Origin: Verrucomicrobia bacterium IMCC26134
GTDB lineage: Bacteria; Verrucomicrobiota; Verrucomicrobiia; Opitutales; Opitutaceae
Length of the DNA: 64,000 bases
Direction of reading: 5' to 3'
Assembly (NCBI GenBank): GCA_000972765.1
Contig: CP011265.1
Span: 3,097,001-3,161,000 of the forward strand
In this document: one piece after another, positions 1 to 64,000 of the stretch
Position numbering within the stretch: position 1 is the stretch's first letter
Layout: the number at the start of each line of letters is the position of its first letter
Translations under genes and position numbers: made by a program
The notes under the pieces: generated by a model
Database searches by the model: none
Told to the model about the DNA's origin: nothing
Seen by the model: only the letters and a program-made list of their open reading frames with translations

Positions 1-1491
1 ATCACGCCCCCGGGTCGCAAACCCGGTGCGATCTATGATGATCCAATCGCAATCACGTCCGGCCAGGTCAGCCAGCATGGCGTGAGGCTTTTCCAGATAT
101 GGCAGCACGCTGGATAGGAGAACCACGTTGGGACGCTCCGCTTCGAAACACGCATCAATCGTTGCGTAGAACCGTAGGTTGCCGGTCGTGAACTCCCGGA
201 TCCCCGCCGCCACAAACGCAGGCTGTTCGACCACGCTCCAGCACAACTCCGGGAGGTCCCCAAACCAAGGCCGGTGCTGCCACCAGGTGCTGCCGAGGGC
301 CCCGCCAAAGTCTAAAACGCTCAATCGTCCGTTTTCCGAGGCCGCAGCCCGCCTCAGCGCTGCGAGCAGCGGCTCATGACAAACCGGCTCGTGGAATTGA
401 ACCGTGTCCCGTTCCCACAACGCATTTCCGTCGCGCACCGCACGGGTTGCATTAACCACCTTTTGCAGAATCAGCTCCGAGTCATAACCACCGGAAGCCG
501 CCCGCGCAGCCGCCCAATCGGAATAATCGCCAAGCAGACGCTTCGGACTACCGATGCTCCTCAGCCATACTCTTGCCCGTTGCGGCACGAGCTGCTTGGC
601 GCCTTGTCTCAGTAGCCGGGTTAACTTGCGCTGGACACGGAATGCGAGAGAAGGCTCCGCATTGGCCGCAGTCCACAACGCGCGACAGAGCGGGTGTTCA
701 ACAGACTCGGGCCAGCGGAACGGCAAGCCGGGGGCTTTCTGTAGAGGCGGATTCGCCCACTCGACCGCACCGGCAGCGTTGGTTGCCGACCTATCGAAGC
801 CAATATGCTCCACCATGGACCAAGGCGGACGCACGCAAAGTCCGCCGTGCTGAAAATGATGATAGAGCCAGCGCACCGCCCAGATATTGCTCGACTCCTC
901 GCGGGCCGCTTGCGCGGGTAAATCCGCCCCGTAAGCCGCCGGAGAAACCCCGCGATTCGCGGCCTCACGCATTTTGGCCAAAGCGTTCTCTTTCGCCATT
1001 CCCTTCCATGAACGTGCCCAAGCACCCCAGACCCAGCAATCCGCACGCGCATCCAGATAAGGGTTTTCTCCGGCGTCTACCGGCGTAACCCGCGGATGGG
1101 TCCAACCGGACACGCTCATGACACGCCCATCCTCCGCATAGTGCCGCAAGGCCGCGCAAATCCAATCATAGGTGCCGGGCACGCAGATCAAATCATCCTC
1201 CCAGACGATAAACGCGTCATGACGCTCCGCAACCTCGGTGACCCCGGTAAGCACATTACATCCTAGTCCGAGATTCTTTTCGCGCTCCACCAGCCTCACC
1301 TCACACCAATCTACCTCACGCAACAAAGCACGTGTGGCGTTCACCGCCTGGACGTCAGACAATCCCTTCGCCCCATCCGCATAAGATAGAATCAATGGCA
1401 CTCGATTTTCGCGTAAACATTCCAGCACTCGGGCCAGATGCGCCGGACGAGCGTAAGCGAAAAGCACAACCGGAATAACGGCCTCACTCAT
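1..1491 (-). CDS. Glycosyltransferase-methyltransferase fusion, 3' end cut by the window edge
   Basis: The frame is open from the ATG at 1491 to base 1, giving at least 497 residues without a stop; the C-terminus lies outside the window. Residues 1-270 resemble GT2/GNT-I-like sugar transferases: a beta-strand start (PVVLFAYARP), a nucleotide-sugar region, and a DxD-like EDD at 98-100 in FIVWEDDL. From about residue 320 (GDYSDW) the protein matches the TIGR04325 / LIC12133 family of putative methyltransferases, with the hallmark DFGGALGS at 394-401 and a later VVLLSSVLPYLEKP strand. The start overlaps the stop of the upstream methyltransferase gene as ATGA. Both domains probably act on a surface glycan in the cytoplasm. 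The fusion and domain order are seen directly; the substrates are unknown. Confidence 0.82.
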   Translation of the reverse strand, partial: MSEAVIPVVLFAYARPAHLARVLECLRENRVPLILSYADGAKGLSDVQAVNATRALLREVDWCEVRLVEREKNLGLGCNVLTGVTEVAERHDAFIVWEDDLICVPGTYDWICAALRHYAEDGRVMSVSGWTHPRVTPVDAGENPYLDARADCWVWGAWARSWKGMAKENALAKMREAANRGVSPAAYGADLPAQAAREESSNIWAVRWLYHHFQHGGLCVRPPWSMVEHIGFDRSATNAAGAVEWANPPLQKAPGLPFRWPESVEHPLCRALWTAANAEPSLAFRVQRKLTRLLRQGAKQLVPQRARVWLRSIGSPKRLLGDYSDWAAARAASGGYDSELILQKVVNATRAVRDGNALWERDTVQFHEPVCHEPLLAALRRAAASENGRLSVLDFGGALGSTWWQHRPWFGDLPELCWSVVEQPAFVAAGIREFTTGNLRFYATIDACFEAERPNVVLLSSVLPYLEKPHAMLADLAGRDCDWIIIDRTGFATRGRD

Positions 1492-2162
1492 AATCCCAGC
1501 ACGTTTTCAGAACGATAAAACACCGTCGTGCAGCGGCGCTCCACCTGACCGGGCGCAAAGCCCCAGAAATCAAGCCGTTTGAAGCCATGCTTTTTCAAAG
1601 CCTCGCAAGCCGGTTCGTAATCCGGCCTCTCCGTGTCATCCAACACTATCACGCCATCCGAAGCGAGACAGCCACGGGCGGCCTCGACGCAGGCCACGCG
1701 ATTACGTCCGTCAACACTTACCAAGGATGGCGGCTCCCGCAACTCGGCGATAGCGTTGATATAACCAGGGCCGAGCGGACGCTCCCGCAACTCGACATTG
1801 GCCGGTAGCTTTGGCCGTAACATCGCGGCGAAGACGCTATCGTGCTCGAGCGCGATGACCTTGGAAACGCGCTTGGCGTAATAGGAGGTGGACGCGCCGG
1901 CGCCGTATTCGAAGACGTTGAAATTCTTGCCCAGTCGTGGGCCGATAAACTCGATAAACGAATAAGTAGCCCACGGGATGGCAGATCCATCCCGCCCAAC
2001 AATGGACTGATCCAGCACACTGCGCGTCCAGCCGACTTCAGCTAAATAACCATCCAAGGCCATTCTGGCCAACTGGGTGGCAAAGCGACGGTTCATCATC
2101 ACTCTGGCAAAACGCCACTTCAGGGCAAGGCGAGGAGCGGTGTCGGCGGAATCAGGTTTCAT
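1488..2162 (-). CDS. Class I SAM-dependent methyltransferase (small)
   Basis: This is a 224-residue protein with a Rossmann-type SAM site at residues 84-91 (FEYGAGAS), then an acidic strand end at ALEHD (about 104-108) and a second acidic pair in VIVLDDTERPDYE. It resembles small methyltransferases found in polysaccharide loci. It overlaps the flippase gene upstream by 11 bases and the GT-methyltransferase gene downstream by ATGA, so it is almost certainly co-translated with them. It probably methylates a sugar or a precursor of the exported glycan. The acceptor cannot be read from the sequence. Confidence 0.75.
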   Translation of the reverse strand: MKPDSADTAPRLALKWRFARVMMNRRFATQLARMALDGYLAEVGWTRSVLDQSIVGRDGSAIPWATYSFIEFIGPRLGKNFNVFEYGAGASTSYYAKRVSKVIALEHDSVFAAMLRPKLPANVELRERPLGPGYINAIAELREPPSLVSVDGRNRVACVEAARGCLASDGVIVLDDTERPDYEPACEALKKHGFKRLDFWGFAPGQVERRCTTVFYRSENVLGL

Positions 2163-3480
2163 GAAAGATGGAAGGAAAAGGGCAAAGGAGCGCCCTCGTT
2201 TGCATCCGTGCCAGCTTTAGTGCGGGCTTGAAAAGATAAGTCGATAGCCAAGCGGCAACCACCTGCGCCGCCAGAGTCGCCAGCGCCGCACCTACGGGAC
2301 CTTGAGAGGGGATCAAAACCCAGTTCAATCCGATGTTTAAGGCGGCCCCAATCAGCGTCGCGATCAAATGAAACCGCGTCCATCCCTCCATCACGCATAC
2401 CTGTCCACGCGCTACGCCAAGCGAGGCAAAAAGCAAAATCCACGCATGCACCATTTGCACCGGAACGGACCCCGCGAAGACCTCGCCATAGGCCATCCGA
2501 ACAAGCGATGGCCCGAGAAGAAAAACCGATATAGCCAAGCCATATCCCAACAGTGCGCTCACCTGGCAGTATTGCAGGATTTTCCGGTAATAAACCTCGC
2601 CGCCAACCAGCTTCGCCCGCGTCAAACCTGGAATCATACTGACGGCCAGCGCACCGGGAGCAAATAACCATATTTCACTGAATTTAACACCCGCCATATA
2701 AATCCCCACCGCCTCCTCACCGGCCATATTGCGCAACATTACTGCGTCGATACGCATATAAATGGCGACCGCGATGCCGGAAAGCATCAGCGGCCATGCC
2801 TCAAGCGCCAAACGCCTGGCGGTCATAAGCACCCTTCCTCCAAAATCCATCGTAAGTCCCTCCTGCCTAGCGCGCCATGCCAACATCGCGGCACATAGAG
2901 AAAATTCAAAAACAGACACCCAGGCAAATGCCGCGAGTTCCGCATGAGACTGCACTAACATGACCCGCAGTCCCGCCCCGGCCAACGCCGCCCCCCACTG
3001 TATGAAAACCGTGACTCGGGACTTCATCCGGGCCTGAAACCACAACTCGGGGAGCATAACGGACGGCTGAAAAACCATCAGCCCCAAAATCGGCAGCAGC
3101 CCGTTCCCGGTGGAAACGTCGTCATGCAACAGGCAAAGCACCAAAATCAGACCGTAGCCAGCCACTCCCACCAGCAATCGCAACGTCAGGGCCCCGGCCA
3201 GCGTGCGGGGAGTCTGCGCCGGGTATGCCACAAGTTCTCGCCTAATAATCGCCTCCAGACCGCCCTCAGCCATCAACATCACCACGCCTGCGATCGCGGT
3301 CGCATACCCCATTGCGCCCAAGCCCTGCGGCCCGAGGTATCGTGCCACATAAAAACCAACCCCTGCGCCGATAATGAATCGCACCAACTTGTCGGTCACC
3401 AACCATGCAAAATTAGATACAACCGCGCGACGGTCCGGCTTCTTCAAAGCAGCCCTCAGTTGCCGCAAGTTATTGATCAT
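2152..3480 (-). CDS. Wzx-like polysaccharide flippase (MOP superfamily)
   Basis: This is a 442-residue protein with about 12-14 hydrophobic helices and the typical N-terminal signature of O-unit flippases: a long first helix ([15 protein letters not shown]), then [17 protein letters not shown]. It would move lipid-linked repeat units across the inner membrane. I chose the ATG at 3480 because it overlaps the aminotransferase stop as ATGA, like the other junctions of this operon; an in-frame ATG at 3486 would add two residues. The 3' end overlaps the methyltransferase gene by 11 bases. With the O-antigen ligase-like protein at 5139 it suggests a Wzx/Wzy-type pathway. Confidence 0.87.
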
Positions 3481-4589
3481 GCCCATTCATTCACTGCCAT
3501 TATGACCCGGTTCACCTCGGCGTCGGCCAGATGCGGGCCCATCGGTAAGCTCAGCACCTCGGCGTGGATCGCCTCCGTGATCGGCCAGTCTCCCGCCAGC
3601 TCTCCGCCCGAATACGCTTCCTGCCGGTGGGGCGGGATCGGGTAATGCACCATCGTCTGCACCCCTTGGGTCGCCAGATAGGCCTGCAAACGATCCCTCT
3701 CTGCACAGCGCACCACAAACAAATGCCAAACGTGCGCCTCCGCCTCGGCCGGCATCGCCGGCAGGCGAACCCGGGGATTGCGAATCGCCGCCAGATAGCT
3801 CGCCGCCACCTCGCGGCGCCGCGCGTTCTCCGCCGCCAGCGAGGGCAACCGCACCCGTAACAAGGCAGCCTGCAACTCATCCAGGCGGCTGTTCACGCCT
3901 TGATAGAGGTTATGATACTTTTTCTCCGACCCGTAGTTTCGCAGGGCGCGCACCATCCTGGCCAGCGAAGGATCCGACGTCGTCACCGCTCCGGCGTCAC
4001 CCAGCGCACCGAGGTTCTTGGTCGGATAAAAACTAAAACCCGCCGCATCGCCCCACGCGCCCACCGGTTGTCCCGCGTGCTTCGCCCCGTGCGCCTGCGC
4101 ACAGTCCTCGACTACCTTTAGCCGGTGGCGACGGGCGATCTCCATGATCCGCGACATGTCCGCCGCCCTTCCGTAAAGATGCACCGCCAGGATAGCCCGC
4201 GTGCGCGGCGTGATCGCCGCCTCAATCCGCGCCGGATCGAGGTTAAATGTCCCAGCGTCCGGCTCCACGAGCACCGGACGCAAATGCACCGCGCTCAACG
4301 CCAGAATCGAGGCGATGTAGGTATTTGCCGGCACGATCACTTCGTCACCTTCGACCATGAATCCCTGCTGAAGGTAGGCCTTGAAAATCAAGGTCAACGC
4401 ATCCAGCCCATTACCCACGCCCACGCAATGATCAGCGCCGCACCATACCGCGAACTCGCGTTCGAAGGCCTCCACTTCCGCACCCAGCACATACCAGCCG
4501 GAATCCAACACCCGGGTGAAGGCGGACAGCAACTCCGCCCGGTGGTGGCGGTTGATCTCTTTAAGGTCCAGGCATGAGATGAGCTTCAT
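3477..4589 (-). CDS. DegT/DnrJ/EryC1/StrS-family sugar aminotransferase (FdtB/QdtB-like)
   Basis: This is a 370-residue PLP enzyme of normal family length. It shows the substrate and phosphate region GNGLDALTL (60-68), the PLP-ring region [11 protein letters not shown] (159-169) and the Schiff-base lysine K191 in [11 protein letters not shown]. Immediately upstream and overlapping by ATGA is a sugar 3,4-ketoisomerase of the FdtA type. In known dTDP-Fuc3NAc and dTDP-Qui3NAc pathways the ketoisomerase makes a 3-keto sugar that the aminotransferase converts to a 3-amino sugar. A 3-aminosugar product is therefore inferred. No sugar N-acetyltransferase and no RmlA/RmlB were seen in the window, so those steps must be encoded elsewhere. 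Confidence 0.87.
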
Positions 4590-4993
4590 ATGTGTGCCCC
4601 CTCGCTTAGGCGCAGGAACTCCGCACGGTCGCGGATGTAGTCGCCTTCGTCATAGTGCTCGGCCGCCAGCACCAGCAGAACACAATCCGCCGAGAAGTCC
4701 GTCATTTCATGCCAGATCATTGGCTCCAAACACAGTCCGCAGGCCGGATTATTAAGTGTGATTTTTTCCACGGCGCGTCCGTCGTCCAGCTTAATTTGGC
4801 ACGAGCCGGTCAGGGCGACGATCACCTGTTGCAACTTGCGATGCGCGTGGGCGCCGCGCACTGCGCCGGACTGCATGTGCAGCAAGCTATACACCCGTTT
4901 GATGTGGAACGGGACGTCATCGTCCGACTCAATCGGAATCAAGAGGCCGCGTGCGTCGCCTCGAGCTGGAAAAGTGATCCACTTCACGTTCAT
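4586..4993 (-). CDS. FdtA/QdtA-like dTDP-4-keto-6-deoxyhexose 3,4-ketoisomerase (cupin)
   Basis: This is a 135-residue single-domain cupin. The first 20 residues ([14 protein letters not shown]) match the FdtA/WxcM start, and [11 protein letters not shown] gives the conserved His pair at 49 and 51 with the following glutamine that shape the active site. The family isomerises dTDP-4-keto-6-deoxyglucose to a 3-keto sugar for transamination. I chose the ATG at 4993 because it gives the usual family length; an in-frame TTG at 5032 would add 13 residues. The stop overlaps the aminotransferase start as ATGA. It is the first gene of the minus-strand operon that continues to base 1. Confidence 0.86.
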
Positions 4994-5138
4994 CAAGAGA
5001 GCTGACTCCAACACCGCCACCGTGCGCCGCAAGAGCTATTCCCATTGAGCCCCAAGCGGCGCTATACATTCTCAGCCGAGACTGCTTTCTAGGCGTGTCA
5101 TTCCGGCAATTAATGGCGAGTCTGCGTCCGCCGCCCCC
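4994..5138. promoter_or_regulatory. Divergent intergenic spacer between two polysaccharide operons
   Basis: These 145 bases separate the minus-strand amino-sugar operon from the plus-strand operon that starts at 5139, so promoters for both should lie here or within the first codons. I could not identify a convincing -35/-10 pair; a TATACAT stretch near 5072 is the only AT-rich candidate. Confidence 0.35.
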
Positions 5139-6815
5139 ATGAGTTTTTTTAGCGATCAACTGCCCGCATGCCTTGGCTTTAAGGCCGATGATCCAGAATC
5201 ACGCTCGTGCATCGCCCCTGCGCTCGCCCTCGCGCTTGCATTCATCGTGCTGCCGCTGTGTTTGCTCACACCGTTCGATACGGACCGCTCATTGCCCCTC
5301 CTCTTCCTTCCCGCCGTTTGGCTGGGCTGGAAAAATTCCCAGCCGGTCTCGCCCGGCTTGCTTTCCCTAATAATCGCAATCTTCGCCGCGATGCTGCTCT
5401 CCACCGCATTCGCCGCCCACTCGGCTCGTTCGCTGGTATCGGTCTCGGCAGCGGCTTGGGTGATCGCCGGCGGCATGGTGGCGCGCAATCTCACCTCCAG
5501 CCTGCCGGCAGTGCGACTCGTGCTGGGTGGCATTGTATTAGGTGCGGCGCTCGGCAGCGTCTTGGTGCTGGCCGGAGCTGGCGGAGCTTACATGGACTTT
5601 CCGACTTATTGGGGCGCCCGGATTTTTAGCATGCACCAATACGCGGGCGTCGTCGCCGGCCTAGGGCTCTGGGCGCTCCGCCCGGCCTCCCCAGCCGCCA
5701 GACTCGCGGTCATCGCCCTGTGTGCGGTCACCTGCATCGGCTTGGCTTCGTCCGGCAGCCGGGCCCCGGTCGCCGGACTGTTAATCATGTTGGCCGCCTG
5801 GTTCTGGCGCGGCGGGACCACGGATCGCCGGTTGCTGCTGCGCACCGCGCCCGCGCTCGCTGGAGTCGCGTTAACGGTTTCGTGGCTGATCGGCAGTCCC
5901 TATGCGACTATGGGCTGGTGGTCGGCCGTCGCACGCACCGCCAACGCCGCCAGCATTCAGGATGTGGCGTCTGGCCGCGCCTATTTTTGGCCGGTCGTCT
6001 GGCATCAGGTCTGGAACTCGCCCTGGTTCGGCCACGGCGCCGACGCCTACCAATACATCCAGCCCCGGCTTCACGGTTCGCAGCCGCACAACGCCCTCCT
6101 ACAGTGGCTCTACGAGTATGGTCTGGCCGGAACATTTCCTATCGTGCTGCTCCTAGTTGCCGGCGTGGTCGGCCTGACCCGCAAAGGCCCAGCACCGGAA
6201 AACCCCACTCGCACCTTCCGAATCTGGGCGGGGTCCACTCTGGCCGGCACCTTCGTTTACGGTCTCTTCGATGGAGTTTTCTACCACATGGTCGCCTTTA
6301 TGCCCGCGGCTGTCATCGCGGGATTCGCACTTGGAGGCCAAGCGAGAGTAGCACCCGGTAATTCCGTCTACCTGCGCAACTGGCACCGGATACTTCGCCC
6401 CGGACTCTTGGCGGCGCTGCTGGCGATCCTGCTGCATGGCTGGCTGGGATTCATGCTCTTGCGCGCCGGCAACGTGGAGCCGGATTCGCCGCCTGCGCGG
6501 CTGTTGCGCGCCTTCCCAAGCACCACCTTCGGACTTAAAAACTGGATAAACCGGTGGGAAAAGTCCCACCCCGAAGCGGTCATCGACTGGATAAAGTGGG
6601 CCCAGTCCGCTTCCAACGCACAGCCCGAATACCATCTGGCGGCTGTCACCATCCAGTTGCACAACAGGGATTTTATCTCGGCAGAAAAAGAACTTCGCGC
6701 CTGCCTGCCCAAAGTCCGCGACATAGAGGTCGACGACATAAACCGCTTGCTCGCAGGAGTCGCGGTGAAGGCCAAAGAGCAAGCCGCAAACGGAACAACC
6801 AAGGCCACAAAATGA
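5139..6815 (+). CDS. O-antigen ligase / Wzy-like polymerase family membrane protein
   Basis: This is a 558-residue protein with about 11 hydrophobic helices in the first 400 residues. The Wzy_C hallmark lies near residue 295-325: a GHGADAY loop followed by QPHNALLQWLYEYG, the glycine-rich and His-Asn region conserved in WaaL and Wzy enzymes. It would join lipid-linked glycan repeats, or attach finished glycan to an acceptor, on the periplasmic side. The soluble tail from about residue 450 has a short TPR-like helical look (PEYHLAAVTIQLHNRDF). It is the first gene of the plus-strand block; the next gene begins 43 bases later. Polymerase and ligase cannot be separated from sequence alone. Confidence 0.8.
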   Translation: MSFFSDQLPACLGFKADDPESRSCIAPALALALAFIVLPLCLLTPFDTDRSLPLLFLPAVWLGWKNSQPVSPGLLSLIIAIFAAMLLSTAFAAHSARSLVSVSAAAWVIAGGMVARNLTSSLPAVRLVLGGIVLGAALGSVLVLAGAGGAYMDFPTYWGARIFSMHQYAGVVAGLGLWALRPASPAARLAVIALCAVTCIGLASSGSRAPVAGLLIMLAAWFWRGGTTDRRLLLRTAPALAGVALTVSWLIGSPYATMGWWSAVARTANAASIQDVASGRAYFWPVVWHQVWNSPWFGHGADAYQYIQPRLHGSQPHNALLQWLYEYGLAGTFPIVLLLVAGVVGLTRKGPAPENPTRTFRIWAGSTLAGTFVYGLFDGVFYHMVAFMPAAVIAGFALGGQARVAPGNSVYLRNWHRILRPGLLAALLAILLHGWLGFMLLRAGNVEPDSPPARLLRAFPSTTFGLKNWINRWEKSHPEAVIDWIKWAQSASNAQPEYHLAAVTIQLHNRDFISAEKELRACLPKVRDIEVDDINRLLAGVAVKAKEQAANGTTKATK

Positions 6816-6858
6816 CCGTTGACGAAAGCCAGCCCCCGCCGGAGCTATCCACCCCCGC

Positions 6859-8943
6859 GTGACTATCACCCATCACATCAGAAACAGCCGACGGACTACC
6901 GCCTTTATCGTCGCCACCGCCCTGCTCCTCTACTGGCTGATGGCGATCAGTGTCTCTCCTCGCGTGGGCGTCACAGCGGACGAGGTGGTGCATTTCACGG
7001 GAGGTTATAGCTACTGGAAATTCAACGACTACAGGCTACATCCTGAAAACGGCACCCTGCCGATGCGGCTGGCCGCGCTGCCCCTGGTCTTCGCCGACCT
7101 GCACTTTCCTTCTCTGCAGGATCCGCAATGGATAGCATCAAAGGTGAACAACGTGGGGGAGTTGTTCTTTTTTCACCAAGGCAACGACGTCTCGAAAATA
7201 CTCCTCTATGGCCGCATGATGCTCGCCCTCGCGGGAGCGGTCACCATCTGGCTGACATGGCGCTGGTCGCGCGGGCTCTTCGGACCACGCGCGGGCTGGC
7301 TGGCCCTCGGGCTCACGGTATTTTGCCCCGCTTTGCTGACCCATGGCGGACTCATCACCTCAGACATCACCATGACTGCCTGCATGATCGGAGCCCTTTC
7401 CGCCTGCTGGCTAGTGCTACATCGCGCCACTTGGGGGAGACTCCTCCTCGCGGGTATCGTCTGCGGACTGGCTTTTTTATCAAAGATGTCGGGGGTGATT
7501 CTCATCCCGCTGCTCGCTACGATGGTCTTGTTAAGGTGCCTGCGCGGCACTCCGCTTATCCTGGTCTTAGGCGAGAGCGTGCACTGGCTGCGTGGTCGCT
7601 TAGCTGTGCTGGCCGGTTCAATCGCGCTCATGACAATCGTAGCGGCGGGCAGTTTGATTGTTCTCTGGGGTGGCTACGGCTTCCGTTATAGCGGATTCAA
7701 CCTGGAAAAATCCACGACGACCGGATACTATCTGGACTGGGACGTGGTGCTGAACAAAACCTCCATTCCGTATAGATCCGACACCAGCCTGAACGATCTG
7801 CTCCCCAGCCGGCCAATCCCCCATCCCACGTCGATCGACCACTTGGTGGAGTGGCTGCGCGACCGCCGCCTGCTGCCCGAGGCCTACCTCTGGGGCTTCG
7901 CGCACACCCATAAATTCTCCCTTTACCGGCCCGCTTTTTTGCTCGGCCAATACCGGACCACCGGTTGGCCGAGCTTCTTCCCCCTCGCCTTCCTGCTCAA
8001 GACCACCCTGCCCGCCCTCGTGCTTTTTACCACGGGTATAGCCGCGCTGGTTTGGACCGCCCGGAGACGCTCGCTTGCCGACCCAGCGATCGGCGCAACG
8101 GCACCATTAAAAATAGGGAGCATCTGCCCCCGCTGGCTCTACCGCGGCTCTCCTCTCCTGCTTTTCTTTGTCCTCTACTGGCTCATGGCGGTGAACATGC
8201 ATCTCAATATCGGGCACCGGCACATACTGCCAACCTACCCTGTGTTTTACATTCTGGCCTCGGCGTCGGTGCTCTGGCTGGGTCGTTACAAAAACCGAAT
8301 GGTCACGCTAGGTCTGGTAGCGACCCTGGGATTGCACGCGCTGGACTCGATCAACGCCCGGCCTTTTTACATTTCCTATTTTCAGCCACTGGTAGGCGGC
8401 GCCGCCAAGGGCTACCACTACTTGGTCGACAGCTCCTACGACTGGGGCCAGGGACTACCCGATCTGGCCGTGTGGCTGAAGTCAGACCAGCGGCGCTCTG
8501 ATCCAGCACCCGTTCACCTCTGCTACTTTGGCGCCGATTCCCCCCGCGAACGAGGCCTCGATGTAATCCGGTTCGGCGATGATTTGGCTGATTTTGGCCC
8601 CAGAACCTATCCCGCCCAGCTCAACGCCGGATGGTATGCCATCAGTGCGACTCACTTGATGCAGGTTTACGCCCCCACACGAGGCGATTGGACTGCTGCT
8701 CACGAAGAAAAATATCAGAAAATACTAGCCCGACTGGCCCACGCTAAACCAAACGCACAACGCACAGGCAAGGAGTCCACCAGCGTCCTGGAAGACTGCA
8801 GCGACCTAGAAATCATCCAAACGACCCGGATCTGCCACTTTCTACGAGACCGCCCCCCCCTGGAAGTCGTCGGTGGCTCCATCCTTATTTTCAAACTCAG
8901 CGCTGCCGAAATTAAGGCGGCGCTTTACGCCCCTATCCAGTAG
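6859..8943 (+). CDS. GT-C membrane glycosyltransferase, paralogue 1 of 3
   Basis: This is a 694-residue protein with a GTG start. An N-terminal helix is followed by a first periplasmic loop with VTADEVVHF, where D41-E42 is in the position of the catalytic acidic pair of PMT/ArnT-type GT-C enzymes, then [15 protein letters not shown]. Multiple helices follow, with [12 protein letters not shown] near residue 450 and a distinctive C-terminal segment ([13 protein letters not shown], about 524-536). Very similar signatures occur in the proteins at 16342 and 18432. GT-C enzymes of this kind use polyprenyl-phosphate sugars as donors and act outside the membrane. The acceptor, glycan or protein, is unknown. 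Confidence 0.77.
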
Positions 8944-8962
8944 TCCACATCCTTTGCCACGT

Positions 8963-9652
8963 ATGAAGCTCTCCATCGTCATCCCCTGCTATAACGAGCG
9001 ATCCACCATTCGCGCCATCGTGGATGCCGTGCGCGCCGCACCGGTCACCGATCGCGAGATCATCATCGTGGACGACTGCTCGCACGACGGCACGCGTGAA
9101 ATCCTGCGCACCGAAATCACCCCGCTGGTGGACAAAATAATCTACCACGAAATCAACCAGGGAAAAGGCGCCGCCCTGCGCACCGGGTTTGCCTCCGCTA
9201 CCGGCGACATCGTAATCATCCAGGACGCCGACCTCGAATACGATCCGCAGGAATATCCGCGCCTCATCCGCCCCATCATGGAAGGCCGGGCCGACGTCGT
9301 CTTCGGCTCTCGTTTCGCCGGCGGAGACGCCCACCGCGTCGTCTACTTCTGGCACATGATCGGCAACAAGTTCCTGACCCTCCTTTCCAACATGTGCACC
9401 AACGTGAACCTCACGGATATGGAAACCTGCTACAAGGTCTTCAAGCGCGAGGTCATCCAGAAAATCACCATCGAGGAAAATCGTTTCGGTTTCGAACCCG
9501 AGATCACCGCCAAGGTCGTAAAGCTGGACGTCGTCATCTACGAGGTAGGCATTTCGTATTACGGCCGCACTTACAAAGAGGGTAAAAAAATCGGCTGGCG
9601 TGACGGCTTCCGCGCCATCTACGCCATCCTTAAATACAATCTCTTCCGCTGA
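8963..9652 (+). CDS. GT2 glycosyltransferase, dolichyl/polyprenyl-phosphate sugar synthase-like
   Basis: This is a 229-residue soluble enzyme with the DPM1/DPG-synthase pattern: SIVIPCYNE at the N-terminus, [11 protein letters not shown] (D37-D38), and [13 protein letters not shown] (D88 and D90) for metal and nucleotide-sugar binding, then a highly conserved tail ([25 protein letters not shown]). It probably moves a hexose from a nucleotide sugar to a polyprenyl phosphate on the cytoplasmic face. I chose the ATG at 8963 because it directly precedes the first beta-strand; upstream in-frame codons would overlap the GT-C gene. It lies 19 bases after the GT-C gene at 6859 and 14 bases before the epimerase. 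Confidence 0.88.
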
Positions 9653-9666
9653 GCACCCGCTAAACC

Positions 9667-10746
9667 ATGCGCATCCTCCTCACCGGCATTTGCGGGTTCG
9701 CTGGTTCCACGCTGGCCCGCGCCCTGCTCGCCGAGCGTCCCGGCCTGGAGATCACCGGCCTAGACAACCTTTCCCGCCGCGGCAGCCATTTCAACCTGGA
9801 GCCGCTGCGGGCTCTGGGTGTTCGCATCGAGCACGGAGATGTGCGCAACGCCTCGGATGTCGAGGCGCTTCCTGCCGCCGACGCCCTCATCGACTGCGCC
9901 GCCAACCCCAGCGTGCTCGCCGGCATCGGCGCCGGCCCCGGCAGCCGCCAACTCGTTGAACACAATCTATCCGGCACCCTCAACCTGCTGGAATACTGCA
10001 AACGCCACCGCGCCGCCTTCACCCTGCTCAGCACCAGCCGCGTTTACTCCATCCCTCCCCTCGCAGCCCTTCCTGTCATCGTTCATCGCGGTGCCTTCGC
10101 TCCCGACACCGCCGCCCTTGCCGCCGGCATCTTGCCCGACGGCCTCACCAGCGCGGGAATCGACGAGACCTTCTCCACCGAGCCGCCCGTCTCACTCTAC
10201 GGCGCCACCAAGCGTTCATCCGAAATCATGGCCTTGGAATACGGCCACGCCTTCGGATTCCCGGTATGGATCAACCGGTGCGGCGTGCTGGCAGGGGCCG
10301 GCCAGTTCGGCCGGGCCGATCAGGGAATCTTCAGCTACTGGATACATTCTTGGGCCGCCCGCCGTCCACTGCGGCACATCGGTTTCGACGGCATGGGACA
10401 TCAAGTCCGCGATTGTCTTCACCCCGCCGATCTCGCCCCGCTTCTATTGGCACAACTCGATGCACCCGCCGGCACCCCCGCCCCCCGCGTGCTTAACGTC
10501 GCCGGCGGAGCCGCCACCGCCATGTCGCTGCACCAGCTTGGGGCTTGGTGCGCAGAACAACTAGGCCCGCATTCGGTCGCTTCCGACCCAGCGCCGCGGC
10601 CCTACGATCTGCCCTGGGTCGTGCTCGATTCCTCCGCCGCCGGACGTGCCTGGGAATGGCGTCCGCGCACCCCCTTGAGCTCCATCCTCGACGAAATAGC
10701 CACCCATGCCCGCAGCCACCCGGGCTGGCTGGACCTGAGCGCCTGA
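9667..10746 (+). CDS. NAD-dependent nucleotide-sugar epimerase/dehydratase (extended SDR)
   Basis: This is a 359-residue protein with the NAD-binding motif TGICGFAGS (G7, G10, G13), a DNLSRRGSHFNLE segment (33-45) reminiscent of CDP-paratose/CDP-tyvelose 2-epimerases, and the SDR catalytic pair Y178 and K182 in LYGATKRSSE. The usual catalytic Ser/Thr is probably in LLSTSRVYS (about 120-128). It would convert one nucleotide sugar to an epimer used by the neighbouring transferases. It starts 14 bases after the GT2 gene. The similarity to CDP-paratose 2-epimerase is from recalled family patterns, so the substrate is uncertain. Confidence 0.82.
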   Translation: MRILLTGICGFAGSTLARALLAERPGLEITGLDNLSRRGSHFNLEPLRALGVRIEHGDVRNASDVEALPAADALIDCAANPSVLAGIGAGPGSRQLVEHNLSGTLNLLEYCKRHRAAFTLLSTSRVYSIPPLAALPVIVHRGAFAPDTAALAAGILPDGLTSAGIDETFSTEPPVSLYGATKRSSEIMALEYGHAFGFPVWINRCGVLAGAGQFGRADQGIFSYWIHSWAARRPLRHIGFDGMGHQVRDCLHPADLAPLLLAQLDAPAGTPAPRVLNVAGGAATAMSLHQLGAWCAEQLGPHSVASDPAPRPYDLPWVVLDSSAAGRAWEWRPRTPLSSILDEIATHARSHPGWLDLSA

Positions 10747-10781
10747 CAAGCGCCCTCGGCTGCGCCCTTCTCCCCTCGAAG

Positions 10782-12467
10782 ATGACCACACTGCTTTGGG
10801 ATCTGGCCGCCTTCATCTTTTTAGTATTCGGCACCGCGCTCTTGATTGCGCCGCTGTGGAAAAAACTTTCTCCGGTGGAGGCGCTTACCGCAGGTATAGG
10901 CTGCTCGTTATTCCTTATCTTCTTAGCCGGATTCACCGTGCACATAACCCGGCTTCCGCGCGCCCTGTGGTGGCTTTTGCCTGTCCTCCTCATCGCTTCG
11001 CTCCTGCTCAGAAGACAAGGTCTGAAGCCGTTCCTGGAAGACAGCGAACTGCGCAAACTCGGCTACGCCTGGATGGTTTTTTCGGTTTGGACGATCGGCC
11101 TGCTCGGCTTTGTCCTCGTTTATTCCGGGGGCAGTTGGTGCTCCGACTGGCTGGAGCATTACGAGCGAGCGCTCTTTTTCCTGCAAGGCGGCGAAGCCAG
11201 CCAGCACTTCTATAAAAATCTCTACTCTCTCTCCGCCCGCCCCCCGCTGGCAAACGTGGTCACGGCGGTGCTGATGCACCTCAGTGGCCGCACGTTCGCC
11301 GACTTCCAGGTGCTAAACGCCCTCCTCGGCACCCTGATTATTTTCCCTGCCTGGCTGCTTTGCCGCCGCTGGGCGCGGCCGGGCACAACCGCCCCGCTGA
11401 TGCTTTGTGCCATGCTCATGCTCAACCCCTTGGTCATGCAAAACCTGACATTTGCATGGACCAAACTGATCACGGCATTCTGGATTCTATCCGGAGTATA
11501 TTTTCTGCTCGCCGGTCTTCGTGATCCCGATGCGCGCCACTTTCGTGCGGCGGGCTTCTCGGCCCTTTCGGCTGCGATGCTGACCCATTACTCCGCCGGC
11601 CCTTGGATTATCGTGGCCGTGGGCGTTTACTTTTTAACCGCCCCGTATCGCCCGAACCAACGTGCGTTCTGGAACGAGACCCTTCTGCACGCCGGGCTTG
11701 CCATGCTTGTGTTCTCGCCATGGCTGGCATGGTGCGTCGGCCAACTCGGCCTGATGGAGACCTTGACTCAAAACACCAGCTTTCAAGGTGCCGTCCATCG
11801 GCCATGGTCCCAACAGCTGATCACCGCCTGGCTGAATTTTTACGATACCCTGGTGCCTCACGCCTTCCGGTCGGTTAACACCGCTGTCCTCGACCAACCC
11901 AGCAAGCTCGGCTGGCTACGGGATTATTTTTTCAACTTCTACCAGCTGATCCTTCTCCCTGCTCTTGGCGTTGGCGGCCTGCTCATCCTCGCTCCACTGG
12001 CCCTCACCTTCAGCGAGGCTGTGCGCAAGCACCTCCGCGAGTCGCTAGGCTGGCTGGCTGCAATCATACTGATCGTGTTTTTGGGCACGGCAGTTCACAC
12101 CGCCCGCGACGATTGGGGGCTGACCCATATCTGCCTTCAACCCCTTGTAATTATCGGCCTGGCATGGCTGGGATCTCGTTTACCCGGCAGCTCAAGCGCG
12201 ATTCGGGTGCTCTGGCTTTTAGGAGTTTGCATGGATTTTGTCCTTGGGATCGTTTTGCACTACTCGGCCCAAGCACTATGGATCGCTCCGCTGGAGCACC
12301 TCAACTTATATGCCCGCTTGTTCAATGGCCCTGATCTACAAAGCAACGGACTTGTCACCTTTGGCGCCCACCTCGCTCCCGCGCTGCCAATAATAGGCCC
12401 GTGCCTGCTACTCCTGTTGACGACCACTGTTTTTCTAGGCCTTAAACCCACCCCTCAATCCGCATGA
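10782..12467 (+). CDS. Multi-pass membrane glycosyltransferase, GT-C type (561 aa)
   Basis: This is a 561-residue integral membrane protein. The first helices are FIFLVFGTALLIAPL and LFLIFLAGFTVHI. A non-membrane loop with GGSWCSDWLEHYERALFF carries acidic residues as in the first loop of ArnT/PMT-like enzymes, followed by the aromatic SARPPLANVV region. About 11 helices can be seen. The ATG at 10782 was chosen because the in-frame sequence before it overlaps the epimerase gene and is arginine-rich shadow coding. Its stop overlaps the next GT2 start as ATGA, which ties the two proteins together. The acceptor is unknown. Confidence 0.7.
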   Translation: MTTLLWDLAAFIFLVFGTALLIAPLWKKLSPVEALTAGIGCSLFLIFLAGFTVHITRLPRALWWLLPVLLIASLLLRRQGLKPFLEDSELRKLGYAWMVFSVWTIGLLGFVLVYSGGSWCSDWLEHYERALFFLQGGEASQHFYKNLYSLSARPPLANVVTAVLMHLSGRTFADFQVLNALLGTLIIFPAWLLCRRWARPGTTAPLMLCAMLMLNPLVMQNLTFAWTKLITAFWILSGVYFLLAGLRDPDARHFRAAGFSALSAAMLTHYSAGPWIIVAVGVYFLTAPYRPNQRAFWNETLLHAGLAMLVFSPWLAWCVGQLGLMETLTQNTSFQGAVHRPWSQQLITAWLNFYDTLVPHAFRSVNTAVLDQPSKLGWLRDYFFNFYQLILLPALGVGGLLILAPLALTFSEAVRKHLRESLGWLAAIILIVFLGTAVHTARDDWGLTHICLQPLVIIGLAWLGSRLPGSSSAIRVLWLLGVCMDFVLGIVLHYSAQALWIAPLEHLNLYARLFNGPDLQSNGLVTFGAHLAPALPIIGPCLLLLLTTTVFLGLKPTPQSA

Positions 12468-13261
12468 CCGAACTGGAGTCCAGTAAAGCAACATTGGCCG
12501 GCCAGCCGCCCAAACTGCTCTCGGTCATCATACCTGCTCGCGACGAGGAAGGCTGCATCGTGTCCACGGTGGAGCAGCTCCATCGGACTTTGGCCGCGCA
12601 CGCCATACCGCATGAGATCGTCGTGGTCGACGATGGCAGCCGCGATCAAACGTGGGCTTTGCTGTCCGACCTCATCGTCAGGATCCCCGCGCTCGACCCG
12701 GTGCAAAACCTCGGGGCTCACGGATTCGGCCGGGCGATTATCCACGGCCTGGATAACAGTCGCGGCGATGCCGTGGTCATTTTCATGGCCGACGCCTCGG
12801 ACGCGCCCGAAGAAGTTGTCCTCTATTGGGAAAAACTTTGCGCCGGCTGGGACTGCGTGTTCGGAAGCCGCTTCATCAAAGGCGGACGCACCTACGACTA
12901 CCCTCGCGTGAAACTCCTGCTGAACCGTCTCTTCAATTTCTTCATCCGCGTCATTTTCAAGCTCTCGCTCAACGACACCACCAATGCCTTTAAGGCCTAC
13001 CGCCGCCACGTCATCGACGGTTGCCGCCCGCTGATTGCGCCGCACTTCAACCTCACCGTCGAGCTTCCACTCAAGGCCATCGTGCGCGGCTACAGTTGGA
13101 CCGTAGTCCCAATTACCTGGCGCAACCGGCGCACCGGCGAGCCCAAGCTCAAGATCAAGGAAATGGGTAGCCGCTACTTTTTCATCTGCATGTATGTGTG
13201 GCTGGAAAAATACTTCAGCCGCGGCGACTACCGGCGCCGCACCGCGACCCACCATACTTGA
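12464..13261 (+). CDS. GT2 glycosyltransferase, polyprenyl-phosphate sugar synthase-like
   Basis: This is a 265-residue soluble GT2 with LLSVIIPARDEEG at 18-30, VVVDDGSRDQT with D56-D57, and MADASDAPEE (D110, D113) in the DxD region. FGSRFIKGGRTYDYP and the later TWRNRRTGEPKLKIKEMGSR match the DPM1-like family end. It probably charges a polyprenyl phosphate with a sugar for the GT-C proteins encoded on both sides. The start overlaps the preceding GT-C stop as ATGA and the next GT-C gene begins 3 bases after its stop, so this is a tightly packed GT-C/GT2/GT-C cassette. Confidence 0.87.
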   Translation: MTELESSKATLAGQPPKLLSVIIPARDEEGCIVSTVEQLHRTLAAHAIPHEIVVVDDGSRDQTWALLSDLIVRIPALDPVQNLGAHGFGRAIIHGLDNSRGDAVVIFMADASDAPEEVVLYWEKLCAGWDCVFGSRFIKGGRTYDYPRVKLLLNRLFNFFIRVIFKLSLNDTTNAFKAYRRHVIDGCRPLIAPHFNLTVELPLKAIVRGYSWTVVPITWRNRRTGEPKLKIKEMGSRYFFICMYVWLEKYFSRGDYRRRTATHHT

Positions 13262-13264
13262 TCG

Positions 13265-15181
13265 ATGTCGTCCCCCGACACACATCCCGGCTGGCTGGCA
13301 CTTCTGCTCCTTCTCCCTTCCGTTACCTTTGGTTTTTTTATCTGCGGGCGCCTGGTCTTCCTCGCCCTTCCCTCGCCCTTGCCATGGGCCAGTGCGTTTC
13401 TAGGTTCTTTTCTCGCGCTCTTTGGCTGCGTGCTGGGGCTCGATGGCCTCAGCCTCCCCGTCAATCTTAGCACCTTAGGCGGCCTGCTCACGTTGCTCTC
13501 TGTCACTGGTTGGCTGATCGCAGGTCGGCCCGCCCTCTCAATCTCGCCCCTGAAATCGCTGCCTCACTTCGACTGGCGCGACCTGATCTGGCTCACGCCC
13601 TGCCTGCTGATGATCAGCTCCCTTCTCGTCCAAGGCTGGCTCAATCCGCTCGCCGGTTGGGACAACTGCTTTCGCTGGAACTACCTCGCCCTGCTGGTCC
13701 ACGACCAGTCCAGTCTAGCCCATTATCCGCCCGTCTCCACCGCCGACTACCGCGTATATCCTTGGAGTGACGGCATCCCTCCCGGCGTGCCTTTTCTCAA
13801 TCTATGGCTCTACCTCTCCACGGGCTCAACCGCGGGAGTCCTCATCATCGGCCGGATTGCCACGGAATTGGCCCTCATCATCACCCTGACTTGGCGGCTT
13901 GCCAAACGCCTGCACGGCGAGGTGGGGGCTCGCGTTTCGATCCTCGCGCTTTCCACCTCCGCCCTGTTCGCCTGGTCGATCGGCTTGGCTCAGGAAACCG
14001 GCACCACCGCCGTCTGCCTGCTCATTCTCGTCAATCTGCTGCATGACTACCGCAGCAACCCCGCTCGCTCCACCGCAATATGGATCGGGCTCGCCGCCGC
14101 CGCCGCCGCGCTATGCAGGGACTATAATCTGATTTTCCCGCCTCTTGCGCTTGGCTTGCTAGCCCACGCCCGCGCCCCGCGCCGCGATCTGCTCGCCGCC
14201 ACCACCGCCGCCCTCCTGGTCGCCTCGCCCTGGTATGTGCGAAACGCATGGATCACGGGGAATCCGCTTTTCGCCCATGATCTTGGCGGCCTGCTCGCGA
14301 CCAACCCCTTCTATGCCGACACCATGGTGCGTATTCGCGCCTTCTGGTCGCCCTTCCACCGCCCCGATGCAATACCCGGCCTGCTCGCCGCCCTCTTCGC
14401 CGGCACAGGCCTGCTCGGATTCCTCGCGTTGACCAGCCCTCGTCGCAACCAGCCCCGCTCACCCGACATCGCCGCGGTGCTGCTGGTCCTAATTACCCTC
14501 TGGATCCTATCCGTCCCCAATACGGCCGGTGGATGGAACTACAGCCTGCGTATACTCGGGCCCATCATGCCGTTTCTCGCCCTTGGCGTCGGCAGCTGGA
14601 GCCGGCACCTGTCCAACCGATCTCTACCCTGGATCGGCCTGCTCGCCCTGCCCTTTTCCGCCGACGCGGCCCGACGCTCCTGGATCTTCGTTAACACCCC
14701 GTTGGAAAGTCCCTGGCCGTATAATTGGAAGACCTTCAGCGCCTACCAGCCCAGTGTGGCCGCCGTGCAAGACCCCGACAGCTTTCAGGCCCTGATCACA
14801 CTAGCGCAGGGAGAGGGCATCGTCTTGGATCAGGCTAATTACGTAGTGGGGGTGCGACGTCGTGGCGGCGTCGCGATCTCTATCTTTAGCCCCGAGGTGG
14901 AAACGCTAACGCAAGCCGAGGCCGGGAAACCAATCGCGCAAACCGTCGCCGAACTTCGCGCGCTAAAAATTCGTTTCGTGGTGCTCACCCAACAAGACGA
15001 CTTCAACACCTTCTGCGCGCTTTTCCACCGCTCCATGCGCCGCATTTGGGTTATACCACCGACCCTCGATCTCGGCGCCGTCCGCCTCTACGATCTGGCG
15101 GTGATGAACGGTGAAGCCCCCGCCCTCACGGTGGGCCAATCAAACCACCGTAAACCACCCTCAGGGCCTAATCCTCAATAA
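13265..15181 (+). CDS. Multi-pass membrane glycosyltransferase, GT-C type (638 aa)
   Basis: This is a 638-residue integral membrane protein with about 11-12 helices. The long loop after helix 4 contains LNPLAGWDNCFRWNY and DYRVYPWSDGIPPG, with the acidic and aromatic residues expected near a GT-C active site. The C-terminal 150 residues form a soluble domain (DPDSFQALITLAQGEG, AELRALKIRFVVL), as in many bacterial GT-C enzymes. It begins 3 bases after the GT2 gene at 12464. It has no strong similarity to the three-paralogue family in this locus. Donor and acceptor are unknown. Confidence 0.7.
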   Translation: MSSPDTHPGWLALLLLLPSVTFGFFICGRLVFLALPSPLPWASAFLGSFLALFGCVLGLDGLSLPVNLSTLGGLLTLLSVTGWLIAGRPALSISPLKSLPHFDWRDLIWLTPCLLMISSLLVQGWLNPLAGWDNCFRWNYLALLVHDQSSLAHYPPVSTADYRVYPWSDGIPPGVPFLNLWLYLSTGSTAGVLIIGRIATELALIITLTWRLAKRLHGEVGARVSILALSTSALFAWSIGLAQETGTTAVCLLILVNLLHDYRSNPARSTAIWIGLAAAAAALCRDYNLIFPPLALGLLAHARAPRRDLLAATTAALLVASPWYVRNAWITGNPLFAHDLGGLLATNPFYADTMVRIRAFWSPFHRPDAIPGLLAALFAGTGLLGFLALTSPRRNQPRSPDIAAVLLVLITLWILSVPNTAGGWNYSLRILGPIMPFLALGVGSWSRHLSNRSLPWIGLLALPFSADAARRSWIFVNTPLESPWPYNWKTFSAYQPSVAAVQDPDSFQALITLAQGEGIVLDQANYVVGVRRRGGVAISIFSPEVETLTQAEAGKPIAQTVAELRALKIRFVVLTQQDDFNTFCALFHRSMRRIWVIPPTLDLGAVRLYDLAVMNGEAPALTVGQSNHRKPPSGPNPQ

Positions 15182-15183
15182 TC

Positions 15184-15315
15184 ATGGGCCGCAGCGCACG
15201 CGATCTTCCGGATTTTATGATGCTCGTGCCCGACCTAGCCGCCGTGGAGGCCGTGTTGCTCGCACGCCTTCGCGCAGCCCCAACCGTCAAGATTGATTCT
15301 TTGCCCCAAGCGTGA
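15184..15315 (+). CDS. Possible 43-residue small ORF between GT-C and GT2 genes
   Basis: An ATG 2 bases after the preceding stop opens a 43-codon frame (MGRSARDLPDFMMLVPDL at the start, an alanine/leucine-rich helix AAVEAVLLARLRAAP, then TGA). It fills the only sizeable gap in the otherwise compact operon. The helix has an amphipathic look and might be a gene remnant or a small regulator. I do not recognise it, and it may simply be non-coding. Confidence 0.25.
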   Translation: MGRSARDLPDFMMLVPDLAAVEAVLLARLRAAPTVKIDSLPQA

Positions 15316-15334
15316 ATTCCTAGCACTGACAACC

Positions 15335-16321
15335 ATGCAATCACCGTCCCGACTCGCCGTGGTCATACCGGTCTTTAACGAATCCAAAGTGCTACCGGAG
15401 CTGCTTCGTCGCTTAAACGCGGTGTTCGACGCCCTCCCATCGTTGCGCTGCGAGGCGGTCTTCATCGATGACGGTTCTCGAGATGACACCGCCGCCCTGC
15501 TCGCGGTCGCCGCCAGACAAGACCCGCGACTGCGCCTCGTCCAACTCTCGCGCAACTTCGGCCACCAGCCCGCGCTCACCGCCGGCCTCGCCCACGTCGG
15601 CCATGCGGACGCGGTGATTACCATGGACGCCGATTTGCAGGATCCACCCGAGCTCATCCCCGAGCTGGTCGCCGCCTGGGGAAAAGGCGCCGAGGTCGTT
15701 CTCGCCGTGCGGCGTTCGCGCGAAGACACCGGTCTTCGTCGCCTTGGCTTTGACGCTTTTCACCGTCTCTTTGGCCGTCTCACCGACTTCCCCATAGAAT
15801 CCAACACCGGCACCTTTGGCCTGCTGGGAAAAAACGCCGTCGCGGCCTTCAACCAACTGCCTGAAAAACACCGCTTCTTCCCCGGGCTGCGCACCTGGCT
15901 GGGTTTTACGCGCGCCGAAGTCATCTACGACCGCCAGGAGCGCGCCGCAGGCCAGCCTGGCCAGACGCTACGCCGCCTGGTGCGCTATGCCCTCGACGGC
16001 TTGTTCAGCTTCTCCCACCTGCCGCTAAGGCTGCTGACCTATGCCGGCCTGGTCACCGCCGGCTTAGGGTTTGCGGTTGGGCTCTACTTCGTAATCAAAC
16101 GTATAATTGGCATAGAGGTCGCCTTCACCGGTTTCACCACCTTGGTTTCAGTCGTGCTCTTCCTTGGCGGCGTTCAACTCATCGGCATAGGCGTGCTCGG
16201 CGAATACCTCGGACGCATCTACGACGAGGTGAAGCGACGCCCGCTCTACCTGTTGAAAAATCCCGCCCCCGCAATCTTGAGCGAAGCCGCTCCCCCGTCC
16301 GCCTCCGGACCTGGCCTCTAG
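15335..16321 (+). CDS. GT2 glycosyltransferase with two C-terminal membrane helices (GtrB/ArnC-like)
   Basis: This 328-residue protein has the layout of bacterial undecaprenyl-phosphate sugar transferases. The N-terminal GT-A domain has VVIPVFNES, FIDDGSRDDT (D45-D46) and MDADLQDPPELIPE (D98, D100), followed by the family-typical NFGHQPALTAGL and RFFPGLRTWLGF segments. Two hydrophobic helices near 236-256 and 268-292 end in LGEYLGRIYDEVKRRP. It probably makes undecaprenyl-phosphate-hexose for extracytoplasmic GT-C enzymes such as the two encoded directly downstream. The ATG at 15335 was chosen because it precedes the first beta-strand at the usual distance. Confidence 0.9.
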   Translation: MQSPSRLAVVIPVFNESKVLPELLRRLNAVFDALPSLRCEAVFIDDGSRDDTAALLAVAARQDPRLRLVQLSRNFGHQPALTAGLAHVGHADAVITMDADLQDPPELIPELVAAWGKGAEVVLAVRRSREDTGLRRLGFDAFHRLFGRLTDFPIESNTGTFGLLGKNAVAAFNQLPEKHRFFPGLRTWLGFTRAEVIYDRQERAAGQPGQTLRRLVRYALDGLFSFSHLPLRLLTYAGLVTAGLGFAVGLYFVIKRIIGIEVAFTGFTTLVSVVLFLGGVQLIGIGVLGEYLGRIYDEVKRRPLYLLKNPAPAILSEAAPPSASGPGL

Positions 16322-16341
16322 CTCCACTTTAGCCGTCAACC

Positions 16342-18435
16342 TTGCGCTTCCTTCAGTCCACCAACCACTGGCGCGCAGCACTGGCTCTACTCTGTCTGTT
16401 TCATGTCTGGATGGCGATCAGTTCGACCGGGCGCGTGGGCATGACGGCAGATGAGATTTTCCACCTCACCGCCGGGCAAACCTACTGGAGCAGGCAAGAT
16501 TACCGACTGCAGCCGGAAAACGGTCTGCTTCCCCAGCGGCTCGCCGGCCTGCCGCTGGTGCTGTCCTCCGGCGTGAAGTTCCCCGACATCGGCGCACCCG
16601 ATATCAACGAGGAGTGGCACTCCGCAATGATCCGTAAAATCGGCCGCCGCTTTTTTTTCGAATCAGGTAACGATACGGATCGAATGCTCCTGATGGGCCG
16701 TTCCATGATCGCGCTGCTTGGCGCGGCCACCGTTGCCTTGATCGGTCTATGGTCACGCAGCCTTTTTGGACCGCTTGCAGGTTTGAGCTGCGCTGCCTGC
16801 GCCGCCTTCAGCCCGAGCTTTTTGGCCCATGCAGGTCTGGCTACCTCTGATACAGCCGGAGCAGTGGGCTTTCTCGCCGCTACCGTTGCCTGGTGGCGCC
16901 TCTGCCATCGCATCAGCATAGACCGGATTCTAATCGCCGGCTCCACCCTCGCACTCCTTGCCTTGAGTAAATACTCGGTGGTGCTCTTCGGGCCGATCCT
17001 CGTCGTTCTTGTTCTCATCCGTCTCATGCGGCCCGCGGGATTGCCGGTCCGCCTGCCGCGAATCTCCCGCCAACGATCCCGAGGCCGGGCGCGCCTCCTT
17101 CCGCTCGTTATGGCATGCGCCGCGTCCATCCTGCTTTGCTGGATCTTGATTTGGGGTGCCTTTGGCTTCCGCTACTCGGCAGCCTGTCCAAAGCCGGGCG
17201 AGGCCTTCACGTTCCCCTGGACCGAGACCTTGATCACGCAGTCCCACGAACGGTCCCTCTACATGGCGGATGGCGCCACCCAGGGGCGGATCGCGTCCGT
17301 ATCTGCGGGGGTGGTGCAATATTTCGTCACCGCAGCCGCACGCTATCATTTTCTACCCGAGGCATGGCTCTACGGCCTGGCCTACGTGGACACCAATGGA
17401 CGCTACCGCCCCGCCTTTCTCTGCGGCGAATGGGAAGCGACCGGTTGGTGGTGGTTCTTCCCCTTTGCCTTTCTGGTTAAAAGCACGCCGGTTGAGCTCC
17501 TGCTCTTCACCGCCGCTGCGGGTGCTTGGGTTGCGCTCGTCAGCGCCTCCGCTGCAGAGCGTCGTCTCGCCTACAAATGCGCCGCACCGCTTGCCGCCGG
17601 CCTTATCTACGGTGCCTTCGCGCTGAGTTCGCACCTCAACATCGGGCACCGCCATATCCTTCCTCTCTACGGCTTCGGCTTCATCCTTTCCGGACTTGTG
17701 GTTTATCGGTTGCAGAAAAGAACCCGCCCCGCGTTCGCCCTGATCGTAGTCGCAGCCCTGACCAGTGGACAGTTGGTCTCCTCTCTCACGATTCGCCCTC
17801 ACTATCTGACTTATTTCAACAGTCTCAACGGCGGACCAGACCAAGGCTACCGCTACTTGGTGGATAGCTCACTCGACTGGGGCCAAGGCCTGCCTGATTT
17901 GGCCGAGTGGCTTAAAATCAACGCCCCCGGGCGCAACGTTTACCTGAGCTATACTGGCAACGATGAGCCGACGCGCTTTGGCATCAACGCCACCCGTATA
18001 GGCGATGTTTTTTTCCAGCCCGATCAAAATATGAGCGCCGGTGCCCCACCCTACCTGCCCGGCGTCTACGTCTTCAGCGCCACCATGTGGCAGCGCGTCA
18101 ACACTCTGGTGCGTGGCCCCTGGCGACCTGGATACGAAAAATCCTATCAGGAATTGCGCCGCTTTTGGCGCGAGGAGCCTCCGCCTCACCTCGATGGCCT
18201 CACCCGCCATACGGCCGACGGGCGCGAGAGCCACCAGCGGCTCCTTCGCTATGAACAGCTGTGTTTTGGCCGCCTCATTCACTCCCTGCGCAATCGCCCT
18301 CCCGATGCCATCATCGCCCACACCCAACTCGTATTCTTCCTGAATGACAAAGACGTCCAAAACGCCCTTTGGGGTGGGCTTGATGGACTGGATTCATTTA
18401 TCTCGGACGTTTACAAAGCAAAATCGCCCCCGTGA
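16342..18435 (+). CDS. GT-C membrane glycosyltransferase, paralogue 2 of 3
   Basis: This is a 697-residue protein with a likely TTG start; no ATG exists before the first conserved helix. It shares with the proteins at 6859 and 18432 the first-loop motif MTADEIFHLTAG (D37-E38), YRLQPENGLLPQRL, the FESGNDTDRMLLMGR helix start, [14 protein letters not shown] and the C-terminal [13 protein letters not shown] (about 508-520). The expected role is transfer of a sugar from a polyprenyl phosphate outside the membrane. Its stop overlaps the next paralogue's GTG start as GTGA, so these two form a coupled pair, probably from tandem duplication. Confidence 0.77.
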   Translation: MRFLQSTNHWRAALALLCLFHVWMAISSTGRVGMTADEIFHLTAGQTYWSRQDYRLQPENGLLPQRLAGLPLVLSSGVKFPDIGAPDINEEWHSAMIRKIGRRFFFESGNDTDRMLLMGRSMIALLGAATVALIGLWSRSLFGPLAGLSCAACAAFSPSFLAHAGLATSDTAGAVGFLAATVAWWRLCHRISIDRILIAGSTLALLALSKYSVVLFGPILVVLVLIRLMRPAGLPVRLPRISRQRSRGRARLLPLVMACAASILLCWILIWGAFGFRYSAACPKPGEAFTFPWTETLITQSHERSLYMADGATQGRIASVSAGVVQYFVTAAARYHFLPEAWLYGLAYVDTNGRYRPAFLCGEWEATGWWWFFPFAFLVKSTPVELLLFTAAAGAWVALVSASAAERRLAYKCAAPLAAGLIYGAFALSSHLNIGHRHILPLYGFGFILSGLVVYRLQKRTRPAFALIVVAALTSGQLVSSLTIRPHYLTYFNSLNGGPDQGYRYLVDSSLDWGQGLPDLAEWLKINAPGRNVYLSYTGNDEPTRFGINATRIGDVFFQPDQNMSAGAPPYLPGVYVFSATMWQRVNTLVRGPWRPGYEKSYQELRRFWREEPPPHLDGLTRHTADGRESHQRLLRYEQLCFGRLIHSLRNRPPDAIIAHTQLVFFLNDKDVQNALWGGLDGLDSFISDVYKAKSPP

Positions 18436-20456
18436 ACCCCCGCCTCCTACGCGCCATTGCCGTCGCCTGCCTCTGCGCCCTGCATGTCTGGCTAGCCGCC
18501 AGCGTCAGTCCGCATGTCGGGATCACGTCGGACGAACCGATTCACGTCACCTCTGGTCGCATTTACTGGCAGGATTCCGATTTTCGTTTTCAGCCCGAAA
18601 ACGGAAATCTGCCCCAGCGCTGGCTGGCGCTACCCCTGCTCGGTCGAGATTTGAATTTCCCTGATTCGCACCAGGCGCCCGCACACTGGGTCATCGCGAA
18701 CCCATGGGAACTCGGACACATCTGGTTTTTTAAGCAGGGTAACGATCCGGACCAGTTGATCGCCCGCGGTCGCATGATGAACGCCCTGCTCGGCGGCTTG
18801 CTTTGTCTCGTGGTCTACCTCTGGTCCGCCTCGTTGATCGGCACTTCAGGCGGCGTTCTCGCCCTCGGCCTGGCGGTCTTTTGTCCCAATCTGCTCGCCA
18901 ACGCCGGCCTCGCCACCTCCGACACCGCCACGGCACTCGCGTTTACCGTGGCCCTGCTCGCTCTGTGGCGTCTCTGCCATCGCATCACAATTGGTCGCAC
19001 CGCAGCCGCAGGACTGGCGTTCGGTTTGCTGGCTTTGACCAAGTTTTCCGCCCTGCTGCTTGGCCCGATCGCAATCCTAGTGGTCGGAACCCGAATGCTG
19101 CGAAAAGCGGATATTCCCGTGCAAGTTGGCCGGCAGCGTTTTCGCTTAACTGGCTGGCTCAGACTCGCCGGCCTGAGTCTCGCGGGCGGGCTCACCCTCG
19201 GGCTTGCAATCGCCTGCATCTGGAGCGCCTACGGGTTTCGCTACGCCGCCTCTGACACCTGCGGCGAAATCGCACCGTCCGCCTGGAGTCACATTCTCAT
19301 CGAAAACGAACCTCAGCGCATAGGCATGGACATGGCCGGAGCGCACGACGCCTTGGACTTCGTGCCCGTCAAACCTGGCAGGATCCAAACCATGGTTCGC
19401 CACGCGCGCGACGCCCGCCTGCTACCCGAGGCCTGGCTCTACGGCCTGGCCTACGTCGCCTTAAACTCCAAGGTCCGCTTCGCTTTTCTCGCCGGCGACT
19501 ACTCACTCACCGGCTGGCCGGAGTTTTTCCCGTTGGCTTTCGTCCTGAAGACGCCGCCGGCGGTCCTCGTGTTGTTACCCGTCTCGCTGCTTCTTCTTGT
19601 TTCCAGACCCTACCGGCGGATCGCCTACCGCCTCGCACCAGCCCTGGTTTTTCTGCTGGTTTACTGGGCGGCGGCGGTGACCAGCCATCTCAACATCGGT
19701 TTCCGGCACCTGTTGCCCACGCTTCCAGCCACCTATGTCCTGGTGGCGTGTAGTGTCTATGCGTTACGCGGTAAAAAATATCTGCGCTGGACCTTGATCG
19801 CCATCGTGGCAGGGGCCCAGGCCATCGCTTCCTTCGGAGTCAGGCCCTACTACCTGACCTACTTCAACACCCTCGCCGGAGGGCCGGCTAATGGCTACGA
19901 CCACCTCGTGGATAGCTCGCTTGACTGGGGCCAGGGCCTGCCCGCTTTACGCGACTGGCTGAAGTTAAACCACCGAGACGAAACCCTCCACCTCTCCTAC
20001 TTTGGCGAGGATGAACCCCGTCGCCTCGGCTACAATTTCACCAGGATAGGAGACGAGCTATTCGACCGCACCCAACGCGACTTGCCCGCCCCGATGAACG
20101 CCGGACTGTATTGCATCGGCGCCACGATGTATCAACGCACGTATTCCCTTGTGCGCGGTCCCTGGGGTCCTCGTTACGAAACCGCTTACCAGAATCTCTC
20201 CGCCTGGTTCCTGCAGACTGATCTCACGCAAGATCCCGTCACGGCCGAACACCTGAATCAAGGTGCGATCAAACGTCGTCTCATCGAACTCGAGAATCTG
20301 CGCTTCGGGCGCCTCTGCCGCTACCTGCAAAACCGCGAACCCCTGGCCTTGGTAGGGAACGCCATCTTTATTTTCCGCCTCAGCTCGCAGGACATCATAC
20401 ACGCGCTTTCCGATCCAATCACATTCAACGCACCCGCTCAGGCGGCGAGTCGTTAA
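18432..20456 (+). CDS. GT-C membrane glycosyltransferase, paralogue 3 of 3
   Basis: This is a 674-residue protein with a GTG start inside the preceding stop (GTGA). Same architecture as its neighbour: ITSDEPIHVTSG (D34-E35), FRFQPENGNLPQRW, KQGNDPDQLIARGRMM, HLNIGFRHLLPTLP and DSSLDWGQGLPAL (about 494-506). It ends the plus-strand block and converges with the minus-strand block after 21 bases. The three paralogues differ most in the loops between helices, which fits different sugar or acceptor specificities, but that is inference. Confidence 0.77.
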   Translation: MNPRLLRAIAVACLCALHVWLAASVSPHVGITSDEPIHVTSGRIYWQDSDFRFQPENGNLPQRWLALPLLGRDLNFPDSHQAPAHWVIANPWELGHIWFFKQGNDPDQLIARGRMMNALLGGLLCLVVYLWSASLIGTSGGVLALGLAVFCPNLLANAGLATSDTATALAFTVALLALWRLCHRITIGRTAAAGLAFGLLALTKFSALLLGPIAILVVGTRMLRKADIPVQVGRQRFRLTGWLRLAGLSLAGGLTLGLAIACIWSAYGFRYAASDTCGEIAPSAWSHILIENEPQRIGMDMAGAHDALDFVPVKPGRIQTMVRHARDARLLPEAWLYGLAYVALNSKVRFAFLAGDYSLTGWPEFFPLAFVLKTPPAVLVLLPVSLLLLVSRPYRRIAYRLAPALVFLLVYWAAAVTSHLNIGFRHLLPTLPATYVLVACSVYALRGKKYLRWTLIAIVAGAQAIASFGVRPYYLTYFNTLAGGPANGYDHLVDSSLDWGQGLPALRDWLKLNHRDETLHLSYFGEDEPRRLGYNFTRIGDELFDRTQRDLPAPMNAGLYCIGATMYQRTYSLVRGPWGPRYETAYQNLSAWFLQTDLTQDPVTAEHLNQGAIKRRLIELENLRFGRLCRYLQNREPLALVGNAIFIFRLSSQDIIHALSDPITFNAPAQAASR

Positions 20457-20477
20457 TCCCTTAGCAAAACCGAGAGG

Positions 20478-21761
20478 TCATCGCCCCCTCGCCTCGGGAG
20501 CCGCTGTGGCCCGCCATCTGTTCCAGCCCCACCGCAGGCCCGCCACCACCAGAAAAAGGCTGATGCCGAGCGCCATACCGTTCTCGAGACCCAAGGTAAA
20601 AGAAACCACCCGGAACTGAGTCAGGGATGCAATGAGATCCATGTGGGTATGCGCCGCGCGAAGCCAGAATAGAACCAACACTCCGGCGAGCGCCCATACT
20701 TCAGTTCTGAAAACTCCCGCCGGTTCCTTTCGCTGAGCCATCCGCAACCATGCCCCGGCGGGCAAAAGCAACAAAAGCGCCCGATACCCGTAATTTGTGT
20801 TTAGGATGTAGCACAAAACCCATGACGTCGCCCCCGCGATAAACGCCCCCGCCAGTTCATCCGGCAGCGTTCGTCGATCGCGACAGGTCAGCACCACCCA
20901 GTGAAGCCCCCCCACCAGCAATCCGCCAAGAAACCAATACTCCATGGGGTTCAGCTTATTCCACCCGATCGCGATCACCTTAATTCCATAAACGGTCAGC
21001 GACTCCGGCGCGGGCAAAACCGTCAATGCCCGCGCAATGTCTGTTCTGTATATCCACGCCACGACGACAAAACCCGCCACCACGGCTGCACCCCACCCCG
21101 TAAAGCGTTTGCGCCCGCCCTGCGCAACCAAAGCGAGAACCGCGACCAGGGGATAAAATTTTAAGGCCGCCGCCAGCCACACCACGCCCGCCGCCAAACC
21201 CGTGCGCCACGCCGCGTTTTTCATCAAGAACCAGCCCGCGCCAGCAAGCATCATGAATATCACCAGGTCGTTGTTGCCCCTTTCAAAGGCCAGGATCACC
21301 GGGGGCGAGGCCATCAATAAAACCGCCACGCCAGTCGCGCGCCAAGTTCTGGGCCGCAGCCACCAAGCCATCACGCCCGCGCTCAGCAACATCAAACCCG
21401 TGCCCAGCCATACCCTGTCGGCCCTCGCCAAGCCCAATCGATGCAACTCCAGCCACCAGGGGCCGTATACATGAGGGCGTCCCATTGGATCAAATCGGTT
21501 CGGCTTGGAGTAAGGATCCGCGCCGGCCGCGCTCGCATCACTCGCCGACAGCACCGCCGTCGTATCCATGTAGCCGGGCTCGATGTGGGGCACCCCAAAG
21601 ACGTCCCATAAAGGCTCGTGCAGCCAGCAGGCCATAAACGCCACCAGCGACGCGGCAACCGCCAGCAGCGGCGGCAACCACGGCATACGTTCCAACGCCG
21701 TTTTTTTCACCGGAGTCACCTCGTCCAGACCGGCCTGCGGAGAGCGATCGACACCGGTCAT
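20478..21761 (-). CDS. GT87-like (DUF2029) membrane mannosyltransferase family protein
   Basis: This is a 427-residue protein with about 10-11 helices. After the first helix comes a long loop with a DPYSKPNRFDPMGRPHVYG region. The segment FERGNNDLVIFMMLAGA and the aromatic KFYPLVAVLALVAQGG are typical of DUF2029/GT87 proteins related to polyprenyl-phosphate-mannose-dependent alpha-mannosyltransferases. The ATG at 21761 overlaps the stop of the methyltransferase-GT2 fusion as ATGA; further upstream in-frame sequence is shadow coding of that gene. It is the last gene of the minus-strand block. Sugar identity is not determined. Confidence 0.72.
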   Translation of the reverse strand: MTGVDRSPQAGLDEVTPVKKTALERMPWLPPLLAVAASLVAFMACWLHEPLWDVFGVPHIEPGYMDTTAVLSASDASAAGADPYSKPNRFDPMGRPHVYGPWWLELHRLGLARADRVWLGTGLMLLSAGVMAWWLRPRTWRATGVAVLLMASPPVILAFERGNNDLVIFMMLAGAGWFLMKNAAWRTGLAAGVVWLAAALKFYPLVAVLALVAQGGRKRFTGWGAAVVAGFVVVAWIYRTDIARALTVLPAPESLTVYGIKVIAIGWNKLNPMEYWFLGGLLVGGLHWVVLTCRDRRTLPDELAGAFIAGATSWVLCYILNTNYGYRALLLLLPAGAWLRMAQRKEPAGVFRTEVWALAGVLVLFWLRAAHTHMDLIASLTQFRVVSFTLGLENGMALGISLFLVVAGLRWGWNRWRATAAPEARGR

Positions 21762-23242
21762 TTTCCCGAAGTGGACGCATCGACGTTTCCCCGCCCGAAA
21801 CAGCGTAGGTTCTTGATGCCAAACCAGGTCATCTGAAGCAGAATCCAACCGTGCTTGAATCGCGAGATGTTCGTCTCGCCGTAGGTGCGGTCCTTGTAAC
21901 GCACCGGCACGTCGCGAATGCGCAGGTTGAGCAGCGCCGAACCGAAGAGCAGGTTGAAATCTCCAAACGGATCGAAATCGCCGAAGCGCGCGATCCGCTT
22001 CAACACCCGCTCGTAGTCCGAACGCAGCAGCATCTTGGTGCCGCACAAACTGTCCTTCACCGGCTGCCCCAGCACAAACGACAGGGCCGCTGCAAAGAAT
22101 TTATTTCCGAGCAGGTTCAGGAAGCGCATCGCTTCGCTCTCCATCGGATACACCAGCCGGCTGCCGTTGGCGAATTCCGCCGCACCGCTCTCGATCGCAG
22201 CGAAAAACTTCGGCAGGTCCTCGGGCGGGGCCGTGAGATCCGCGTCCTGAATGACCACTACGTCCCCAGTCGCGGACGCGAAACCGGTGAAGACCGCGTC
22301 CCACTTGCCCTTGCCCGGCTGCTTCATCGCCCGGACTTTTAACGGTCCCGTGTAGGCCGCCACCTCGCGCTGAATCGTCTCCCAGGTGTCATCCTTGCTG
22401 TTGCCTTCAACGAAAATCACTTCCGTGCCCGCGCCGAGCACCGGGATGCGCTCCAGCGCCGGCCGGATGTTGCCCGACTCGTTGCGCGCCGGCACGATGA
22501 CCGAGCAGCTCAGGGTGCCGACCGGAGCCGGAGCGCGGCGCGGGCGCGCCGTGAGGCACAAGGTAATGCCCAGATGCCGCACCAGGGGCAGCCGCACGCA
22601 GAAACGATTCAGAAAGGGAGATAGCAGCGGCACCTCGAAGGGGAAAAGTTGCTGCCGCTCGAAGCGCACCACTTCCCACCCCGTCAGTTCGAGCAGGTTC
22701 TTGAGGTCGCCGTCCGAGAGCCAGGCGCTCTCCGGCTGGGGCATCACCCGGCCGGTGCGGACCGCAAAGCGAAGCGCGGGATTCCAGATGGTGTTGAGCG
22801 AGGTCAGATGCAGGCGGGTGCGCGCATGCGCGCAGTGGTGCAGGCGCTCGAGCACGAGCTGGATGTCGTCCAGATAGCCGGTGAGATAATCGAGCACGAT
22901 GTGGTCGAATTTCTCATCCACCGGCACCGCCTCCGCATCGGCCACGCGAAACTCCAGATTGGCTTTCCCCTGATGACGGTCCTGCGCCTTGGCCACCATC
23001 GCGGGACTGAAGTCCAGGCCCAGGCCGCGGGAGGGGGCCAGGGCGGCCAGCAAATCACCCGCGCCGCAGCCGACTTCGAGCACGCGCTCGCCTTCGGATA
23101 TTTGCTGCCGGAAATGCGTCTGCAACTGCGCATGGAATCCACGCTGCGCCCGTCGCGCCTTTTCATCGTGACGGGCCACGAAGTTGAAATGCGATCGCAG
23201 TCCGCCGCCAGACTCCGTCGCTAAGGGGGCAAGCTCACTCAT
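21758..23242 (-). CDS. Methyltransferase-GT2 fusion protein
   Basis: This 494-residue protein has two clear domains. Residues 1-235 are a class I methyltransferase with a short N-terminal helix (RHDEKARRAQRGFH), the SAM motif LEVGCGAGD at 55-63 and LGLDFSP at 74-80. Residues 245-494 are a GT2 domain with SVIVPARNESGNI (247-259), a FVEGNSKDDT acidic region (277-286) and IQDADLTAPPEDLP (331-344), ending in the DPM-like tail RYKDRTYGETNISRF. The start overlaps the upstream GT-C stop as ATGA and the end overlaps the GT87-like start in the same way. The GT2 half may make a polyprenyl-linked sugar. What the methyltransferase half modifies is unknown. Confidence 0.87.
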   Translation of the reverse strand: MSELAPLATESGGGLRSHFNFVARHDEKARRAQRGFHAQLQTHFRQQISEGERVLEVGCGAGDLLAALAPSRGLGLDFSPAMVAKAQDRHQGKANLEFRVADAEAVPVDEKFDHIVLDYLTGYLDDIQLVLERLHHCAHARTRLHLTSLNTIWNPALRFAVRTGRVMPQPESAWLSDGDLKNLLELTGWEVVRFERQQLFPFEVPLLSPFLNRFCVRLPLVRHLGITLCLTARPRRAPAPVGTLSCSVIVPARNESGNIRPALERIPVLGAGTEVIFVEGNSKDDTWETIQREVAAYTGPLKVRAMKQPGKGKWDAVFTGFASATGDVVVIQDADLTAPPEDLPKFFAAIESGAAEFANGSRLVYPMESEAMRFLNLLGNKFFAAALSFVLGQPVKDSLCGTKMLLRSDYERVLKRIARFGDFDPFGDFNLLFGSALLNLRIRDVPVRYKDRTYGETNISRFKHGWILLQMTWFGIKNLRCFGRGNVDASTSGK

Positions 23243-25062
23243 AAATCGCATGAGACCTCGTCCAAGGGGTCCTCGTCCATCTTGATTTCCACCAATCGGC
23301 TGATCCGGTGCAGCTTTGTGCCGAACCGTCGCTCCGCCAAGAGCTCCAAAACGTAGGTGGCAGGCAAACGATGCTCGGGCGTTATCCAATACTTCCCATC
23401 CCCGATGGGCTCGAGCGTCTGGGTAATCAACACCTCGTCAAAAGTATGGTGCCTAAAGTGATAAGGCAGTGCGTCGGGTTTCACATAGACGCGACCGGGC
23501 ATGATCGCCGCCACGTCACGCACGAACCAGGAGAGCGGGCTCTTGTCGGTGATGATGAGGCGATTCGCCACGCCACGTTTCTTCAAAAAATCCACTTCCC
23601 AGCATTGCGTCGTCTCAATCGTGTTTTGTTGATCGAGGCGCTGGTTGACGCGCACCCCGAAGACCCCGTAGCCCACCACCGCCAGACCGACCGCCCAGGC
23701 CGCCACGCGCGGCTTCCAGGCTGGCCGTAACCGCCCGATCGCAGCCGCCAGCAGCAAAGCGATCAAGGCATGAAAGGGCAGGCTCAGCCGCGATACCACC
23801 GGATCGCTCAAATCACCCCAATAATAGGCCATGAGCAGACTCAGGTTGCCCAGAATCCCCAGCGCACACAGCCCCACGCTGGCCGCCGCCGGTGTCCAGT
23901 CCGGCCAGACCGGCTTGCGTTTCCATCCCCACCAGCCGAGCCAGCCGATCGATGCCAGTCCGGCCAGAGTCAGCCAGAGTGAGTTGGCGATCAGCCCGTT
24001 GACGTTGAAAAAAAACTCGCGCGCGAAAACCAGATTGTTCGCCAGATACTCCATCGAGAATCGCGTGGTCATCCCAGCTCTCAGCTCCCACAGCGACGGC
24101 GTCCCGGAGAGGTAGGTGTTGTGCAACGCGTATGGCACGAGCAGCACCGGCGTGAAAATTGCCGCCGCCGGCAGGACAACCCGGCCCGCCCGTCGCCAGC
24201 CTTCAAAAAGAATCAGTCCCGCGCAGCCAACGTAGATGCTCGCCTCGTAACGGGTGTTCGCCAGCAGCACCGCCGTCAGCGCCAGCACGGCCAGCCGTCG
24301 CTCGTCCGGCTTTTCCAAATACAGCAAACCCGCCGTCATCAATCCGAGTATCAGCGTCAAATTCAGCATCTCCAGCCCGGCACCGTTGGCGTTGATCGCG
24401 AGCAGGGGGAAGGCGCCCAATGCCGCCACCGCCGCCAGGCCCGGCCCATGCCCCGCCAAGCGCCGCGCAAGATAGTAGATCAGACCCAGCGCCACCGGCA
24501 TGAGCACCAGATTCAAGGTGAACGCATTCGATTCCCGATAGCCCGTCAGGTCGTGGATCAACGAGACCAGATAGGGATAAAAATACGGCCGCTTGTCCAA
24601 ATACGTCTCCAGCGAGCGCAGCAATCCCCCGATCTCGTGCGCCCGGCTGACCGCGCCGACTTCGCGTTCCATGTGCAGATTCCAGGCGGTCGATTGGATG
24701 ACGACTTCGTCGAAGAGGATTTTATACATCCGCGGCACGGTCAGGCACGGCACCACGGTCAGCCCTGCGATCAGCACCGCCACCTGCAGGGCCTCGCGGT
24801 TGAGCTTCGCCCGCCACCACTCCTTGCGGACGATAGCGCTGGCACGCAGCAGCTCAACCACCGCCCAGACCCACCAAAAGAAGATGCCTGCGATCGCGTA
24901 ATAGCCCCAGTTCTTGATCATGGCCCCGGCATGGCGGGCATCCAGAACGACAAAACCCGCCAGCCCCGAGAGCACGCCGAGCACACTGATGGCCACGAGC
25001 TTTCTCCAGGCGGGAATCCCGTCCGGAGCCGCGGTCAGCCATTGTTTTAAGGACAAACCCAT
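23239..25062 (-). CDS. Membrane glycosyltransferase, GT-C type (tandem paralogue a)
   Basis: This is a 607-residue protein with about 11 helices and a soluble C-terminal domain from about residue 470. The first large loop has KILFDEVVIQSTAWNLHM, with a D-E pair as in ArnT/PMT-like enzymes, then YLDKRPYFYPYLVSLIHDLTG. The same order of motifs occurs in the next upstream gene. I chose the ATG at 25062, four bases after the upstream stop; an overlapping GTG at 25080 is an alternative. It probably transfers a sugar from a lipid-phosphate donor, perhaps made by the GT2 half of the fusion encoded directly downstream. Confidence 0.72.
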   Translation of the reverse strand: MGLSLKQWLTAAPDGIPAWRKLVAISVLGVLSGLAGFVVLDARHAGAMIKNWGYYAIAGIFFWWVWAVVELLRASAIVRKEWWRAKLNREALQVAVLIAGLTVVPCLTVPRMYKILFDEVVIQSTAWNLHMEREVGAVSRAHEIGGLLRSLETYLDKRPYFYPYLVSLIHDLTGYRESNAFTLNLVLMPVALGLIYYLARRLAGHGPGLAAVAALGAFPLLAINANGAGLEMLNLTLILGLMTAGLLYLEKPDERRLAVLALTAVLLANTRYEASIYVGCAGLILFEGWRRAGRVVLPAAAIFTPVLLVPYALHNTYLSGTPSLWELRAGMTTRFSMEYLANNLVFAREFFFNVNGLIANSLWLTLAGLASIGWLGWWGWKRKPVWPDWTPAAASVGLCALGILGNLSLLMAYYWGDLSDPVVSRLSLPFHALIALLLAAAIGRLRPAWKPRVAAWAVGLAVVGYGVFGVRVNQRLDQQNTIETTQCWEVDFLKKRGVANRLIITDKSPLSWFVRDVAAIMPGRVYVKPDALPYHFRHHTFDEVLITQTLEPIGDGKYWITPEHRLPATYVLELLAERRFGTKLHRISRLVEIKMDEDPLDEVSCDL

Positions 25063-25066
25063 CGGC

Positions 25067-26992
25067 TCAGGGCAATTCACGCACGAACCGGTCCAGATAC
25101 TCGCGCTTCGCGGCTTCCAGCTGCTCCGGCTTTAGATCCGGCTCCACAAACCCCCGCTTGGCGGTGGCCAGCTGCGCGGGGGTGAGTTCCGAATCCAGCG
25201 ACGTGAAGGTCGTGTCGGCCTGCGCCAGGATTTTTGCGCCGTCGCGAATCGACACCACCCGACTGAACCGCCCGATTTGCAAGAGATGCGTCCGTCGCTG
25301 CGCCACCGGCACCAATTCATAATCCGGCCCCATCGTCTCCTCGGGCGCGAGGGTCAGCTCGCCGGTCTCAGGCTTCACCGTGAAGGTCTGATACACGTAA
25401 ACGGCGGAAAAACTGTGGTTCCGCATATGGTAGGCGATGCCTTCCTTGCGTAGCTGCGCCTGCAGGATCGGAGTGGCCGCCACTCGCTCCGCGATCCAGT
25501 AAAGCGAATCCCGGTCGATCACCAGCATGTCCCGCATCGGCTGGCGTTCCAGAAACTCCCGCCGCCACGCATAGGCCATGGCCGGGCTGTAGTCGCGACC
25601 GTAGGCGTTTTTGGCCATGCTCGGGATACTGAACACCATCAAGGCGACCAGCCCGCCGGCGATGAGCCCGCCCCACACTTTTGCGACGGGTCGCATCAAT
25701 CGGCCCACCACCACCACCGCCGCGACGATCATCAGCAACTGGGTCGGCAGACTCAGCCGGCGGATCACCGGGTGGTCGAACTGCCCCCAGAAATACACCA
25801 TCATCAAGCCGGTCACCGCCCAGGCGCCCAGCGAGGCCAGCGCCAGCCCCGTGTCCGCCCCCGCCGACGTCAAGGGCGCTCGCCAGATGCGCTGCGCCCA
25901 GAGGATAAACAGAGGCAGCGCGAGAAGTCCCACCAAACCAAGGTAGGGCGAGTTGGGTTGAAAGCCGTCAAAGGAGAAAAAATACGCCAGCGCGTGCCCG
26001 AGGTTGCCCGCCACGTATTGCAACCCGAAGGGAGTTTCCGCCCCCACCGACTGCATTTCCCAAAAATTCGCGTTGGCCGAGAACGCACGGTTAAGCCAGA
26101 ACATCGGCAGCAAAAACAAGGGCGCCACCCAGGTCGGCCAGCTCACGATCACGCGCTGCTCCCGCCACCAGGCCGTCACCAGCAAAGCCGCCGTGGGCAC
26201 CAGAAACAGCATCGATTCGTAACGCGTCGAGGCCAGCAGCACCGAGGTCAGCACCAACGCGTCCTGCCGCTCCGCGCTGGGTTTTTCCAGATGACGAATC
26301 GCCAGCCACCACCACCCCGTGATGAGGGTGAGGTTCAGCAACTCAAACCCGCCGCCCGCCGCCTGCTGGGCCAGCAAGGGCAATCCGGCCGCCAGCACCA
26401 GCGCCAGCACGCCCGCCAGCCGCCGCCCGCCCGCCTTGACCGTCAACCCGTAGAGCAGCGCCAGAAACACGAAGCTCAAGCCGGTGTTCAACCAAAACGG
26501 ATTCGTCGTCCGGTAGCCGGTGAAATCATGCACCACCGAGACGAGGAACGAATAAAAGTAAGGCCGCTTGTCCAGTTGCCCTTGCAGGATCTGAAACGGA
26601 CCCTGCACATCGGTCGCGCGTAGCGGATAACCGACATCTCGGTCCATGTGCATGTTGAGCGAAGTGCCCAGCAACAGCGCCTCGTCCGCGAGGATCTTAT
26701 ACCCGTGCGTCTCCTGCGCCTGCCAGAGCCCGCCTATGCCCAGAATCAAGGCCGCGACCGCGGCGTTGCGCCGGAGCCACGGCCACTCGAAACGCCAGCC
26801 CTCGACCTTCGCCAGTTGCCAGATCACCATGCCCCAGACCAAGGTAGCCAGCAGGATCATCCAATAGCCCGACTTGATCACTGCGGTCAGCGCCCAACCG
26901 TCGGTCAAAAGAAAACGCCCCAGCAGAACGGTTGCCAATGCAATCAAACCCAGCAACTGCACCCGGCGGTCTTTAAGGAAAGTTTGAAACAT
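25067..26992 (-). CDS. Membrane glycosyltransferase, GT-C type (tandem paralogue b)
   Basis: This is a 641-residue integral membrane protein and the first gene of the minus-strand block. It shares ILADEALLLGTSLNMHMDRD, QLDKRPYFYSFLVSVVHDFTG and LTSVLLASTRYESMLFLV with the downstream gene, showing an old tandem duplication. The C-terminal 180 residues are soluble and end in an alanine/glutamate-rich tail with two repeated segments, SELTPAQLATAKRGF and DLKPEQLEAAKREYLD. That small internal repeat is absent from the sister protein. The ATG at 26992 was chosen; the in-frame extension to 27055 looks non-coding. Confidence 0.72.
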   Translation of the reverse strand: MFQTFLKDRRVQLLGLIALATVLLGRFLLTDGWALTAVIKSGYWMILLATLVWGMVIWQLAKVEGWRFEWPWLRRNAAVAALILGIGGLWQAQETHGYKILADEALLLGTSLNMHMDRDVGYPLRATDVQGPFQILQGQLDKRPYFYSFLVSVVHDFTGYRTTNPFWLNTGLSFVFLALLYGLTVKAGGRRLAGVLALVLAAGLPLLAQQAAGGGFELLNLTLITGWWWLAIRHLEKPSAERQDALVLTSVLLASTRYESMLFLVPTAALLVTAWWREQRVIVSWPTWVAPLFLLPMFWLNRAFSANANFWEMQSVGAETPFGLQYVAGNLGHALAYFFSFDGFQPNSPYLGLVGLLALPLFILWAQRIWRAPLTSAGADTGLALASLGAWAVTGLMMVYFWGQFDHPVIRRLSLPTQLLMIVAAVVVVGRLMRPVAKVWGGLIAGGLVALMVFSIPSMAKNAYGRDYSPAMAYAWRREFLERQPMRDMLVIDRDSLYWIAERVAATPILQAQLRKEGIAYHMRNHSFSAVYVYQTFTVKPETGELTLAPEETMGPDYELVPVAQRRTHLLQIGRFSRVVSIRDGAKILAQADTTFTSLDSELTPAQLATAKRGFVEPDLKPEQLEAAKREYLDRFVRELP

Positions 26993-27234
26993 AATGCGCT
27001 GCCAAGTTGGTCGGCTTTTAACGCAAACAGAAGCGCGAAAGCCGTGCCCGCCCAAGTTAGCCGCCCCAAGGAGCGCCCGCGCTGGGCGCGCCCCCTGAAC
27101 GTCGAGCGCCAGCCCGGCCTGCGCCTCTTTCGCATGGGTCGAGCAAGTTTATCCAGTGGCGCCAAGCGGGCTTATTTCCCTGCCCCGCCATAATTATTCG
27201 ACATATCAGGCAGCACCCACCAGCAGTCATCTTA

Positions 27235-27399
27235 ATGACCACTCCATCTAATCCTTCCCCTAAAAAATGCGGCTGCGGCAAGACGGCAAACCCTCAAGGT
27301 AACTGCGACGGCTCGCACGCAAAGCCAGACCCCAAAAAATGCGGTTGTGGTAAGACCAAAGACCCCAAAGGCCATTGCGATGGCTCGCACGCTAAGTGA
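27235..27399 (+). CDS. 54-residue mini-protein with two CDGSH-type iron-sulfur motifs
   Basis: The frame from ATG 27235 to TGA 27397-27399 encodes 54 residues. It contains two near-identical segments, KKCGCGKTANPQGNCDGSH and KKCGCGKTKDPKGHCDGSH. Each keeps the three cysteines and one histidine that ligate a 2Fe-2S cluster in CDGSH proteins, with the CxC, the Thr and CDGSH. The spacing between CxC and CDGSH is one residue longer than in mitoNEET. The two halves are linked by about nine residues. It is a stand-alone gene between unrelated neighbours. Role is unknown; redox or iron-sulfur trafficking is typical of the family. Confidence 0.78.
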   Translation: MTTPSNPSPKKCGCGKTANPQGNCDGSHAKPDPKKCGCGKTKDPKGHCDGSHAK

Positions 27400-27450
27400 C
27401 GCGGGGCTCAAGCGGCCACAGTTTTGCGGGAGCAAGAAATGTGGGCGGAC

Positions 27451-27484
27451 AATCCAATGGGGTCGGCGGCAATCCAATGCGGTC
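27451..27484. repeat. Pair of 14-bp near-identical direct repeats
   Basis: AATCCAATGGGGTC at 27451-27464 and AATCCAATGCGGTC at 27471-27484 differ at one base and are spaced exactly 20 bp apart. They lie just downstream of the CDGSH gene. A protein-binding or recombination role is possible but unsupported. Confidence 0.5.
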
Positions 27485-27511
27485 AGGCTGAGAAACGTTG
27501 ATTAGCTGTAG

Positions 27512-27529
27512 AGTATTTTAAGAAATACT
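27512..27529. other. Short AT-rich hairpin in the intergenic gap
   Basis: AGTATTT (27512-27518) and AAATACT (27523-27529) form a perfect 7-bp stem with a 4-base loop. It has no T-run of terminator type on either side. Confidence 0.4.
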
Positions 27530-27554
27530 ATCGCCTGAAACCAGCAGACGGATT

Positions 27555-27570
27555 TTTAGCCGCGGCTAAA
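27555..27570. other. 16-bp perfect palindrome
   Basis: TTTAGCCGCGGCTAAA is a perfect 16-base palindrome located between the CDGSH gene and the convergent pncC gene. It could be a dimeric regulator site or part of a transcription end, but it is followed by no clear T-run. Confidence 0.45.
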
Positions 27571-27646
27571 CCTTAGGTTAAAATGCTCTAGAAGCTGCCG
27601 TTTACCAAAGGGAACGTGCTGCGCCACGCGGCCATCAGGCTCGTCC

Positions 27647-28159
27647 TCAGCCCCGCTTTTCTCTCAGCACCGCCAGCAGGCCCCGCAAGGCCGCGCCAGC
27701 CACTTTTGCCTGCATTTGTGTGCGCCCCAAGCCGATACCCTCGACCCGGCCGCTTCGCTCCACCCCTTCCGGACCACCCACCGCCCACCACGCAAAGGGA
27801 TACTCCACACCTTTGCCGGCATCCGGCTCCGCATAACCGGTGGTCGCCACGCCCATCTCGCACTCAAACATCCAGCACACGCCCTGCGCCATCTCTTCGG
27901 CTACCGCCTGCGATACCCAGTCAAGCGCCGCAGCCTGGGGATCCACGTCGAGCAAACGTTGCTTCAACTCGCCCGTGTAGGTCGTCACGCCGCCGGCGAA
28001 ATACCCCGACGCGCCGCTCACCGCGCCGAGCAGGGCCTGCACCCGCCCGGCCGTGAGGCTCTCCGCTGCCGCTACACGCAGCCCCTTCCCCATCAAGAGC
28101 GCCTTCAGCTCGGCCTGCTCCGCCGCCGTCCACTCCGAGCGTCCTGATTCCGTGTCCAT
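27647..28159 (-). CDS. pncC: CinA C-terminal family nicotinamide-nucleotide amidohydrolase (PncC)
   Basis: This is a 170-residue stand-alone PncC domain. It shows RVAAAESLTAGRVQALL with the catalytic serine region ESLT (33-36), the SGASGYFAGGVTTYTGELKQRLL helix-loop and VATTGYAEP, which replaces the usual TGIAGP with bulkier residues. The family deamidates nicotinamide mononucleotide to recycle NAD breakdown products. The N-terminal molybdopterin-like CinA domain is absent, as in many PncC proteins. The gene lies 16 bases downstream of the exonuclease III gene on the same strand and may be co-transcribed. Confidence 0.85.
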   Translation of the reverse strand: MDTESGRSEWTAAEQAELKALLMGKGLRVAAAESLTAGRVQALLGAVSGASGYFAGGVTTYTGELKQRLLDVDPQAAALDWVSQAVAEEMAQGVCWMFECEMGVATTGYAEPDAGKGVEYPFAWWAVGGPEGVERSGRVEGIGLGRTQMQAKVAGAALRGLLAVLREKRG

Positions 28160-28175
28160 CCGGGTTAAACCGTGG

Positions 28176-28937
28176 TTAAAAATTCAGCTCCACGCCCACC
28201 GGGCAATGGTCGCTGCCCAGCACGCCCGGCTCGATCCAGGCGCCGCGCAGGTTTCCCTTCAACGCCGCCGAGACGAGGAAGTAGTCGATCCGCCATCCCA
28301 CGTTCCGGCCGCGCGCGCCGCCCCGGTAGCTCCACCAGGAATACTTTTCCGGGCTTGGGTCAAAGTGGCGAAAGGTGTCCACGAAGCCGGCCTCGATAAA
28401 ACGATCAAAGCCCGCGCGCTCCTCGGGCGAAAAGCCCGGGTTCGCCACGTTTTCCTTGGGGCGCGCCAGGTCGATTTCCTTGTGCGCCACGTTAAAATCG
28501 CCGCAGGTCACCACCGGTTTCGTCCGCTCGAGTTCTTGCAGATAGGCCAGAAACTCCGCGTCCCATTGCTGCCGATAAGGTAGCCGGCGCAGCTCGTCCT
28601 GCGCGTTGGGGGTGTAGACGTTGACCACCCAGAAATCCTTGAACTCCGCGGTGAGCACGCGGCCCTCGGCGTCGTGGTCCGGCCGGCCCATGCCGCGTCG
28701 CACGCTCAACGGCGGCACGCGGGTCAGAATCGCGGTGCCACTGTAGCCCTTTTTCTCCGCCGCATAAAACTCCGCCGCGTAGCCTTCCGGCCAGACCACG
28801 TGCGCGACGTCGGCCGGCATGCACTTGGTTTCCTGCAGGCAGATCACATCGGCGCCACTGGCGGCCATCCACGGCAGCAAGGTGCCTTTGTCGAGTCCCG
28901 CCCGCGCCCCGTTCACATTCCAAGAAAGCAGTTTCAT
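28176..28937 (-). CDS. xth: Exodeoxyribonuclease III (AP endonuclease)
   Basis: This 253-residue protein is full-length for the family. Catalytic residues are visible in order: N7 in [10 protein letters not shown], the metal ligand E36 in [16 protein letters not shown] and N in [12 protein letters not shown], the tryptophan-rich [11 protein letters not shown] loop, and the terminal [10 protein letters not shown] with Asp-His. It removes nucleotides from blunt DNA ends and cuts abasic sites in base-excision repair. The ATG at 28937 was chosen because the conserved MKLLSWN start begins there; 15 upstream in-frame codons are not conserved in the family. Confidence 0.96.
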
Positions 28938-29052
28938 CGCGTTGAAAACCGACACGCTCGCCGCCTCCGCCGTGAAGTTCAACCCCGCAGCGCGTTGATT
29001 TTAACCTGCGCGCCCGACGGCCCGCCATCGCTACGTCCGGCCCGCCTGCCTG

Positions 29053-30348
29053 CTAGGCCGCCGCCCAAGGGTCGCGGCCCAGAAGCTGTTCGCTGAGCTG
29101 CACCCCGCTCATGAATGCGTCTTCGTGGAAGCCGTAGCGGAAATAACTGCCGGCGAAATACGTCTCGGTGCTGCCGCGGGCCGCTGCATTCAAGCCCGGC
29201 AGACCGGCCTGCGCCTCGCGCGCCGGGAGGTCGAAAAGCGGGTGCTCGTAGGCGATGGACTTGATCACCTTGGCTGGGGCGATGCGCTCCGCGCCGTTGA
29301 TAGAGACGAAATACTGCTCGCGGTCGCTCACGCCTTGCAGGCGGTTCATCCAGTAATGGGTGGCCGGCCGGATGCGGCCGAGCTCGTCACGGGAGACTTG
29401 ATACACCCAGCTCGCCCAGGCCATGCGCGCCCGGGGCATGACCGAGGCGTCGGTGTGCAGCGTGGCGGTGTTGGCCTGGTAGCGGAAGGCGCCGAGCAGG
29501 CGTTGTTCGGCGTCGGTGGGGTTGAGCAGCAGGCGCAGGGCGTGGTCGGCGTGCGCGGCCACGACCACGCGATCGAAGCGGTGCTCGCCCCGGTCGGTCG
29601 TGAGCACGGTCACGCCGCGACCGGCGCCGTGGCGCACCACGCGGCTGACGGCGGTGTTTTTTCGGATGCGGTCGGCGAAGGGCGCGACGAGTCGTTTCAC
29701 GTATTCGCGCGAACCGCCGTCCACCGTCCACCAGGGGTGCTGGGTGTGCAGTCCGAGGAAGCCGTGGTTGTGAAAAAAGCGGAGCAGGGAGAGCGCGGGG
29801 AAGGCCAGCATGCGTTCGGGCGGCGTGCTCCACACCGCGCTGCTCATCGGCACCAGATAGAGCTCGGTGAAATCCTTCCCATAACCGCGCCGCTTCACGT
29901 AGTCGCCGAGGCTGAGCCGGGCGGTCTCGGGGTCGTCGAGGGCGGGCACCGCCTCTTTGTTAAAGCGGTTCACCGCCAGGAGCATTTTGATGAAGCGCGA
30001 ATTGAAGAGGTTTTTTCGCTGTGCGAAGAGGTGCTTGAGGGAGGAGCCGCACCACTCCAGTCCGGTCGAGTCGTCCCGCACGCCGAAGGACATGTCGGTG
30101 CGCTTCACCGGGACCTGCAATTCGTCGAAGAGGCGGCAGAGCAGCGGGTAGGTCACCCGGTTGAACACCATGAAGCCGGTGTCGATCGGCAGCGCGTGAC
30201 CGGTCTCGGGTTCGACGGCTTCGACGGTATTGCTGTGGCCGCCGATGTGGCCGCCCTGCTCGAAGCAGGTGATTTCATCGCCGGCGCGATGCAGGAAGTG
30301 GGCGGTGCCGAGACCGGCGATGCCCGTGCCGATGATAGCGGTGCGCAT
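29053..30348 (-). CDS. FAD-dependent amine-oxidase-like oxidoreductase
   Basis: This is a 431-residue flavoprotein. The dinucleotide motif GTGIAGLGTAHFL starts at residue 7, the ribose-binding E30 lies in CFEQGGHIGGHSNT, and a second FAD segment ends the protein (TYFAGSYFRYGFHEDAFMSG). This group (NAD(P)-binding/amine oxidase) is often found with cyclopropane-fatty-acid or lipid-modifying genes. Here the neighbour upstream on the same strand is a fatty-acid desaturase, 92 bases away, which fits a role in lipid or isoprenoid chemistry. The substrate is not known. The ATG at 30348 sits directly before the first beta-strand. Confidence 0.85.
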   Translation of the reverse strand: MRTAIIGTGIAGLGTAHFLHRAGDEITCFEQGGHIGGHSNTVEAVEPETGHALPIDTGFMVFNRVTYPLLCRLFDELQVPVKRTDMSFGVRDDSTGLEWCGSSLKHLFAQRKNLFNSRFIKMLLAVNRFNKEAVPALDDPETARLSLGDYVKRRGYGKDFTELYLVPMSSAVWSTPPERMLAFPALSLLRFFHNHGFLGLHTQHPWWTVDGGSREYVKRLVAPFADRIRKNTAVSRVVRHGAGRGVTVLTTDRGEHRFDRVVVAAHADHALRLLLNPTDAEQRLLGAFRYQANTATLHTDASVMPRARMAWASWVYQVSRDELGRIRPATHYWMNRLQGVSDREQYFVSINGAERIAPAKVIKSIAYEHPLFDLPAREAQAGLPGLNAAARGSTETYFAGSYFRYGFHEDAFMSGVQLSEQLLGRDPWAAA

Positions 30349-30440
30349 GAGTGGACGATACCAAGCGGGCGCGATGCGATTTGTCGAAAACCAAAGCGCT
30401 GAAAAGCGCGCGGAGGATAGGATTTCGGGCGCGTCCGGAC

Positions 30441-31655
30441 TTAGATCACGCGGTCGGCGGACGAGGCGGCGTCTGCGGAAGGCTTTACGATCTCGCTGCT
30501 GAGGTCCTTGTGCATCGCTGGGCCTTCGGCCTTCTTGGGCATCTCGCCCCGGGCGGCGGTGGCGGTGGCCACGGCAATGGCGGCGGCGGCGGGCACGACT
30601 TGGCGAAGGGAGGAGTAGGCCGACTGGTGGCCGGCCTCGGCGGAGAGGGCGGCGGCGGCGACGGACTTGTGGTGGTCGGCGTGCATGCCCTCTTCGAGGA
30701 TGGACTGGGGCACGGATTTCAGGCCCCAGATAAAGCCGGTCCACGACAGCAGTTTCAGCCCGTAGTAAGTCGGATCAATTTCCCACCAATAGAACCCGTT
30801 GCGGGTGCAGCTCTGAAACCGGTGGTGGTTGTTGTGCCAGCCCTCGCCGAGGCAAATGATCGCGAGGATGAAACTATTGCGGGAATCATCGTCGGTCTTG
30901 AAGCGGCGTTTGCCCATGAGATGGGCCATGGAGTTGATGCAAGCAGTGCCGTGAAAGAGGGCGGTCGTGCTCACGAAGAAGCCCCAGATGAGCAGCTGTG
31001 GGCCGTTGGTGCCGAGACCGGGGGCGAAATACTCCAGCGCCATGCCGAGACCGAGCAGCGAGAACGCGAAGAGGATGGGCACCACGAGGTCGAAGCGGTT
31101 GAGCCAGACGAGCTCGGGGAACTTGGCGAGGTCCTTGATCTTGGAGTAGTCGGTCGGGAAATTACGCCGCGACGTGATCCAGCCGATGTGCGACCAGAGA
31201 AAACCGTGCACGTGCGGCGAGTGTGCATCCTCGGGGCCGTCCGAATGCTGGTGATGGTGGCGGTGATGATAAGCCCACCAGAGGGAGCCGCGCTGCACCG
31301 TGGTGCCGGCCCAGAGCGCGAGCAGAAACTGGCCGAACCGTGAGGTGCTGTAGGTCTTGTGCGAGAAATAGCGGTGATGGATGCCCGTGACCGCGAACAT
31401 GCGGATAAAATAAAGAAACACCGCCGCCCAGGCGGCGAAGGCGCTCACTCCAACCCAGATGAGACCGAGACAGCCGAGATGGAGCACCACAAATGGCATG
31501 ACCCGCACCCAGTCCACCCGGTCGGGTTCGTTGCGCATATTGTCCGCGCCGTCCGGGCAGTAATCGGAATCGATCCACTGCGAAACGGCCGTGATGGCTC
31601 GACGGGCATAACCGGGGCGGGCGGGAGAGGCGGAAGTAGAGGCAGGTGCAGGCAC
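30441..31655 (-). CDS. Membrane-bound acyl-CoA/fatty-acid desaturase (delta-9 type)
   Basis: This is a 404-residue protein with all three histidine boxes that bind the di-iron centre: HRYFSH (94-99), HRHHHQH (131-137) and HNNHH (274-278). Hydrophobic helices flank the boxes near 52-90 and 190-240. The family inserts a cis double bond in saturated acyl chains, which tunes membrane fluidity. The C-terminal 70 residues are alanine-rich and look disordered. The GTG at 31655 is the best available start, with 39 residues before the next Met, so the true N-terminus is slightly uncertain. Confidence 0.92.
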   Translation of the reverse strand: MPAPASTSASPARPGYARRAITAVSQWIDSDYCPDGADNMRNEPDRVDWVRVMPFVVLHLGCLGLIWVGVSAFAAWAAVFLYFIRMFAVTGIHHRYFSHKTYSTSRFGQFLLALWAGTTVQRGSLWWAYHHRHHHQHSDGPEDAHSPHVHGFLWSHIGWITSRRNFPTDYSKIKDLAKFPELVWLNRFDLVVPILFAFSLLGLGMALEYFAPGLGTNGPQLLIWGFFVSTTALFHGTACINSMAHLMGKRRFKTDDDSRNSFILAIICLGEGWHNNHHRFQSCTRNGFYWWEIDPTYYGLKLLSWTGFIWGLKSVPQSILEEGMHADHHKSVAAAALSAEAGHQSAYSSLRQVVPAAAAIAVATATAARGEMPKKAEGPAMHKDLSSEIVKPSADAASSADRVI

Positions 31656-31807
31656 AGGCGAAGAGATCGGTTTGGTTAAAGCGTAAGGGACTACAAACTC
31701 ACGGGCTGGGCATCAAATCAAGCGGTGTTTGCCGATTTTCCCCAACCTGTGCGCATTTGATTTTTTAAACCGGCGGCGCCGAGCCTGAGGGCTTACGCCC
31801 AGCAACA

Positions 31808-33028
31808 CTAAGCCGACCCGATTTTCGCAGTGTCACTTGCCAGCCAGCGCATGCCATACAACCAGAGCACACCCGCCAGCAGCATGACCAGTGAAACGGT
31901 GCCGAACGCCATTCTCCAGGTCGAGTGGTCGCGAATCGTGCCGATGAGCCACGGCGACAGGGCGTCTCCCAATGCGTGGATGATTAATATATTAAGCGCA
32001 AAAGCCGAAGCGCGCATCGCCGGCGGGGTTACATTTGCGATCGCCGTGTTCGAGGGGCCGATGTTCAGGAATAGGAAAAACATCGCAAAAAAGATCGCCA
32101 CCCAGGCCAGCGGAAAAGGCAAAAACAACATGGCGATGCTGCAAGGAAACCCCAGGAGCATACCGCAACCTGAGACCAGAAAATAGGAACCCGGAAACCG
32201 CGCCCGCAAGCGGTCCCCGAGCCAGCCGCCCAGGAGGGTCGAGATCAGGCCCGCCACCACTAAAATACCCCCGAAGATCAAATCCACCTGCGCCAAGGGC
32301 AAGCCGTGCTCCTCATGGATGTAGGTTGGCGCCCAGACCGATAAACCGCCGATCGCAAAGGTCATCGCCGTCTGGGCGAGTATGTTCAGGGTGAGCGAGC
32401 GTATTTTAAAAAGCGCGACGTAATCCGCCAGGCGCGGCTTCACCCTTTCAACCGAAGCGCTTTTACGCGGATCGTCCATGAACAAACAAAGGCCCGCGAG
32501 CAGCAGCCCCGGCGGCGCGACCAGATAAAAAGCCCAGCGCCAGTCCAGCCAATGACTCACCACCCCGCCAAACCCATAGCCCAAGGCACTGCCCACCGGG
32601 ATCGCCATGAAAAACCACGCCAACACCATGCCGCGCCGTTCCACCGGGAATAGATCGCTGATGATCGTCGGGGCCGCCGGACCGTAACCCGCTTCACCGA
32701 CACCAAGAAACACTCGCGTCATCAACAACGCGAAAAAGCCGCCCGCCAGTCCCGACGCGCCGCTGGCCAAGCTCCAGACCGCCACACTCCCGGCGATGAG
32801 CAGCCAGCGCGAACAGCGGTCGGCCAGCCAGCCGAACAGGGGGGCCATCAGCATATAGCTCACGAGGAACGCGGTCGTGAGCAGCCCCGCCTTGCCATTC
32901 GCATCCGGATCCCCCGCCAGGAATTCCGCTTTGATCGACGGGATGAGCGCCGCGAGTATATAGCGGTCGAGGTAACAAAGCAGATTGATCGCCAGCAGAA
33001 GCGCCACCGCGCCACGCGCTTGGCGCAT
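31808..33028 (-). CDS. MFS transporter, Spinster-like family
   Basis: This is a 406-residue protein with 12 predicted helices. MFS signatures are clear: LDRYILAALIPSIK in helix 1, GWLADRCSRW as the loop 2-3 motif, RVFLGVGEAGYGPAAP in helix 4 with FPVERRG after it, and GWLGDRLRARFPG as the second-half repeat of the loop motif. The pattern resembles Spns/spinster transporters for lipids or organic acids. The ATG at 33028 was preferred over a TTG at 33085. It is monocistronic, facing away from the GH20-like gene. The cargo cannot be predicted. Confidence 0.87.
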   Translation of the reverse strand: MRQARGAVALLLAINLLCYLDRYILAALIPSIKAEFLAGDPDANGKAGLLTTAFLVSYMLMAPLFGWLADRCSRWLLIAGSVAVWSLASGASGLAGGFFALLMTRVFLGVGEAGYGPAAPTIISDLFPVERRGMVLAWFFMAIPVGSALGYGFGGVVSHWLDWRWAFYLVAPPGLLLAGLCLFMDDPRKSASVERVKPRLADYVALFKIRSLTLNILAQTAMTFAIGGLSVWAPTYIHEEHGLPLAQVDLIFGGILVVAGLISTLLGGWLGDRLRARFPGSYFLVSGCGMLLGFPCSIAMLFLPFPLAWVAIFFAMFFLFLNIGPSNTAIANVTPPAMRASAFALNILIIHALGDALSPWLIGTIRDHSTWRMAFGTVSLVMLLAGVLWLYGMRWLASDTAKIGSA

Positions 33029-33342
33029 CGGATTATTAACTATTCGGGGCGCTTCCAAGATTGGGTTGAAGTGGAGTGCGGCCAATCTGCTTTGTCGAAA
33101 GCAAACTGCCCCTCCTCTTGCCGATCACACCGCCCCCTTTTCTCTACGCTCCATGCCCCTTGCACCGCCCGTCTCCTTCGTCGCAAAGGTGCTGAAATCC
33201 GCGCTTGCCGCGAGAATGGCACTCGCTACCCGCACCGGGCCATTGCTCACTCTCGCGCCATCTTACAACCCCAAGGATCTCTCCGCCTCACCGCTCGCTC
33301 TTCATCCTTGGACCTTCGTCATTAGTCATTTCGTTTAACGAC
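33029..33342. other. Divergent intergenic region between MFS and GH20-like genes
   Basis: This is 314 bases with no supported gene. It should carry the promoters of both divergent genes, but I see no convincing -35/-10 pair. The right end holds a repetitive string (TTCGTCATTAGTCATTTCG near 33316-33334). Confidence 0.4.
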
Positions 33343-35358
33343 ATGCTCCGCGCCTTCCAATGGGACCTCGCCCGCCAGCTTGAGCGTCTCGACCATCTCC
33401 TCGCCCTGCTCCCCCGCTACGCCGAGTGGGGTTACAACCGCCTCTACCTTCACCTCGAGGACGCCGTCGATTACCCCTCGCTCCCCGGCATCGCCCGCGC
33501 CGGCGCCTACCCGTGGCGCGACCTCGAAACACTCGTCACCGCCGCCGCGGCCCATGGCATCCAGACCGTCCCCATCGCCAACCTGCTCGGCCACACCCAA
33601 TACGTCATCAAACACCCCGACTGGCGCGACCTCAACGAGCTCCGCGACCCCGCCACCGGCGCCGCCCTCCCCGCCGGCCAGATCTGCCCCCTTCACCCGC
33701 GCACGCCCGAGCTCGTCGAGCGCCTCTTTCGCGACCTCGCCCCGCTCTGCACCGCCGGCGAGATCCACGCCGGCCTTGATGAGAGTTTCCACCTCGGCAA
33801 ACACCCGCTCTCCCGCACCGAGGTCGCCGGGATCGGTCTCGCCGCCCACTTCGCCCGCCACGTCACCCGCCTCCACGCCGCCGCCGCCCGCCACGGCCTC
33901 CGCCTCGGCCTCTGGGCCGACATGCTCGCCCTTTTCCCCGAGGCCGTCCCGCAGCTCCCGCAACACGCCGGCCTCGCCGCCTACGACTGGTATTACCATC
34001 CCTTCGGCCGCCGCCCGCGGATGGAGTTGTATAATTTTAACGAATACGACCTCGCCCCTGCCCTCGCCGCCGCCGGCATCGCCTACTGGGCCTGCCCGAT
34101 GAACGGCGCCTTCCGCCACGAATCCGCCCCCGTCTGGACCGACCGCCTCCAAAACCTCGCCGCCTGGCAACGCCGCGCCCGCGCCACCTCCGCCACCGGC
34201 TTCCTCGTCACCAGCTGGGAACCCCACCGCCTCGCCTTCCCCGCCACCACACTGATGGACGCCGCCGCCGCCACCCTCTGGCTCGACCCCGCCTCACCCG
34301 ACGACCCCGCCGCGCTCCTCGCCGCCGGCCTCCGCCGCTACACCGCCGCTTTCCGCCCTCAGGTTTCAGGTCGCACGTTTCAGCTCTCCTCCTCCGCAGC
34401 GCGCAGCACCGCGACCCGCCTGCTCGCCACCGACGCCCTCGCCTTCACCGGCAACTCCCGCTGGGCAATCAACCACCGCTGGGACACCGTCGCCCCGCGC
34501 CGCGAAAGCCCGCTCCCCCACGCCCGCGCCGCCCGCCAGCTCACCCGCCTCGCCGCGTCCCTGGCCATTGGTCCTTCCCCCCTCGCCTTCCTCGCCGCCA
34601 CCGCCCGCTTCCAAGCCTACCTCGCCACCCGCGACGCCTTCGTCCGCACCGCCGCAGCCCACGTCCACCGCCTCCGCCGCCAGATCACCCGCAATCCCGC
34701 CTCGGAACACGTCCCCGCATCCCTGACCGCCTTCACCGAAGCCTGCCTCACCTACGCCGCCCAACTCCGCTCCGCCCGCGCCGAAGCCCGCCGGATGTGG
34801 TGCGCCTCGCGCCCCGCCGCCACTTTCGCCGCCTCGCCCAACGCCGCCCTCCTCCGCACCGACGCCGCCCGTCTCCGCGCCTTGCGCACGTTCATCCGCG
34901 CCGCCTCCCGCCGCCCCGCCTCCGTCTTCCGCGCCTCGCCCGTCTGCGGCCGCTGGACCCTCCGTTTCACCCTGCACCACTTCGCCCCCGCCCATCAAAA
35001 AATCGTCATCGAGCAACTCCTCCCCGATCCCGCCTCACCCTCCAACCCTCCCGTCTGGCGCGAGCTCCACTCCCGCGTGCTCATCGAGTTCCGCGCCGCC
35101 GCCGCCCGCCCCCGCACGCCGCATCTCCGCTTCGAGTTTGCCTGCCCCGTTGACAACCCCGACGCCCCGCTCCGCCTCGCCTCCCGTTGCCTGGGCGAGT
35201 TCGCCGTCAGTCATATCGAGCTGACCGATGGCGTCACCACGCTCCAACATCGCACGCCCCGCACCCGCCATACCCTCGGCGTCCCCGCACCCGCCTCCGG
35301 CTGGCCTGCGATCGACTGGCGCACCAACACCGCCACGCTCCCGCTTCACCTCGTTTAA
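33343..35358 (+). CDS. Glycoside hydrolase family 20-like protein (putative beta-N-acetylhexosaminidase)
   Basis: This is a 671-residue protein. The N-terminal half looks like a GH20 TIM barrel: LERLDHLLALLPRYAEWG and YNRLYLHLEDAV near residues 14-42, HGIQTVPIANLLGH (71-84), and IHAGLDESFHLGKH with the D146-E147 pair in the place of the GH20 catalytic Asp-Glu. WADMLALFPE and YDWYYHPFGRR follow as in later barrel strands. The C-terminal half is arginine/alanine-rich and not recognised. No signal peptide is visible from the ATG at 33343, so it appears cytoplasmic, which is unusual for a GH20 enzyme. Substrate assignment is only by family. Confidence 0.72.
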   Translation: MLRAFQWDLARQLERLDHLLALLPRYAEWGYNRLYLHLEDAVDYPSLPGIARAGAYPWRDLETLVTAAAAHGIQTVPIANLLGHTQYVIKHPDWRDLNELRDPATGAALPAGQICPLHPRTPELVERLFRDLAPLCTAGEIHAGLDESFHLGKHPLSRTEVAGIGLAAHFARHVTRLHAAAARHGLRLGLWADMLALFPEAVPQLPQHAGLAAYDWYYHPFGRRPRMELYNFNEYDLAPALAAAGIAYWACPMNGAFRHESAPVWTDRLQNLAAWQRRARATSATGFLVTSWEPHRLAFPATTLMDAAAATLWLDPASPDDPAALLAAGLRRYTAAFRPQVSGRTFQLSSSAARSTATRLLATDALAFTGNSRWAINHRWDTVAPRRESPLPHARAARQLTRLAASLAIGPSPLAFLAATARFQAYLATRDAFVRTAAAHVHRLRRQITRNPASEHVPASLTAFTEACLTYAAQLRSARAEARRMWCASRPAATFAASPNAALLRTDAARLRALRTFIRAASRRPASVFRASPVCGRWTLRFTLHHFAPAHQKIVIEQLLPDPASPSNPPVWRELHSRVLIEFRAAAARPRTPHLRFEFACPVDNPDAPLRLASRCLGEFAVSHIELTDGVTTLQHRTPRTRHTLGVPAPASGWPAIDWRTNTATLPLHLV

Positions 35359-35360
35359 TT

Positions 35361-35391
35361 CGTTCTCGTTCTCGGCCCCGTTCTCGTTCTC
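35361..35391. repeat. Two copies of a 13-bp TTCTCG-type word in the GH20-tex spacer
   Basis: CGTTCTCGTTCTC occurs at 35361-35373 and again at 35379-35391, making up most of the 48-base spacer before the tex start. It looks like low-complexity filler with no gene. Confidence 0.5.
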
Positions 35392-35406
35392 CTCAGCTCC
35401 TTTTCC

Positions 35407-37857
35407 ATGTCCGACCTCCCCCTCTCACCGTCCATTTCCTACTCCGCCGCCGACGCCACGCCGGCCCAGCCCGTAAAAATCCACCTCAACGCCGAGCACG
35501 TCCTCCAAATCACCCAGGAGCTGTCCGCCGGCGGCGTAAAGGTCGCCCAGGTCGCCGCCACCGCCCAGCTCCTCAAGGACGGCGCCACCGTCCCCTTCAT
35601 CGCCCGCTACCGCAAGGAGGTCACCGGCGAGCTCGACGAGGTCCAGATCACCACCATCCGCGACCGGCTCGAACAACTCGCCGCCCTCGACGACCGCCGC
35701 GCCGCCATCCTCTCCTCCCTCAAGGAACGCGGCCTCCTCACCGACGCCCTCGCCGGCCAGATCGCCGCCGCCGACACCCTGACGCGCCTCGAGGACATCT
35801 ACCTTCCCTTCCGCCCGAAAAAACGCACCCGCGCCACCATCGCCCGCGAAAAGGGCCTCGATCCTCTCGCCGAGCTCGTCTGGTCCCAGGACGCCGCCAC
35901 CACCCACGAGTCCCTCCAGGCCGCCGCCGCCGCTTTTGTCGGCCGCGAATACCAGCCCGACGACGGCAAATCCCCGCCCACCCCCGTCCAGAAAATCGCC
36001 TCCACCGACGAGGCCTTCGCCGGCGCGCGCGACATCCTCGCCGAGCGCCTCTCCGAAGACGCCGGCGCCCGCCAGAAACTCCGCCTCCTCTACCGCGCCT
36101 CCTCCATCGTATCCAGCAAAGTATTACACGGCAAAGACGCCTCCCCCGAGGCCGCCAAGTTCAAGGACTACTTCGACTGGACCGAGCCCCTCGCCAAGTG
36201 CCCCAGCCACCGCCTGCTCGCCATGCGCCGCGCCGAGAAGGAACTCTTCGTCATGATGCGCATCACCCTGCCCGACGAGCTCCTCGCCCTCGCCGAGCTC
36301 GAGCGCCACGCCATCAAACCGGTCGCCACCGCGCCCGCCTCCCCCGCCTGCGCCGCCCAGCTCCGCCTCACCGTCGCCGACACCTTTAAACGCCTGCTCG
36401 CCCCCGCCCTCGAAACCGAGATGCGCCTCGAGTCCAAAAAAGCCGCCGACCTCGCCGCCATCAAGGTCTTCGCCGACAACATCCGCGAACTCCTCCTCGC
36501 CTCCCCCATCGGCCGCAAAGCCGTCATGGCCATCGACCCCGGCTTCCGCACCGGCTGCAAAACCGTCCTCCTCGACCGCCAGGGCAAGCTCCTCCACAAC
36601 GACGTCATCTACCCCGAGATGCGCGCCGCCGAGGCCAAGGACAAAGTCCTCGCCTTCGCCGCCCGCTTCCAGATCGAGGCCATCGCCATAGGCAACGGCA
36701 CCGCCGGCCGCGAGACCGAGGCCTTCGTCCGCGCCTGCGGCCTGCCCGCCTCCATCCCCATCGTCATGGTCAACGAATCCGGCGCCTCCATCTACTCCGC
36801 CTCCGAGGTCGCCCGCGAGGAGTTCCCCGACCACGATCTCACCGTCCGCGGCGCCGTCTCCATCGGCCGCCGCCTCATGGATCCCCTCGCCGAACTCGTG
36901 AAGCTCGACCCCAAGTCCATCGGCGTCGGTCAATACCAGCACGACGTCGATCAAAACGGCCTCAAGCGCTCCCTCGACGACACCGTCACCAGTTGCGTGA
37001 ACGGCGTCGGCGTCGAGCTCAACACCGCCTCCAAACAACTCCTCGCCTACGTCTCCGGCCTCAACTCCACCACCGCCGCCGCCATCATCGCGCGCCGCAA
37101 CGAGAAGGGCCCCTTCGCCTCCCGCGCCGAGCTCCTCGAGGTCCCCCGCCTCGGCCCCAAGGCCTTCGAACAGGCCGCCGGCTTCCTCCGCATCCAGGAC
37201 GCCGCCCACCCGCTCGACCGCTCCGCCGTCCACCCCGAGCGCTACCCGCTGGTCGAGAAAATGGCCGCCGATGCCGGCTGCACCGTCGCCGACCTCCTCG
37301 CCGATTCCAAAGCCCGCGCCAAAATCAAACCCGAGGCCTACGTCACCGACACCGTCGGCCTGCCCACGCTCAAAGACATCCTAGCCGAGCTCGCCAAACC
37401 CGGCCGCGACCCCCGCGCCAAATTCGAGGCCTTCTCCTTCGACGCGTCCGTCAACAAACCCGAGGACCTGAAGCCCGGCATGAAGCTCCCCGGCATCGTG
37501 ACCAACGTCACCGCCTTCGGCGCCTTCGTGGACATCGGCGTGCACCAGGACGGCTTGGTCCACGTGAGCCAACTCTCCGACACCTTCGTCAAAGACGCCT
37601 CCGAAGTGGTGAAGCCCGGCCAGAAAGTCCACGTGACCGTCACTGACATCGACCTGCCGCGCAACCGCATCGCCCTCTCGATGAAGGCCAACCCGCAGAT
37701 CGGCGCCAAAGCCGGCGGCGCCACCGGCCCCGGCCAGCGCCCCGGCGGCAACTCCGGCGGCAGCCCGCGCAACTTCAACCCCGCCCCCGCCAAACCCGCC
37801 GCCCCCGCCGCCCTCGGCGGCGACTGGTTCAACGCCGCCCTGAACAAAAAGCGCTGA
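35407..37857 (+). CDS. tex: Tex family transcription accessory protein (S1 RNA-binding)
   Basis: This 816-residue protein has the full Tex domain order. The N-terminal helical domain (VPFIARYRKEVTGELDE; LEDIYLPFRPKKRTRAT) is followed by a YqgF/RNase H-like domain from about 374 (MAIDPGFRTGCKT), helix-hairpin-helix motifs (VNGVGVELNTAS; GPFASRAELLEVPRLG) and an S1 domain at about 687-757 (GIVTNVTAFGAFVDIG). The C-terminal tail is rich in Gly, Pro and Ala. Tex binds nucleic acids and affects transcription and RNA processing in the cytoplasm. It is close to the GH20-like gene upstream and could share its transcript. Confidence 0.95.
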   Translation: MSDLPLSPSISYSAADATPAQPVKIHLNAEHVLQITQELSAGGVKVAQVAATAQLLKDGATVPFIARYRKEVTGELDEVQITTIRDRLEQLAALDDRRAAILSSLKERGLLTDALAGQIAAADTLTRLEDIYLPFRPKKRTRATIAREKGLDPLAELVWSQDAATTHESLQAAAAAFVGREYQPDDGKSPPTPVQKIASTDEAFAGARDILAERLSEDAGARQKLRLLYRASSIVSSKVLHGKDASPEAAKFKDYFDWTEPLAKCPSHRLLAMRRAEKELFVMMRITLPDELLALAELERHAIKPVATAPASPACAAQLRLTVADTFKRLLAPALETEMRLESKKAADLAAIKVFADNIRELLLASPIGRKAVMAIDPGFRTGCKTVLLDRQGKLLHNDVIYPEMRAAEAKDKVLAFAARFQIEAIAIGNGTAGRETEAFVRACGLPASIPIVMVNESGASIYSASEVAREEFPDHDLTVRGAVSIGRRLMDPLAELVKLDPKSIGVGQYQHDVDQNGLKRSLDDTVTSCVNGVGVELNTASKQLLAYVSGLNSTTAAAIIARRNEKGPFASRAELLEVPRLGPKAFEQAAGFLRIQDAAHPLDRSAVHPERYPLVEKMAADAGCTVADLLADSKARAKIKPEAYVTDTVGLPTLKDILAELAKPGRDPRAKFEAFSFDASVNKPEDLKPGMKLPGIVTNVTAFGAFVDIGVHQDGLVHVSQLSDTFVKDASEVVKPGQKVHVTVTDIDLPRNRIALSMKANPQIGAKAGGATGPGQRPGGNSGGSPRNFNPAPAKPAAPAALGGDWFNAALNKKR

Positions 37858-37929
37858 GCCGGAGTGGCGCAGACTTCCTGCCTGCATCCGCCCTGCCCAG
37901 CCGAGGCCCGATTCTGCAACCGCCCGCTC

Positions 37930-38325
37930 TCACCACACCACCGCCACCCCCGCCGAAGGAGCAAACGGTGTGATCGCCGCATCCACGGTTACAAGGGGTA
38001 ACCCGAGAAACTCCGCCGTCTCCAGAATGTGCCGATCAGCCGGGTCGCGATGCGTCCATTCATAAGTCTCCGCAAGCCAAGCGATCCAAGACGACACCGC
38101 CTGCACCTGAAAACGCTGGGCAAACGCCTCCAAAACAAACAACAGATCGCCGCTCACGCGGATTTTTTTCGTCTGCAAAAACCGGGCAAGTTCGCTCAAG
38201 GTCACATCTGAGATTACCAGATCCTCGCCCCCGAGTTTACCCAACGCCGCACGCGCCCGCCCGCCGAGTCGGGGCTCATCCTCGACCCACCAGATCGCCG
38301 CATGGGTATCGAGCACGTAGCGCAT
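37930..38325 (-). CDS. PIN-domain toxin, VapC-type
   Basis: This is a 131-residue PIN domain. The acidic quartet expected for the Mg-dependent RNase site is present: D6 in YVLDTHAAIWW, E45 in LSELARF, D94 or D97 in THRDPADRHI, and D115 in LVTVDAAI. It is preceded on the same strand, 33 bases away, by a small gene with antitoxin features, the usual antitoxin-then-toxin order. VapC toxins cleave RNA and are held inactive by their antitoxin. Confidence 0.87.
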   Translation of the reverse strand: MRYVLDTHAAIWWVEDEPRLGGRARAALGKLGGEDLVISDVTLSELARFLQTKKIRVSGDLLFVLEAFAQRFQVQAVSSWIAWLAETYEWTHRDPADRHILETAEFLGLPLVTVDAAITPFAPSAGVAVVW

Positions 38326-38358
38326 ATTGCCGCCGCCCGTGCTCCTTAAGGACGCGAG

Positions 38359-38586
38359 TCACCCGCCGCATAATACTCGACTGGGATCGACGCCGCCGAG
38401 GGATCGAAATCCGGTCCGGTCGGCCAACAGCCCCTTCATCGAGCCCAAGGCGGATTTCGCGGGTAGCAAGGCGAGCTGGCGCTCAATCAAGGCCCGCCCA
38501 AACGCGGATGGCGTCTGCTTGCGCCCCATCGCGGCTCGCAGCTGTTTATACGTCTTCGGCGGCAAGTGAATCGAAAGCGTCGGCAT
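38359..38586 (-). CDS. Putative antitoxin partner of the PIN toxin
   Basis: This is a 75-residue protein whose N-terminus (MPTLSIHLPPKTYKQLRAA) fits a ribbon-helix-helix DNA-binding fold: a short beta-strand then two helices. The C-terminal half (SALGSMKGLLADRTGFRSL) is the sort of flexible region that wraps a PIN toxin. The ATG at 38586 was chosen because the strand begins there; a longer upstream frame is a shadow of the plus-strand region. Position and size support an antitoxin, which would also repress its own operon. The exact family is not certain. Confidence 0.75.
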   Translation of the reverse strand: MPTLSIHLPPKTYKQLRAAMGRKQTPSAFGRALIERQLALLPAKSALGSMKGLLADRTGFRSLGGVDPSRVLCGG

Positions 38587-38588
38587 AA

Positions 38589-38605
38589 CTGTAGGTTTTC
38601 TATAG
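38589..38605 (-). promoter_or_regulatory. Possible toxin-antitoxin operator (imperfect inverted repeat)
   Basis: On the plus strand CTGTAG (38589-38594) and CTATAG (38600-38605) form an imperfect inverted repeat a few bases upstream of the antitoxin start. A third CTGTAG lies at 38636-38641. TTGACA (minus strand, 38619 to 38614) lies between them as a possible -35 element, although no well-spaced -10 box is evident. Confidence 0.35.
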
Positions 38606-38821
38606 CCAAAAAATGTCAACGCCCTCTGCATTGCACTGTAGCCTCGGCCGCCAGTCGGGAAGGCTTCAACGCCGCCCTCAGTAAAAACGTTAAGCCCCCG
38701 GCCTCCTTTTCCTGCCACCCCGACCTCAGACGGTGCGCAGGTCCGCCCCGAGCGCTGCCCACAACGTCCCCCGCGAGTTCCTTCTCGGTTTGTGAGAGTA
38801 TATCTGCCAACGAACCCACCC

Positions 38822-40885
38822 ATGTCACCGCTCCCCTCCACCGCCCCACCCCTTCGCCCTATCCCGGGTCGTAAAGCCCTCGTCATCGGCTGGGACGGCG
38901 CCGACTGGCAGATCATCAAGCCCCTACTCGCCGCCGGCCGCCTGCCCCACCTGCAACGCCTGCTCGGCGAGGGCGTCGCGGCTAATCTCACCACCCTCCA
39001 GCCCATCTTTTCCCCGCTGCTCTGGACTTCCGCCGCCACCGGCAAGCGCCCCACCGAGCACGGCATCCTCGGCTTCACCGAGCCCGACCCCGATCCGCTC
39101 GGCACCGGCGTCCGCCTCAGCACCAGCACCACCCGCAAGGGCAAAGCCTTTTGGAACATCCTCAGCCAGGTCGGCCTCCGCGTCCACACCGTCGGCTGGA
39201 TGGCCTCCCACCCCGCCGAACCCATCAACGGCATCGCCATTTCAGACCTTTACGAAAAACCCTGCGGCCCCCTCGACGCCCCCTGGCCGCTCCCGCCCGG
39301 CACCATCCACCCGCCCGAGCTCGCCGCCGAAATCGCCGAGCTGCGTGTCCACCCCGGCGAGATCAGCCTGAACGACCTCCGCCCCTACGTCCCGTCCCTC
39401 GACACCTTCGCCCCCGCCACCGAGCCCGCCCTCGACCTGCTCGTCACTCGTCTCGCCGAGGCCGCCAGCATCCACGTCGCAGCCACCTACATCCTCGAAA
39501 ACCACCCGTGGGATTGTCTCGCCGTCCTCTACCCGACGATCGACCACATCTGCCACAACTTCATCGACTGCCACCCCCCCTGCCTGCCCTACCTCGCGGA
39601 GGAAAAATTCGAGCGCTTCCGCCATGTCGTAAACGCCACCTACGAGCTCCACGACCAGATGCTCGGCACCCTCCTCGCCCACGCCGACGCCGACACCGCC
39701 GTCATCCTCGTTTCCGACCACGGCTTCTACAGCGACCACCTACGCCCCGCCTACGCGCCCACCGATTACCCCGGTGGGGTCATCACGCACCGCCCGGTCG
39801 GCATCCTCGCCCTCCGCGCCCCCGGCGTGCGAGCCGGCGAATGGATCTTCGGGGCCAACCTCCTCGACCTTACCCCCACGCTCCTGACCCTCTTCGGCCT
39901 GCCCGTCGGAGCCGACATGAGCGGACGCTCCCTCACCCAGGCTTTTATGCCGACGCCCCGCGTATCGGCCGTGCCGTCTTGGGAAACCATCCCCGGCCCT
40001 CACTCGCCCGGCCTTCACCCGCCCGACCTCCGCCTCGACCCCACCACCGCCCGCGCCGGCCTGCGCCAGCTCGTGGATCTCGGCTACATGGCCGAGCCCT
40101 CCGCCAGCGCCGAAACCGCCGCCGCCGACTGCGCCCTCGAACTGCGCTACAACCTGGCCCTCTGTCTCCTCTTTGAACACCGCCCGGCCGACGCCCTCCC
40201 CGGCCTCGTCGAGATGTGTGCCGCCCAACCCCACCGCACCACGGCCCAGCTCCACCGCATCAGCGCCCTTCAAGCCCTCGGCCGTCTCCACGAGGCCCTC
40301 GCCGCCATCGCAGACCTTGAGCGTCCCGACCACCCCGCCCGTCTCCGCCTCGCCGCCCAGGGCGCCGGCTACACCCCTCGCTTCGACCTCATGCGCGGCA
40401 TCATCGCCCTCCAGCAAAACCGGCCCGAGGAGGCCCTCGCCCACCTTCTCCGAGCCCGCGAGGACTCCGCCCGCACCGCCGAGATGCACCTCCAGCTCGG
40501 CCGCGTTTACATGAAACTTCGCCGCTGGGCCGACGCCGAGGCCGCCTACTCCCAGTCCCTCGCCATGGATCCCGACCACCCCGAGGCCCGCGTCGGCCGC
40601 GCCACCGCCCTCTACCGCCTCCGCCGCTGGGCCGACGCCGCCGAGCAGGCTATCGCCGCCGCCGAGCTCAATCCCGCCCACTTCCTCGCCCACTACATCC
40701 TCGGCGTCTCCCTCGCCCGCCAAGGCCGCCACGACGAAGCTCTCTTTGCCCTCCGCGCCAGCATGCGCGCCGCCCCGGGCTTCACGACCGCCCACCGTCT
40801 TATCGCCTGGCTGCTCCGTCACGACCCCACCCAAACCGCACTCGCCAATCTGCATCGCGCCGCCGCCCGCCACCCGGCCCCCTGA
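38822..40885 (+). CDS. Type I phosphodiesterase/nucleotide pyrophosphatase-like protein with C-terminal TPR repeats
   Basis: This is a 687-residue protein. Residues 15-400 have the alkaline-phosphatase fold pattern of PF01663: VIGWDGADW (metal ligand D25), SPLLWTSAATGKRPTEHGI with a Ser/Thr nucleophile near 64-70, YPTIDHICHNF, LVSDHGFYSDH and ITHRPVGILAL as later metal ligands. From about 440 to 680 the sequence becomes tandem TPR helices (MHLQLGRVYMKLRRWADAEAAY, AHYILGVSLARQGRHDEAL). The family hydrolyses phosphodiester bonds or transfers phospho-groups. No signal peptide is visible. The ATG at 38822 was preferred to a GTG at 38792. Confidence 0.83.
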   Translation: MSPLPSTAPPLRPIPGRKALVIGWDGADWQIIKPLLAAGRLPHLQRLLGEGVAANLTTLQPIFSPLLWTSAATGKRPTEHGILGFTEPDPDPLGTGVRLSTSTTRKGKAFWNILSQVGLRVHTVGWMASHPAEPINGIAISDLYEKPCGPLDAPWPLPPGTIHPPELAAEIAELRVHPGEISLNDLRPYVPSLDTFAPATEPALDLLVTRLAEAASIHVAATYILENHPWDCLAVLYPTIDHICHNFIDCHPPCLPYLAEEKFERFRHVVNATYELHDQMLGTLLAHADADTAVILVSDHGFYSDHLRPAYAPTDYPGGVITHRPVGILALRAPGVRAGEWIFGANLLDLTPTLLTLFGLPVGADMSGRSLTQAFMPTPRVSAVPSWETIPGPHSPGLHPPDLRLDPTTARAGLRQLVDLGYMAEPSASAETAAADCALELRYNLALCLLFEHRPADALPGLVEMCAAQPHRTTAQLHRISALQALGRLHEALAAIADLERPDHPARLRLAAQGAGYTPRFDLMRGIIALQQNRPEEALAHLLRAREDSARTAEMHLQLGRVYMKLRRWADAEAAYSQSLAMDPDHPEARVGRATALYRLRRWADAAEQAIAAAELNPAHFLAHYILGVSLARQGRHDEALFALRASMRAAPGFTTAHRLIAWLLRHDPTQTALANLHRAAARHPAP

Positions 40886-40977
40886 ACACAGCCGCAAATT
40901 TCCTACAGCTTGACATTATAAACCCCGGCTTGATGGTCGGCCGTAATTTTTAAATAACTAATTACCAACCCTAAACG

Positions 40978-41625
40978 ATGAGCAACTCCTCCACCACGTC
41001 CCTCACCCGCTACTCCGCCCTTGTCGGAGCCACCTTCAGCGCCGCCACTGCCTCGGCCGTCCCCCCACCCGGCAACATCGTATTCTCCTCCCCTTACGCC
41101 ACCGGGGTGCTTAACACCTCTGCCACCAGTCTCGCCGACAACGCCGTCACCGGCGCGTGGACCTGGGACTTGGTGCAAAGCCAAGGCACAAGTAGCATCA
41201 AATCCAATTCCTCCACTTCGCTAACGTTATTTAGCCAGAACATCGATACTGTTGGCGCTACTGCTAGCGTCGAATTCAGGACCACTATTGTTAGCGGGTT
41301 CGAATCGATCAGCTTCGATTACACCAGTGTAAGCTTTGTCAACAGCTCCACCGGTTGGCTGAAGAATGGAACGCAAACCACCTTGGGTAGCAGCGGAACC
41401 TTCAGTCATCTTTTTGCCCCCGGCGACACCTTCGGCTTCCGCGTATCCGCAACCTACAACAGCAGCATTAATAGCGCGACTCTCACCATCTCCAACCTCA
41501 CCGCCACCGCCGCCGTCCCCGAGCCTGCCTCCGCTGGCACCTGGATCGGCCTCGGTGCCGCGGGCCTCATCGCCATGCGCGAACTCCGCCGCCGGCGTGA
41601 CACCTCCGCCCCCACGCAATCCTAA
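40978..41625 (+). CDS. PEP-CTERM domain-containing surface protein
   Basis: This is a 215-residue secreted protein. The N-terminus has a signal peptide with likely cleavage after ATASA. The body is rich in Ser, Thr and Asn, as in beta-sandwich surface proteins. The C-terminus is a textbook PEP-CTERM tail: VPEPASAG, a hydrophobic stretch (TWIGLGAAGLIAM) and a basic end (RELRRRR). Such tails are cut by an exosortase, and the proteins usually go to the surface with exopolysaccharide. No exosortase is in this window. A GT2 gene begins 17 bases downstream. The first AT-richer codons differ from the extreme GC of its neighbours. Confidence 0.88.
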   Translation: MSNSSTTSLTRYSALVGATFSAATASAVPPPGNIVFSSPYATGVLNTSATSLADNAVTGAWTWDLVQSQGTSSIKSNSSTSLTLFSQNIDTVGATASVEFRTTIVSGFESISFDYTSVSFVNSSTGWLKNGTQTTLGSSGTFSHLFAPGDTFGFRVSATYNSSINSATLTISNLTATAAVPEPASAGTWIGLGAAGLIAMRELRRRRDTSAPTQS

Positions 41626-41642
41626 GCTTTAGCGCCCCGACC

Positions 41643-42518
41643 ATGACGGCCCCCGCCGTCTCCGTCCTCATGCCCGTCCACAATGGCGGGCATTTTTTGC
41701 GTCCCGCCCTCGAGAGCCTGAGCATCCAAACCTTCGCCGACTTCGAGATCCTTGTCGTCAACGATGGCTCCACCGACGACACCGCCACCCAGCTCGCCGT
41801 CTGGCCCGATCCGCGCCTCCGCGTCCTGACCTTCCCCGTAAACCGGGGCGAAGCCGCCGCCCGCAACCACGGCCTCGCCGCCGCCCGCGGCCGCTACATC
41901 GCCCTCCTCGATAGCGACGACCTCGCCTACCCCGACCGCCTCGCAGCCCAGGTCAGCCACCTCGACGCCCACCCCGCCATCGGACTCCTCGGCGCCGACT
42001 GCGACGTCATCTCCGCCGAACCCGGCCCCCACGCGCCGATCGATTCCCCGCGCACAGACGCCGACCTCCGCTGGCAAAGCGTCTTTGGCCACGCCTTTGT
42101 TCACTCGATGCTCCTGTTTCGCCGCGAACTCTTCAGCGAGCACGGCGTCGCCTACTCCACCGAGTTCCCCGTCGCCACCGACTACGACTGGTTCACCCGC
42201 GCCCTCGCCGTCACCCGTGCCGCCACTTATCCCGCCCGCCTGGGCGCCTACCGACGCCACGAGACGAGCTTCATGCGCCGCCACGCCGAGGCCTTACCCG
42301 CCGCCCTCGCCACCCTCGCCCACCGCCACCTCGACCGCGAATTCCCCGCCCTCGCCGGCCACATCTCGAACGCCGATCTGCGCGACCTCCACCGCATGTT
42401 CGCCGCCGGCCGCGTCCCCGGCGAAAAACTCCCCCTCGCCGCCATGCGCCGCGCCGCCATCCTCCACGCCGACCTTCACGCCGCCTTCACCGCCCGCGTC
42501 CACAATCCCGCCCCCTAA
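41643..42518 (+). CDS. GT2 family glycosyltransferase
   Basis: This is a 291-residue soluble enzyme: SVLMPVHNGGHFL at 7-19, then ILVVNDGSTDDT, AAARNHGLAAARGRYIALLDSDD with a DSD motif near residue 99, and a C-terminal catalytic loop in PVATDYDWFTRAL. It belongs to the large GT2 group of glycan-building transferases rather than to the DPM1-like type. It follows the PEP-CTERM gene closely and precedes a methyltransferase by 5 bases, which suggests a small glycan-modification operon. Donor and acceptor are unknown. Confidence 0.88.
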   Translation: MTAPAVSVLMPVHNGGHFLRPALESLSIQTFADFEILVVNDGSTDDTATQLAVWPDPRLRVLTFPVNRGEAAARNHGLAAARGRYIALLDSDDLAYPDRLAAQVSHLDAHPAIGLLGADCDVISAEPGPHAPIDSPRTDADLRWQSVFGHAFVHSMLLFRRELFSEHGVAYSTEFPVATDYDWFTRALAVTRAATYPARLGAYRRHETSFMRRHAEALPAALATLAHRHLDREFPALAGHISNADLRDLHRMFAAGRVPGEKLPLAAMRRAAILHADLHAAFTARVHNPAP

Positions 42519-42523
42519 TCGCC

Positions 42524-43240
42524 ATGCCCGATACCCGCCCACTCGATTATTCAGCAGACTGGGACAACTACGCCATCACTTGGCGCGCACGCCACCCGGA
42601 CCTCGCCCATCTCGGCGACGAATGGATCGGCCGCGCCGCCGGCGCCGCCACCCACCTCGAAGCCTACGTCGCCCTCATCGAACGCCACTTCATCGCCCCC
42701 TACGTCCGCCCCTCCCATACCGTGCTCGAAATCGGCGTCGGCGGCGGTAAAACCGCCGCCCTTTTGCTCCGCCACGCCCGCCACCTTATCGCCGCCGATG
42801 CTTCGCAGGCCATGCTCGATGCAACCTCGTCCCGCCTCGGCCACGAACGCGTGACCTACACCAAACTGGACGGCCTCACTCTGGACGCGATTCCCCCCGC
42901 CAGCGCCGACCTCTGCTTCTGCTACGACACCCTTGTCCACGTGGATCCGCCTGACATTTTCAACTATCTGACTCGCCTTCCTCGCCTGCTCAAAGGCGAT
43001 CGTCTCTGCATCCTCCACCACACCAATGTCTGCAGCGAACTTGGCTGGCGCAAGTTTCTCTCCGATTGGCCGCACAAGCTTAACGGCCACCGCTCCGCCA
43101 CCTCGTTTTCGATCATGACTCCCGAAATCATGGAGCGATTCCTTCGCCACCTCGGATACGAAATCATCGCCTGCGACACCGACACCATTCCCCGCGACTG
43201 CGTCTGGATTTGCCGCGCTCCCGCCGTTCCCTCCCCATGA
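42524..43240 (+). CDS. Class I SAM-dependent methyltransferase
   Basis: This is a 238-residue protein with SAM motif I at about 66-74 (VLEIGVGGGKT), an acidic AADASQAML strand (motif II), and YDTLVHVDPPDIFNYL with the conserved post-motif region. It may modify a sugar or a lipid in the same pathway as the neighbouring GT2. Its stop overlaps the start of the sulfotransferase-like gene as ATGA. The substrate is not known. Confidence 0.85.
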   Translation: MPDTRPLDYSADWDNYAITWRARHPDLAHLGDEWIGRAAGAATHLEAYVALIERHFIAPYVRPSHTVLEIGVGGGKTAALLLRHARHLIAADASQAMLDATSSRLGHERVTYTKLDGLTLDAIPPASADLCFCYDTLVHVDPPDIFNYLTRLPRLLKGDRLCILHHTNVCSELGWRKFLSDWPHKLNGHRSATSFSIMTPEIMERFLRHLGYEIIACDTDTIPRDCVWICRAPAVPSP

Positions 43241-43812
43241 GTCCCCTCATCACCGTCGTCACCGGTGTCCCCCGCTCCGGCACCTCCCTGCTCATGCAGG
43301 TGCTCGCCGCCGCCGGCCTGCCCGCGCTGACCGACGCGGATCGCCCGCCCGACGAGGGCAACCCGCTCGGCTACCTCGAATACACCCCGGTTAAAAACCT
43401 CCCGCGCGACGCCTCCTGGCTCCCCGCCGCCCGCGGACACGTGGTCAAAATCATCCACGCCCTCGTCCCCTCGCTGCCGCCCACCGAGACCTACCGCGTG
43501 CTCGTCCTCCAGCGCGCCTGGCCCGAGGTCGTGACCTCCCAACGCGCCCTCCTCGTCCGCCTCGGCCGCCCCGCTCCGACGCTCCCCGACACCGAACTGG
43601 CCGCGCTCTACGAAAACCAATTCCAAGGGCTCCTCCGCTGGCTCGAATCACGCGCCAACGCGACCTACCTTGTGGTCCCCCATCACGCCCTCGTCCACAC
43701 GCCCCACATCGTGCTGCCCCGTCTCGCCGCCTTTATACCCGACCCGGGGCTGGACTGGGGCCGCGCGCGCACCGCCGTGACCCCCTCGCTGCACCGCAAC
43801 CGTCTCTCCTGA
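43237..43812 (+). CDS. Sulfotransferase-like P-loop protein
   Basis: This is a 191-residue protein whose N-terminus, VVTGVPRSGTSLLMQVL (7-23), is the 5'-phosphosulfate-binding loop typical of sulfotransferases that use PAPS. A later LVLQRAWPEVVTSQRALL helix matches the 3'-phosphate-binding R/S region. It is short for the family (usually 250-300 residues), so it may be a minimal form. It is coupled to the methyltransferase by ATGA and could sulfate the glycan made by the preceding GT2. Function is inferred from the loop and context. Confidence 0.7.
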   Translation: MSPLITVVTGVPRSGTSLLMQVLAAAGLPALTDADRPPDEGNPLGYLEYTPVKNLPRDASWLPAARGHVVKIIHALVPSLPPTETYRVLVLQRAWPEVVTSQRALLVRLGRPAPTLPDTELAALYENQFQGLLRWLESRANATYLVVPHHALVHTPHIVLPRLAAFIPDPGLDWGRARTAVTPSLHRNRLS

Positions 43813-44020
43813 TCGCCGGTCCTCCGCACCGGCTCCATCCCCCCTCGCGTGCTTCCTTCGCCTCCTGGTGTCTCCTGCCAGTCCCTTAAACCGCGCCTCC
43901 GATCCAGGCGTCCCGATTCGAATCCACGCTTGCCGCCAAGGGCAAGTTGCACATAGGGTATAAACCTGTAGCCGGCGGCATTCACCGGCAGGGGTATTAC
44001 TTCAAAAACCTTACCGGATC

Positions 44021-44590
44021 ATGAAAACCCGCCTCGCCCTTTTCCTGTCCTTGGCCGCCCTCGCTTTTAGCGGTTGCACGGCCGTCCTGACCGAAAAAAC
44101 CGTGGGCCGCCCCCTCACCCAAACCGAGGTGCAACCCTTCTTAGGCAAATGGAGCCCCAGCATTAAAGAAAAAGCCTCCTTCGAGGTATTCAGCCGCAAA
44201 GACGGGTCGCTCTCCTGCATTCAGAACGAAAAAGACAAAACAAGCACCTGGGACGTCGTCGTTACCACCCTGCCTGAGCACGACGACTCCCGCATCGCCT
44301 GGATAAAATTTACGGAGGACAAAACCGCCGATGGCCCCTGGACTCCGTGCCGTATCCTTTGGAGCAAAGACAACCCCAATGTCCTCGGCCTCCTGATGCC
44401 AAACGAAACCTTTATCGACGAACAAGCCGAGAAGGGCGAACTCGAGGTCACGAAACGCGACGGCAATCGTCTGGTCGGGGCCAAAAAACTGGAGGCAACC
44501 CTGCTCGACCACCGTTTCTGGGACCTCGATCAGGCCGGGCTCTTTACACGCATGGCGCCCTCCCCTCGCCGCCCCGACCGTAAACGCTGA
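44021..44590 (+). CDS. Putative lipoprotein of unknown function
   Basis: This 189-residue protein has a short basic N-terminus, a hydrophobic stretch and a lipobox ending AFSGC (Cys 19), so it is probably an exported lipoprotein. The mature part is charged and rich in Lys, Asp and Thr (FEVFSRKDGSLSC, WIKFTEDKTADGPW), consistent with a small beta-rich domain. I do not recognise the family. The upstream 208-base gap has short stem-forming sequences but no clear promoter. Confidence 0.72.
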   Translation: MKTRLALFLSLAALAFSGCTAVLTEKTVGRPLTQTEVQPFLGKWSPSIKEKASFEVFSRKDGSLSCIQNEKDKTSTWDVVVTTLPEHDDSRIAWIKFTEDKTADGPWTPCRILWSKDNPNVLGLLMPNETFIDEQAEKGELEVTKRDGNRLVGAKKLEATLLDHRFWDLDQAGLFTRMAPSPRRPDRKR

Positions 44591-44612
44591 GCAACCGGCA
44601 GTCCGCCCGCCC

Positions 44613-44726
44613 CTATTTTTCCGCCCCCCCGCCACCGGAGTGGGACCGCCGCTTGGCCGACGAGGCACGCACATCCTTGAGCACGCGGTCGGCCTCTTTA
44701 CATTCGACAGTCCCTTGCAGCTGCAT
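44613..44726 (-). CDS. Possible 37-residue small ORF on the minus strand
   Basis: The frame from an ATG at 44726 (or at 44750) to 44613 encodes a charged peptide (VECKEADRVLKDVRASSAKRR, ending in glycine and serine). Its helical, charged pattern looks more protein-like than random GC-rich shadow frames. Its start would lie within 30 bases of the divergent cyclophilin gene start, and I do not recognise it. It may be spurious. Confidence 0.2.
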   Translation of the reverse strand: MQLQGTVECKEADRVLKDVRASSAKRRSHSGGGGAEK

Positions 44727-44754
44727 GCAATCACTGCTAAGTATCCGCATTCCC

Positions 44755-47313
44755 ATGAAACGCGTTCTCCTCCTTTTTACCCTGCTGACCGTTGGTGCCG
44801 CCCGCCTGCTCGCCCAGTCCACCGTCCCCGCCGTCGCATCGCCGATCGCAGCGCAAGCCCTCACCGTTGGCGCTCCTTCCGCCGAGTTTGACCTCGCCAC
44901 CGTATTCACCGTCCCGGACGTCAGCGGCCAGATCGTCCAGTTCGATACCACCTTCGGCAAATTCAACGTCGAGACCCTCGCCACCGCCGCCCCCGACCAC
45001 GTCGCCAACTTCCTCGCCTACGTAAACGCCGGCGACTACTCCAACACCTTCTTCCACCGCGTTAACGGATTGGGAACCAGCAGCCCGGCCATTCTTCAGG
45101 GTGGCGGCTACTACGCCACCCTGCCCGGTGCACCAACCGTCACCAAACGCACCGCCGTTAACTTGGAATACAACCTGCCCAACGCCCGCGGCACCCTCGC
45201 CGCCGCCCGCACCAGCGACGTCAACTCGGCCACCAGCGAATGGTTTTTCAATACCCAAGACAACTCCACCACCCTCGGCCCACTCAACGCCTCCGGCTAC
45301 AGCGTCTTCGCCCGCGTCCTCGGCACCGGCATGACCATCGTGGATACGATCGCCGAAAACCCGCTGTATAATCTCGGCGGAGCCTTCACCGAGACCCCCC
45401 TCCGCGACATCGCCGTAGGCCAGACCACCCTGCTCGTCTCCAATTTTATCACCGTCAACAGCACCACCGTCATCCCCCTTTTCCCCGCCGCCACCGGCCA
45501 GATCGCCGTCGTCACCTTTACCGTCTCCAGCGACCACCCCAACGTCGCCACCGCCACCCTCGTGGGCGGCCACACCCTCTCCATCAACCCCGTCGGCGCC
45601 GGCTCCGCCAACCTTACCCTCACCGCCACCGATACCAACGGCAACACCGCCCAGACCACCGCCGCCGTCACCGTCGTCGCCACCACCGCGCCCGACCGCC
45701 GCGATGTCCTCACCCTCGGCACTGCCTCCACCCTCCCTCTCGCCGTCTCCGGCTACAGCACCTGGACCACCCCGGGGACGCTGCCAGCCTGGCTCTCCCT
45801 CTCCTCCACCACCGGCGCCCTCACTGGCACCCCGCCAGCCGACACCCCCGCGTTCACCTTCCTCCTCAACGCCCGAGACGCCAACTCCGCCGTCTTCGGC
45901 CAGAACGTCACCCTGCTCTTCAAGGCTCCCGACTCCCCCGACCGCGCCTTCTCCCCCGCCGACTTCACCGAGGCCGTCACCGGCCGCACCCTCGCCGGTC
46001 TCTCCTTCACCAGCGCCACCGCCTTCACCGACCCGTCCGAGCCTGTCGGCAGCGCCTTCCGCAGCGGCACCTGGACCTACTCCTCTCCCTCCGCCAATCA
46101 GGCCCGCATCACCCTCACCTATCCCGCCGCCAACCCCGTCTCCCGCGAGGGCATCGACCTCTACCATCGCGGCCCCCTCGCCACCGACGCCCTTCGCTAC
46201 GACCTCGACAACAGCGACGTCGCCAGCGGCCACCAGCTCACCTCCGCCGACTTCCGTTCCACCTTTCTCCCCCGCGAAATCGCCGCCTCCGTCGTCGATT
46301 CCCGCAACGTCAGCCTCACTTGGCGTGACGAGGCCTGGGCTGATGGCTACAACGTTTACCGCACCGGCTCCTCCACCCCACCCGCCGCCGGCGCCACGCC
46401 CTTGAACGGCGCCACCGCCCTCACCTCCGCCGCCTACACCGACGTCGCCCCCGCGCGCGGCTCCGCCCATTATTACTGGATCACCGCCGTTCGCGCCGGA
46501 CAGGAAACCACCCCCTTAGCCGCCGCCCCCACCTCGATTATCGTTCGCGACGTTCCGCTCGTGCTCAGCCAGCCGACCACCGTCATGGCCGCACTCAACG
46601 CCACGCAACTCTTCGATGTCACCACCTTCGGCACCGACCTGACCTACCAATGGTATTTCAAGGGCAAACCCGTCTCCAAAGCCACCAACGAAGACCTCAG
46701 CGTGCGCGCCACCGCCGCCGCCGCTGGTGTTTACAGCCTCAAGATCACCGACAACACCGGCGACACCGCCCAGGCCGATATCACGCTCGTCGTCGTCAGC
46801 ACTCCCCGCCTCACCGTCCAGCCCGCCACCAAGCGCACCCTCGGCCTCGGAGGCTCCGCCACCTTCTCCGTCTCCGCCACCGGCCTCGCCCTCGATTACC
46901 AATGGTTCCTCAACGGGCAGTCCCTCGCAGGCGAAACCAGCGCCACCCTCGTCCTCGCCAACGTCACCACCGCCGCCCAAGGCAAATACACCGTCCGCGT
47001 CCACAACATCGCGGGCAGCGTCACCAGTCGCGGCACCGCCCTCACCGTGCTCATCCCGCCCTCTGTCCAGAGCGTCAGCGGCCCCGCCACCGTAGTGACC
47101 GGCCAGCCCTTCACCCTCACCGCCGCCGCGAGTGGGTCCGCCCGCCTCGCCTACCAATGGAGCCTCAACGGCACCGCCATCCCCAAAGCCACCAAGCCCA
47201 CTTACGCCGTCAAAAAAGCCGCCGCCGCCAATTCCGGCTCCTACACCGTCACCGTCACCAACTCCGTCGGCGCCACCACCAGCGTTCCCCGCGTGCTGGA
47301 AGTCACCCCGTAA
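44755..47313 (+). CDS. Secreted cyclophilin-type peptidyl-prolyl isomerase with Ig-like domains
   Basis: This is an 852-residue protein with a signal peptide (residues 1-21, ending RLLAQ). Residues about 60-215 are a cyclophilin domain: GKFNVETLATAAPDHVANF, YSNTFFHRVNG, ILQGGGYYATLPG, SEWFFNTQDN. After a BIg/cadherin-like stretch and a putative Ig/fibronectin part (TWRDEAWADGYNVYRTG), the C-terminus holds three Ig-like repeats ending LEVTP, each with a QWYF/QWFL/QWSL core. Cyclophilins catalyse proline isomerisation and help fold exported proteins. The ATG at 44755 gives the signal peptide. It probably works in the periplasm or at the surface. Confidence 0.9.
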   Translation: MKRVLLLFTLLTVGAARLLAQSTVPAVASPIAAQALTVGAPSAEFDLATVFTVPDVSGQIVQFDTTFGKFNVETLATAAPDHVANFLAYVNAGDYSNTFFHRVNGLGTSSPAILQGGGYYATLPGAPTVTKRTAVNLEYNLPNARGTLAAARTSDVNSATSEWFFNTQDNSTTLGPLNASGYSVFARVLGTGMTIVDTIAENPLYNLGGAFTETPLRDIAVGQTTLLVSNFITVNSTTVIPLFPAATGQIAVVTFTVSSDHPNVATATLVGGHTLSINPVGAGSANLTLTATDTNGNTAQTTAAVTVVATTAPDRRDVLTLGTASTLPLAVSGYSTWTTPGTLPAWLSLSSTTGALTGTPPADTPAFTFLLNARDANSAVFGQNVTLLFKAPDSPDRAFSPADFTEAVTGRTLAGLSFTSATAFTDPSEPVGSAFRSGTWTYSSPSANQARITLTYPAANPVSREGIDLYHRGPLATDALRYDLDNSDVASGHQLTSADFRSTFLPREIAASVVDSRNVSLTWRDEAWADGYNVYRTGSSTPPAAGATPLNGATALTSAAYTDVAPARGSAHYYWITAVRAGQETTPLAAAPTSIIVRDVPLVLSQPTTVMAALNATQLFDVTTFGTDLTYQWYFKGKPVSKATNEDLSVRATAAAAGVYSLKITDNTGDTAQADITLVVVSTPRLTVQPATKRTLGLGGSATFSVSATGLALDYQWFLNGQSLAGETSATLVLANVTTAAQGKYTVRVHNIAGSVTSRGTALTVLIPPSVQSVSGPATVVTGQPFTLTAAASGSARLAYQWSLNGTAIPKATKPTYAVKKAAAANSGSYTVTVTNSVGATTSVPRVLEVTP

Positions 47314-47423
47314 CCCTGCGGCACCAAGGGCCATCCTCGTTGGTCCCTCACTGGTGAAGAACGGTCCGGTTTGAGCAGATAATTTAACCCCGGAGCGCAC
47401 GGATAATCGATCCGAGGATACCC

Positions 47424-47465
47424 TCCTCTGACCTCTCCGTGACCTCGGTGTTCTCCGTGGTTTAT
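47424..47465. repeat. Intergenic CCGTG-rich quasi-repeat
   Basis: Three 9-bp variants of TCTCCGTGA, CCTCGGTGT and TCTCCGTGG lie in a row in the 289-base gap before the hpf gene. From memory, similar strings are dispersed between genes in several environmental bacterial genomes, but I could not search here. No gene or terminator is evident in the rest of the gap (47314-47602). Confidence 0.4.
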
Positions 47466-47602
47466 TTGCGTCCGGTTCGCCGGGTTAGGCTTAATCCTGC
47501 CCGCTTCACCTCTCGCACTCCACCGCGTCGCCGTCCGCCTTCCAATCCCACCTGCGCATTGTAGGGCACCGCAGCAACTTTCCGTCTGTCTGAAAAAGGG
47601 TC

Positions 47603-47959
47603 ATGCAAAACCCAACCGTCGCCCCCGCCTCGAAGCTTATCCTCCGCGGCATCCACCTCACCCTCACTCCGGCCCTGCGCGCTGCGCTTCAAAAGAAGGC
47701 CGACCGCCTCCTCCGCCACGAGCCGCACATCGAACGCATCCGCATCGACCTCGATCACGATCGCACCCGCGGCCAGGAGGTTTTCGTGGCCAAGGGCCAC
47801 ATCGAGATAGGCGGCCCTGATTTGCTCGCCAGCGTCTCCGCCGACGATGCCTACAAGGCCGCCGACCTCCTCATCGACAAGCTCGACCGCCTGCTCCGTA
47901 AGCGCGCATCCGCCTACCTCGCCCGGCGCCACGCCCCCGTATCCGAAGCCGCCGCCTAG
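47603..47959 (+). CDS. hpf: Ribosome hibernation promoting factor HPF/RaiA family (short form)
   Basis: This is a 118-residue protein with the HPF/YfiA beta-alpha fold: LILRGIHLTLTPALRAALQKKADRLL at the start, IERIRIDLDHDRTRGQEVFVAKGHIEIG for strands 2-3, and the conserved ASVSADDAYKAADLLIDKLDRLLRK helix. HPF binds the 30S subunit and silences 70S ribosomes in stationary phase. It lacks the C-terminal dimerisation domain of the long form. A terminator hairpin follows 34 bases after the stop. Confidence 0.93.
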   Translation: MQNPTVAPASKLILRGIHLTLTPALRAALQKKADRLLRHEPHIERIRIDLDHDRTRGQEVFVAKGHIEIGGPDLLASVSADDAYKAADLLIDKLDRLLRKRASAYLARRHAPVSEAAA

Positions 47960-47992
47960 CGCCGATTACACTCCATCAGACCCGTCCCACCC

Positions 47993-48030
47993 GCCGCTGT
48001 GCGCGCCCATCCGCGCCGGCGGCTTTTTTT
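47993..48030 (+). terminator. Rho-independent terminator after hpf
   Basis: A GC-rich two-part stem (GCCGC/GCGGC and GCGCG/CGCGC with a small internal bulge) is followed directly by seven T residues at 48024-48030. It lies between hpf and the glgA leader and should end the hpf transcript. Confidence 0.82.
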
Positions 48031-48038
48031 ATTTCAAT

Positions 48039-48102
48039 CCGAAATCCGATGCTGGACCCGAGGTGGTGGCGGCAGACCACGGCGATCACCTTAGGATTTC
48101 GG
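48039..48102 (+). promoter_or_regulatory. Inverted repeat in the leader region upstream of glgA
   Basis: CCGAAATCC (48039-48047) and GGATTTCGG (48094-48102) can pair across 46 bases, with a smaller GTGGT/ACCAC stem inside the loop. It sits between the hpf terminator and the GTG start of glgA. No known riboswitch class is recognised. Confidence 0.35.
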
Positions 48103-48206
48103 GTTCAAGGGCCCACCCTGCACTCCTTGTCTTTACCAGGATAATACCTTCGTCACAAACGCGCTTTTTTCTCGGCTCCAAGGGAAGTTACGGTTTTTTA
48201 ACGCAC

Positions 48207-49682
48207 GTGCCTCCTCTCAAGGTTCTCTTCGTATCCCCTGAGGTCGAGCCGTTCATCAAGGTTGGCGGTCTCGCCGACATGGTGGGCTCTCTTCCTAAAG
48301 CCCTCGTCGCCCTCGGCCACGATGTCCGCATCGTCATGCCCGCCTACGGGAGTCTCAAGCGGGACTCCTCCTGGCACGCCCGCCCCGATCCACTCGGCGT
48401 GGACGTAGGCACCGAGGCCCATTGGGCCCGCACCTGGGAAAATGTTCTCCCCGGCTCAAAGGTCCACGTCTACGCACTCGAACACGAGGGCTTCTTCGGC
48501 CGCCCCGAGGTTTACGCCGGCCCAGGCGGCAACTTTCCCGACAACGATCTCCGCTTCGCCTTCCTGTGCCGCGGCGCCCTCAATCTCTGCCTCCAGCTGG
48601 GATGGATTCCCGATGTCGTCCATTGCCACGACTGGACCACCGGACTGCTCCCACTCCTGCTCAACACCACGCTGCGCCACACCCCTCTCGGCCAGACCGC
48701 CTCCGTTTTCACCATCCATAATCTGGAACACCAGGGCTACGCCGACCGCCGCGTTCTCGCCTTCGCCCACATCCCGCCCGATGAGTTCCGCACCGACAGC
48801 ACCGAGAGCGTAGGCGCGGTCAACCAGATGAAGGCGGGCCTCTATCACGCCACGAAGCTCACCACCGTCAGCCCGACTTACGCCGAGGAGATCAAAGCCC
48901 CCGCCGGCGGTTTCGGGCTCGACCACGTCCTGCGCTACCGCGCCGCCGATCTGCTCGGCATCGTCAACGGCATCGACACCATCGCGTGGAATCCCGCGAT
49001 GGATAAATATCTGCCTCGCCCCTACAACCAACGTTCTCTGGGAGCCGGCAAAGTCCTCGCCAAAGCCGCCCTCCAGGCGCGCCTCGATCTCGACCTCGAT
49101 CCGCACATCGCGCTCTTCGGCGTCGTTTCCCGCTTCGCCTCCCAAAAGGGCCTGGACCTGCTCGCCGAGGCCCTGCCCCACGTCATCGAACGCATGCACG
49201 TGCAGTTCGCCATCCTCGGCGCCGGCGACCCCGGCCTCGAACACCTCTTCCGCTGGGCCGCCGAGCAATACCCCGGCCGCATCGGCCTGCATGTCGGCTA
49301 CGACAACTCCCTCGCCCACCTGATCCAGGCCGGCTCGGACTTGTTCGTCATGCCCAGCCGCTCCGAGCCCTGCGGCCTCACCCAGATGTATGCCATGCGC
49401 TACGGCACACCGCCCCTCGTGCGCAGCACCGGCGGCCTCATCGACACCGTCACGCAATACGTCGAGGGCCAGCCGGTCGGCACCGGCTTCCGTTTTAACG
49501 ACGCCACCGCACCCGCCCTTTACAACACCCTCGGCTGGGCCTGCGCCACTTACTACGACCGCCCGGCGGAGTTCCAAGCCCTGCGCCTGCGCGGCATGAA
49601 CCAGGACTTCGGCTGGGATGTGAGCGCCCGCCGCTACGAGGAACTCTACCACTGGGCCGTCGCCGCCCGCCGCGGCACCTGA
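48207..49682 (+). CDS. glgA: Glycogen synthase (ADP-glucose type, GT5)
   Basis: This 491-residue protein matches bacterial GlgA in length. The N-terminal KVGGLADMVGSLPKAL (18-33) binds ADP-glucose; PDVVHCHDWTTGLLPLLL and FTIHNLEHQGYADRR follow; the second Rossmann domain has PSRSEPCGLTQMYAMRYG and STGGLIDTV, which form the catalytic site. The enzyme elongates alpha-1,4-glucan for storage. The GTG at 48207 was chosen because the family start (KVLFVSPEVEPF) follows within four residues. No other glycogen gene is adjacent. Confidence 0.94.
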   Translation: MPPLKVLFVSPEVEPFIKVGGLADMVGSLPKALVALGHDVRIVMPAYGSLKRDSSWHARPDPLGVDVGTEAHWARTWENVLPGSKVHVYALEHEGFFGRPEVYAGPGGNFPDNDLRFAFLCRGALNLCLQLGWIPDVVHCHDWTTGLLPLLLNTTLRHTPLGQTASVFTIHNLEHQGYADRRVLAFAHIPPDEFRTDSTESVGAVNQMKAGLYHATKLTTVSPTYAEEIKAPAGGFGLDHVLRYRAADLLGIVNGIDTIAWNPAMDKYLPRPYNQRSLGAGKVLAKAALQARLDLDLDPHIALFGVVSRFASQKGLDLLAEALPHVIERMHVQFAILGAGDPGLEHLFRWAAEQYPGRIGLHVGYDNSLAHLIQAGSDLFVMPSRSEPCGLTQMYAMRYGTPPLVRSTGGLIDTVTQYVEGQPVGTGFRFNDATAPALYNTLGWACATYYDRPAEFQALRLRGMNQDFGWDVSARRYEELYHWAVAARRGT

Positions 49683-49763
49683 AGCGGATCGCTTTTCCCG
49701 CCCCTAATCAACCCGTGCCGATTCAGGCTTGGTAGGGCGATCATTAGCGACTAGGAATCACCC

Positions 49764-49792
49764 GCACTGCCGATTCTGCGAATCGGCAGTGC
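49764..49792 (+). promoter_or_regulatory. Perfect 13-bp inverted repeat just upstream of the response regulator
   Basis: GCACTGCCGATTC and GAATCGGCAGTGC pair perfectly around a TGC loop and end 14 bases before the ATG at 49807. There is no T-run after it, so it is not a classic terminator. It may be an autoregulatory operator, a hairpin that limits translation, or a small mobile-type palindrome. Confidence 0.55.
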
Positions 49793-49806
49793 CAAACACT
49801 CATGCG

Positions 49807-50478
49807 ATGAAAATCCTGATCGTTGAAGACGAGCGCAAGGTCGCGCGGTTCATAGCCATGGCGCTGATCGAGCAAGCCTACACGGTGCGCATCGCGGCCT
49901 CTTGCGCCGAGGCCCGGGATGCCCTCGCCGAATCCCCCTGCGACGCCATGGTGCTCGACCTGGGTCTCCCCGATGGCGACGGACTCACCTTGCTCGCCGA
50001 ATGGCGGAAGACCGGTTTTAAGGAACCGGTGCTCATTCTCAGCGCACGCGACGCCGTCGAGGACCGTGTGCGCGGCCTCAATCTGGGGGCCGACGACTAC
50101 ATGGCGAAACCCTTCAGCGTGGATGAACTGGTCGCGCGGGTCCGCTCCCTGCTCCGCCGCCAGTCCGGCAGCAGCAAGACCACCGTGCTCAACCACCGCA
50201 GCCTTCGCCTCGACCTGCTCGGCCACACCCTCGAAAGGAACGGCGAAAAGCTTGAGCTCACCGCCCGCGAGTTCGCCCTGATCGAGTTATTTTTCCAGAA
50301 TCCGGGCCGCGTGCTGACCCGCACCCTGATCGGCGAAAAAGTCTGGGAGGCCAGCTACGACCTCGAGACCAATCTCATCGACGTTTACATCCGCCGTCTG
50401 CGTCAAAAAATCGAGCTCCCGGGCGAGCCCCCGCTCTTCAAGACGGTGCGCGGCACCGGCTATCAACTGCTGCCGTGA
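49807..50478 (+). CDS. OmpR/PhoB-family response regulator (CusR/CopR-like)
   Basis: This is a 223-residue protein with a receiver domain having D7-D8 region acids (VEDERK), the phospho-acceptor D51 in MVLDLGLPDGDGL, T/S in LILSARDAVED and the conserved lysine in MAKPFSVDEL, then a winged-helix output domain (ELTAREFALIELFF; NLIDVYIRRLRQKI; VRGTGYQL). The pattern is like heavy-metal regulators CusR/CopR, but the signal is not proven. It is coupled to the sensor kinase by a GTGA overlap. The ATG at 49807 directly begins the first receiver strand. Confidence 0.92.
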   Translation: MKILIVEDERKVARFIAMALIEQAYTVRIAASCAEARDALAESPCDAMVLDLGLPDGDGLTLLAEWRKTGFKEPVLILSARDAVEDRVRGLNLGADDYMAKPFSVDELVARVRSLLRRQSGSSKTTVLNHRSLRLDLLGHTLERNGEKLELTAREFALIELFFQNPGRVLTRTLIGEKVWEASYDLETNLIDVYIRRLRQKIELPGEPPLFKTVRGTGYQLLP

Positions 50479-51830
50479 TCGCCCGCACCCTCAGCCTGCG
50501 CATCACCGTGCGCTTCGTCACGCTGGTGACCCTCGCCAATATCGCCGCCCTCGCCATCGGAGGCTGGCTGCTCAATGCGCAGATGCGGCGCAGCCTGGTC
50601 ATCATTCATCAGACTGAAATCACCGAGCTGCTGCAGAAACTTGCGAACGCGTCGGTAGACCCCCAAGCGGTGCGGGACCGAATCCTGCGCGACAGTCGCG
50701 GAGACTCCGCCCTGTTCATGATCCAGATCCACGATCACAACGGCAACGTCATGTTCCGCTCCGAAAACCTCGGGGAGTCGACACTGCCTGATCTGCCCGC
50801 CGGCGAAACCCAGCGGGCCGTCATGATCGAGAAACGGGGCGAAGTCCTGATGACCGAAAGCCGGATCGGCAATTGGCACATTCAAGTGGCAAGTTCCATC
50901 GCGGCTGAAAATCGCCTGCTGCATGATTATATCCGAACCAGCGTCGTTCTTGTCGTTTTCGTAGCCCTCTTGAGTCTTGGGCTTGGCTACGGCTTCAGCC
51001 AGATCCTGCTCAAACCCCTCCGCATGATCGCACGCACCGCCCGCCAGATCGGTGCGGATAATCTGAAATCGCGCATCCCCTTGTCCGAGGTGAGAGACGA
51101 GCTGGCCGACCTCACCAACCTGCTCAACGCCATGTTCGACCGCCTCGAAGCCTCGTTCGACCAGGTCCGCCGGTTTGCCGGGGACGTTTCCCACGAGCTC
51201 AAAACCCCGCTCGCCATCATGCGCCTCAATGCGGACAAGCTGCGCGTTCGCGTCGCCGGCGACCCAGATGCAGTTGCCGCCGTGGACGACTGGCTCGAGG
51301 AGCAAGCCCGCTTGGTCCGGGTGATAGAGCGCCTGCTCTTCCTTACCCGTGTCGAAGGCGGAGCACTTCTGCCCAAGTTGAAGCAAATAGAGCCAGCGGT
51401 GCTGCTACACGCCATCGCCGAGGATGCCGCCGTGCTCGCGGAAGATAAAAACATCCGCTTCACCCTCGGACCCTGCCCCGCCGGAAGCCTGCGCGGGGAT
51501 GCCGAGCTGCTACGGCAACTCCTGCTCAACCTTGTGCGCAACTCGCTCCACGTCTCGAGTCCAGGCGGCCGCGTGGAAATGAGCGCCCGGCAAGTCGACT
51601 CAGGCTGGGAACTCGTGGTCGAGGATGAGGGGCCGGGCCTGCCTGAAGACGAGCTCGAGCGAATTTTCGACCGCTTCGTGCGCTACGAAAAAGGCACTTC
51701 ATCCGAACAGGGCCACGGCCTCGGTCTGGCCATCTGCAAGAGCATCGCCGCCCTGCACGGCGGGAGCATCAGAGCGGAAAACCGCCCTGATCGCAGCGGA
51801 TTGCGCGTGAGCACCTTCCTCCCGGCTTAG
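50475..51830 (+). CDS. Sensor histidine kinase, heavy-metal sensor-like
   Basis: This is a 451-residue kinase with a GTG start inside the regulator stop. A first membrane helix lies near 10-32 and a second near 155-175, enclosing a periplasmic sensor of about 120 residues (VMFRSENLGESTLPDL). The HAMP region follows, then the phospho-acceptor H240 in VSHELKTPLAIM. The ATP-binding domain has the N-box LVRNSLHVSS, G1 VVEDEGPGLPEDE, and G2 GTSSEQGHGLGLAICK. The sensor resembles CusS-type kinases in general build, but the ligand is unknown. It converges on the DsbD-like gene 4 bases later. Confidence 0.9.
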   Translation: MIARTLSLRITVRFVTLVTLANIAALAIGGWLLNAQMRRSLVIIHQTEITELLQKLANASVDPQAVRDRILRDSRGDSALFMIQIHDHNGNVMFRSENLGESTLPDLPAGETQRAVMIEKRGEVLMTESRIGNWHIQVASSIAAENRLLHDYIRTSVVLVVFVALLSLGLGYGFSQILLKPLRMIARTARQIGADNLKSRIPLSEVRDELADLTNLLNAMFDRLEASFDQVRRFAGDVSHELKTPLAIMRLNADKLRVRVAGDPDAVAAVDDWLEEQARLVRVIERLLFLTRVEGGALLPKLKQIEPAVLLHAIAEDAAVLAEDKNIRFTLGPCPAGSLRGDAELLRQLLLNLVRNSLHVSSPGGRVEMSARQVDSGWELVVEDEGPGLPEDELERIFDRFVRYEKGTSSEQGHGLGLAICKSIAALHGGSIRAENRPDRSGLRVSTFLPA

Positions 51831-51834
51831 ACGG

Positions 51835-53946
51835 TCATTGGCCCTCGAAAGCGTTAAGCACCATGCCCGGCGTAAGGAGCTCAGGCAACGGAAGCGGCTC
51901 CGTCACGCCAGCGCGGTATACCAGGTTAAACGGCACGGCGCTCCGGTTCCAGCGGGCCAACTCGGCGGTGATGAGAGCATCCCGGTTGGTCCAATCTCCA
52001 CGCAAGATAACCACGCCCAGTTCCTTGAACCGGCGGCGCACTTCAGCCGAACCAAACACAACTTTTTTGTTCGCCTGGCAGGTTGCGCACCAGCGCGCGG
52101 TGAAATCGACGTAAACCGGCTTTCCGGCCGCCTGCAATTCAGCGACCCGTGCCGGGCTCCACGTCTCCCACTCGAGATCGCCGGCTGATTTCGCCCGCGG
52201 CCAGCCCAGAAAAACACCGGCGCCAAGAAGGAGCAGGCCGCCAAAAACACCGATGCGACGGGCCAGCGGCTTGGCGCCGGGAGTGGCGTAGCGCCCGTAT
52301 AACCAGGTCGCCATCGCGATGAGCGTGAGACCGAAGATCACCATCAGCGAACCGCTTTCACTGGTTTGCGCCGAAAGAACCCATATCAGGTATCCGGCTG
52401 TGGCATACAATGGAAATGCCATCGCCTGCTTGAACGTCTCCATCCAGGCGCCCGGCCGGGGCAGCAGACGCACGGCTTGCGGAAAAACAGAAAGTAACAG
52501 ATAGGGCGTCGACAATCCGATCGCGATCGTCGTGAACACCATGAACGCCTGCACCATCGGCATCACCAGCGCCACACCCAGAGCCGGGGCAAGAAACGGC
52601 GCGCTGCACGGCGTCGCCACCACGGTGGCAAGCACGCCGGTGAAGAACGAGCCGCGGTAGCCTGACTGCATTTGCAACCCCGCTCCAGCACCCATGACGC
52701 TCCCCCCGAACTCGCACACGCCGCTCATGCTGAGGGCGAAGACGAGCATCACGGCGGCGAGGCCGAAGACAAAGGGAGGCGATTGAAGCTGGAAACCCCA
52801 GCCAAGTTCGCCTCCTCCGGCGCGCAGCACCGCGAGGGCTGCCGCGAGCGTCCAGAAGGACGAGAGCACACCGGCGGTGAACGTCAGACCGTGGAGCGTG
52901 ATCTTTTTTCGATCGGCGCCCGCTTGATTCACGAAGCCCATGATTTTAAGGCCCAGCACAGGGAATACGCAGGGCATCAGGTTGAGTATCAATCCACCGA
53001 TAAACGCCAGCGGCAGCGTGGCGAGCAAACCGGCCGGAGCAGCAGCGGTATGCTGCGTGGCGGCGGCGGTTGCGGGCGTAAGCGGCACATCGATCTGAAA
53101 TGCCGGAACTTGCTTTGCCGCCGAGTCGTCCACCCGTGCCGAAGCCGAGGCGCGTAAAACGCCGAGCAATCGTCCCGAGGCGGGAAGCGCAGTGCCGGCC
53201 GGATGCACCAGGGTGAATGCGAGTGTGCCATCCGTTTCGATTTTTAAAACCTGCGGCTGGTCGTAAGCCACGGTCTCATCTTGCGGGAAAAACCACCACG
53301 CCGGCGCTTCACCCTCCTTGGATCGAGGCAAGCCCGACACACGCAAGGTCACGGTTTCACCGGAAAACGTAGCCGAGACCTTGAGGTTTTGATCGATTAC
53401 AGGCAAGGCCGCGAGGCTGCGCGCGATAGAGGCACCGTGCACAGGATCTGGCTCCGCATTTGCTACAGAAACCGGCAACGTGAGCGCGACCGGCGATTCG
53501 CCGGGCACACAGGTGTCATGACACATCAGCCAGGCCGCCTGCGCTTGCAGCGTCACACTGGATCCGGCGGCCAGCCCCGCGGGAGGCGTGAGCGTGACAG
53601 GCAGATACACCACTCCATCATAACCCTGTCCGGTGACATGCCCGGTCGCGTCAACGATGGTCTTGGGCGCCGGCCAGCGGAGCTCCGAGGCAGTCCAGCC
53701 TGCGGGCAGCGTCCAAGTGAGCGTGGTGGGATAGCCGGTGCCGGCATTTATCCAGTAGGTATGCCAGCCTGCCTGATGCTCGAGCTTTAAGGCCACGGTC
53801 AGAGGGTGTCCGGCCTCAACCGCAACCGTGGCCGCGACCAGTGAGGCTTTTACCTGCGCGTGCGTGGTCAGGTGACTGAGCGCGAGTAAGCCGATGACAA
53901 ACGCTACGCCGGCGCGGATACACCTCTGGATATTGGTGGGGAACAT
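51835..53946 (-). CDS. DsbD/ScsB-like transmembrane thiol-disulfide reductase
   Basis: This 703-residue protein has a signal sequence (1-30), an N-terminal DsbD-alpha-like beta-domain with the exported cysteine pair C142 and C146 (MCHDTCVPG), a CcdA-like eight-helix core with conserved cysteines in NLMPCVFPV and VATPCSAPF, and a C-terminal thioredoxin domain with WCATC. This is the arrangement that passes electrons from the cytoplasm to periplasmic thiols. Likely clients are the TlpA-type protein at 62051 and other exported proteins. The ATG at 53946 gives a normal signal peptide; a TTG at 53988 is the alternative. Confidence 0.92.
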   Translation of the reverse strand: MFPTNIQRCIRAGVAFVIGLLALSHLTTHAQVKASLVAATVAVEAGHPLTVALKLEHQAGWHTYWINAGTGYPTTLTWTLPAGWTASELRWPAPKTIVDATGHVTGQGYDGVVYLPVTLTPPAGLAAGSSVTLQAQAAWLMCHDTCVPGESPVALTLPVSVANAEPDPVHGASIARSLAALPVIDQNLKVSATFSGETVTLRVSGLPRSKEGEAPAWWFFPQDETVAYDQPQVLKIETDGTLAFTLVHPAGTALPASGRLLGVLRASASARVDDSAAKQVPAFQIDVPLTPATAAATQHTAAAPAGLLATLPLAFIGGLILNLMPCVFPVLGLKIMGFVNQAGADRKKITLHGLTFTAGVLSSFWTLAAALAVLRAGGGELGWGFQLQSPPFVFGLAAVMLVFALSMSGVCEFGGSVMGAGAGLQMQSGYRGSFFTGVLATVVATPCSAPFLAPALGVALVMPMVQAFMVFTTIAIGLSTPYLLLSVFPQAVRLLPRPGAWMETFKQAMAFPLYATAGYLIWVLSAQTSESGSLMVIFGLTLIAMATWLYGRYATPGAKPLARRIGVFGGLLLLGAGVFLGWPRAKSAGDLEWETWSPARVAELQAAGKPVYVDFTARWCATCQANKKVVFGSAEVRRRFKELGVVILRGDWTNRDALITAELARWNRSAVPFNLVYRAGVTEPLPLPELLTPGMVLNAFEGQ

Positions 53947-54003
53947 ATTATTCAAGATGACTAAGGTTGCTAAAAAGGGACGGAGCAAACGCCGGCACGT
54001 GAC

Positions 54004-57000
54004 TTACGGAGAGGTGACGCGCAGGCGCAGGTAACGATGAGGCCCGGTATTTACCGCCACTGTATCAGTATAAGTGTAGGTCTGGCCGATGGTCAAACCG
54101 GTGAGCATGGTGCTGGTCCAAGTCGTCAAATCAGCGCTCACCTCAACCTGATATATGACGTCGGAAACGGCGGGCGTCAGACTAAGCGTGAGGTAGTCGG
54201 AATTGCCGTTTCTTACGGTGCTAATTTGCGGCGATGGCGCGCTACTCGCTGAGCCAGGGTTGCCGCCGAGTGCGTATTCAAGCAAGTTGCTCACGCCGTC
54301 ACCATCCGGATCAGCGTTGTCGGCTGCACTGCCGGTGTTCGCACGGGTGCCTAGATTGACCTGTCGCCAAACTTCAAGCGGTGTCATGACCTGCAAAAGG
54401 ACACGTCGGCTGGGGCTACCGGCAGGAGCTGCGTCATTGTATATCATCACTCTAAAGTATCCTTGGTCACTCAACTGAACATCGGTGAAAACAAGTGTCG
54501 CAGAGGTTTTTCCAGGCATCAAGACGTCGTCTTTAAACCACTGATAAGTTGGCGCGGGAGTGCCGGTCGCCACGACAGTGAAGCTTACATTCGAGCCAAG
54601 AATCACCGACTGCGAGCGAGGTTGCGTAGTGAAAACGGGAACGGTCGACACCGACCCCACCGTCAGCGTCGCAGCGGTGGAGGATACGCCGGCAGGCGCA
54701 GCGGAGTTCGTGGCGACGGCGAAGAAATAGGAACCCGAGTCGCTTGCCTGCACGTTAGCGATGAAAAGGGTATTTCGTGTCTCGCCGGCAAGAAGGATCG
54801 TTGCGGTTGAGCCCGAGGATAGGAGATCTGCTCTGAACCATTGCAGCGTCGGCGTCGGCGTGCCGCTCGCGGCGGCGCTAAAAGTCACGTTCGTTCCGGC
54901 CGTCACGGTCTGCGTGGCGGGTTGCGTCGTGAACGCTGGCGCGACCGGCGCCGGGTTCACCGTCAGCGTCGCAGCGGTGGAGGATACGCCAGAGGGCGCG
55001 GCGGAGTTCGTCGCGACCACCGTGTAACTGCCGGCGGCGGAGGCTTGCACCGCCGTCAGCGTGAGCGTCGCAGTGGTCTGGCCGTTGATCGCCACGCTGT
55101 CCTTGAACCATTGTAGCGTCGGCGTCGGCGTGCCGCTCGCGGAGGCGCTAAAAGTCACGTTCGTTCCGGCCGTCACGGTTTGCGTGGCGGGTTGCGTCGT
55201 GAACGCTGGCGCGACCGGCGCCGGGTTCACCGTCAGCGTCGCAGCGGTGGAGGATACGCCAGAAGGCGCGGCGGAGTTTGTCGCGACCACCGTGTAACTG
55301 CCGACGGCGGAAGCTTGCACCGCCGTGAGCGTGAGCGTCGCAGTAGTCTGGCCGTTGATCGCCACGCTGTCCTTGAACCATTGCAGCGTCGGCGTCGGCG
55401 TCCCGCTCGCAGCGGCGCTAAAAGTCACGTTCGTTCCGGCCGTCACGGTCTGCGTGGCGGGTTGCGTCGTGAACGCTGGCGCGACCGGCGCCGGGTTCAC
55501 CGTCAGCGTCGCAGCGGTGGAGGATACGCCAGAGGGCGCGGCGGAGTTCGTCGCGACCACCGTGTAACTGCCGGCGGCGGAGGCTTGCACCGCCGTGAGC
55601 GTGAGCGTCGCGGTGGTCTGGCCGTTGATCGCCACGCTGTCCTTGAACCATTGCAGCGTCGGCGTCGGTGTGCCGCTCGCGGCGGCGCTAAAGGTCACGT
55701 TCGTTCCGGCGGTCACGGTCTGCGTGGCGGGTTGCGTCGTGAACGCTGGCGCGACCGGCGCCGGGTTCACCGTCAGCGTCGCAGCGGTGGAGGATACGCC
55801 AGAAGGCGCGGCGGAGTTTGTCGCGACCACCGTGTAACTGCCGGCGGCGGAGGCTTGCACCGCCGTCAGCGTGAGCGTCGCAGTGGTCTGGCCGTTGATC
55901 GCCACGCTGTCCTTGAACCATTGCAGCGTCGGCGTCGGTGTGCCGCTCACAGCGGCGCTAAAAGTCACGTTCGTTCCGGCGGTCACGGTCTGCGTGGCGG
56001 GTTGCGTCGTGAACGCTGGCGCGACCGGCGCCGGGTTCACCGTCAGCGTGGCAGCGGTGGAGGATACGCCAGAGGGCGCGGCGGAGTTTGTCGCGACCAC
56101 CGTGTAACTGCCGGCATTGACTGCCTGGACGTTAGTCAATGTCAGCGTGCCAGTAGTCTGGCCGTTGATCGCCACGCTGTCCTTGAACCATTGCAGCGTC
56201 GGCGTCGGCGTGCCGCTCGCGGCGGCGCTAAAAGTCACGTTCGTTCCGGCCGTCACGGTTTGCGTGGCGGGTTGCGTCGTGAACGCTGGCGCGACCGGCG
56301 CCGGGTTCACCGTCAGCGTCGCAGCGGTGGAGGATACGCCAGAGGGCGCGGCGGAGTTTGTCGCGACCACCGTGTAACTGCCGGCATTGACTGCCTGGAC
56401 ATTGGTCAAAGTCAGCGTGCCAGTAGTCTGCCCGTTGAGCGCGGTCGTCCCGAGATACCACTGCAGCGTCGGCGTCGGCGTGCCGCTCGCGGCGGCGCTA
56501 AAAGTCACGTTCGTTCCGGCCGTCACGGTTTGCGTGGCGGGTTGCGTCGTGAACGCTGGCGCGACCGGCGCCGGGTTCACCGTCAGCGTCGCAGCGGTGG
56601 AGGATACGCCAGAAGGCGCGGCGGAGTTTGTCGCGACCACCGTGTAACTGCCGGCGGCGGAGGCTTGCACCGCCGTCAGCGTGAGCGTCGCAGTAGTCTG
56701 GCCGTTGATCGCCACGCTGTCCTTGAACCATTGCAGCGTCGGCGTCGGCGTGCCGCTCGCGGCGGCGCTAAAAGTCACGTTCGTTCCGGCCGTCACGGTT
56801 TGCGTGACGGGTTGCGTCGTGAACGCTGGCGCGACCGGCGCCGGGTTCACCGTCAGCGTCGCAGCGGTGGAGGATACGCCAGAGGGCGCGGCGGAGTTTG
56901 TCGCGACCACCGTGTAACTGCCGGCGGCGGAGGCTTGCACCGCCGTCAGCGTGAGCGTCGCGGTAGTCTGGCCGTTGATCGCCACGCTGTCCTTGAACCA

Positions 57001-60000
57001 TTGCAGCGTCGGCGTCGGCGTGCCGCTCGCGGCGGCGCTAAAAGTCACGTTCGTTCCGGCCGTCACGGTCTGCGTGGCGGGTTGCGTCGTGAACGCTGGC
57101 GCGACCGGCGCCGGGTTCACCGTCAGCGTCGCAGCGGTGGAGGATACGCCAGAAGGCGCGGCGGAGTTCGTCGCGACCACCGTGTAACTGCCGGCATTGA
57201 CTGCCTGGACGTTAGTCAATGTCAGCGTGCCAGTAGTCTGGCCGTTGATCGCCACGCTGTCCTTGAACCATTGCAGCGTCGGCGTCGGTGTGCCGCTCGC
57301 AGCGGCGCTAAAAGTCACGTTCGTTCCGGCGGTCACGGTCTGCGTGGCGGGTTGCGTCGTGAACTCTGGCGCGACCGGCGCCGGGTTCACCGTCAGCGTG
57401 GCAGCGGTGGAGGATACGCCAGAAGGCGCGGCGGAGTTCGTCGCGACCACCGTGTAACTGCCGGCATTGACTGCCTGGACGTTAGTCAATGTCAGCGTGC
57501 CAGTAGTTTTCCCAGCGAGCGCGGTCGTCCCGAGATACCACTGGAACGTCGGCGTCGGCGTGCCGCTCACAGCGGCGCTAAAAGTCACGTTCGTTCCGGC
57601 GGTCACGGTCTGCGTGGCGGGTTGCGTCGTGAACGCTGGCGCGACCGGCGCGGGGTTCACCGTCAGCGTGGCAGCGGTGGAGGATACGCCAGAGGCCGCG
57701 GCGGAGTTCGTCGCGACCACCGTGTAACTGCCGGCGGCGGAGGCTTGCACCGCCGTGAGCGTGAGCGTCGCGGTAGTCTGGCCGTTGATCGCCACGCTGT
57801 CCTTGAACCATTGCAGCGTCGGCGTCGGCGTGCCGCTCGCGGAGGCGCTAAAAGTCACGTTCGTTCCGGCCGTCACGGTCTGCGTGGCGGGTTGCGTCGT
57901 GAACGCTGGCGCGACCGGCGCCGGGTTCACCGTCAGCGTCGCAGCGGTGGAGGATACGCCAGAAGGCGCGGCGGAGTTTGTCGCGACCACCGTGTAACTG
58001 CCGGCGGCGGAGGCTTGCACCGCCGTCAGCGTGAGCGTCGCAGTGGTCTGGCCGTTGATCGCCACGCTGTCCTTGAACCATTGCAGCGTCGGCGTCGGCG
58101 TGCCGCTCGCGGCGGCGCTAAAGGTCACGTTCGTTCCGGCGGTCACGGTTTGCGTGGCGGGTTGCGTCGTGAACGTTGGCGCGATCGGCGCGGGGTTCAC
58201 CGTCAGCGTCGCAGCGGTGGAGGATACGCCAGAAGGCGCGGCGGAGTTTGTCGCGACCACCGTGTAACTGCCGGCATTGACTGCCTGGACATTGGTCAAA
58301 GTCAGCGTGCCAGTAGTCTGCCCGTTGAGCGCGGTCGTCCCGAGATACCACTGCAGCGTCGGCGTCGGCGTGCCGCTCGCGGCGGCGCTAAAAGTCACGT
58401 TCGTTCCGGCCGTCACGGTTTGCGTGGCGGGTTGCGTCGTGAACGCTGGCGCGACCGGCGCCGGGTTCACCGTCAGCGTCGCAGCGGTGGAGGATACGCC
58501 AGAAGGCGCGGCGGAGTTTGTCGCGACCACCGTGTAACTGCCGGCGGCGGAGGCTTGCACCGCCGTCAGCGTGAGCGTCGCAGTAGTCTGGCCGTTGATC
58601 GCCACGCTGTCCTTGAACCATTGCAGCGTCGGCGTCGGCGTGCCGCTCGCGGCGGCGCTAAAAGTCACGTTCGTTCCGGCCGTCACGGTTTGCGTGACGG
58701 GTTGCGTCGTGAACGCTGGCGCGACCGGCGCCGGGTTCACCGTCAGCGTCGCAGCGGTGGAGGATACGCCAGAGGGCGCGGCGGAGTTTGTCGCGACCAC
58801 CGTGTAACTGCCGGCGGCGGAGGCTTGCACCGCCGTCAGCGTGAGCGTCGCGGTAGTCTGGCCGTTGATCGCCACGCTGTCCTTGAACCATTGCAGCGTC
58901 GGCGTCGGCGTGCCGCTCGCGGCGGCGCTAAAAGTCACGTTCGTTCCGGCCGTCACGGTCTGCGTGGCGGGTTGCGTCGTGAACGCTGGCGCGACCGGCG
59001 CCGGGTTCACCGTCAGCGTCGCAGCGGTGGAGGATACGCCAGAAGGCGCGGCGGAGTTCGTCGCGACCACCGTGTAACTGCCGGCATTGACTGCCTGGAC
59101 GTTAGTCAATGTCAGCGTGCCAGTAGTTTTCCCAGCGAGCGCGGTCGTCCCGAGATACCACTGGAACGTCGGCGTCGGCGTGCCGCTCACAGCGGCGCTA
59201 AAAGTCACGTTCGTTCCGGCGGTCACGGTCTGCGTGGCGGGTTGCGTCGTGAACGCTGGCGCGACCGGCGCGGGGTTCACCGTCAGCGTGGCAGCGGTGG
59301 AGGATACGCCAGAGGCCGCGGCGGAGTTCGTCGCGACCACCGTGTAACTGCCGGCGGCGGAGGCTTGCACCGCCGTGAGCGTGAGCGTCGCGGTAGTCTG
59401 GCCGTTGATCGCCACGCTGTCCTTGAACCATTGCAGCGTCGGCGTCGGCGTGCCGCTCGCGGAGGCGCTAAAAGTCACGTTCGTTCCGGCCGTCACGGTC
59501 TGCGTGGCGGGTTGCGTCGTGAACGCTGGCGCGACCGGCGCCGGGTTCACCGTCAGCGTCGCAGCGGTGGAGGATACGCCAGAAGGCGCGGCGGAGTTTG
59601 TCGCGACCACCGTGTAACTGCCGGCGGCGGAGGCTTGCACCGCCGTCAGCGTGAGCGTCGCAGTGGTCTGGCCGTTGATCGCCACGCTGTCCTTGAACCA
59701 TTGCAGCGTCGGCGTCGGCGTGCCGCTCGCGGCGGCGCTAAAGGTCACGTTCGTTCCGGCGGTCACGGTTTGCGTGGCGGGTTGCGTCGTGAACGTTGGC
59801 GCGATCGGCGCGGGGTTCACCGTCAGCGTCGCAGCGGTGGAGGATACGCCAGAAGGCGCGGCGGAGTTTGTCGCGACCACCGTGTAACTGCCGGCATTGA
59901 CTGCCTGGACATTGGTCAAAGTCAGCGTGCCAGTAGTCTGCCCGTTGAGCGCGGTCGTCCCGAGATACCACTGCAGCGTCGGCGTCGGCGTGCCGCTCGC

Positions 60001-61719
60001 GGAGGCGCTAAAAGTCACGTTCGTTCCGGCCGTCACGGTTTGCGTGGCGGGTTGCGTCGTGAACGCTGGCGCGACCGGCGCCGGGTTCACCGTCAGCGTC
60101 GCAGCGGTGGAGGATACGCCAGAAGGCGCGGCGGAGTTTGTCGCGACCACCGTGTAACTGCCGGCGGCGGAGGCTTGCACCGCCGTCAGCGTGAGCGTCG
60201 CAGTAGTCTGGCCGTTGATCGCCACGCTGTCCTTGAACCATTGCAGCGTCGGCGTCGGCGTGCCGCTCGCGGCGGCGCTAAAAGTCACGTTCGTTCCGGC
60301 CGTCACGGTTTGCGTGACGGGTTGCGTCGTGAACGCTGGCGCGACCGGCGCCGGGTTCACCGTCAGCGTCGCAGCGGTGGAGGATACGCCAGAAGGCGCG
60401 GCGGAGTTCGTCGCGACCACCGTGTAACTGCCGGCATTGACTGCCTGGACGTTAGTCAATGTCAGCGTGCCAGTAGTCTGGCCGTTGATCGCCACGCTGT
60501 CCTTGAACCATTGCAGCGTCGGCGTCGGCGTGCCGCTCGCGGCGGCGCTAAAGGTCACGTTCGTTCCGGCGGTCACGGTCTGCGTGGCGGGTTGCGTCGT
60601 GAACGCTGGCGCGACCGGCGCCGGGTTCACCGTCAGCGTCGCAGCGGTGGAGGATACGCCAGAAGGCGCGGCGGAGTTGGTCGCGACCACCGTGTAACTG
60701 CCGGCATTGACTGCCTGGACGTTAGTCAATGTCAGCGTGCCAGTAGTCTGGCCGTTGATCGCCACGCTGTCCTTGAACCATTGCAGCGTCGGCGTCGGTG
60801 TGCCGCTCGCAGCGGCGCTAAAAGTCACGTTCGTTCCGGCGGTCACGGTTTGCGTGGCGGGTTGCGTCATGAACGCTGGCGCGACCGGCGCCGGGTTCAC
60901 CGTCAGCGTGGCAGCGGTGGAGGATACGCCAGAGGGCGCGGCGGAGTTCGTCGCGACCACCGTGTAACTGCCGGCATTGACTGCCTGGACGTTAGTCAAT
61001 GTCAGCGTGCCAGTAGTTTTCCCAGTGAGCGCGTTCGTCCCGAGATACCACTGGAGAGTCGGCGTCGGCGTGCCGCTCGCGGAGGCGCTAAAAGTCACGT
61101 TCGTTCCGGCCGTCACGGTTTGCGTGGCGGGTTGCGTCGTGAACGCTGGCGCGACTGGCGTGACTCCTCCAGTCACGCTCACAATGCAGGTGATGCCGGC
61201 ATTGTTACCGGAAGCGTTAAGGGAATCGTAGGCTCTGATACTGAGGGTTTGACTGCCAGAGACAGTCGGAGTTCCGGACAATGTAACCTTAAGTCCATTG
61301 AAAACAAATCCTCCGGTGATGGCAGTGCCTCCGGTGACGCTTATACCCGCTGGCAGCGTGCCGGTGACTTTCCATGAACGGATAGTGCTGGGTGCGCCAG
61401 TGCCGTTGAAGGCGAGGCTGAAAGCGGAGTTATTCGCAATCGTGCTGGTGAAAGTCGTGTTGGCACCGCCGCTGGCGGGAGTTACGGTGGCAGGGCTGAC
61501 GGCGGTAGCATTAAAAACAGTTGCGCCAGCAACCGAGTTGTAAGCACCCAGTGCGACAAGGGCGAAGGCTGACTTCAGCACCTCTCCGGATTGAAGCCCG
61601 AAGCCAGGGGACTCGCTCACCATCATGCGCAACACAGGGGTGCGCTGAAGTAACAGCATCAAGATACCCGCAGGGGTGTTGAACCAACGCAGACGATAGA
61701 GCAGATTCGAAAATATCAT
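54004..61719 (-). CDS. Giant secreted Ig-repeat protein (2571 aa)
   Basis: The N-terminus has a long unusual leader: about 45 residues (LLLQRTPVLRMM) before a hydrophobic segment (VLKSAFALVALGAYNSVAGA). Residues about 60-190 form a putative Ig/PKD-type region. Then come 25 Ig-like repeats of about 90 residues with the core FTTQPATQTVTAG, GTPTPTLQW, GSYTVVATNSAA and STAATLTVNPAP, none with cysteine. The last one or two are diverged. The C-terminus has a DPDGDGVSNLLEYALGG calcium-binding-type segment and a final beta-domain. The protein is probably a surface adhesin or matrix protein. The number of repeats may vary between strains. Confidence 0.87.
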   Translation of the reverse strand: MIFSNLLYRLRWFNTPAGILMLLLQRTPVLRMMVSESPGFGLQSGEVLKSAFALVALGAYNSVAGATVFNATAVSPATVTPASGGANTTFTSTIANNSAFSLAFNGTGAPSTIRSWKVTGTLPAGISVTGGTAITGGFVFNGLKVTLSGTPTVSGSQTLSIRAYDSLNASGNNAGITCIVSVTGGVTPVAPAFTTQPATQTVTAGTNVTFSASASGTPTPTLQWYLGTNALTGKTTGTLTLTNVQAVNAGSYTVVATNSAAPSGVSSTAATLTVNPAPVAPAFMTQPATQTVTAGTNVTFSAAASGTPTPTLQWFKDSVAINGQTTGTLTLTNVQAVNAGSYTVVATNSAAPSGVSSTAATLTVNPAPVAPAFTTQPATQTVTAGTNVTFSAAASGTPTPTLQWFKDSVAINGQTTGTLTLTNVQAVNAGSYTVVATNSAAPSGVSSTAATLTVNPAPVAPAFTTQPVTQTVTAGTNVTFSAAASGTPTPTLQWFKDSVAINGQTTATLTLTAVQASAAGSYTVVATNSAAPSGVSSTAATLTVNPAPVAPAFTTQPATQTVTAGTNVTFSASASGTPTPTLQWYLGTTALNGQTTGTLTLTNVQAVNAGSYTVVATNSAAPSGVSSTAATLTVNPAPIAPTFTTQPATQTVTAGTNVTFSAAASGTPTPTLQWFKDSVAINGQTTATLTLTAVQASAAGSYTVVATNSAAPSGVSSTAATLTVNPAPVAPAFTTQPATQTVTAGTNVTFSASASGTPTPTLQWFKDSVAINGQTTATLTLTAVQASAAGSYTVVATNSAAASGVSSTAATLTVNPAPVAPAFTTQPATQTVTAGTNVTFSAAVSGTPTPTFQWYLGTTALAGKTTGTLTLTNVQAVNAGSYTVVATNSAAPSGVSSTAATLTVNPAPVAPAFTTQPATQTVTAGTNVTFSAAASGTPTPTLQWFKDSVAINGQTTATLTLTAVQASAAGSYTVVATNSAAPSGVSSTAATLTVNPAPVAPAFTTQPVTQTVTAGTNVTFSAAASGTPTPTLQWFKDSVAINGQTTATLTLTAVQASAAGSYTVVATNSAAPSGVSSTAATLTVNPAPVAPAFTTQPATQTVTAGTNVTFSAAASGTPTPTLQWYLGTTALNGQTTGTLTLTNVQAVNAGSYTVVATNSAAPSGVSSTAATLTVNPAPIAPTFTTQPATQTVTAGTNVTFSAAASGTPTPTLQWFKDSVAINGQTTATLTLTAVQASAAGSYTVVATNSAAPSGVSSTAATLTVNPAPVAPAFTTQPATQTVTAGTNVTFSASASGTPTPTLQWFKDSVAINGQTTATLTLTAVQASAAGSYTVVATNSAAASGVSSTAATLTVNPAPVAPAFTTQPATQTVTAGTNVTFSAAVSGTPTPTFQWYLGTTALAGKTTGTLTLTNVQAVNAGSYTVVATNSAAPSGVSSTAATLTVNPAPVAPEFTTQPATQTVTAGTNVTFSAAASGTPTPTLQWFKDSVAINGQTTGTLTLTNVQAVNAGSYTVVATNSAAPSGVSSTAATLTVNPAPVAPAFTTQPATQTVTAGTNVTFSAAASGTPTPTLQWFKDSVAINGQTTATLTLTAVQASAAGSYTVVATNSAAPSGVSSTAATLTVNPAPVAPAFTTQPVTQTVTAGTNVTFSAAASGTPTPTLQWFKDSVAINGQTTATLTLTAVQASAAGSYTVVATNSAAPSGVSSTAATLTVNPAPVAPAFTTQPATQTVTAGTNVTFSAAASGTPTPTLQWYLGTTALNGQTTGTLTLTNVQAVNAGSYTVVATNSAAPSGVSSTAATLTVNPAPVAPAFTTQPATQTVTAGTNVTFSAAASGTPTPTLQWFKDSVAINGQTTGTLTLTNVQAVNAGSYTVVATNSAAPSGVSSTAATLTVNPAPVAPAFTTQPATQTVTAGTNVTFSAAVSGTPTPTLQWFKDSVAINGQTTATLTLTAVQASAAGSYTVVATNSAAPSGVSSTAATLTVNPAPVAPAFTTQPATQTVTAGTNVTFSAAASGTPTPTLQWFKDSVAINGQTTATLTLTAVQASAAGSYTVVATNSAAPSGVSSTAATLTVNPAPVAPAFTTQPATQTVTAGTNVTFSAAASGTPTPTLQWFKDSVAINGQTTATLTLTAVQASAVGSYTVVATNSAAPSGVSSTAATLTVNPAPVAPAFTTQPATQTVTAGTNVTFSASASGTPTPTLQWFKDSVAINGQTTATLTLTAVQASAAGSYTVVATNSAAPSGVSSTAATLTVNPAPVAPAFTTQPATQTVTAGTNVTFSAAASGTPTPTLQWFRADLLSSGSTATILLAGETRNTLFIANVQASDSGSYFFAVATNSAAPAGVSSTAATLTVGSVSTVPVFTTQPRSQSVILGSNVSFTVVATGTPAPTYQWFKDDVLMPGKTSATLVFTDVQLSDQGYFRVMIYNDAAPAGSPSRRVLLQVMTPLEVWRQVNLGTRANTGSAADNADPDGDGVSNLLEYALGGNPGSASSAPSPQISTVRNGNSDYLTLSLTPAVSDVIYQVEVSADLTTWTSTMLTGLTIGQTYTYTDTVAVNTGPHRYLRLRVTSP
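54841..61155 (-). repeat. Tandem array of near-identical 270-bp units encoding Ig repeats
   Basis: About 23 complete units and one hybrid unit of exactly 270 bp, with no visible insertions or deletions, fill the middle of the giant Ig gene. Most units differ by only a few bases. Higher-order copies exist: 57421-58740 matches 59041-60360 with one base difference, and 56344-57237 matches the sequence 1890 bp further on. The array is in-frame (270 is 90 codons), so gain or loss of a unit keeps the reading frame. Confidence 0.95.
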
Positions 61720-61754
61720 GGCTGAATGGTCATTAAATAGAGAGCTGAGGGCGC

Positions 61755-61797
61755 AAAAAAGCTTCGCCGCCGATGAATCGGCGCGATCAAAAAAGGG
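61755..61797 (-). terminator. Probable terminator of the redox-cluster operon
   Basis: The 6-bp stem CGCCGA/TCGGCG with a 4-base loop (61768-61783) is followed on the minus strand by GCGAAGC and six T residues. A-runs on both flanks make it possibly bidirectional. It lies between the DUF4266 stop and the giant Ig gene start. Confidence 0.55.
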
Positions 61798-61814
61798 GTA
61801 AACTCCGGCCGCGA

Positions 61815-62051
61815 TTAATTACAACCGCAGCCACTGCCACCGACGCCTCGACCGCCGGAAGAGGCCTCGCGCGAGAAATAAATGTGCTCGCTCATCGCGG
61901 TATGCAGCGGATCGCGATCAGAGCGCATGGTGTAGTCCGCCAGTGTGGCGCGCTCCCACGGTTGAACACGCACGAGTTTAGTCGTGGAACAACCGCCGGC
62001 GCAGGCGCAGGCGACGAGAATGGAAGGTAAAATCAGGACGGAAGGTTTCAT
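61815..62051 (-). CDS. DUF4266 small lipoprotein
   Basis: This is a 78-residue protein with a lipoprotein signal ending ACAGGC (Cys 21). The mature part has the DUF4266 pattern VQPWERATLADYTM, DPLHTAMSEHIYFSREASSGGRGVGG, ending in GCGCN. The Gly-Cys tail could bind metal. The family occurs with DUF3570, ApbE and TlpA genes, as here. Its ATG overlaps the TlpA stop by one base (TAATG). Function is unknown. Confidence 0.85.
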   Translation of the reverse strand: MKPSVLILPSILVACACAGGCSTTKLVRVQPWERATLADYTMRSDRDPLHTAMSEHIYFSREASSGGRGVGGSGCGCN

Positions 62052-62551
62052 TATTTTTCCTCAATAAGTTTAATAATCTCGGCGCGGAGCTTCTGACCAT
62101 CGGCGTCGCCGTGGAATCCGCTGTGCATGAGGCGGAGCACGCCATGACGGTCGAGCAAGTAGCACGTCGGCATGGCGGGTGGTTGAATAGCCGCGACCAT
62201 CTTTTGCCCGCTATCGCGGACGGTGGCAAAGGCAGGAGCGAAGCGTTTGATGAACTCATCGAAGGGCGCGGCTTTTTTGTCCACGCTGACCGCGATCAGA
62301 GTGAAGCCAAGAGGCGCCAGTTCGGTTTGCAGCGCGCTGTAGAAGGGAAATGACGCCTTGCAAGGCGCGCACCAAGTCGCCCAGAAATCGATCAAGACCA
62401 CTCGCCCCTCGTGCGGCGGAAGCGATCCTTCGAGTGAAAAGGTCGCGAGCTCAGGAAAAGGCGCACCGACCTTGACCTCGGCAGAAGCGACAAAAGCGCC
62501 CAGGACGAGACCCAGCAGGCAAGCCAACGATGTATTTTTAGGAGACCACAT
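62051..62551 (-). CDS. TlpA-like periplasmic thioredoxin-fold protein
   Basis: This is a 166-residue protein with a signal peptide (cleavage after about VASAE), then VLIDFWATWCAPCKASFPF with the redox pair at 61 and 64, the conserved FTLIAVSVDKK strand and the cis-proline in AMPTCYLLDRHG. It should act as a thiol reductase outside the cytoplasm, perhaps fed by the DsbD-like protein at 51835. It overlaps the ApbE gene by 14 bases and the DUF4266 gene by one base, showing a coupled operon. Confidence 0.92.
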   Translation of the reverse strand: MWSPKNTSLACLLGLVLGAFVASAEVKVGAPFPELATFSLEGSLPPHEGRVVLIDFWATWCAPCKASFPFYSALQTELAPLGFTLIAVSVDKKAAPFDEFIKRFAPAFATVRDSGQKMVAAIQPPAMPTCYLLDRHGVLRLMHSGFHGDADGQKLRAEIIKLIEEK

Positions 62552-63524
62552 ATTTGAAAAATCCTCTGGATTGATGAACCGAATGATCGGTGACGATGCG
62601 GGCTTCCGCGCCCATGATCTCGGAGGCCAGATTTAATCCGGATTCCGGCCCGAGAATAAAAATTGCCGTGGAAAGCGCGCCTGCAAGCAGACAGGACGGC
62701 GCGACTACGGTGACCTGCCGGCACCCATTTGCGACCGGCCAGCCAGTGGCCGGATTGACGATGTGACCAAAGCGCTTACCTTCGATCGAGAAGCCACGCA
62801 GGTAATCACCTGAGCATGCCACGCCGACATTTGTAGCCGCGAGACTGCCTTTGCAGGGACCGGCGGGGTCGGACGGGTTCTCGAGTCCGATGTGCCAGCC
62901 GGGTTTACCCGGAGGAGCACCGAAGGCCATCAGGTCATGACCGAAGTCCACCAGGATATCATCGAGACCATGGGCACGGGCGAGGGCGGCAACCGCATCG
63001 ACCGCGTATTCCTTACCCCAGCCGCCGAAGTCCAGCGCCATGCCGGCCTCGGGCAGGCGAACCTTGCCGTGGGCACGCTGCACCTTTGCCCAGCCGACAA
63101 GACGAAGCGCGGAGGAAATCTCGGCAGCGGAAGGGATGCGTGGAACCGCTGCCTTGTAATCCCATAGCCTCAGCACCGGCGTGGCGGTCACGTCCATGAC
63201 CCCCTTGGTCATGAAGTGCAGAGAAGCACAAAAGTTAAGCATGTGCTCCATTTCGCTATCCACCGGAATCCAGACGCCGGCTCCGGCAGCGGCGTTTATC
63301 CGGCTGACGAGACTATCGGGACGGAAACGCGAATACCTGGCTTCGAACGCGGCCACCCAGGCGACGGCGGCGGACTCAAAGCGGCGGGCGCGCCCGCCAT
63401 CCTCACACACAAACTGCAGCTCGCAAATTGTGCCAAGGGCGGGCCAGCGACATTTATGCAGCTCCGCACCTGAGGCGCGGGATGCAACCCTGGGAGCCGG
63501 CATGGACTCGACGCTGGTGCTCAT
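62538..63524 (-). CDS. apbE: FAD:protein FMN transferase (ApbE family)
   Basis: This is a 328-residue protein with ApbE motifs: ARYSRFRPDSLVSRINAAAG near 60-80, FMTKGVMDVTATPVLRLW, ALDFGGWGKEYAVDA, VDFGHDLMAFG, WHIGLENP, and FGHIVNPATGWPV in place of HIIDPRTG. The family moves FMN from FAD to a Ser/Thr of exported proteins. No protein with the usual flavinylation motif ([ST]GA[ST]) was found nearby, so the target is unclear. No obvious N-terminal signal peptide is seen. The gene starts 6 bases after the DUF3570 stop. Confidence 0.92.
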   Translation of the reverse strand: MSTSVESMPAPRVASRASGAELHKCRWPALGTICELQFVCEDGGRARRFESAAVAWVAAFEARYSRFRPDSLVSRINAAAGAGVWIPVDSEMEHMLNFCASLHFMTKGVMDVTATPVLRLWDYKAAVPRIPSAAEISSALRLVGWAKVQRAHGKVRLPEAGMALDFGGWGKEYAVDAVAALARAHGLDDILVDFGHDLMAFGAPPGKPGWHIGLENPSDPAGPCKGSLAATNVGVACSGDYLRGFSIEGKRFGHIVNPATGWPVANGCRQVTVVAPSCLLAGALSTAIFILGPESGLNLASEIMGAEARIVTDHSVHQSRGFFKYVVS

Positions 63525-63529
63525 GCCGA

Positions 63530-64000
63530 TCAGCGCGAGAGTTTAAAGCCGACCGTGAAGACGTTGGCGCTGGAATAGGCGGACTGTGGCGTGTCCCCGT
63601 CGAGACCATGCATCAGGTATCGTTCGTAGGCGAAATCCAGCGAACAATGATCGTTGATGATGTAGCCCAGCTTCAACCCCAGATTAACGGTCTCCAACTT
63701 GGAGAGACGATAGTCGGAAGAGTAAAACGGGCCTTTTCCGGTGCCGGTCTCAAAGAGTGGATCGTAGGACGTCACGACGCCGGCGGCGTCGAGATTTGTA
63801 TAATAGAAGTCGGCGGCGGACTGCCGCGAATACCGAAGGACAGGCTCAATCAAAAAGTGCGTTCCAGCGCGCTGCACCCACTTCAACTCCACCGTATGGC
63901 TTTTGATGCCGAAGGTGTCCTGATAATATCGATACGAACCGTCGAGTGCGGCATCCAGCTTCTCAAAGTGCCGGTTGGTGCCGAGAAAAACGCTGACCTT
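63530..64000 (-). CDS. DUF3570 family protein, 5' end cut by the window edge
   Basis: The open frame reaches base 64000, so only the last 156 residues are seen. They show alternating aromatic beta-strands (AALDGSYRYYQDTFG, HFLIEPVLRYSRQSAADFYY, LSKLETVNLGLKLGYI, SANVFTVGFKLSR) and end with a terminal aromatic/positive residue, as in outer-membrane beta-barrels of the DUF3570 family. It is the most upstream visible gene of the redox cluster. Its role is not established. Confidence 0.83.
   Translation of the reverse strand, partial: KVSVFLGTNRHFEKLDAALDGSYRYYQDTFGIKSHTVELKWVQRAGTHFLIEPVLRYSRQSAADFYYTNLDAAGVVTSYDPLFETGTGKGPFYSSDYRLSKLETVNLGLKLGYIINDHCSLDFAYERYLMHGLDGDTPQSAYSSANVFTVGFKLSR

Follow-up and report, generated by a model that had tools for sequence, protein, structure and literature searches.

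A homogenised immunoglobulin-domain repeat array encoded within a DsbD-type flavinylation gene cluster of Verrucomicrobia bacterium IMCC26134

The window analysed here is a stretch of 64,000 nucleotides (GenBank accession number CP011265.1, positions 3,097,001 to 3,161,000) from Verrucomicrobia bacterium IMCC26134, a member of the Opitutaceae. It includes six consecutive minus-strand genes, in the order DUF3570, ApbE, thioredoxin-like, DUF4266, an immunoglobulin (Ig) domain protein and DsbD. The features of this region are as follows.

63530-64000, minus strand: DUF3570 protein, extending past the window edge into locus L071 (Pfam PF12094, 219 bits on L071:3533-4789; motif DTIAGATP)
62538-63524, minus strand: ApbE flavin transferase (Pfam PF02424, 234 bits)
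62051-62551, minus strand: thioredoxin-like protein (Pfam Redoxin/Thioredoxin_8)
61815-62051, minus strand: DUF4266 protein with a C-terminal CGCN (Pfam PF14086, 80.4 bits)
54004-61719, minus strand: Ig-array gene (ORF and translation, 2571 aa; Pfam Ig families)
61519-61719, minus strand: leader, residues 1-67, with LQRTP (24-28) and NSVAGAT (61-67) (conserved columns in 110 leaders)
61150-61518, minus strand: predicted N-terminal beta-sandwich head, residues 68-190 (AlphaFold2 model; weak Ig-like PDB matches)
54940-61149, minus strand: 23 Ig units, each exactly 90 aa or 270 bp (TRF and unit comparison)
57401-58773, minus strand: block copied at +1620 bp (59021-60393), one mismatch in 1373 bp
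56345-57237, minus strand: block copied at +1890 bp (58235-59127), identical over 893 bp
54640-54939, minus strand: unit 24, 100 aa, the first ~106 nt in the homogenised zone and the remainder diverged
54391-54639, minus strand: unit 25, a diverged Ig domain (Pfam and unit comparison)
54007-54390, minus strand: C-terminal module, DPDGDGVSNLLEYALG plus a beta-sandwich (matches in own genome; model)
51835-53988, minus strand: DsbD (Pfam; start codon as in the ORF list)

The array is enclosed entirely by the single minus-strand ORF that runs from 61719 to 54004, and TRF places it at 54834-61160, with a period of 270, 23.4 copies and 0 % indels. Pfam Ig_3 matches 25 stretches of the 2571-aa protein. 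Units were delimited by cutting the protein at the motif P-x-F-x-T-Q-P, which yields 23 units at an exact 90-aa spacing, then a 100-aa unit and then a diverged unit. The initial annotation listed 24 in-frame 270-bp Ig units with almost no sequence decay and no indels. The in-frame 270-bp array and the absence of indels are borne out, but there are 23 full homogenised units and a unit 24 that is array-like only in part, and units 1-23 are less uniform than claimed, with 0-49 differences per 270 sites in pairwise comparisons. A 2065-aa antisense ORF over the array (window 55180-61377, plus strand) was judged not to be meaningful, as recoding one unit synonymously at random left an antisense frame without stop codons in 672 of 2000 trials. 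Elsewhere in the window, a second reading frame bearing Ig_3 is found at 46804-47262 (plus strand, in the frame of ORF 44653-47313), and TRF detects a 72-bp tandem repeat of 1.9 copies at 27258-27396, hand-read as coding ...CGCGKTKNPKGNCDGSH..., a product that may resemble CDGSH iron-sulfur proteins.

In the AlphaFold2 model, the head is a beta-sandwich with block pLDDT mostly 88-95 and weak Ig-like PDB matches. An FMN-binding fold was rejected for it, as none was among the PDB matches shown. The C-terminal module (model pLDDT 94.7) has 54 matches in this genome, itself included and some of them within one ORF. It could not be assigned to a known sorting domain, as no family of Pfam or NCBIfam exceeded the cut-off and the PDB gave no match at E≤0.001. 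Four proteins of this genome (L026, L027, L032 and L039) carry C-terminal modules that are almost the same (DPYHTGVPNLL...), which points to recent duplication.

The surrounding genes are closely packed. The ApbE and thioredoxin-like genes overlap by 14 bp, the DUF4266 ATG overlaps the thioredoxin stop codon (TAATG), and the gaps on either side of the Ig gene are 95 bp (to DUF4266, upstream) and 15 bp (to DsbD, downstream). A scan for promoters and terminators found 2 and 7 sites, respectively, against 1.6 and 11.5 expected. All five gene types of the DsbD-type DUF3570 flavinylation cluster described in PMC8238504 adjoin the Ig gene, as identified by Pfam. The available text of that paper leaves the purpose of the cluster uncertain, and reports that DUF3570 is flavinylated by ApbE and that DUF4266 has a conserved CXC. 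The window differs from the cluster as described there in having an Ig-stalk gene inserted between DUF4266 and DsbD, and the terms 'Ig-like', 'adhesin' and 'stalk' are absent from the main text of PMC8238504. A literature search, with subscription papers and preprints outside its scope, found no paper combining flavinylation, ApbE and immunoglobulin, and found the names DUF3570 and DUF4266 in PMC8238504 only. A plasmid search with DUF3570 gave five distant records. By eye, the ApbE proteins of the L071 and L107-L171 clusters have no obvious N-terminal signal peptide, unlike the periplasmic lipoprotein form that is usual according to the available text of PMC12052999.

Among units 1-23, 62 of 270 sites are variable, most of them in aa 31-59, and this region is of two core types, FKDSVAINGQTTATLTLTAVQASAA and YLGTTALNGQTTGTLTLTNVQAVNA. 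Units 2, 3, 15 and 19 are chimeras, joining the first half of one core type to the second half of the other. The 0-49 differences between units reflect these two types and their chimeras inside a homogenised frame. Units 4, 10 and 17 share one sequence, and no difference is found within the pairs 6/12, 7/13 and 9/16, so that identical units recur at offsets of 6, 7 and 13 units. The four-gamete condition is violated by 419 of 1596 informative site pairs. At fourfold-degenerate third positions, the proportion of comparisons that differ is 27.7 % in the core (aa 31-59), compared with 6.7 % for aa 1-30 and 6.0 % for aa 60-90, and the low values in the flanks indicate that silent sites were homogenised there too. 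Two larger block copies had been reported and both were recovered: the 1320-bp pair contains exactly one mismatch and can be extended to 1373 bp before a second is met, and the block of ~890 bp repeated 1890 bp away is an exact match of 893 bp. Unit 24 is array-like for ~106 nt, then falls abruptly to background, and unit 25 is diverged throughout; an edge of this kind inside unit 24 would be expected at the border of a recombining zone.

Intragenic in-register recombination is the best explanation for the likeness of the units, given the recurring identical units, the chimeras, the four-gamete violations, the edge in unit 24 and the homogenised silent sites of the flanks. The earlier proposal of recent homogenisation via unequal crossing-over or gene conversion holds as far as intragenic recombination is concerned, but these two routes are inseparable from one genome. 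The nearest unit lies within the same protein for 24 of the 25 units of the Ig protein, and for 76 of 138 units over all 24 proteins compared (the window's, its relatives' and other Ig proteins of its own genome, after removal of two duplicate loci and of every protein with under three units). From the latter figure, homogenisation is weaker in most of the other arrays.

No Pfam or NCBIfam family was found over the cut-off in the N-terminal 185 residues, and in the terms of these databases the leader (LQRxP ... LGAxHSLAGAT) is an undescribed N-terminal signal. The AlphaFold2 model gives it helices at residues 2-25, 27-35 and 44-64. With the 185-residue query, 139 matches were obtained in 81 of 150 genomes of the family, and in the 110 of these that were fetched the columns conserved at >90 % are L20, L24, Q25, R26, P28, G58, G65, A66 and T/S67. 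DUF4266 matches (96 rows) were found in 83 of the 150 genomes. Both leader and DUF4266 are present in 78 genomes, the leader only in 3, DUF4266 only in 2 and neither in 67, a count that is inflated by the relatedness of the genomes and that took 90 of the 96 DUF4266 rows, the six weak rows omitted (E 4e-4 to 9e-3) adding three DUF4266-only genomes if included. For the same reason of relatedness, the Fisher value for this table exaggerates the association. Within the window's genus, two sampled genomes have both and four have neither. A leader gene is found ≤700 bp downstream on the same strand for 62 of the 90 DUF4266 genes, and ≤12 kb away for 80 of them. Counted from the leader side (n=139), DUF4266 is within 700 bp of 62, within 12 kb of 29 and farther from 2, and 46 are on contigs without DUF4266. 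Named genomes were also scanned, in a way that selected for the AGAT stretch, and gave 66 loci, the titles of which all name Verrucomicrobiota; 38 include DUF4266, in 37 cases within 700 bp upstream. A paralogue in the window's own genome (L086, ORF 6195-7220, minus strand, 342 aa) retains MGAYNSMAGAT, lacks the LQRTP leader and has another domain set.

The genome collections contain one genome per species, and the comparison of stalks is therefore between species. Leader proteins of relatives contain from 1 (L111) to 12 (L082) Ig units. In the closest relative found (L107, an Opitutaceae MAG), the leader is 86 % identical and four neighbouring proteins are 80-91 % identical, and the stalk starts with a different repeat, within which the record ends. 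This piece has no Pfam match; the label MBG-type for it derives only from its likeness to L113, where a similar repeat in many copies is matched by MBG_3 and is followed by two Ig units. As to the far end of the L107 stalk, five stretches of the L107 genome (G150) with C-terminal modules contain no DsbD match, and no C-terminal module was seen by eye around its DsbD. In a species of the same genus as the window (G044), the first Ig unit is cut off by the end of one contig, and a second contig opens within an Ig unit and completes the protein with a LEYA-like module; we infer that the two are parts of one gene. The C-terminus also differs among relatives; that of L074, for example, combines an NHL propeller with GlyGly-CTERM, the signal of the proteins of that name (PMC3237569), at 16.6 bits where the cut-off is 15.5. 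The Ig protein of the window has no NCBIfam match to GlyGly-CTERM at E≤0.1 and ends in a LEYALG-type module. In other genera (L074, L083-L085), leader proteins were observed that have an NHL-type propeller and a hydrophobic C-terminus rich in glycine and ending in an Arg tail. Judged from these sequences, the stalk domain seems to be replaceable between species, which suggests a spacer role.

The protein was compared with known stalk systems. Periscope Proteins, which include SasG, Aap, Rib, Sgo_0707 and CdrA in the available text of PMC8201768, are characterised by a surface anchor that projects an N-terminal functional domain, by tandem repeats of >50 residues that are ≥80 % identical, and by a repeat number that differs from strain to strain. 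Here there are 23 units of 90 aa with ≥82 % identity, a nucleotide figure (≤49 of 270 nt differ) and not a protein identity. The leader and beta-sandwich head and the recurrent C-terminal module, known from sequence and model, may correspond to such an anchored and projected protein, and repeat number is seen to differ here between species. The window protein resembles those of PMC8201768, as far as they are described there, in having a leader at one end and a candidate anchor at the other, and in a DNA identity between repeats that should promote changes in repeat number. It differs from them in its Ig (I-set type) units, the Verrucomicrobiota lineage, the lack of a known ligand-binding head and the redox cluster setting. 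In fibrillar adhesins, stalk domains project a functional part, and I-set is among the stalk domains listed in the available text of PMC8286594, where it is not found with a known adhesive domain; 'Verrucomicrobi' is absent from the main text. From the sequence and the comparison between species, the window protein may be said to work like a Periscope Protein.

The reading we favour, with a probability of roughly 60 %, is a periscope-like secreted stalk that is homogenised by recombination and works with the surrounding redox cluster. The long conserved leader would export the Ig protein, which would have a beta-sandwich head at the N-terminus. Its ~25 Ig domains would form a rod, which from the rise per Ig domain would be in the 100-nm range when fully extended, and the C-terminal module recurring in this genome probably holds the protein at the surface. 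In-register repeat recombination, by unequal crossing-over and/or gene conversion, would homogenise the rod and copy multi-unit blocks, and the length of the rod should consequently vary, also within a species. The Ig protein would be a functional partner of the DUF3570/ApbE/thioredoxin/DUF4266/DsbD redox cluster that surrounds its gene.

That purifying selection alone keeps the units alike is highly improbable. It would fit the 49 of 90 codons that are invariant among the 23 units, but not the homogenised silent sites of the flanks, the recurrence of exact blocks or the chimeras, and silent-site homogenisation together with the copied blocks rules it out as the sole source of unit identity. 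The unit number could be off, because short reads may fail to resolve blocks of >1 kb, and those of 893-1373 bp with 0-1 mismatch are difficult for short reads; contigs of relatives also break within such genes, with 12 of 66 leader ORFs running off their records. However, the genome is one contig and 100 % complete in the genome table, no frame is broken in the array, and the breaks in relatives show that stalks are repetitive there too, making collapse or expansion in assembly quite unlikely. Somewhat less remote, though not probable, is that the homogenised stalk sits in the redox cluster incidentally, with no part in electron transfer and a neighbourhood that was simply inherited. The genomes are related and cannot count as independent cases, both stalk domains and C-termini vary from species to species, and besides the 46 of 139 leader genes on contigs without DUF4266 a further 31 are >700 bp from it. 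Against this, presence and absence of leader and DUF4266 agree in 145 of 150 genomes, and the DUF4266-leader order recurs at loci of Akkermansiaceae and Verrucomicrobiaceae (in the scan that selected for the AGAT stretch).

A different role for the leader was also considered, namely that ApbE acts on the leader protein itself and attaches FMN to Thr67 of a GA[T/S] motif. The substrate motif in the available text of PMC12052999 is D-x-x-[S/T]-G-A-[S/T], with replacement of the Asp having minor effects in one substrate. The leader family shares with these substrates GA[T/S] (GA[ST] in 108 of 110 leaders), an invariant hydroxyl residue (Thr or Ser at position 67 in 110/110) and a nearby ApbE gene, and differs in that position 4 is mostly Ala and position 1 mostly His. 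The strict motif is present in only 2 of 110 leaders, and that of the window reads NSVAGAT. DUF3570 at the same loci reads D-x-I-[A/T/S]-G in the 34 of 37 that are ungapped, with Ala (18), Thr (8) or Ser (8) at position 4; Ala is thus frequent at this position, but the Asp is invariant in DUF3570 and present in few leaders. GA[ST] is as frequent far from DUF4266 (29/29) as adjoining it (59/60), which argues against a tie to the ApbE of the cluster. No FMN-binding fold was among the PDB matches shown for the head, and a signal peptide could not be made out by eye in the ApbE of the window. The model places the motif between the helix at 44-64 and the first strand at 68, and AGA before Thr67 at a helix end would also suit a signal-peptidase site. 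In a control with thioredoxin and DUF3570 signal peptides from the same loci, residues -2 and +1 vary, but the automatic site picking was crude and often wrong, and no weight is placed on this control. It is more likely that a long leader of an unusual kind is processed here than that it is flavinylated. That the leader of the stalk is FLAVINYLATED would be a minority view and is unlikely. Flavinylation of each Ig unit was rejected, as SGAT is frequent in the units of relatives but those of the window have NGQT, AGKT or TGKT there. Were the unlikely case of leader flavinylation to apply, the family would be a new class of ApbE substrates with the relaxed motif [H/D/N]-[S/T]-[L/V]-A-G-A-[T/S], in which Ala takes the place of Ser/Thr, a substitution also present in about half of the partner DUF3570 proteins. 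The window protein would then be a length-adjustable flavin-carrying stalk, whose Ig array, by recombining, would adjust the reach of the redox group, or of its docking complex, from the cell.

Returning to the periscope-like stalk that works with the redox cluster, what is new is that a flavinylation cluster has, as a constant neighbour, an Ig stalk equipped with a leader family of its own. Variable-length stalks have been described as adhesins, and here one is tied by gene order to a cluster for flavin and thiol electron transfer, and this order recurs across several families of the Verrucomicrobiota. Should the partnership hold, the redox cluster would probably operate at the cell surface or beyond it.
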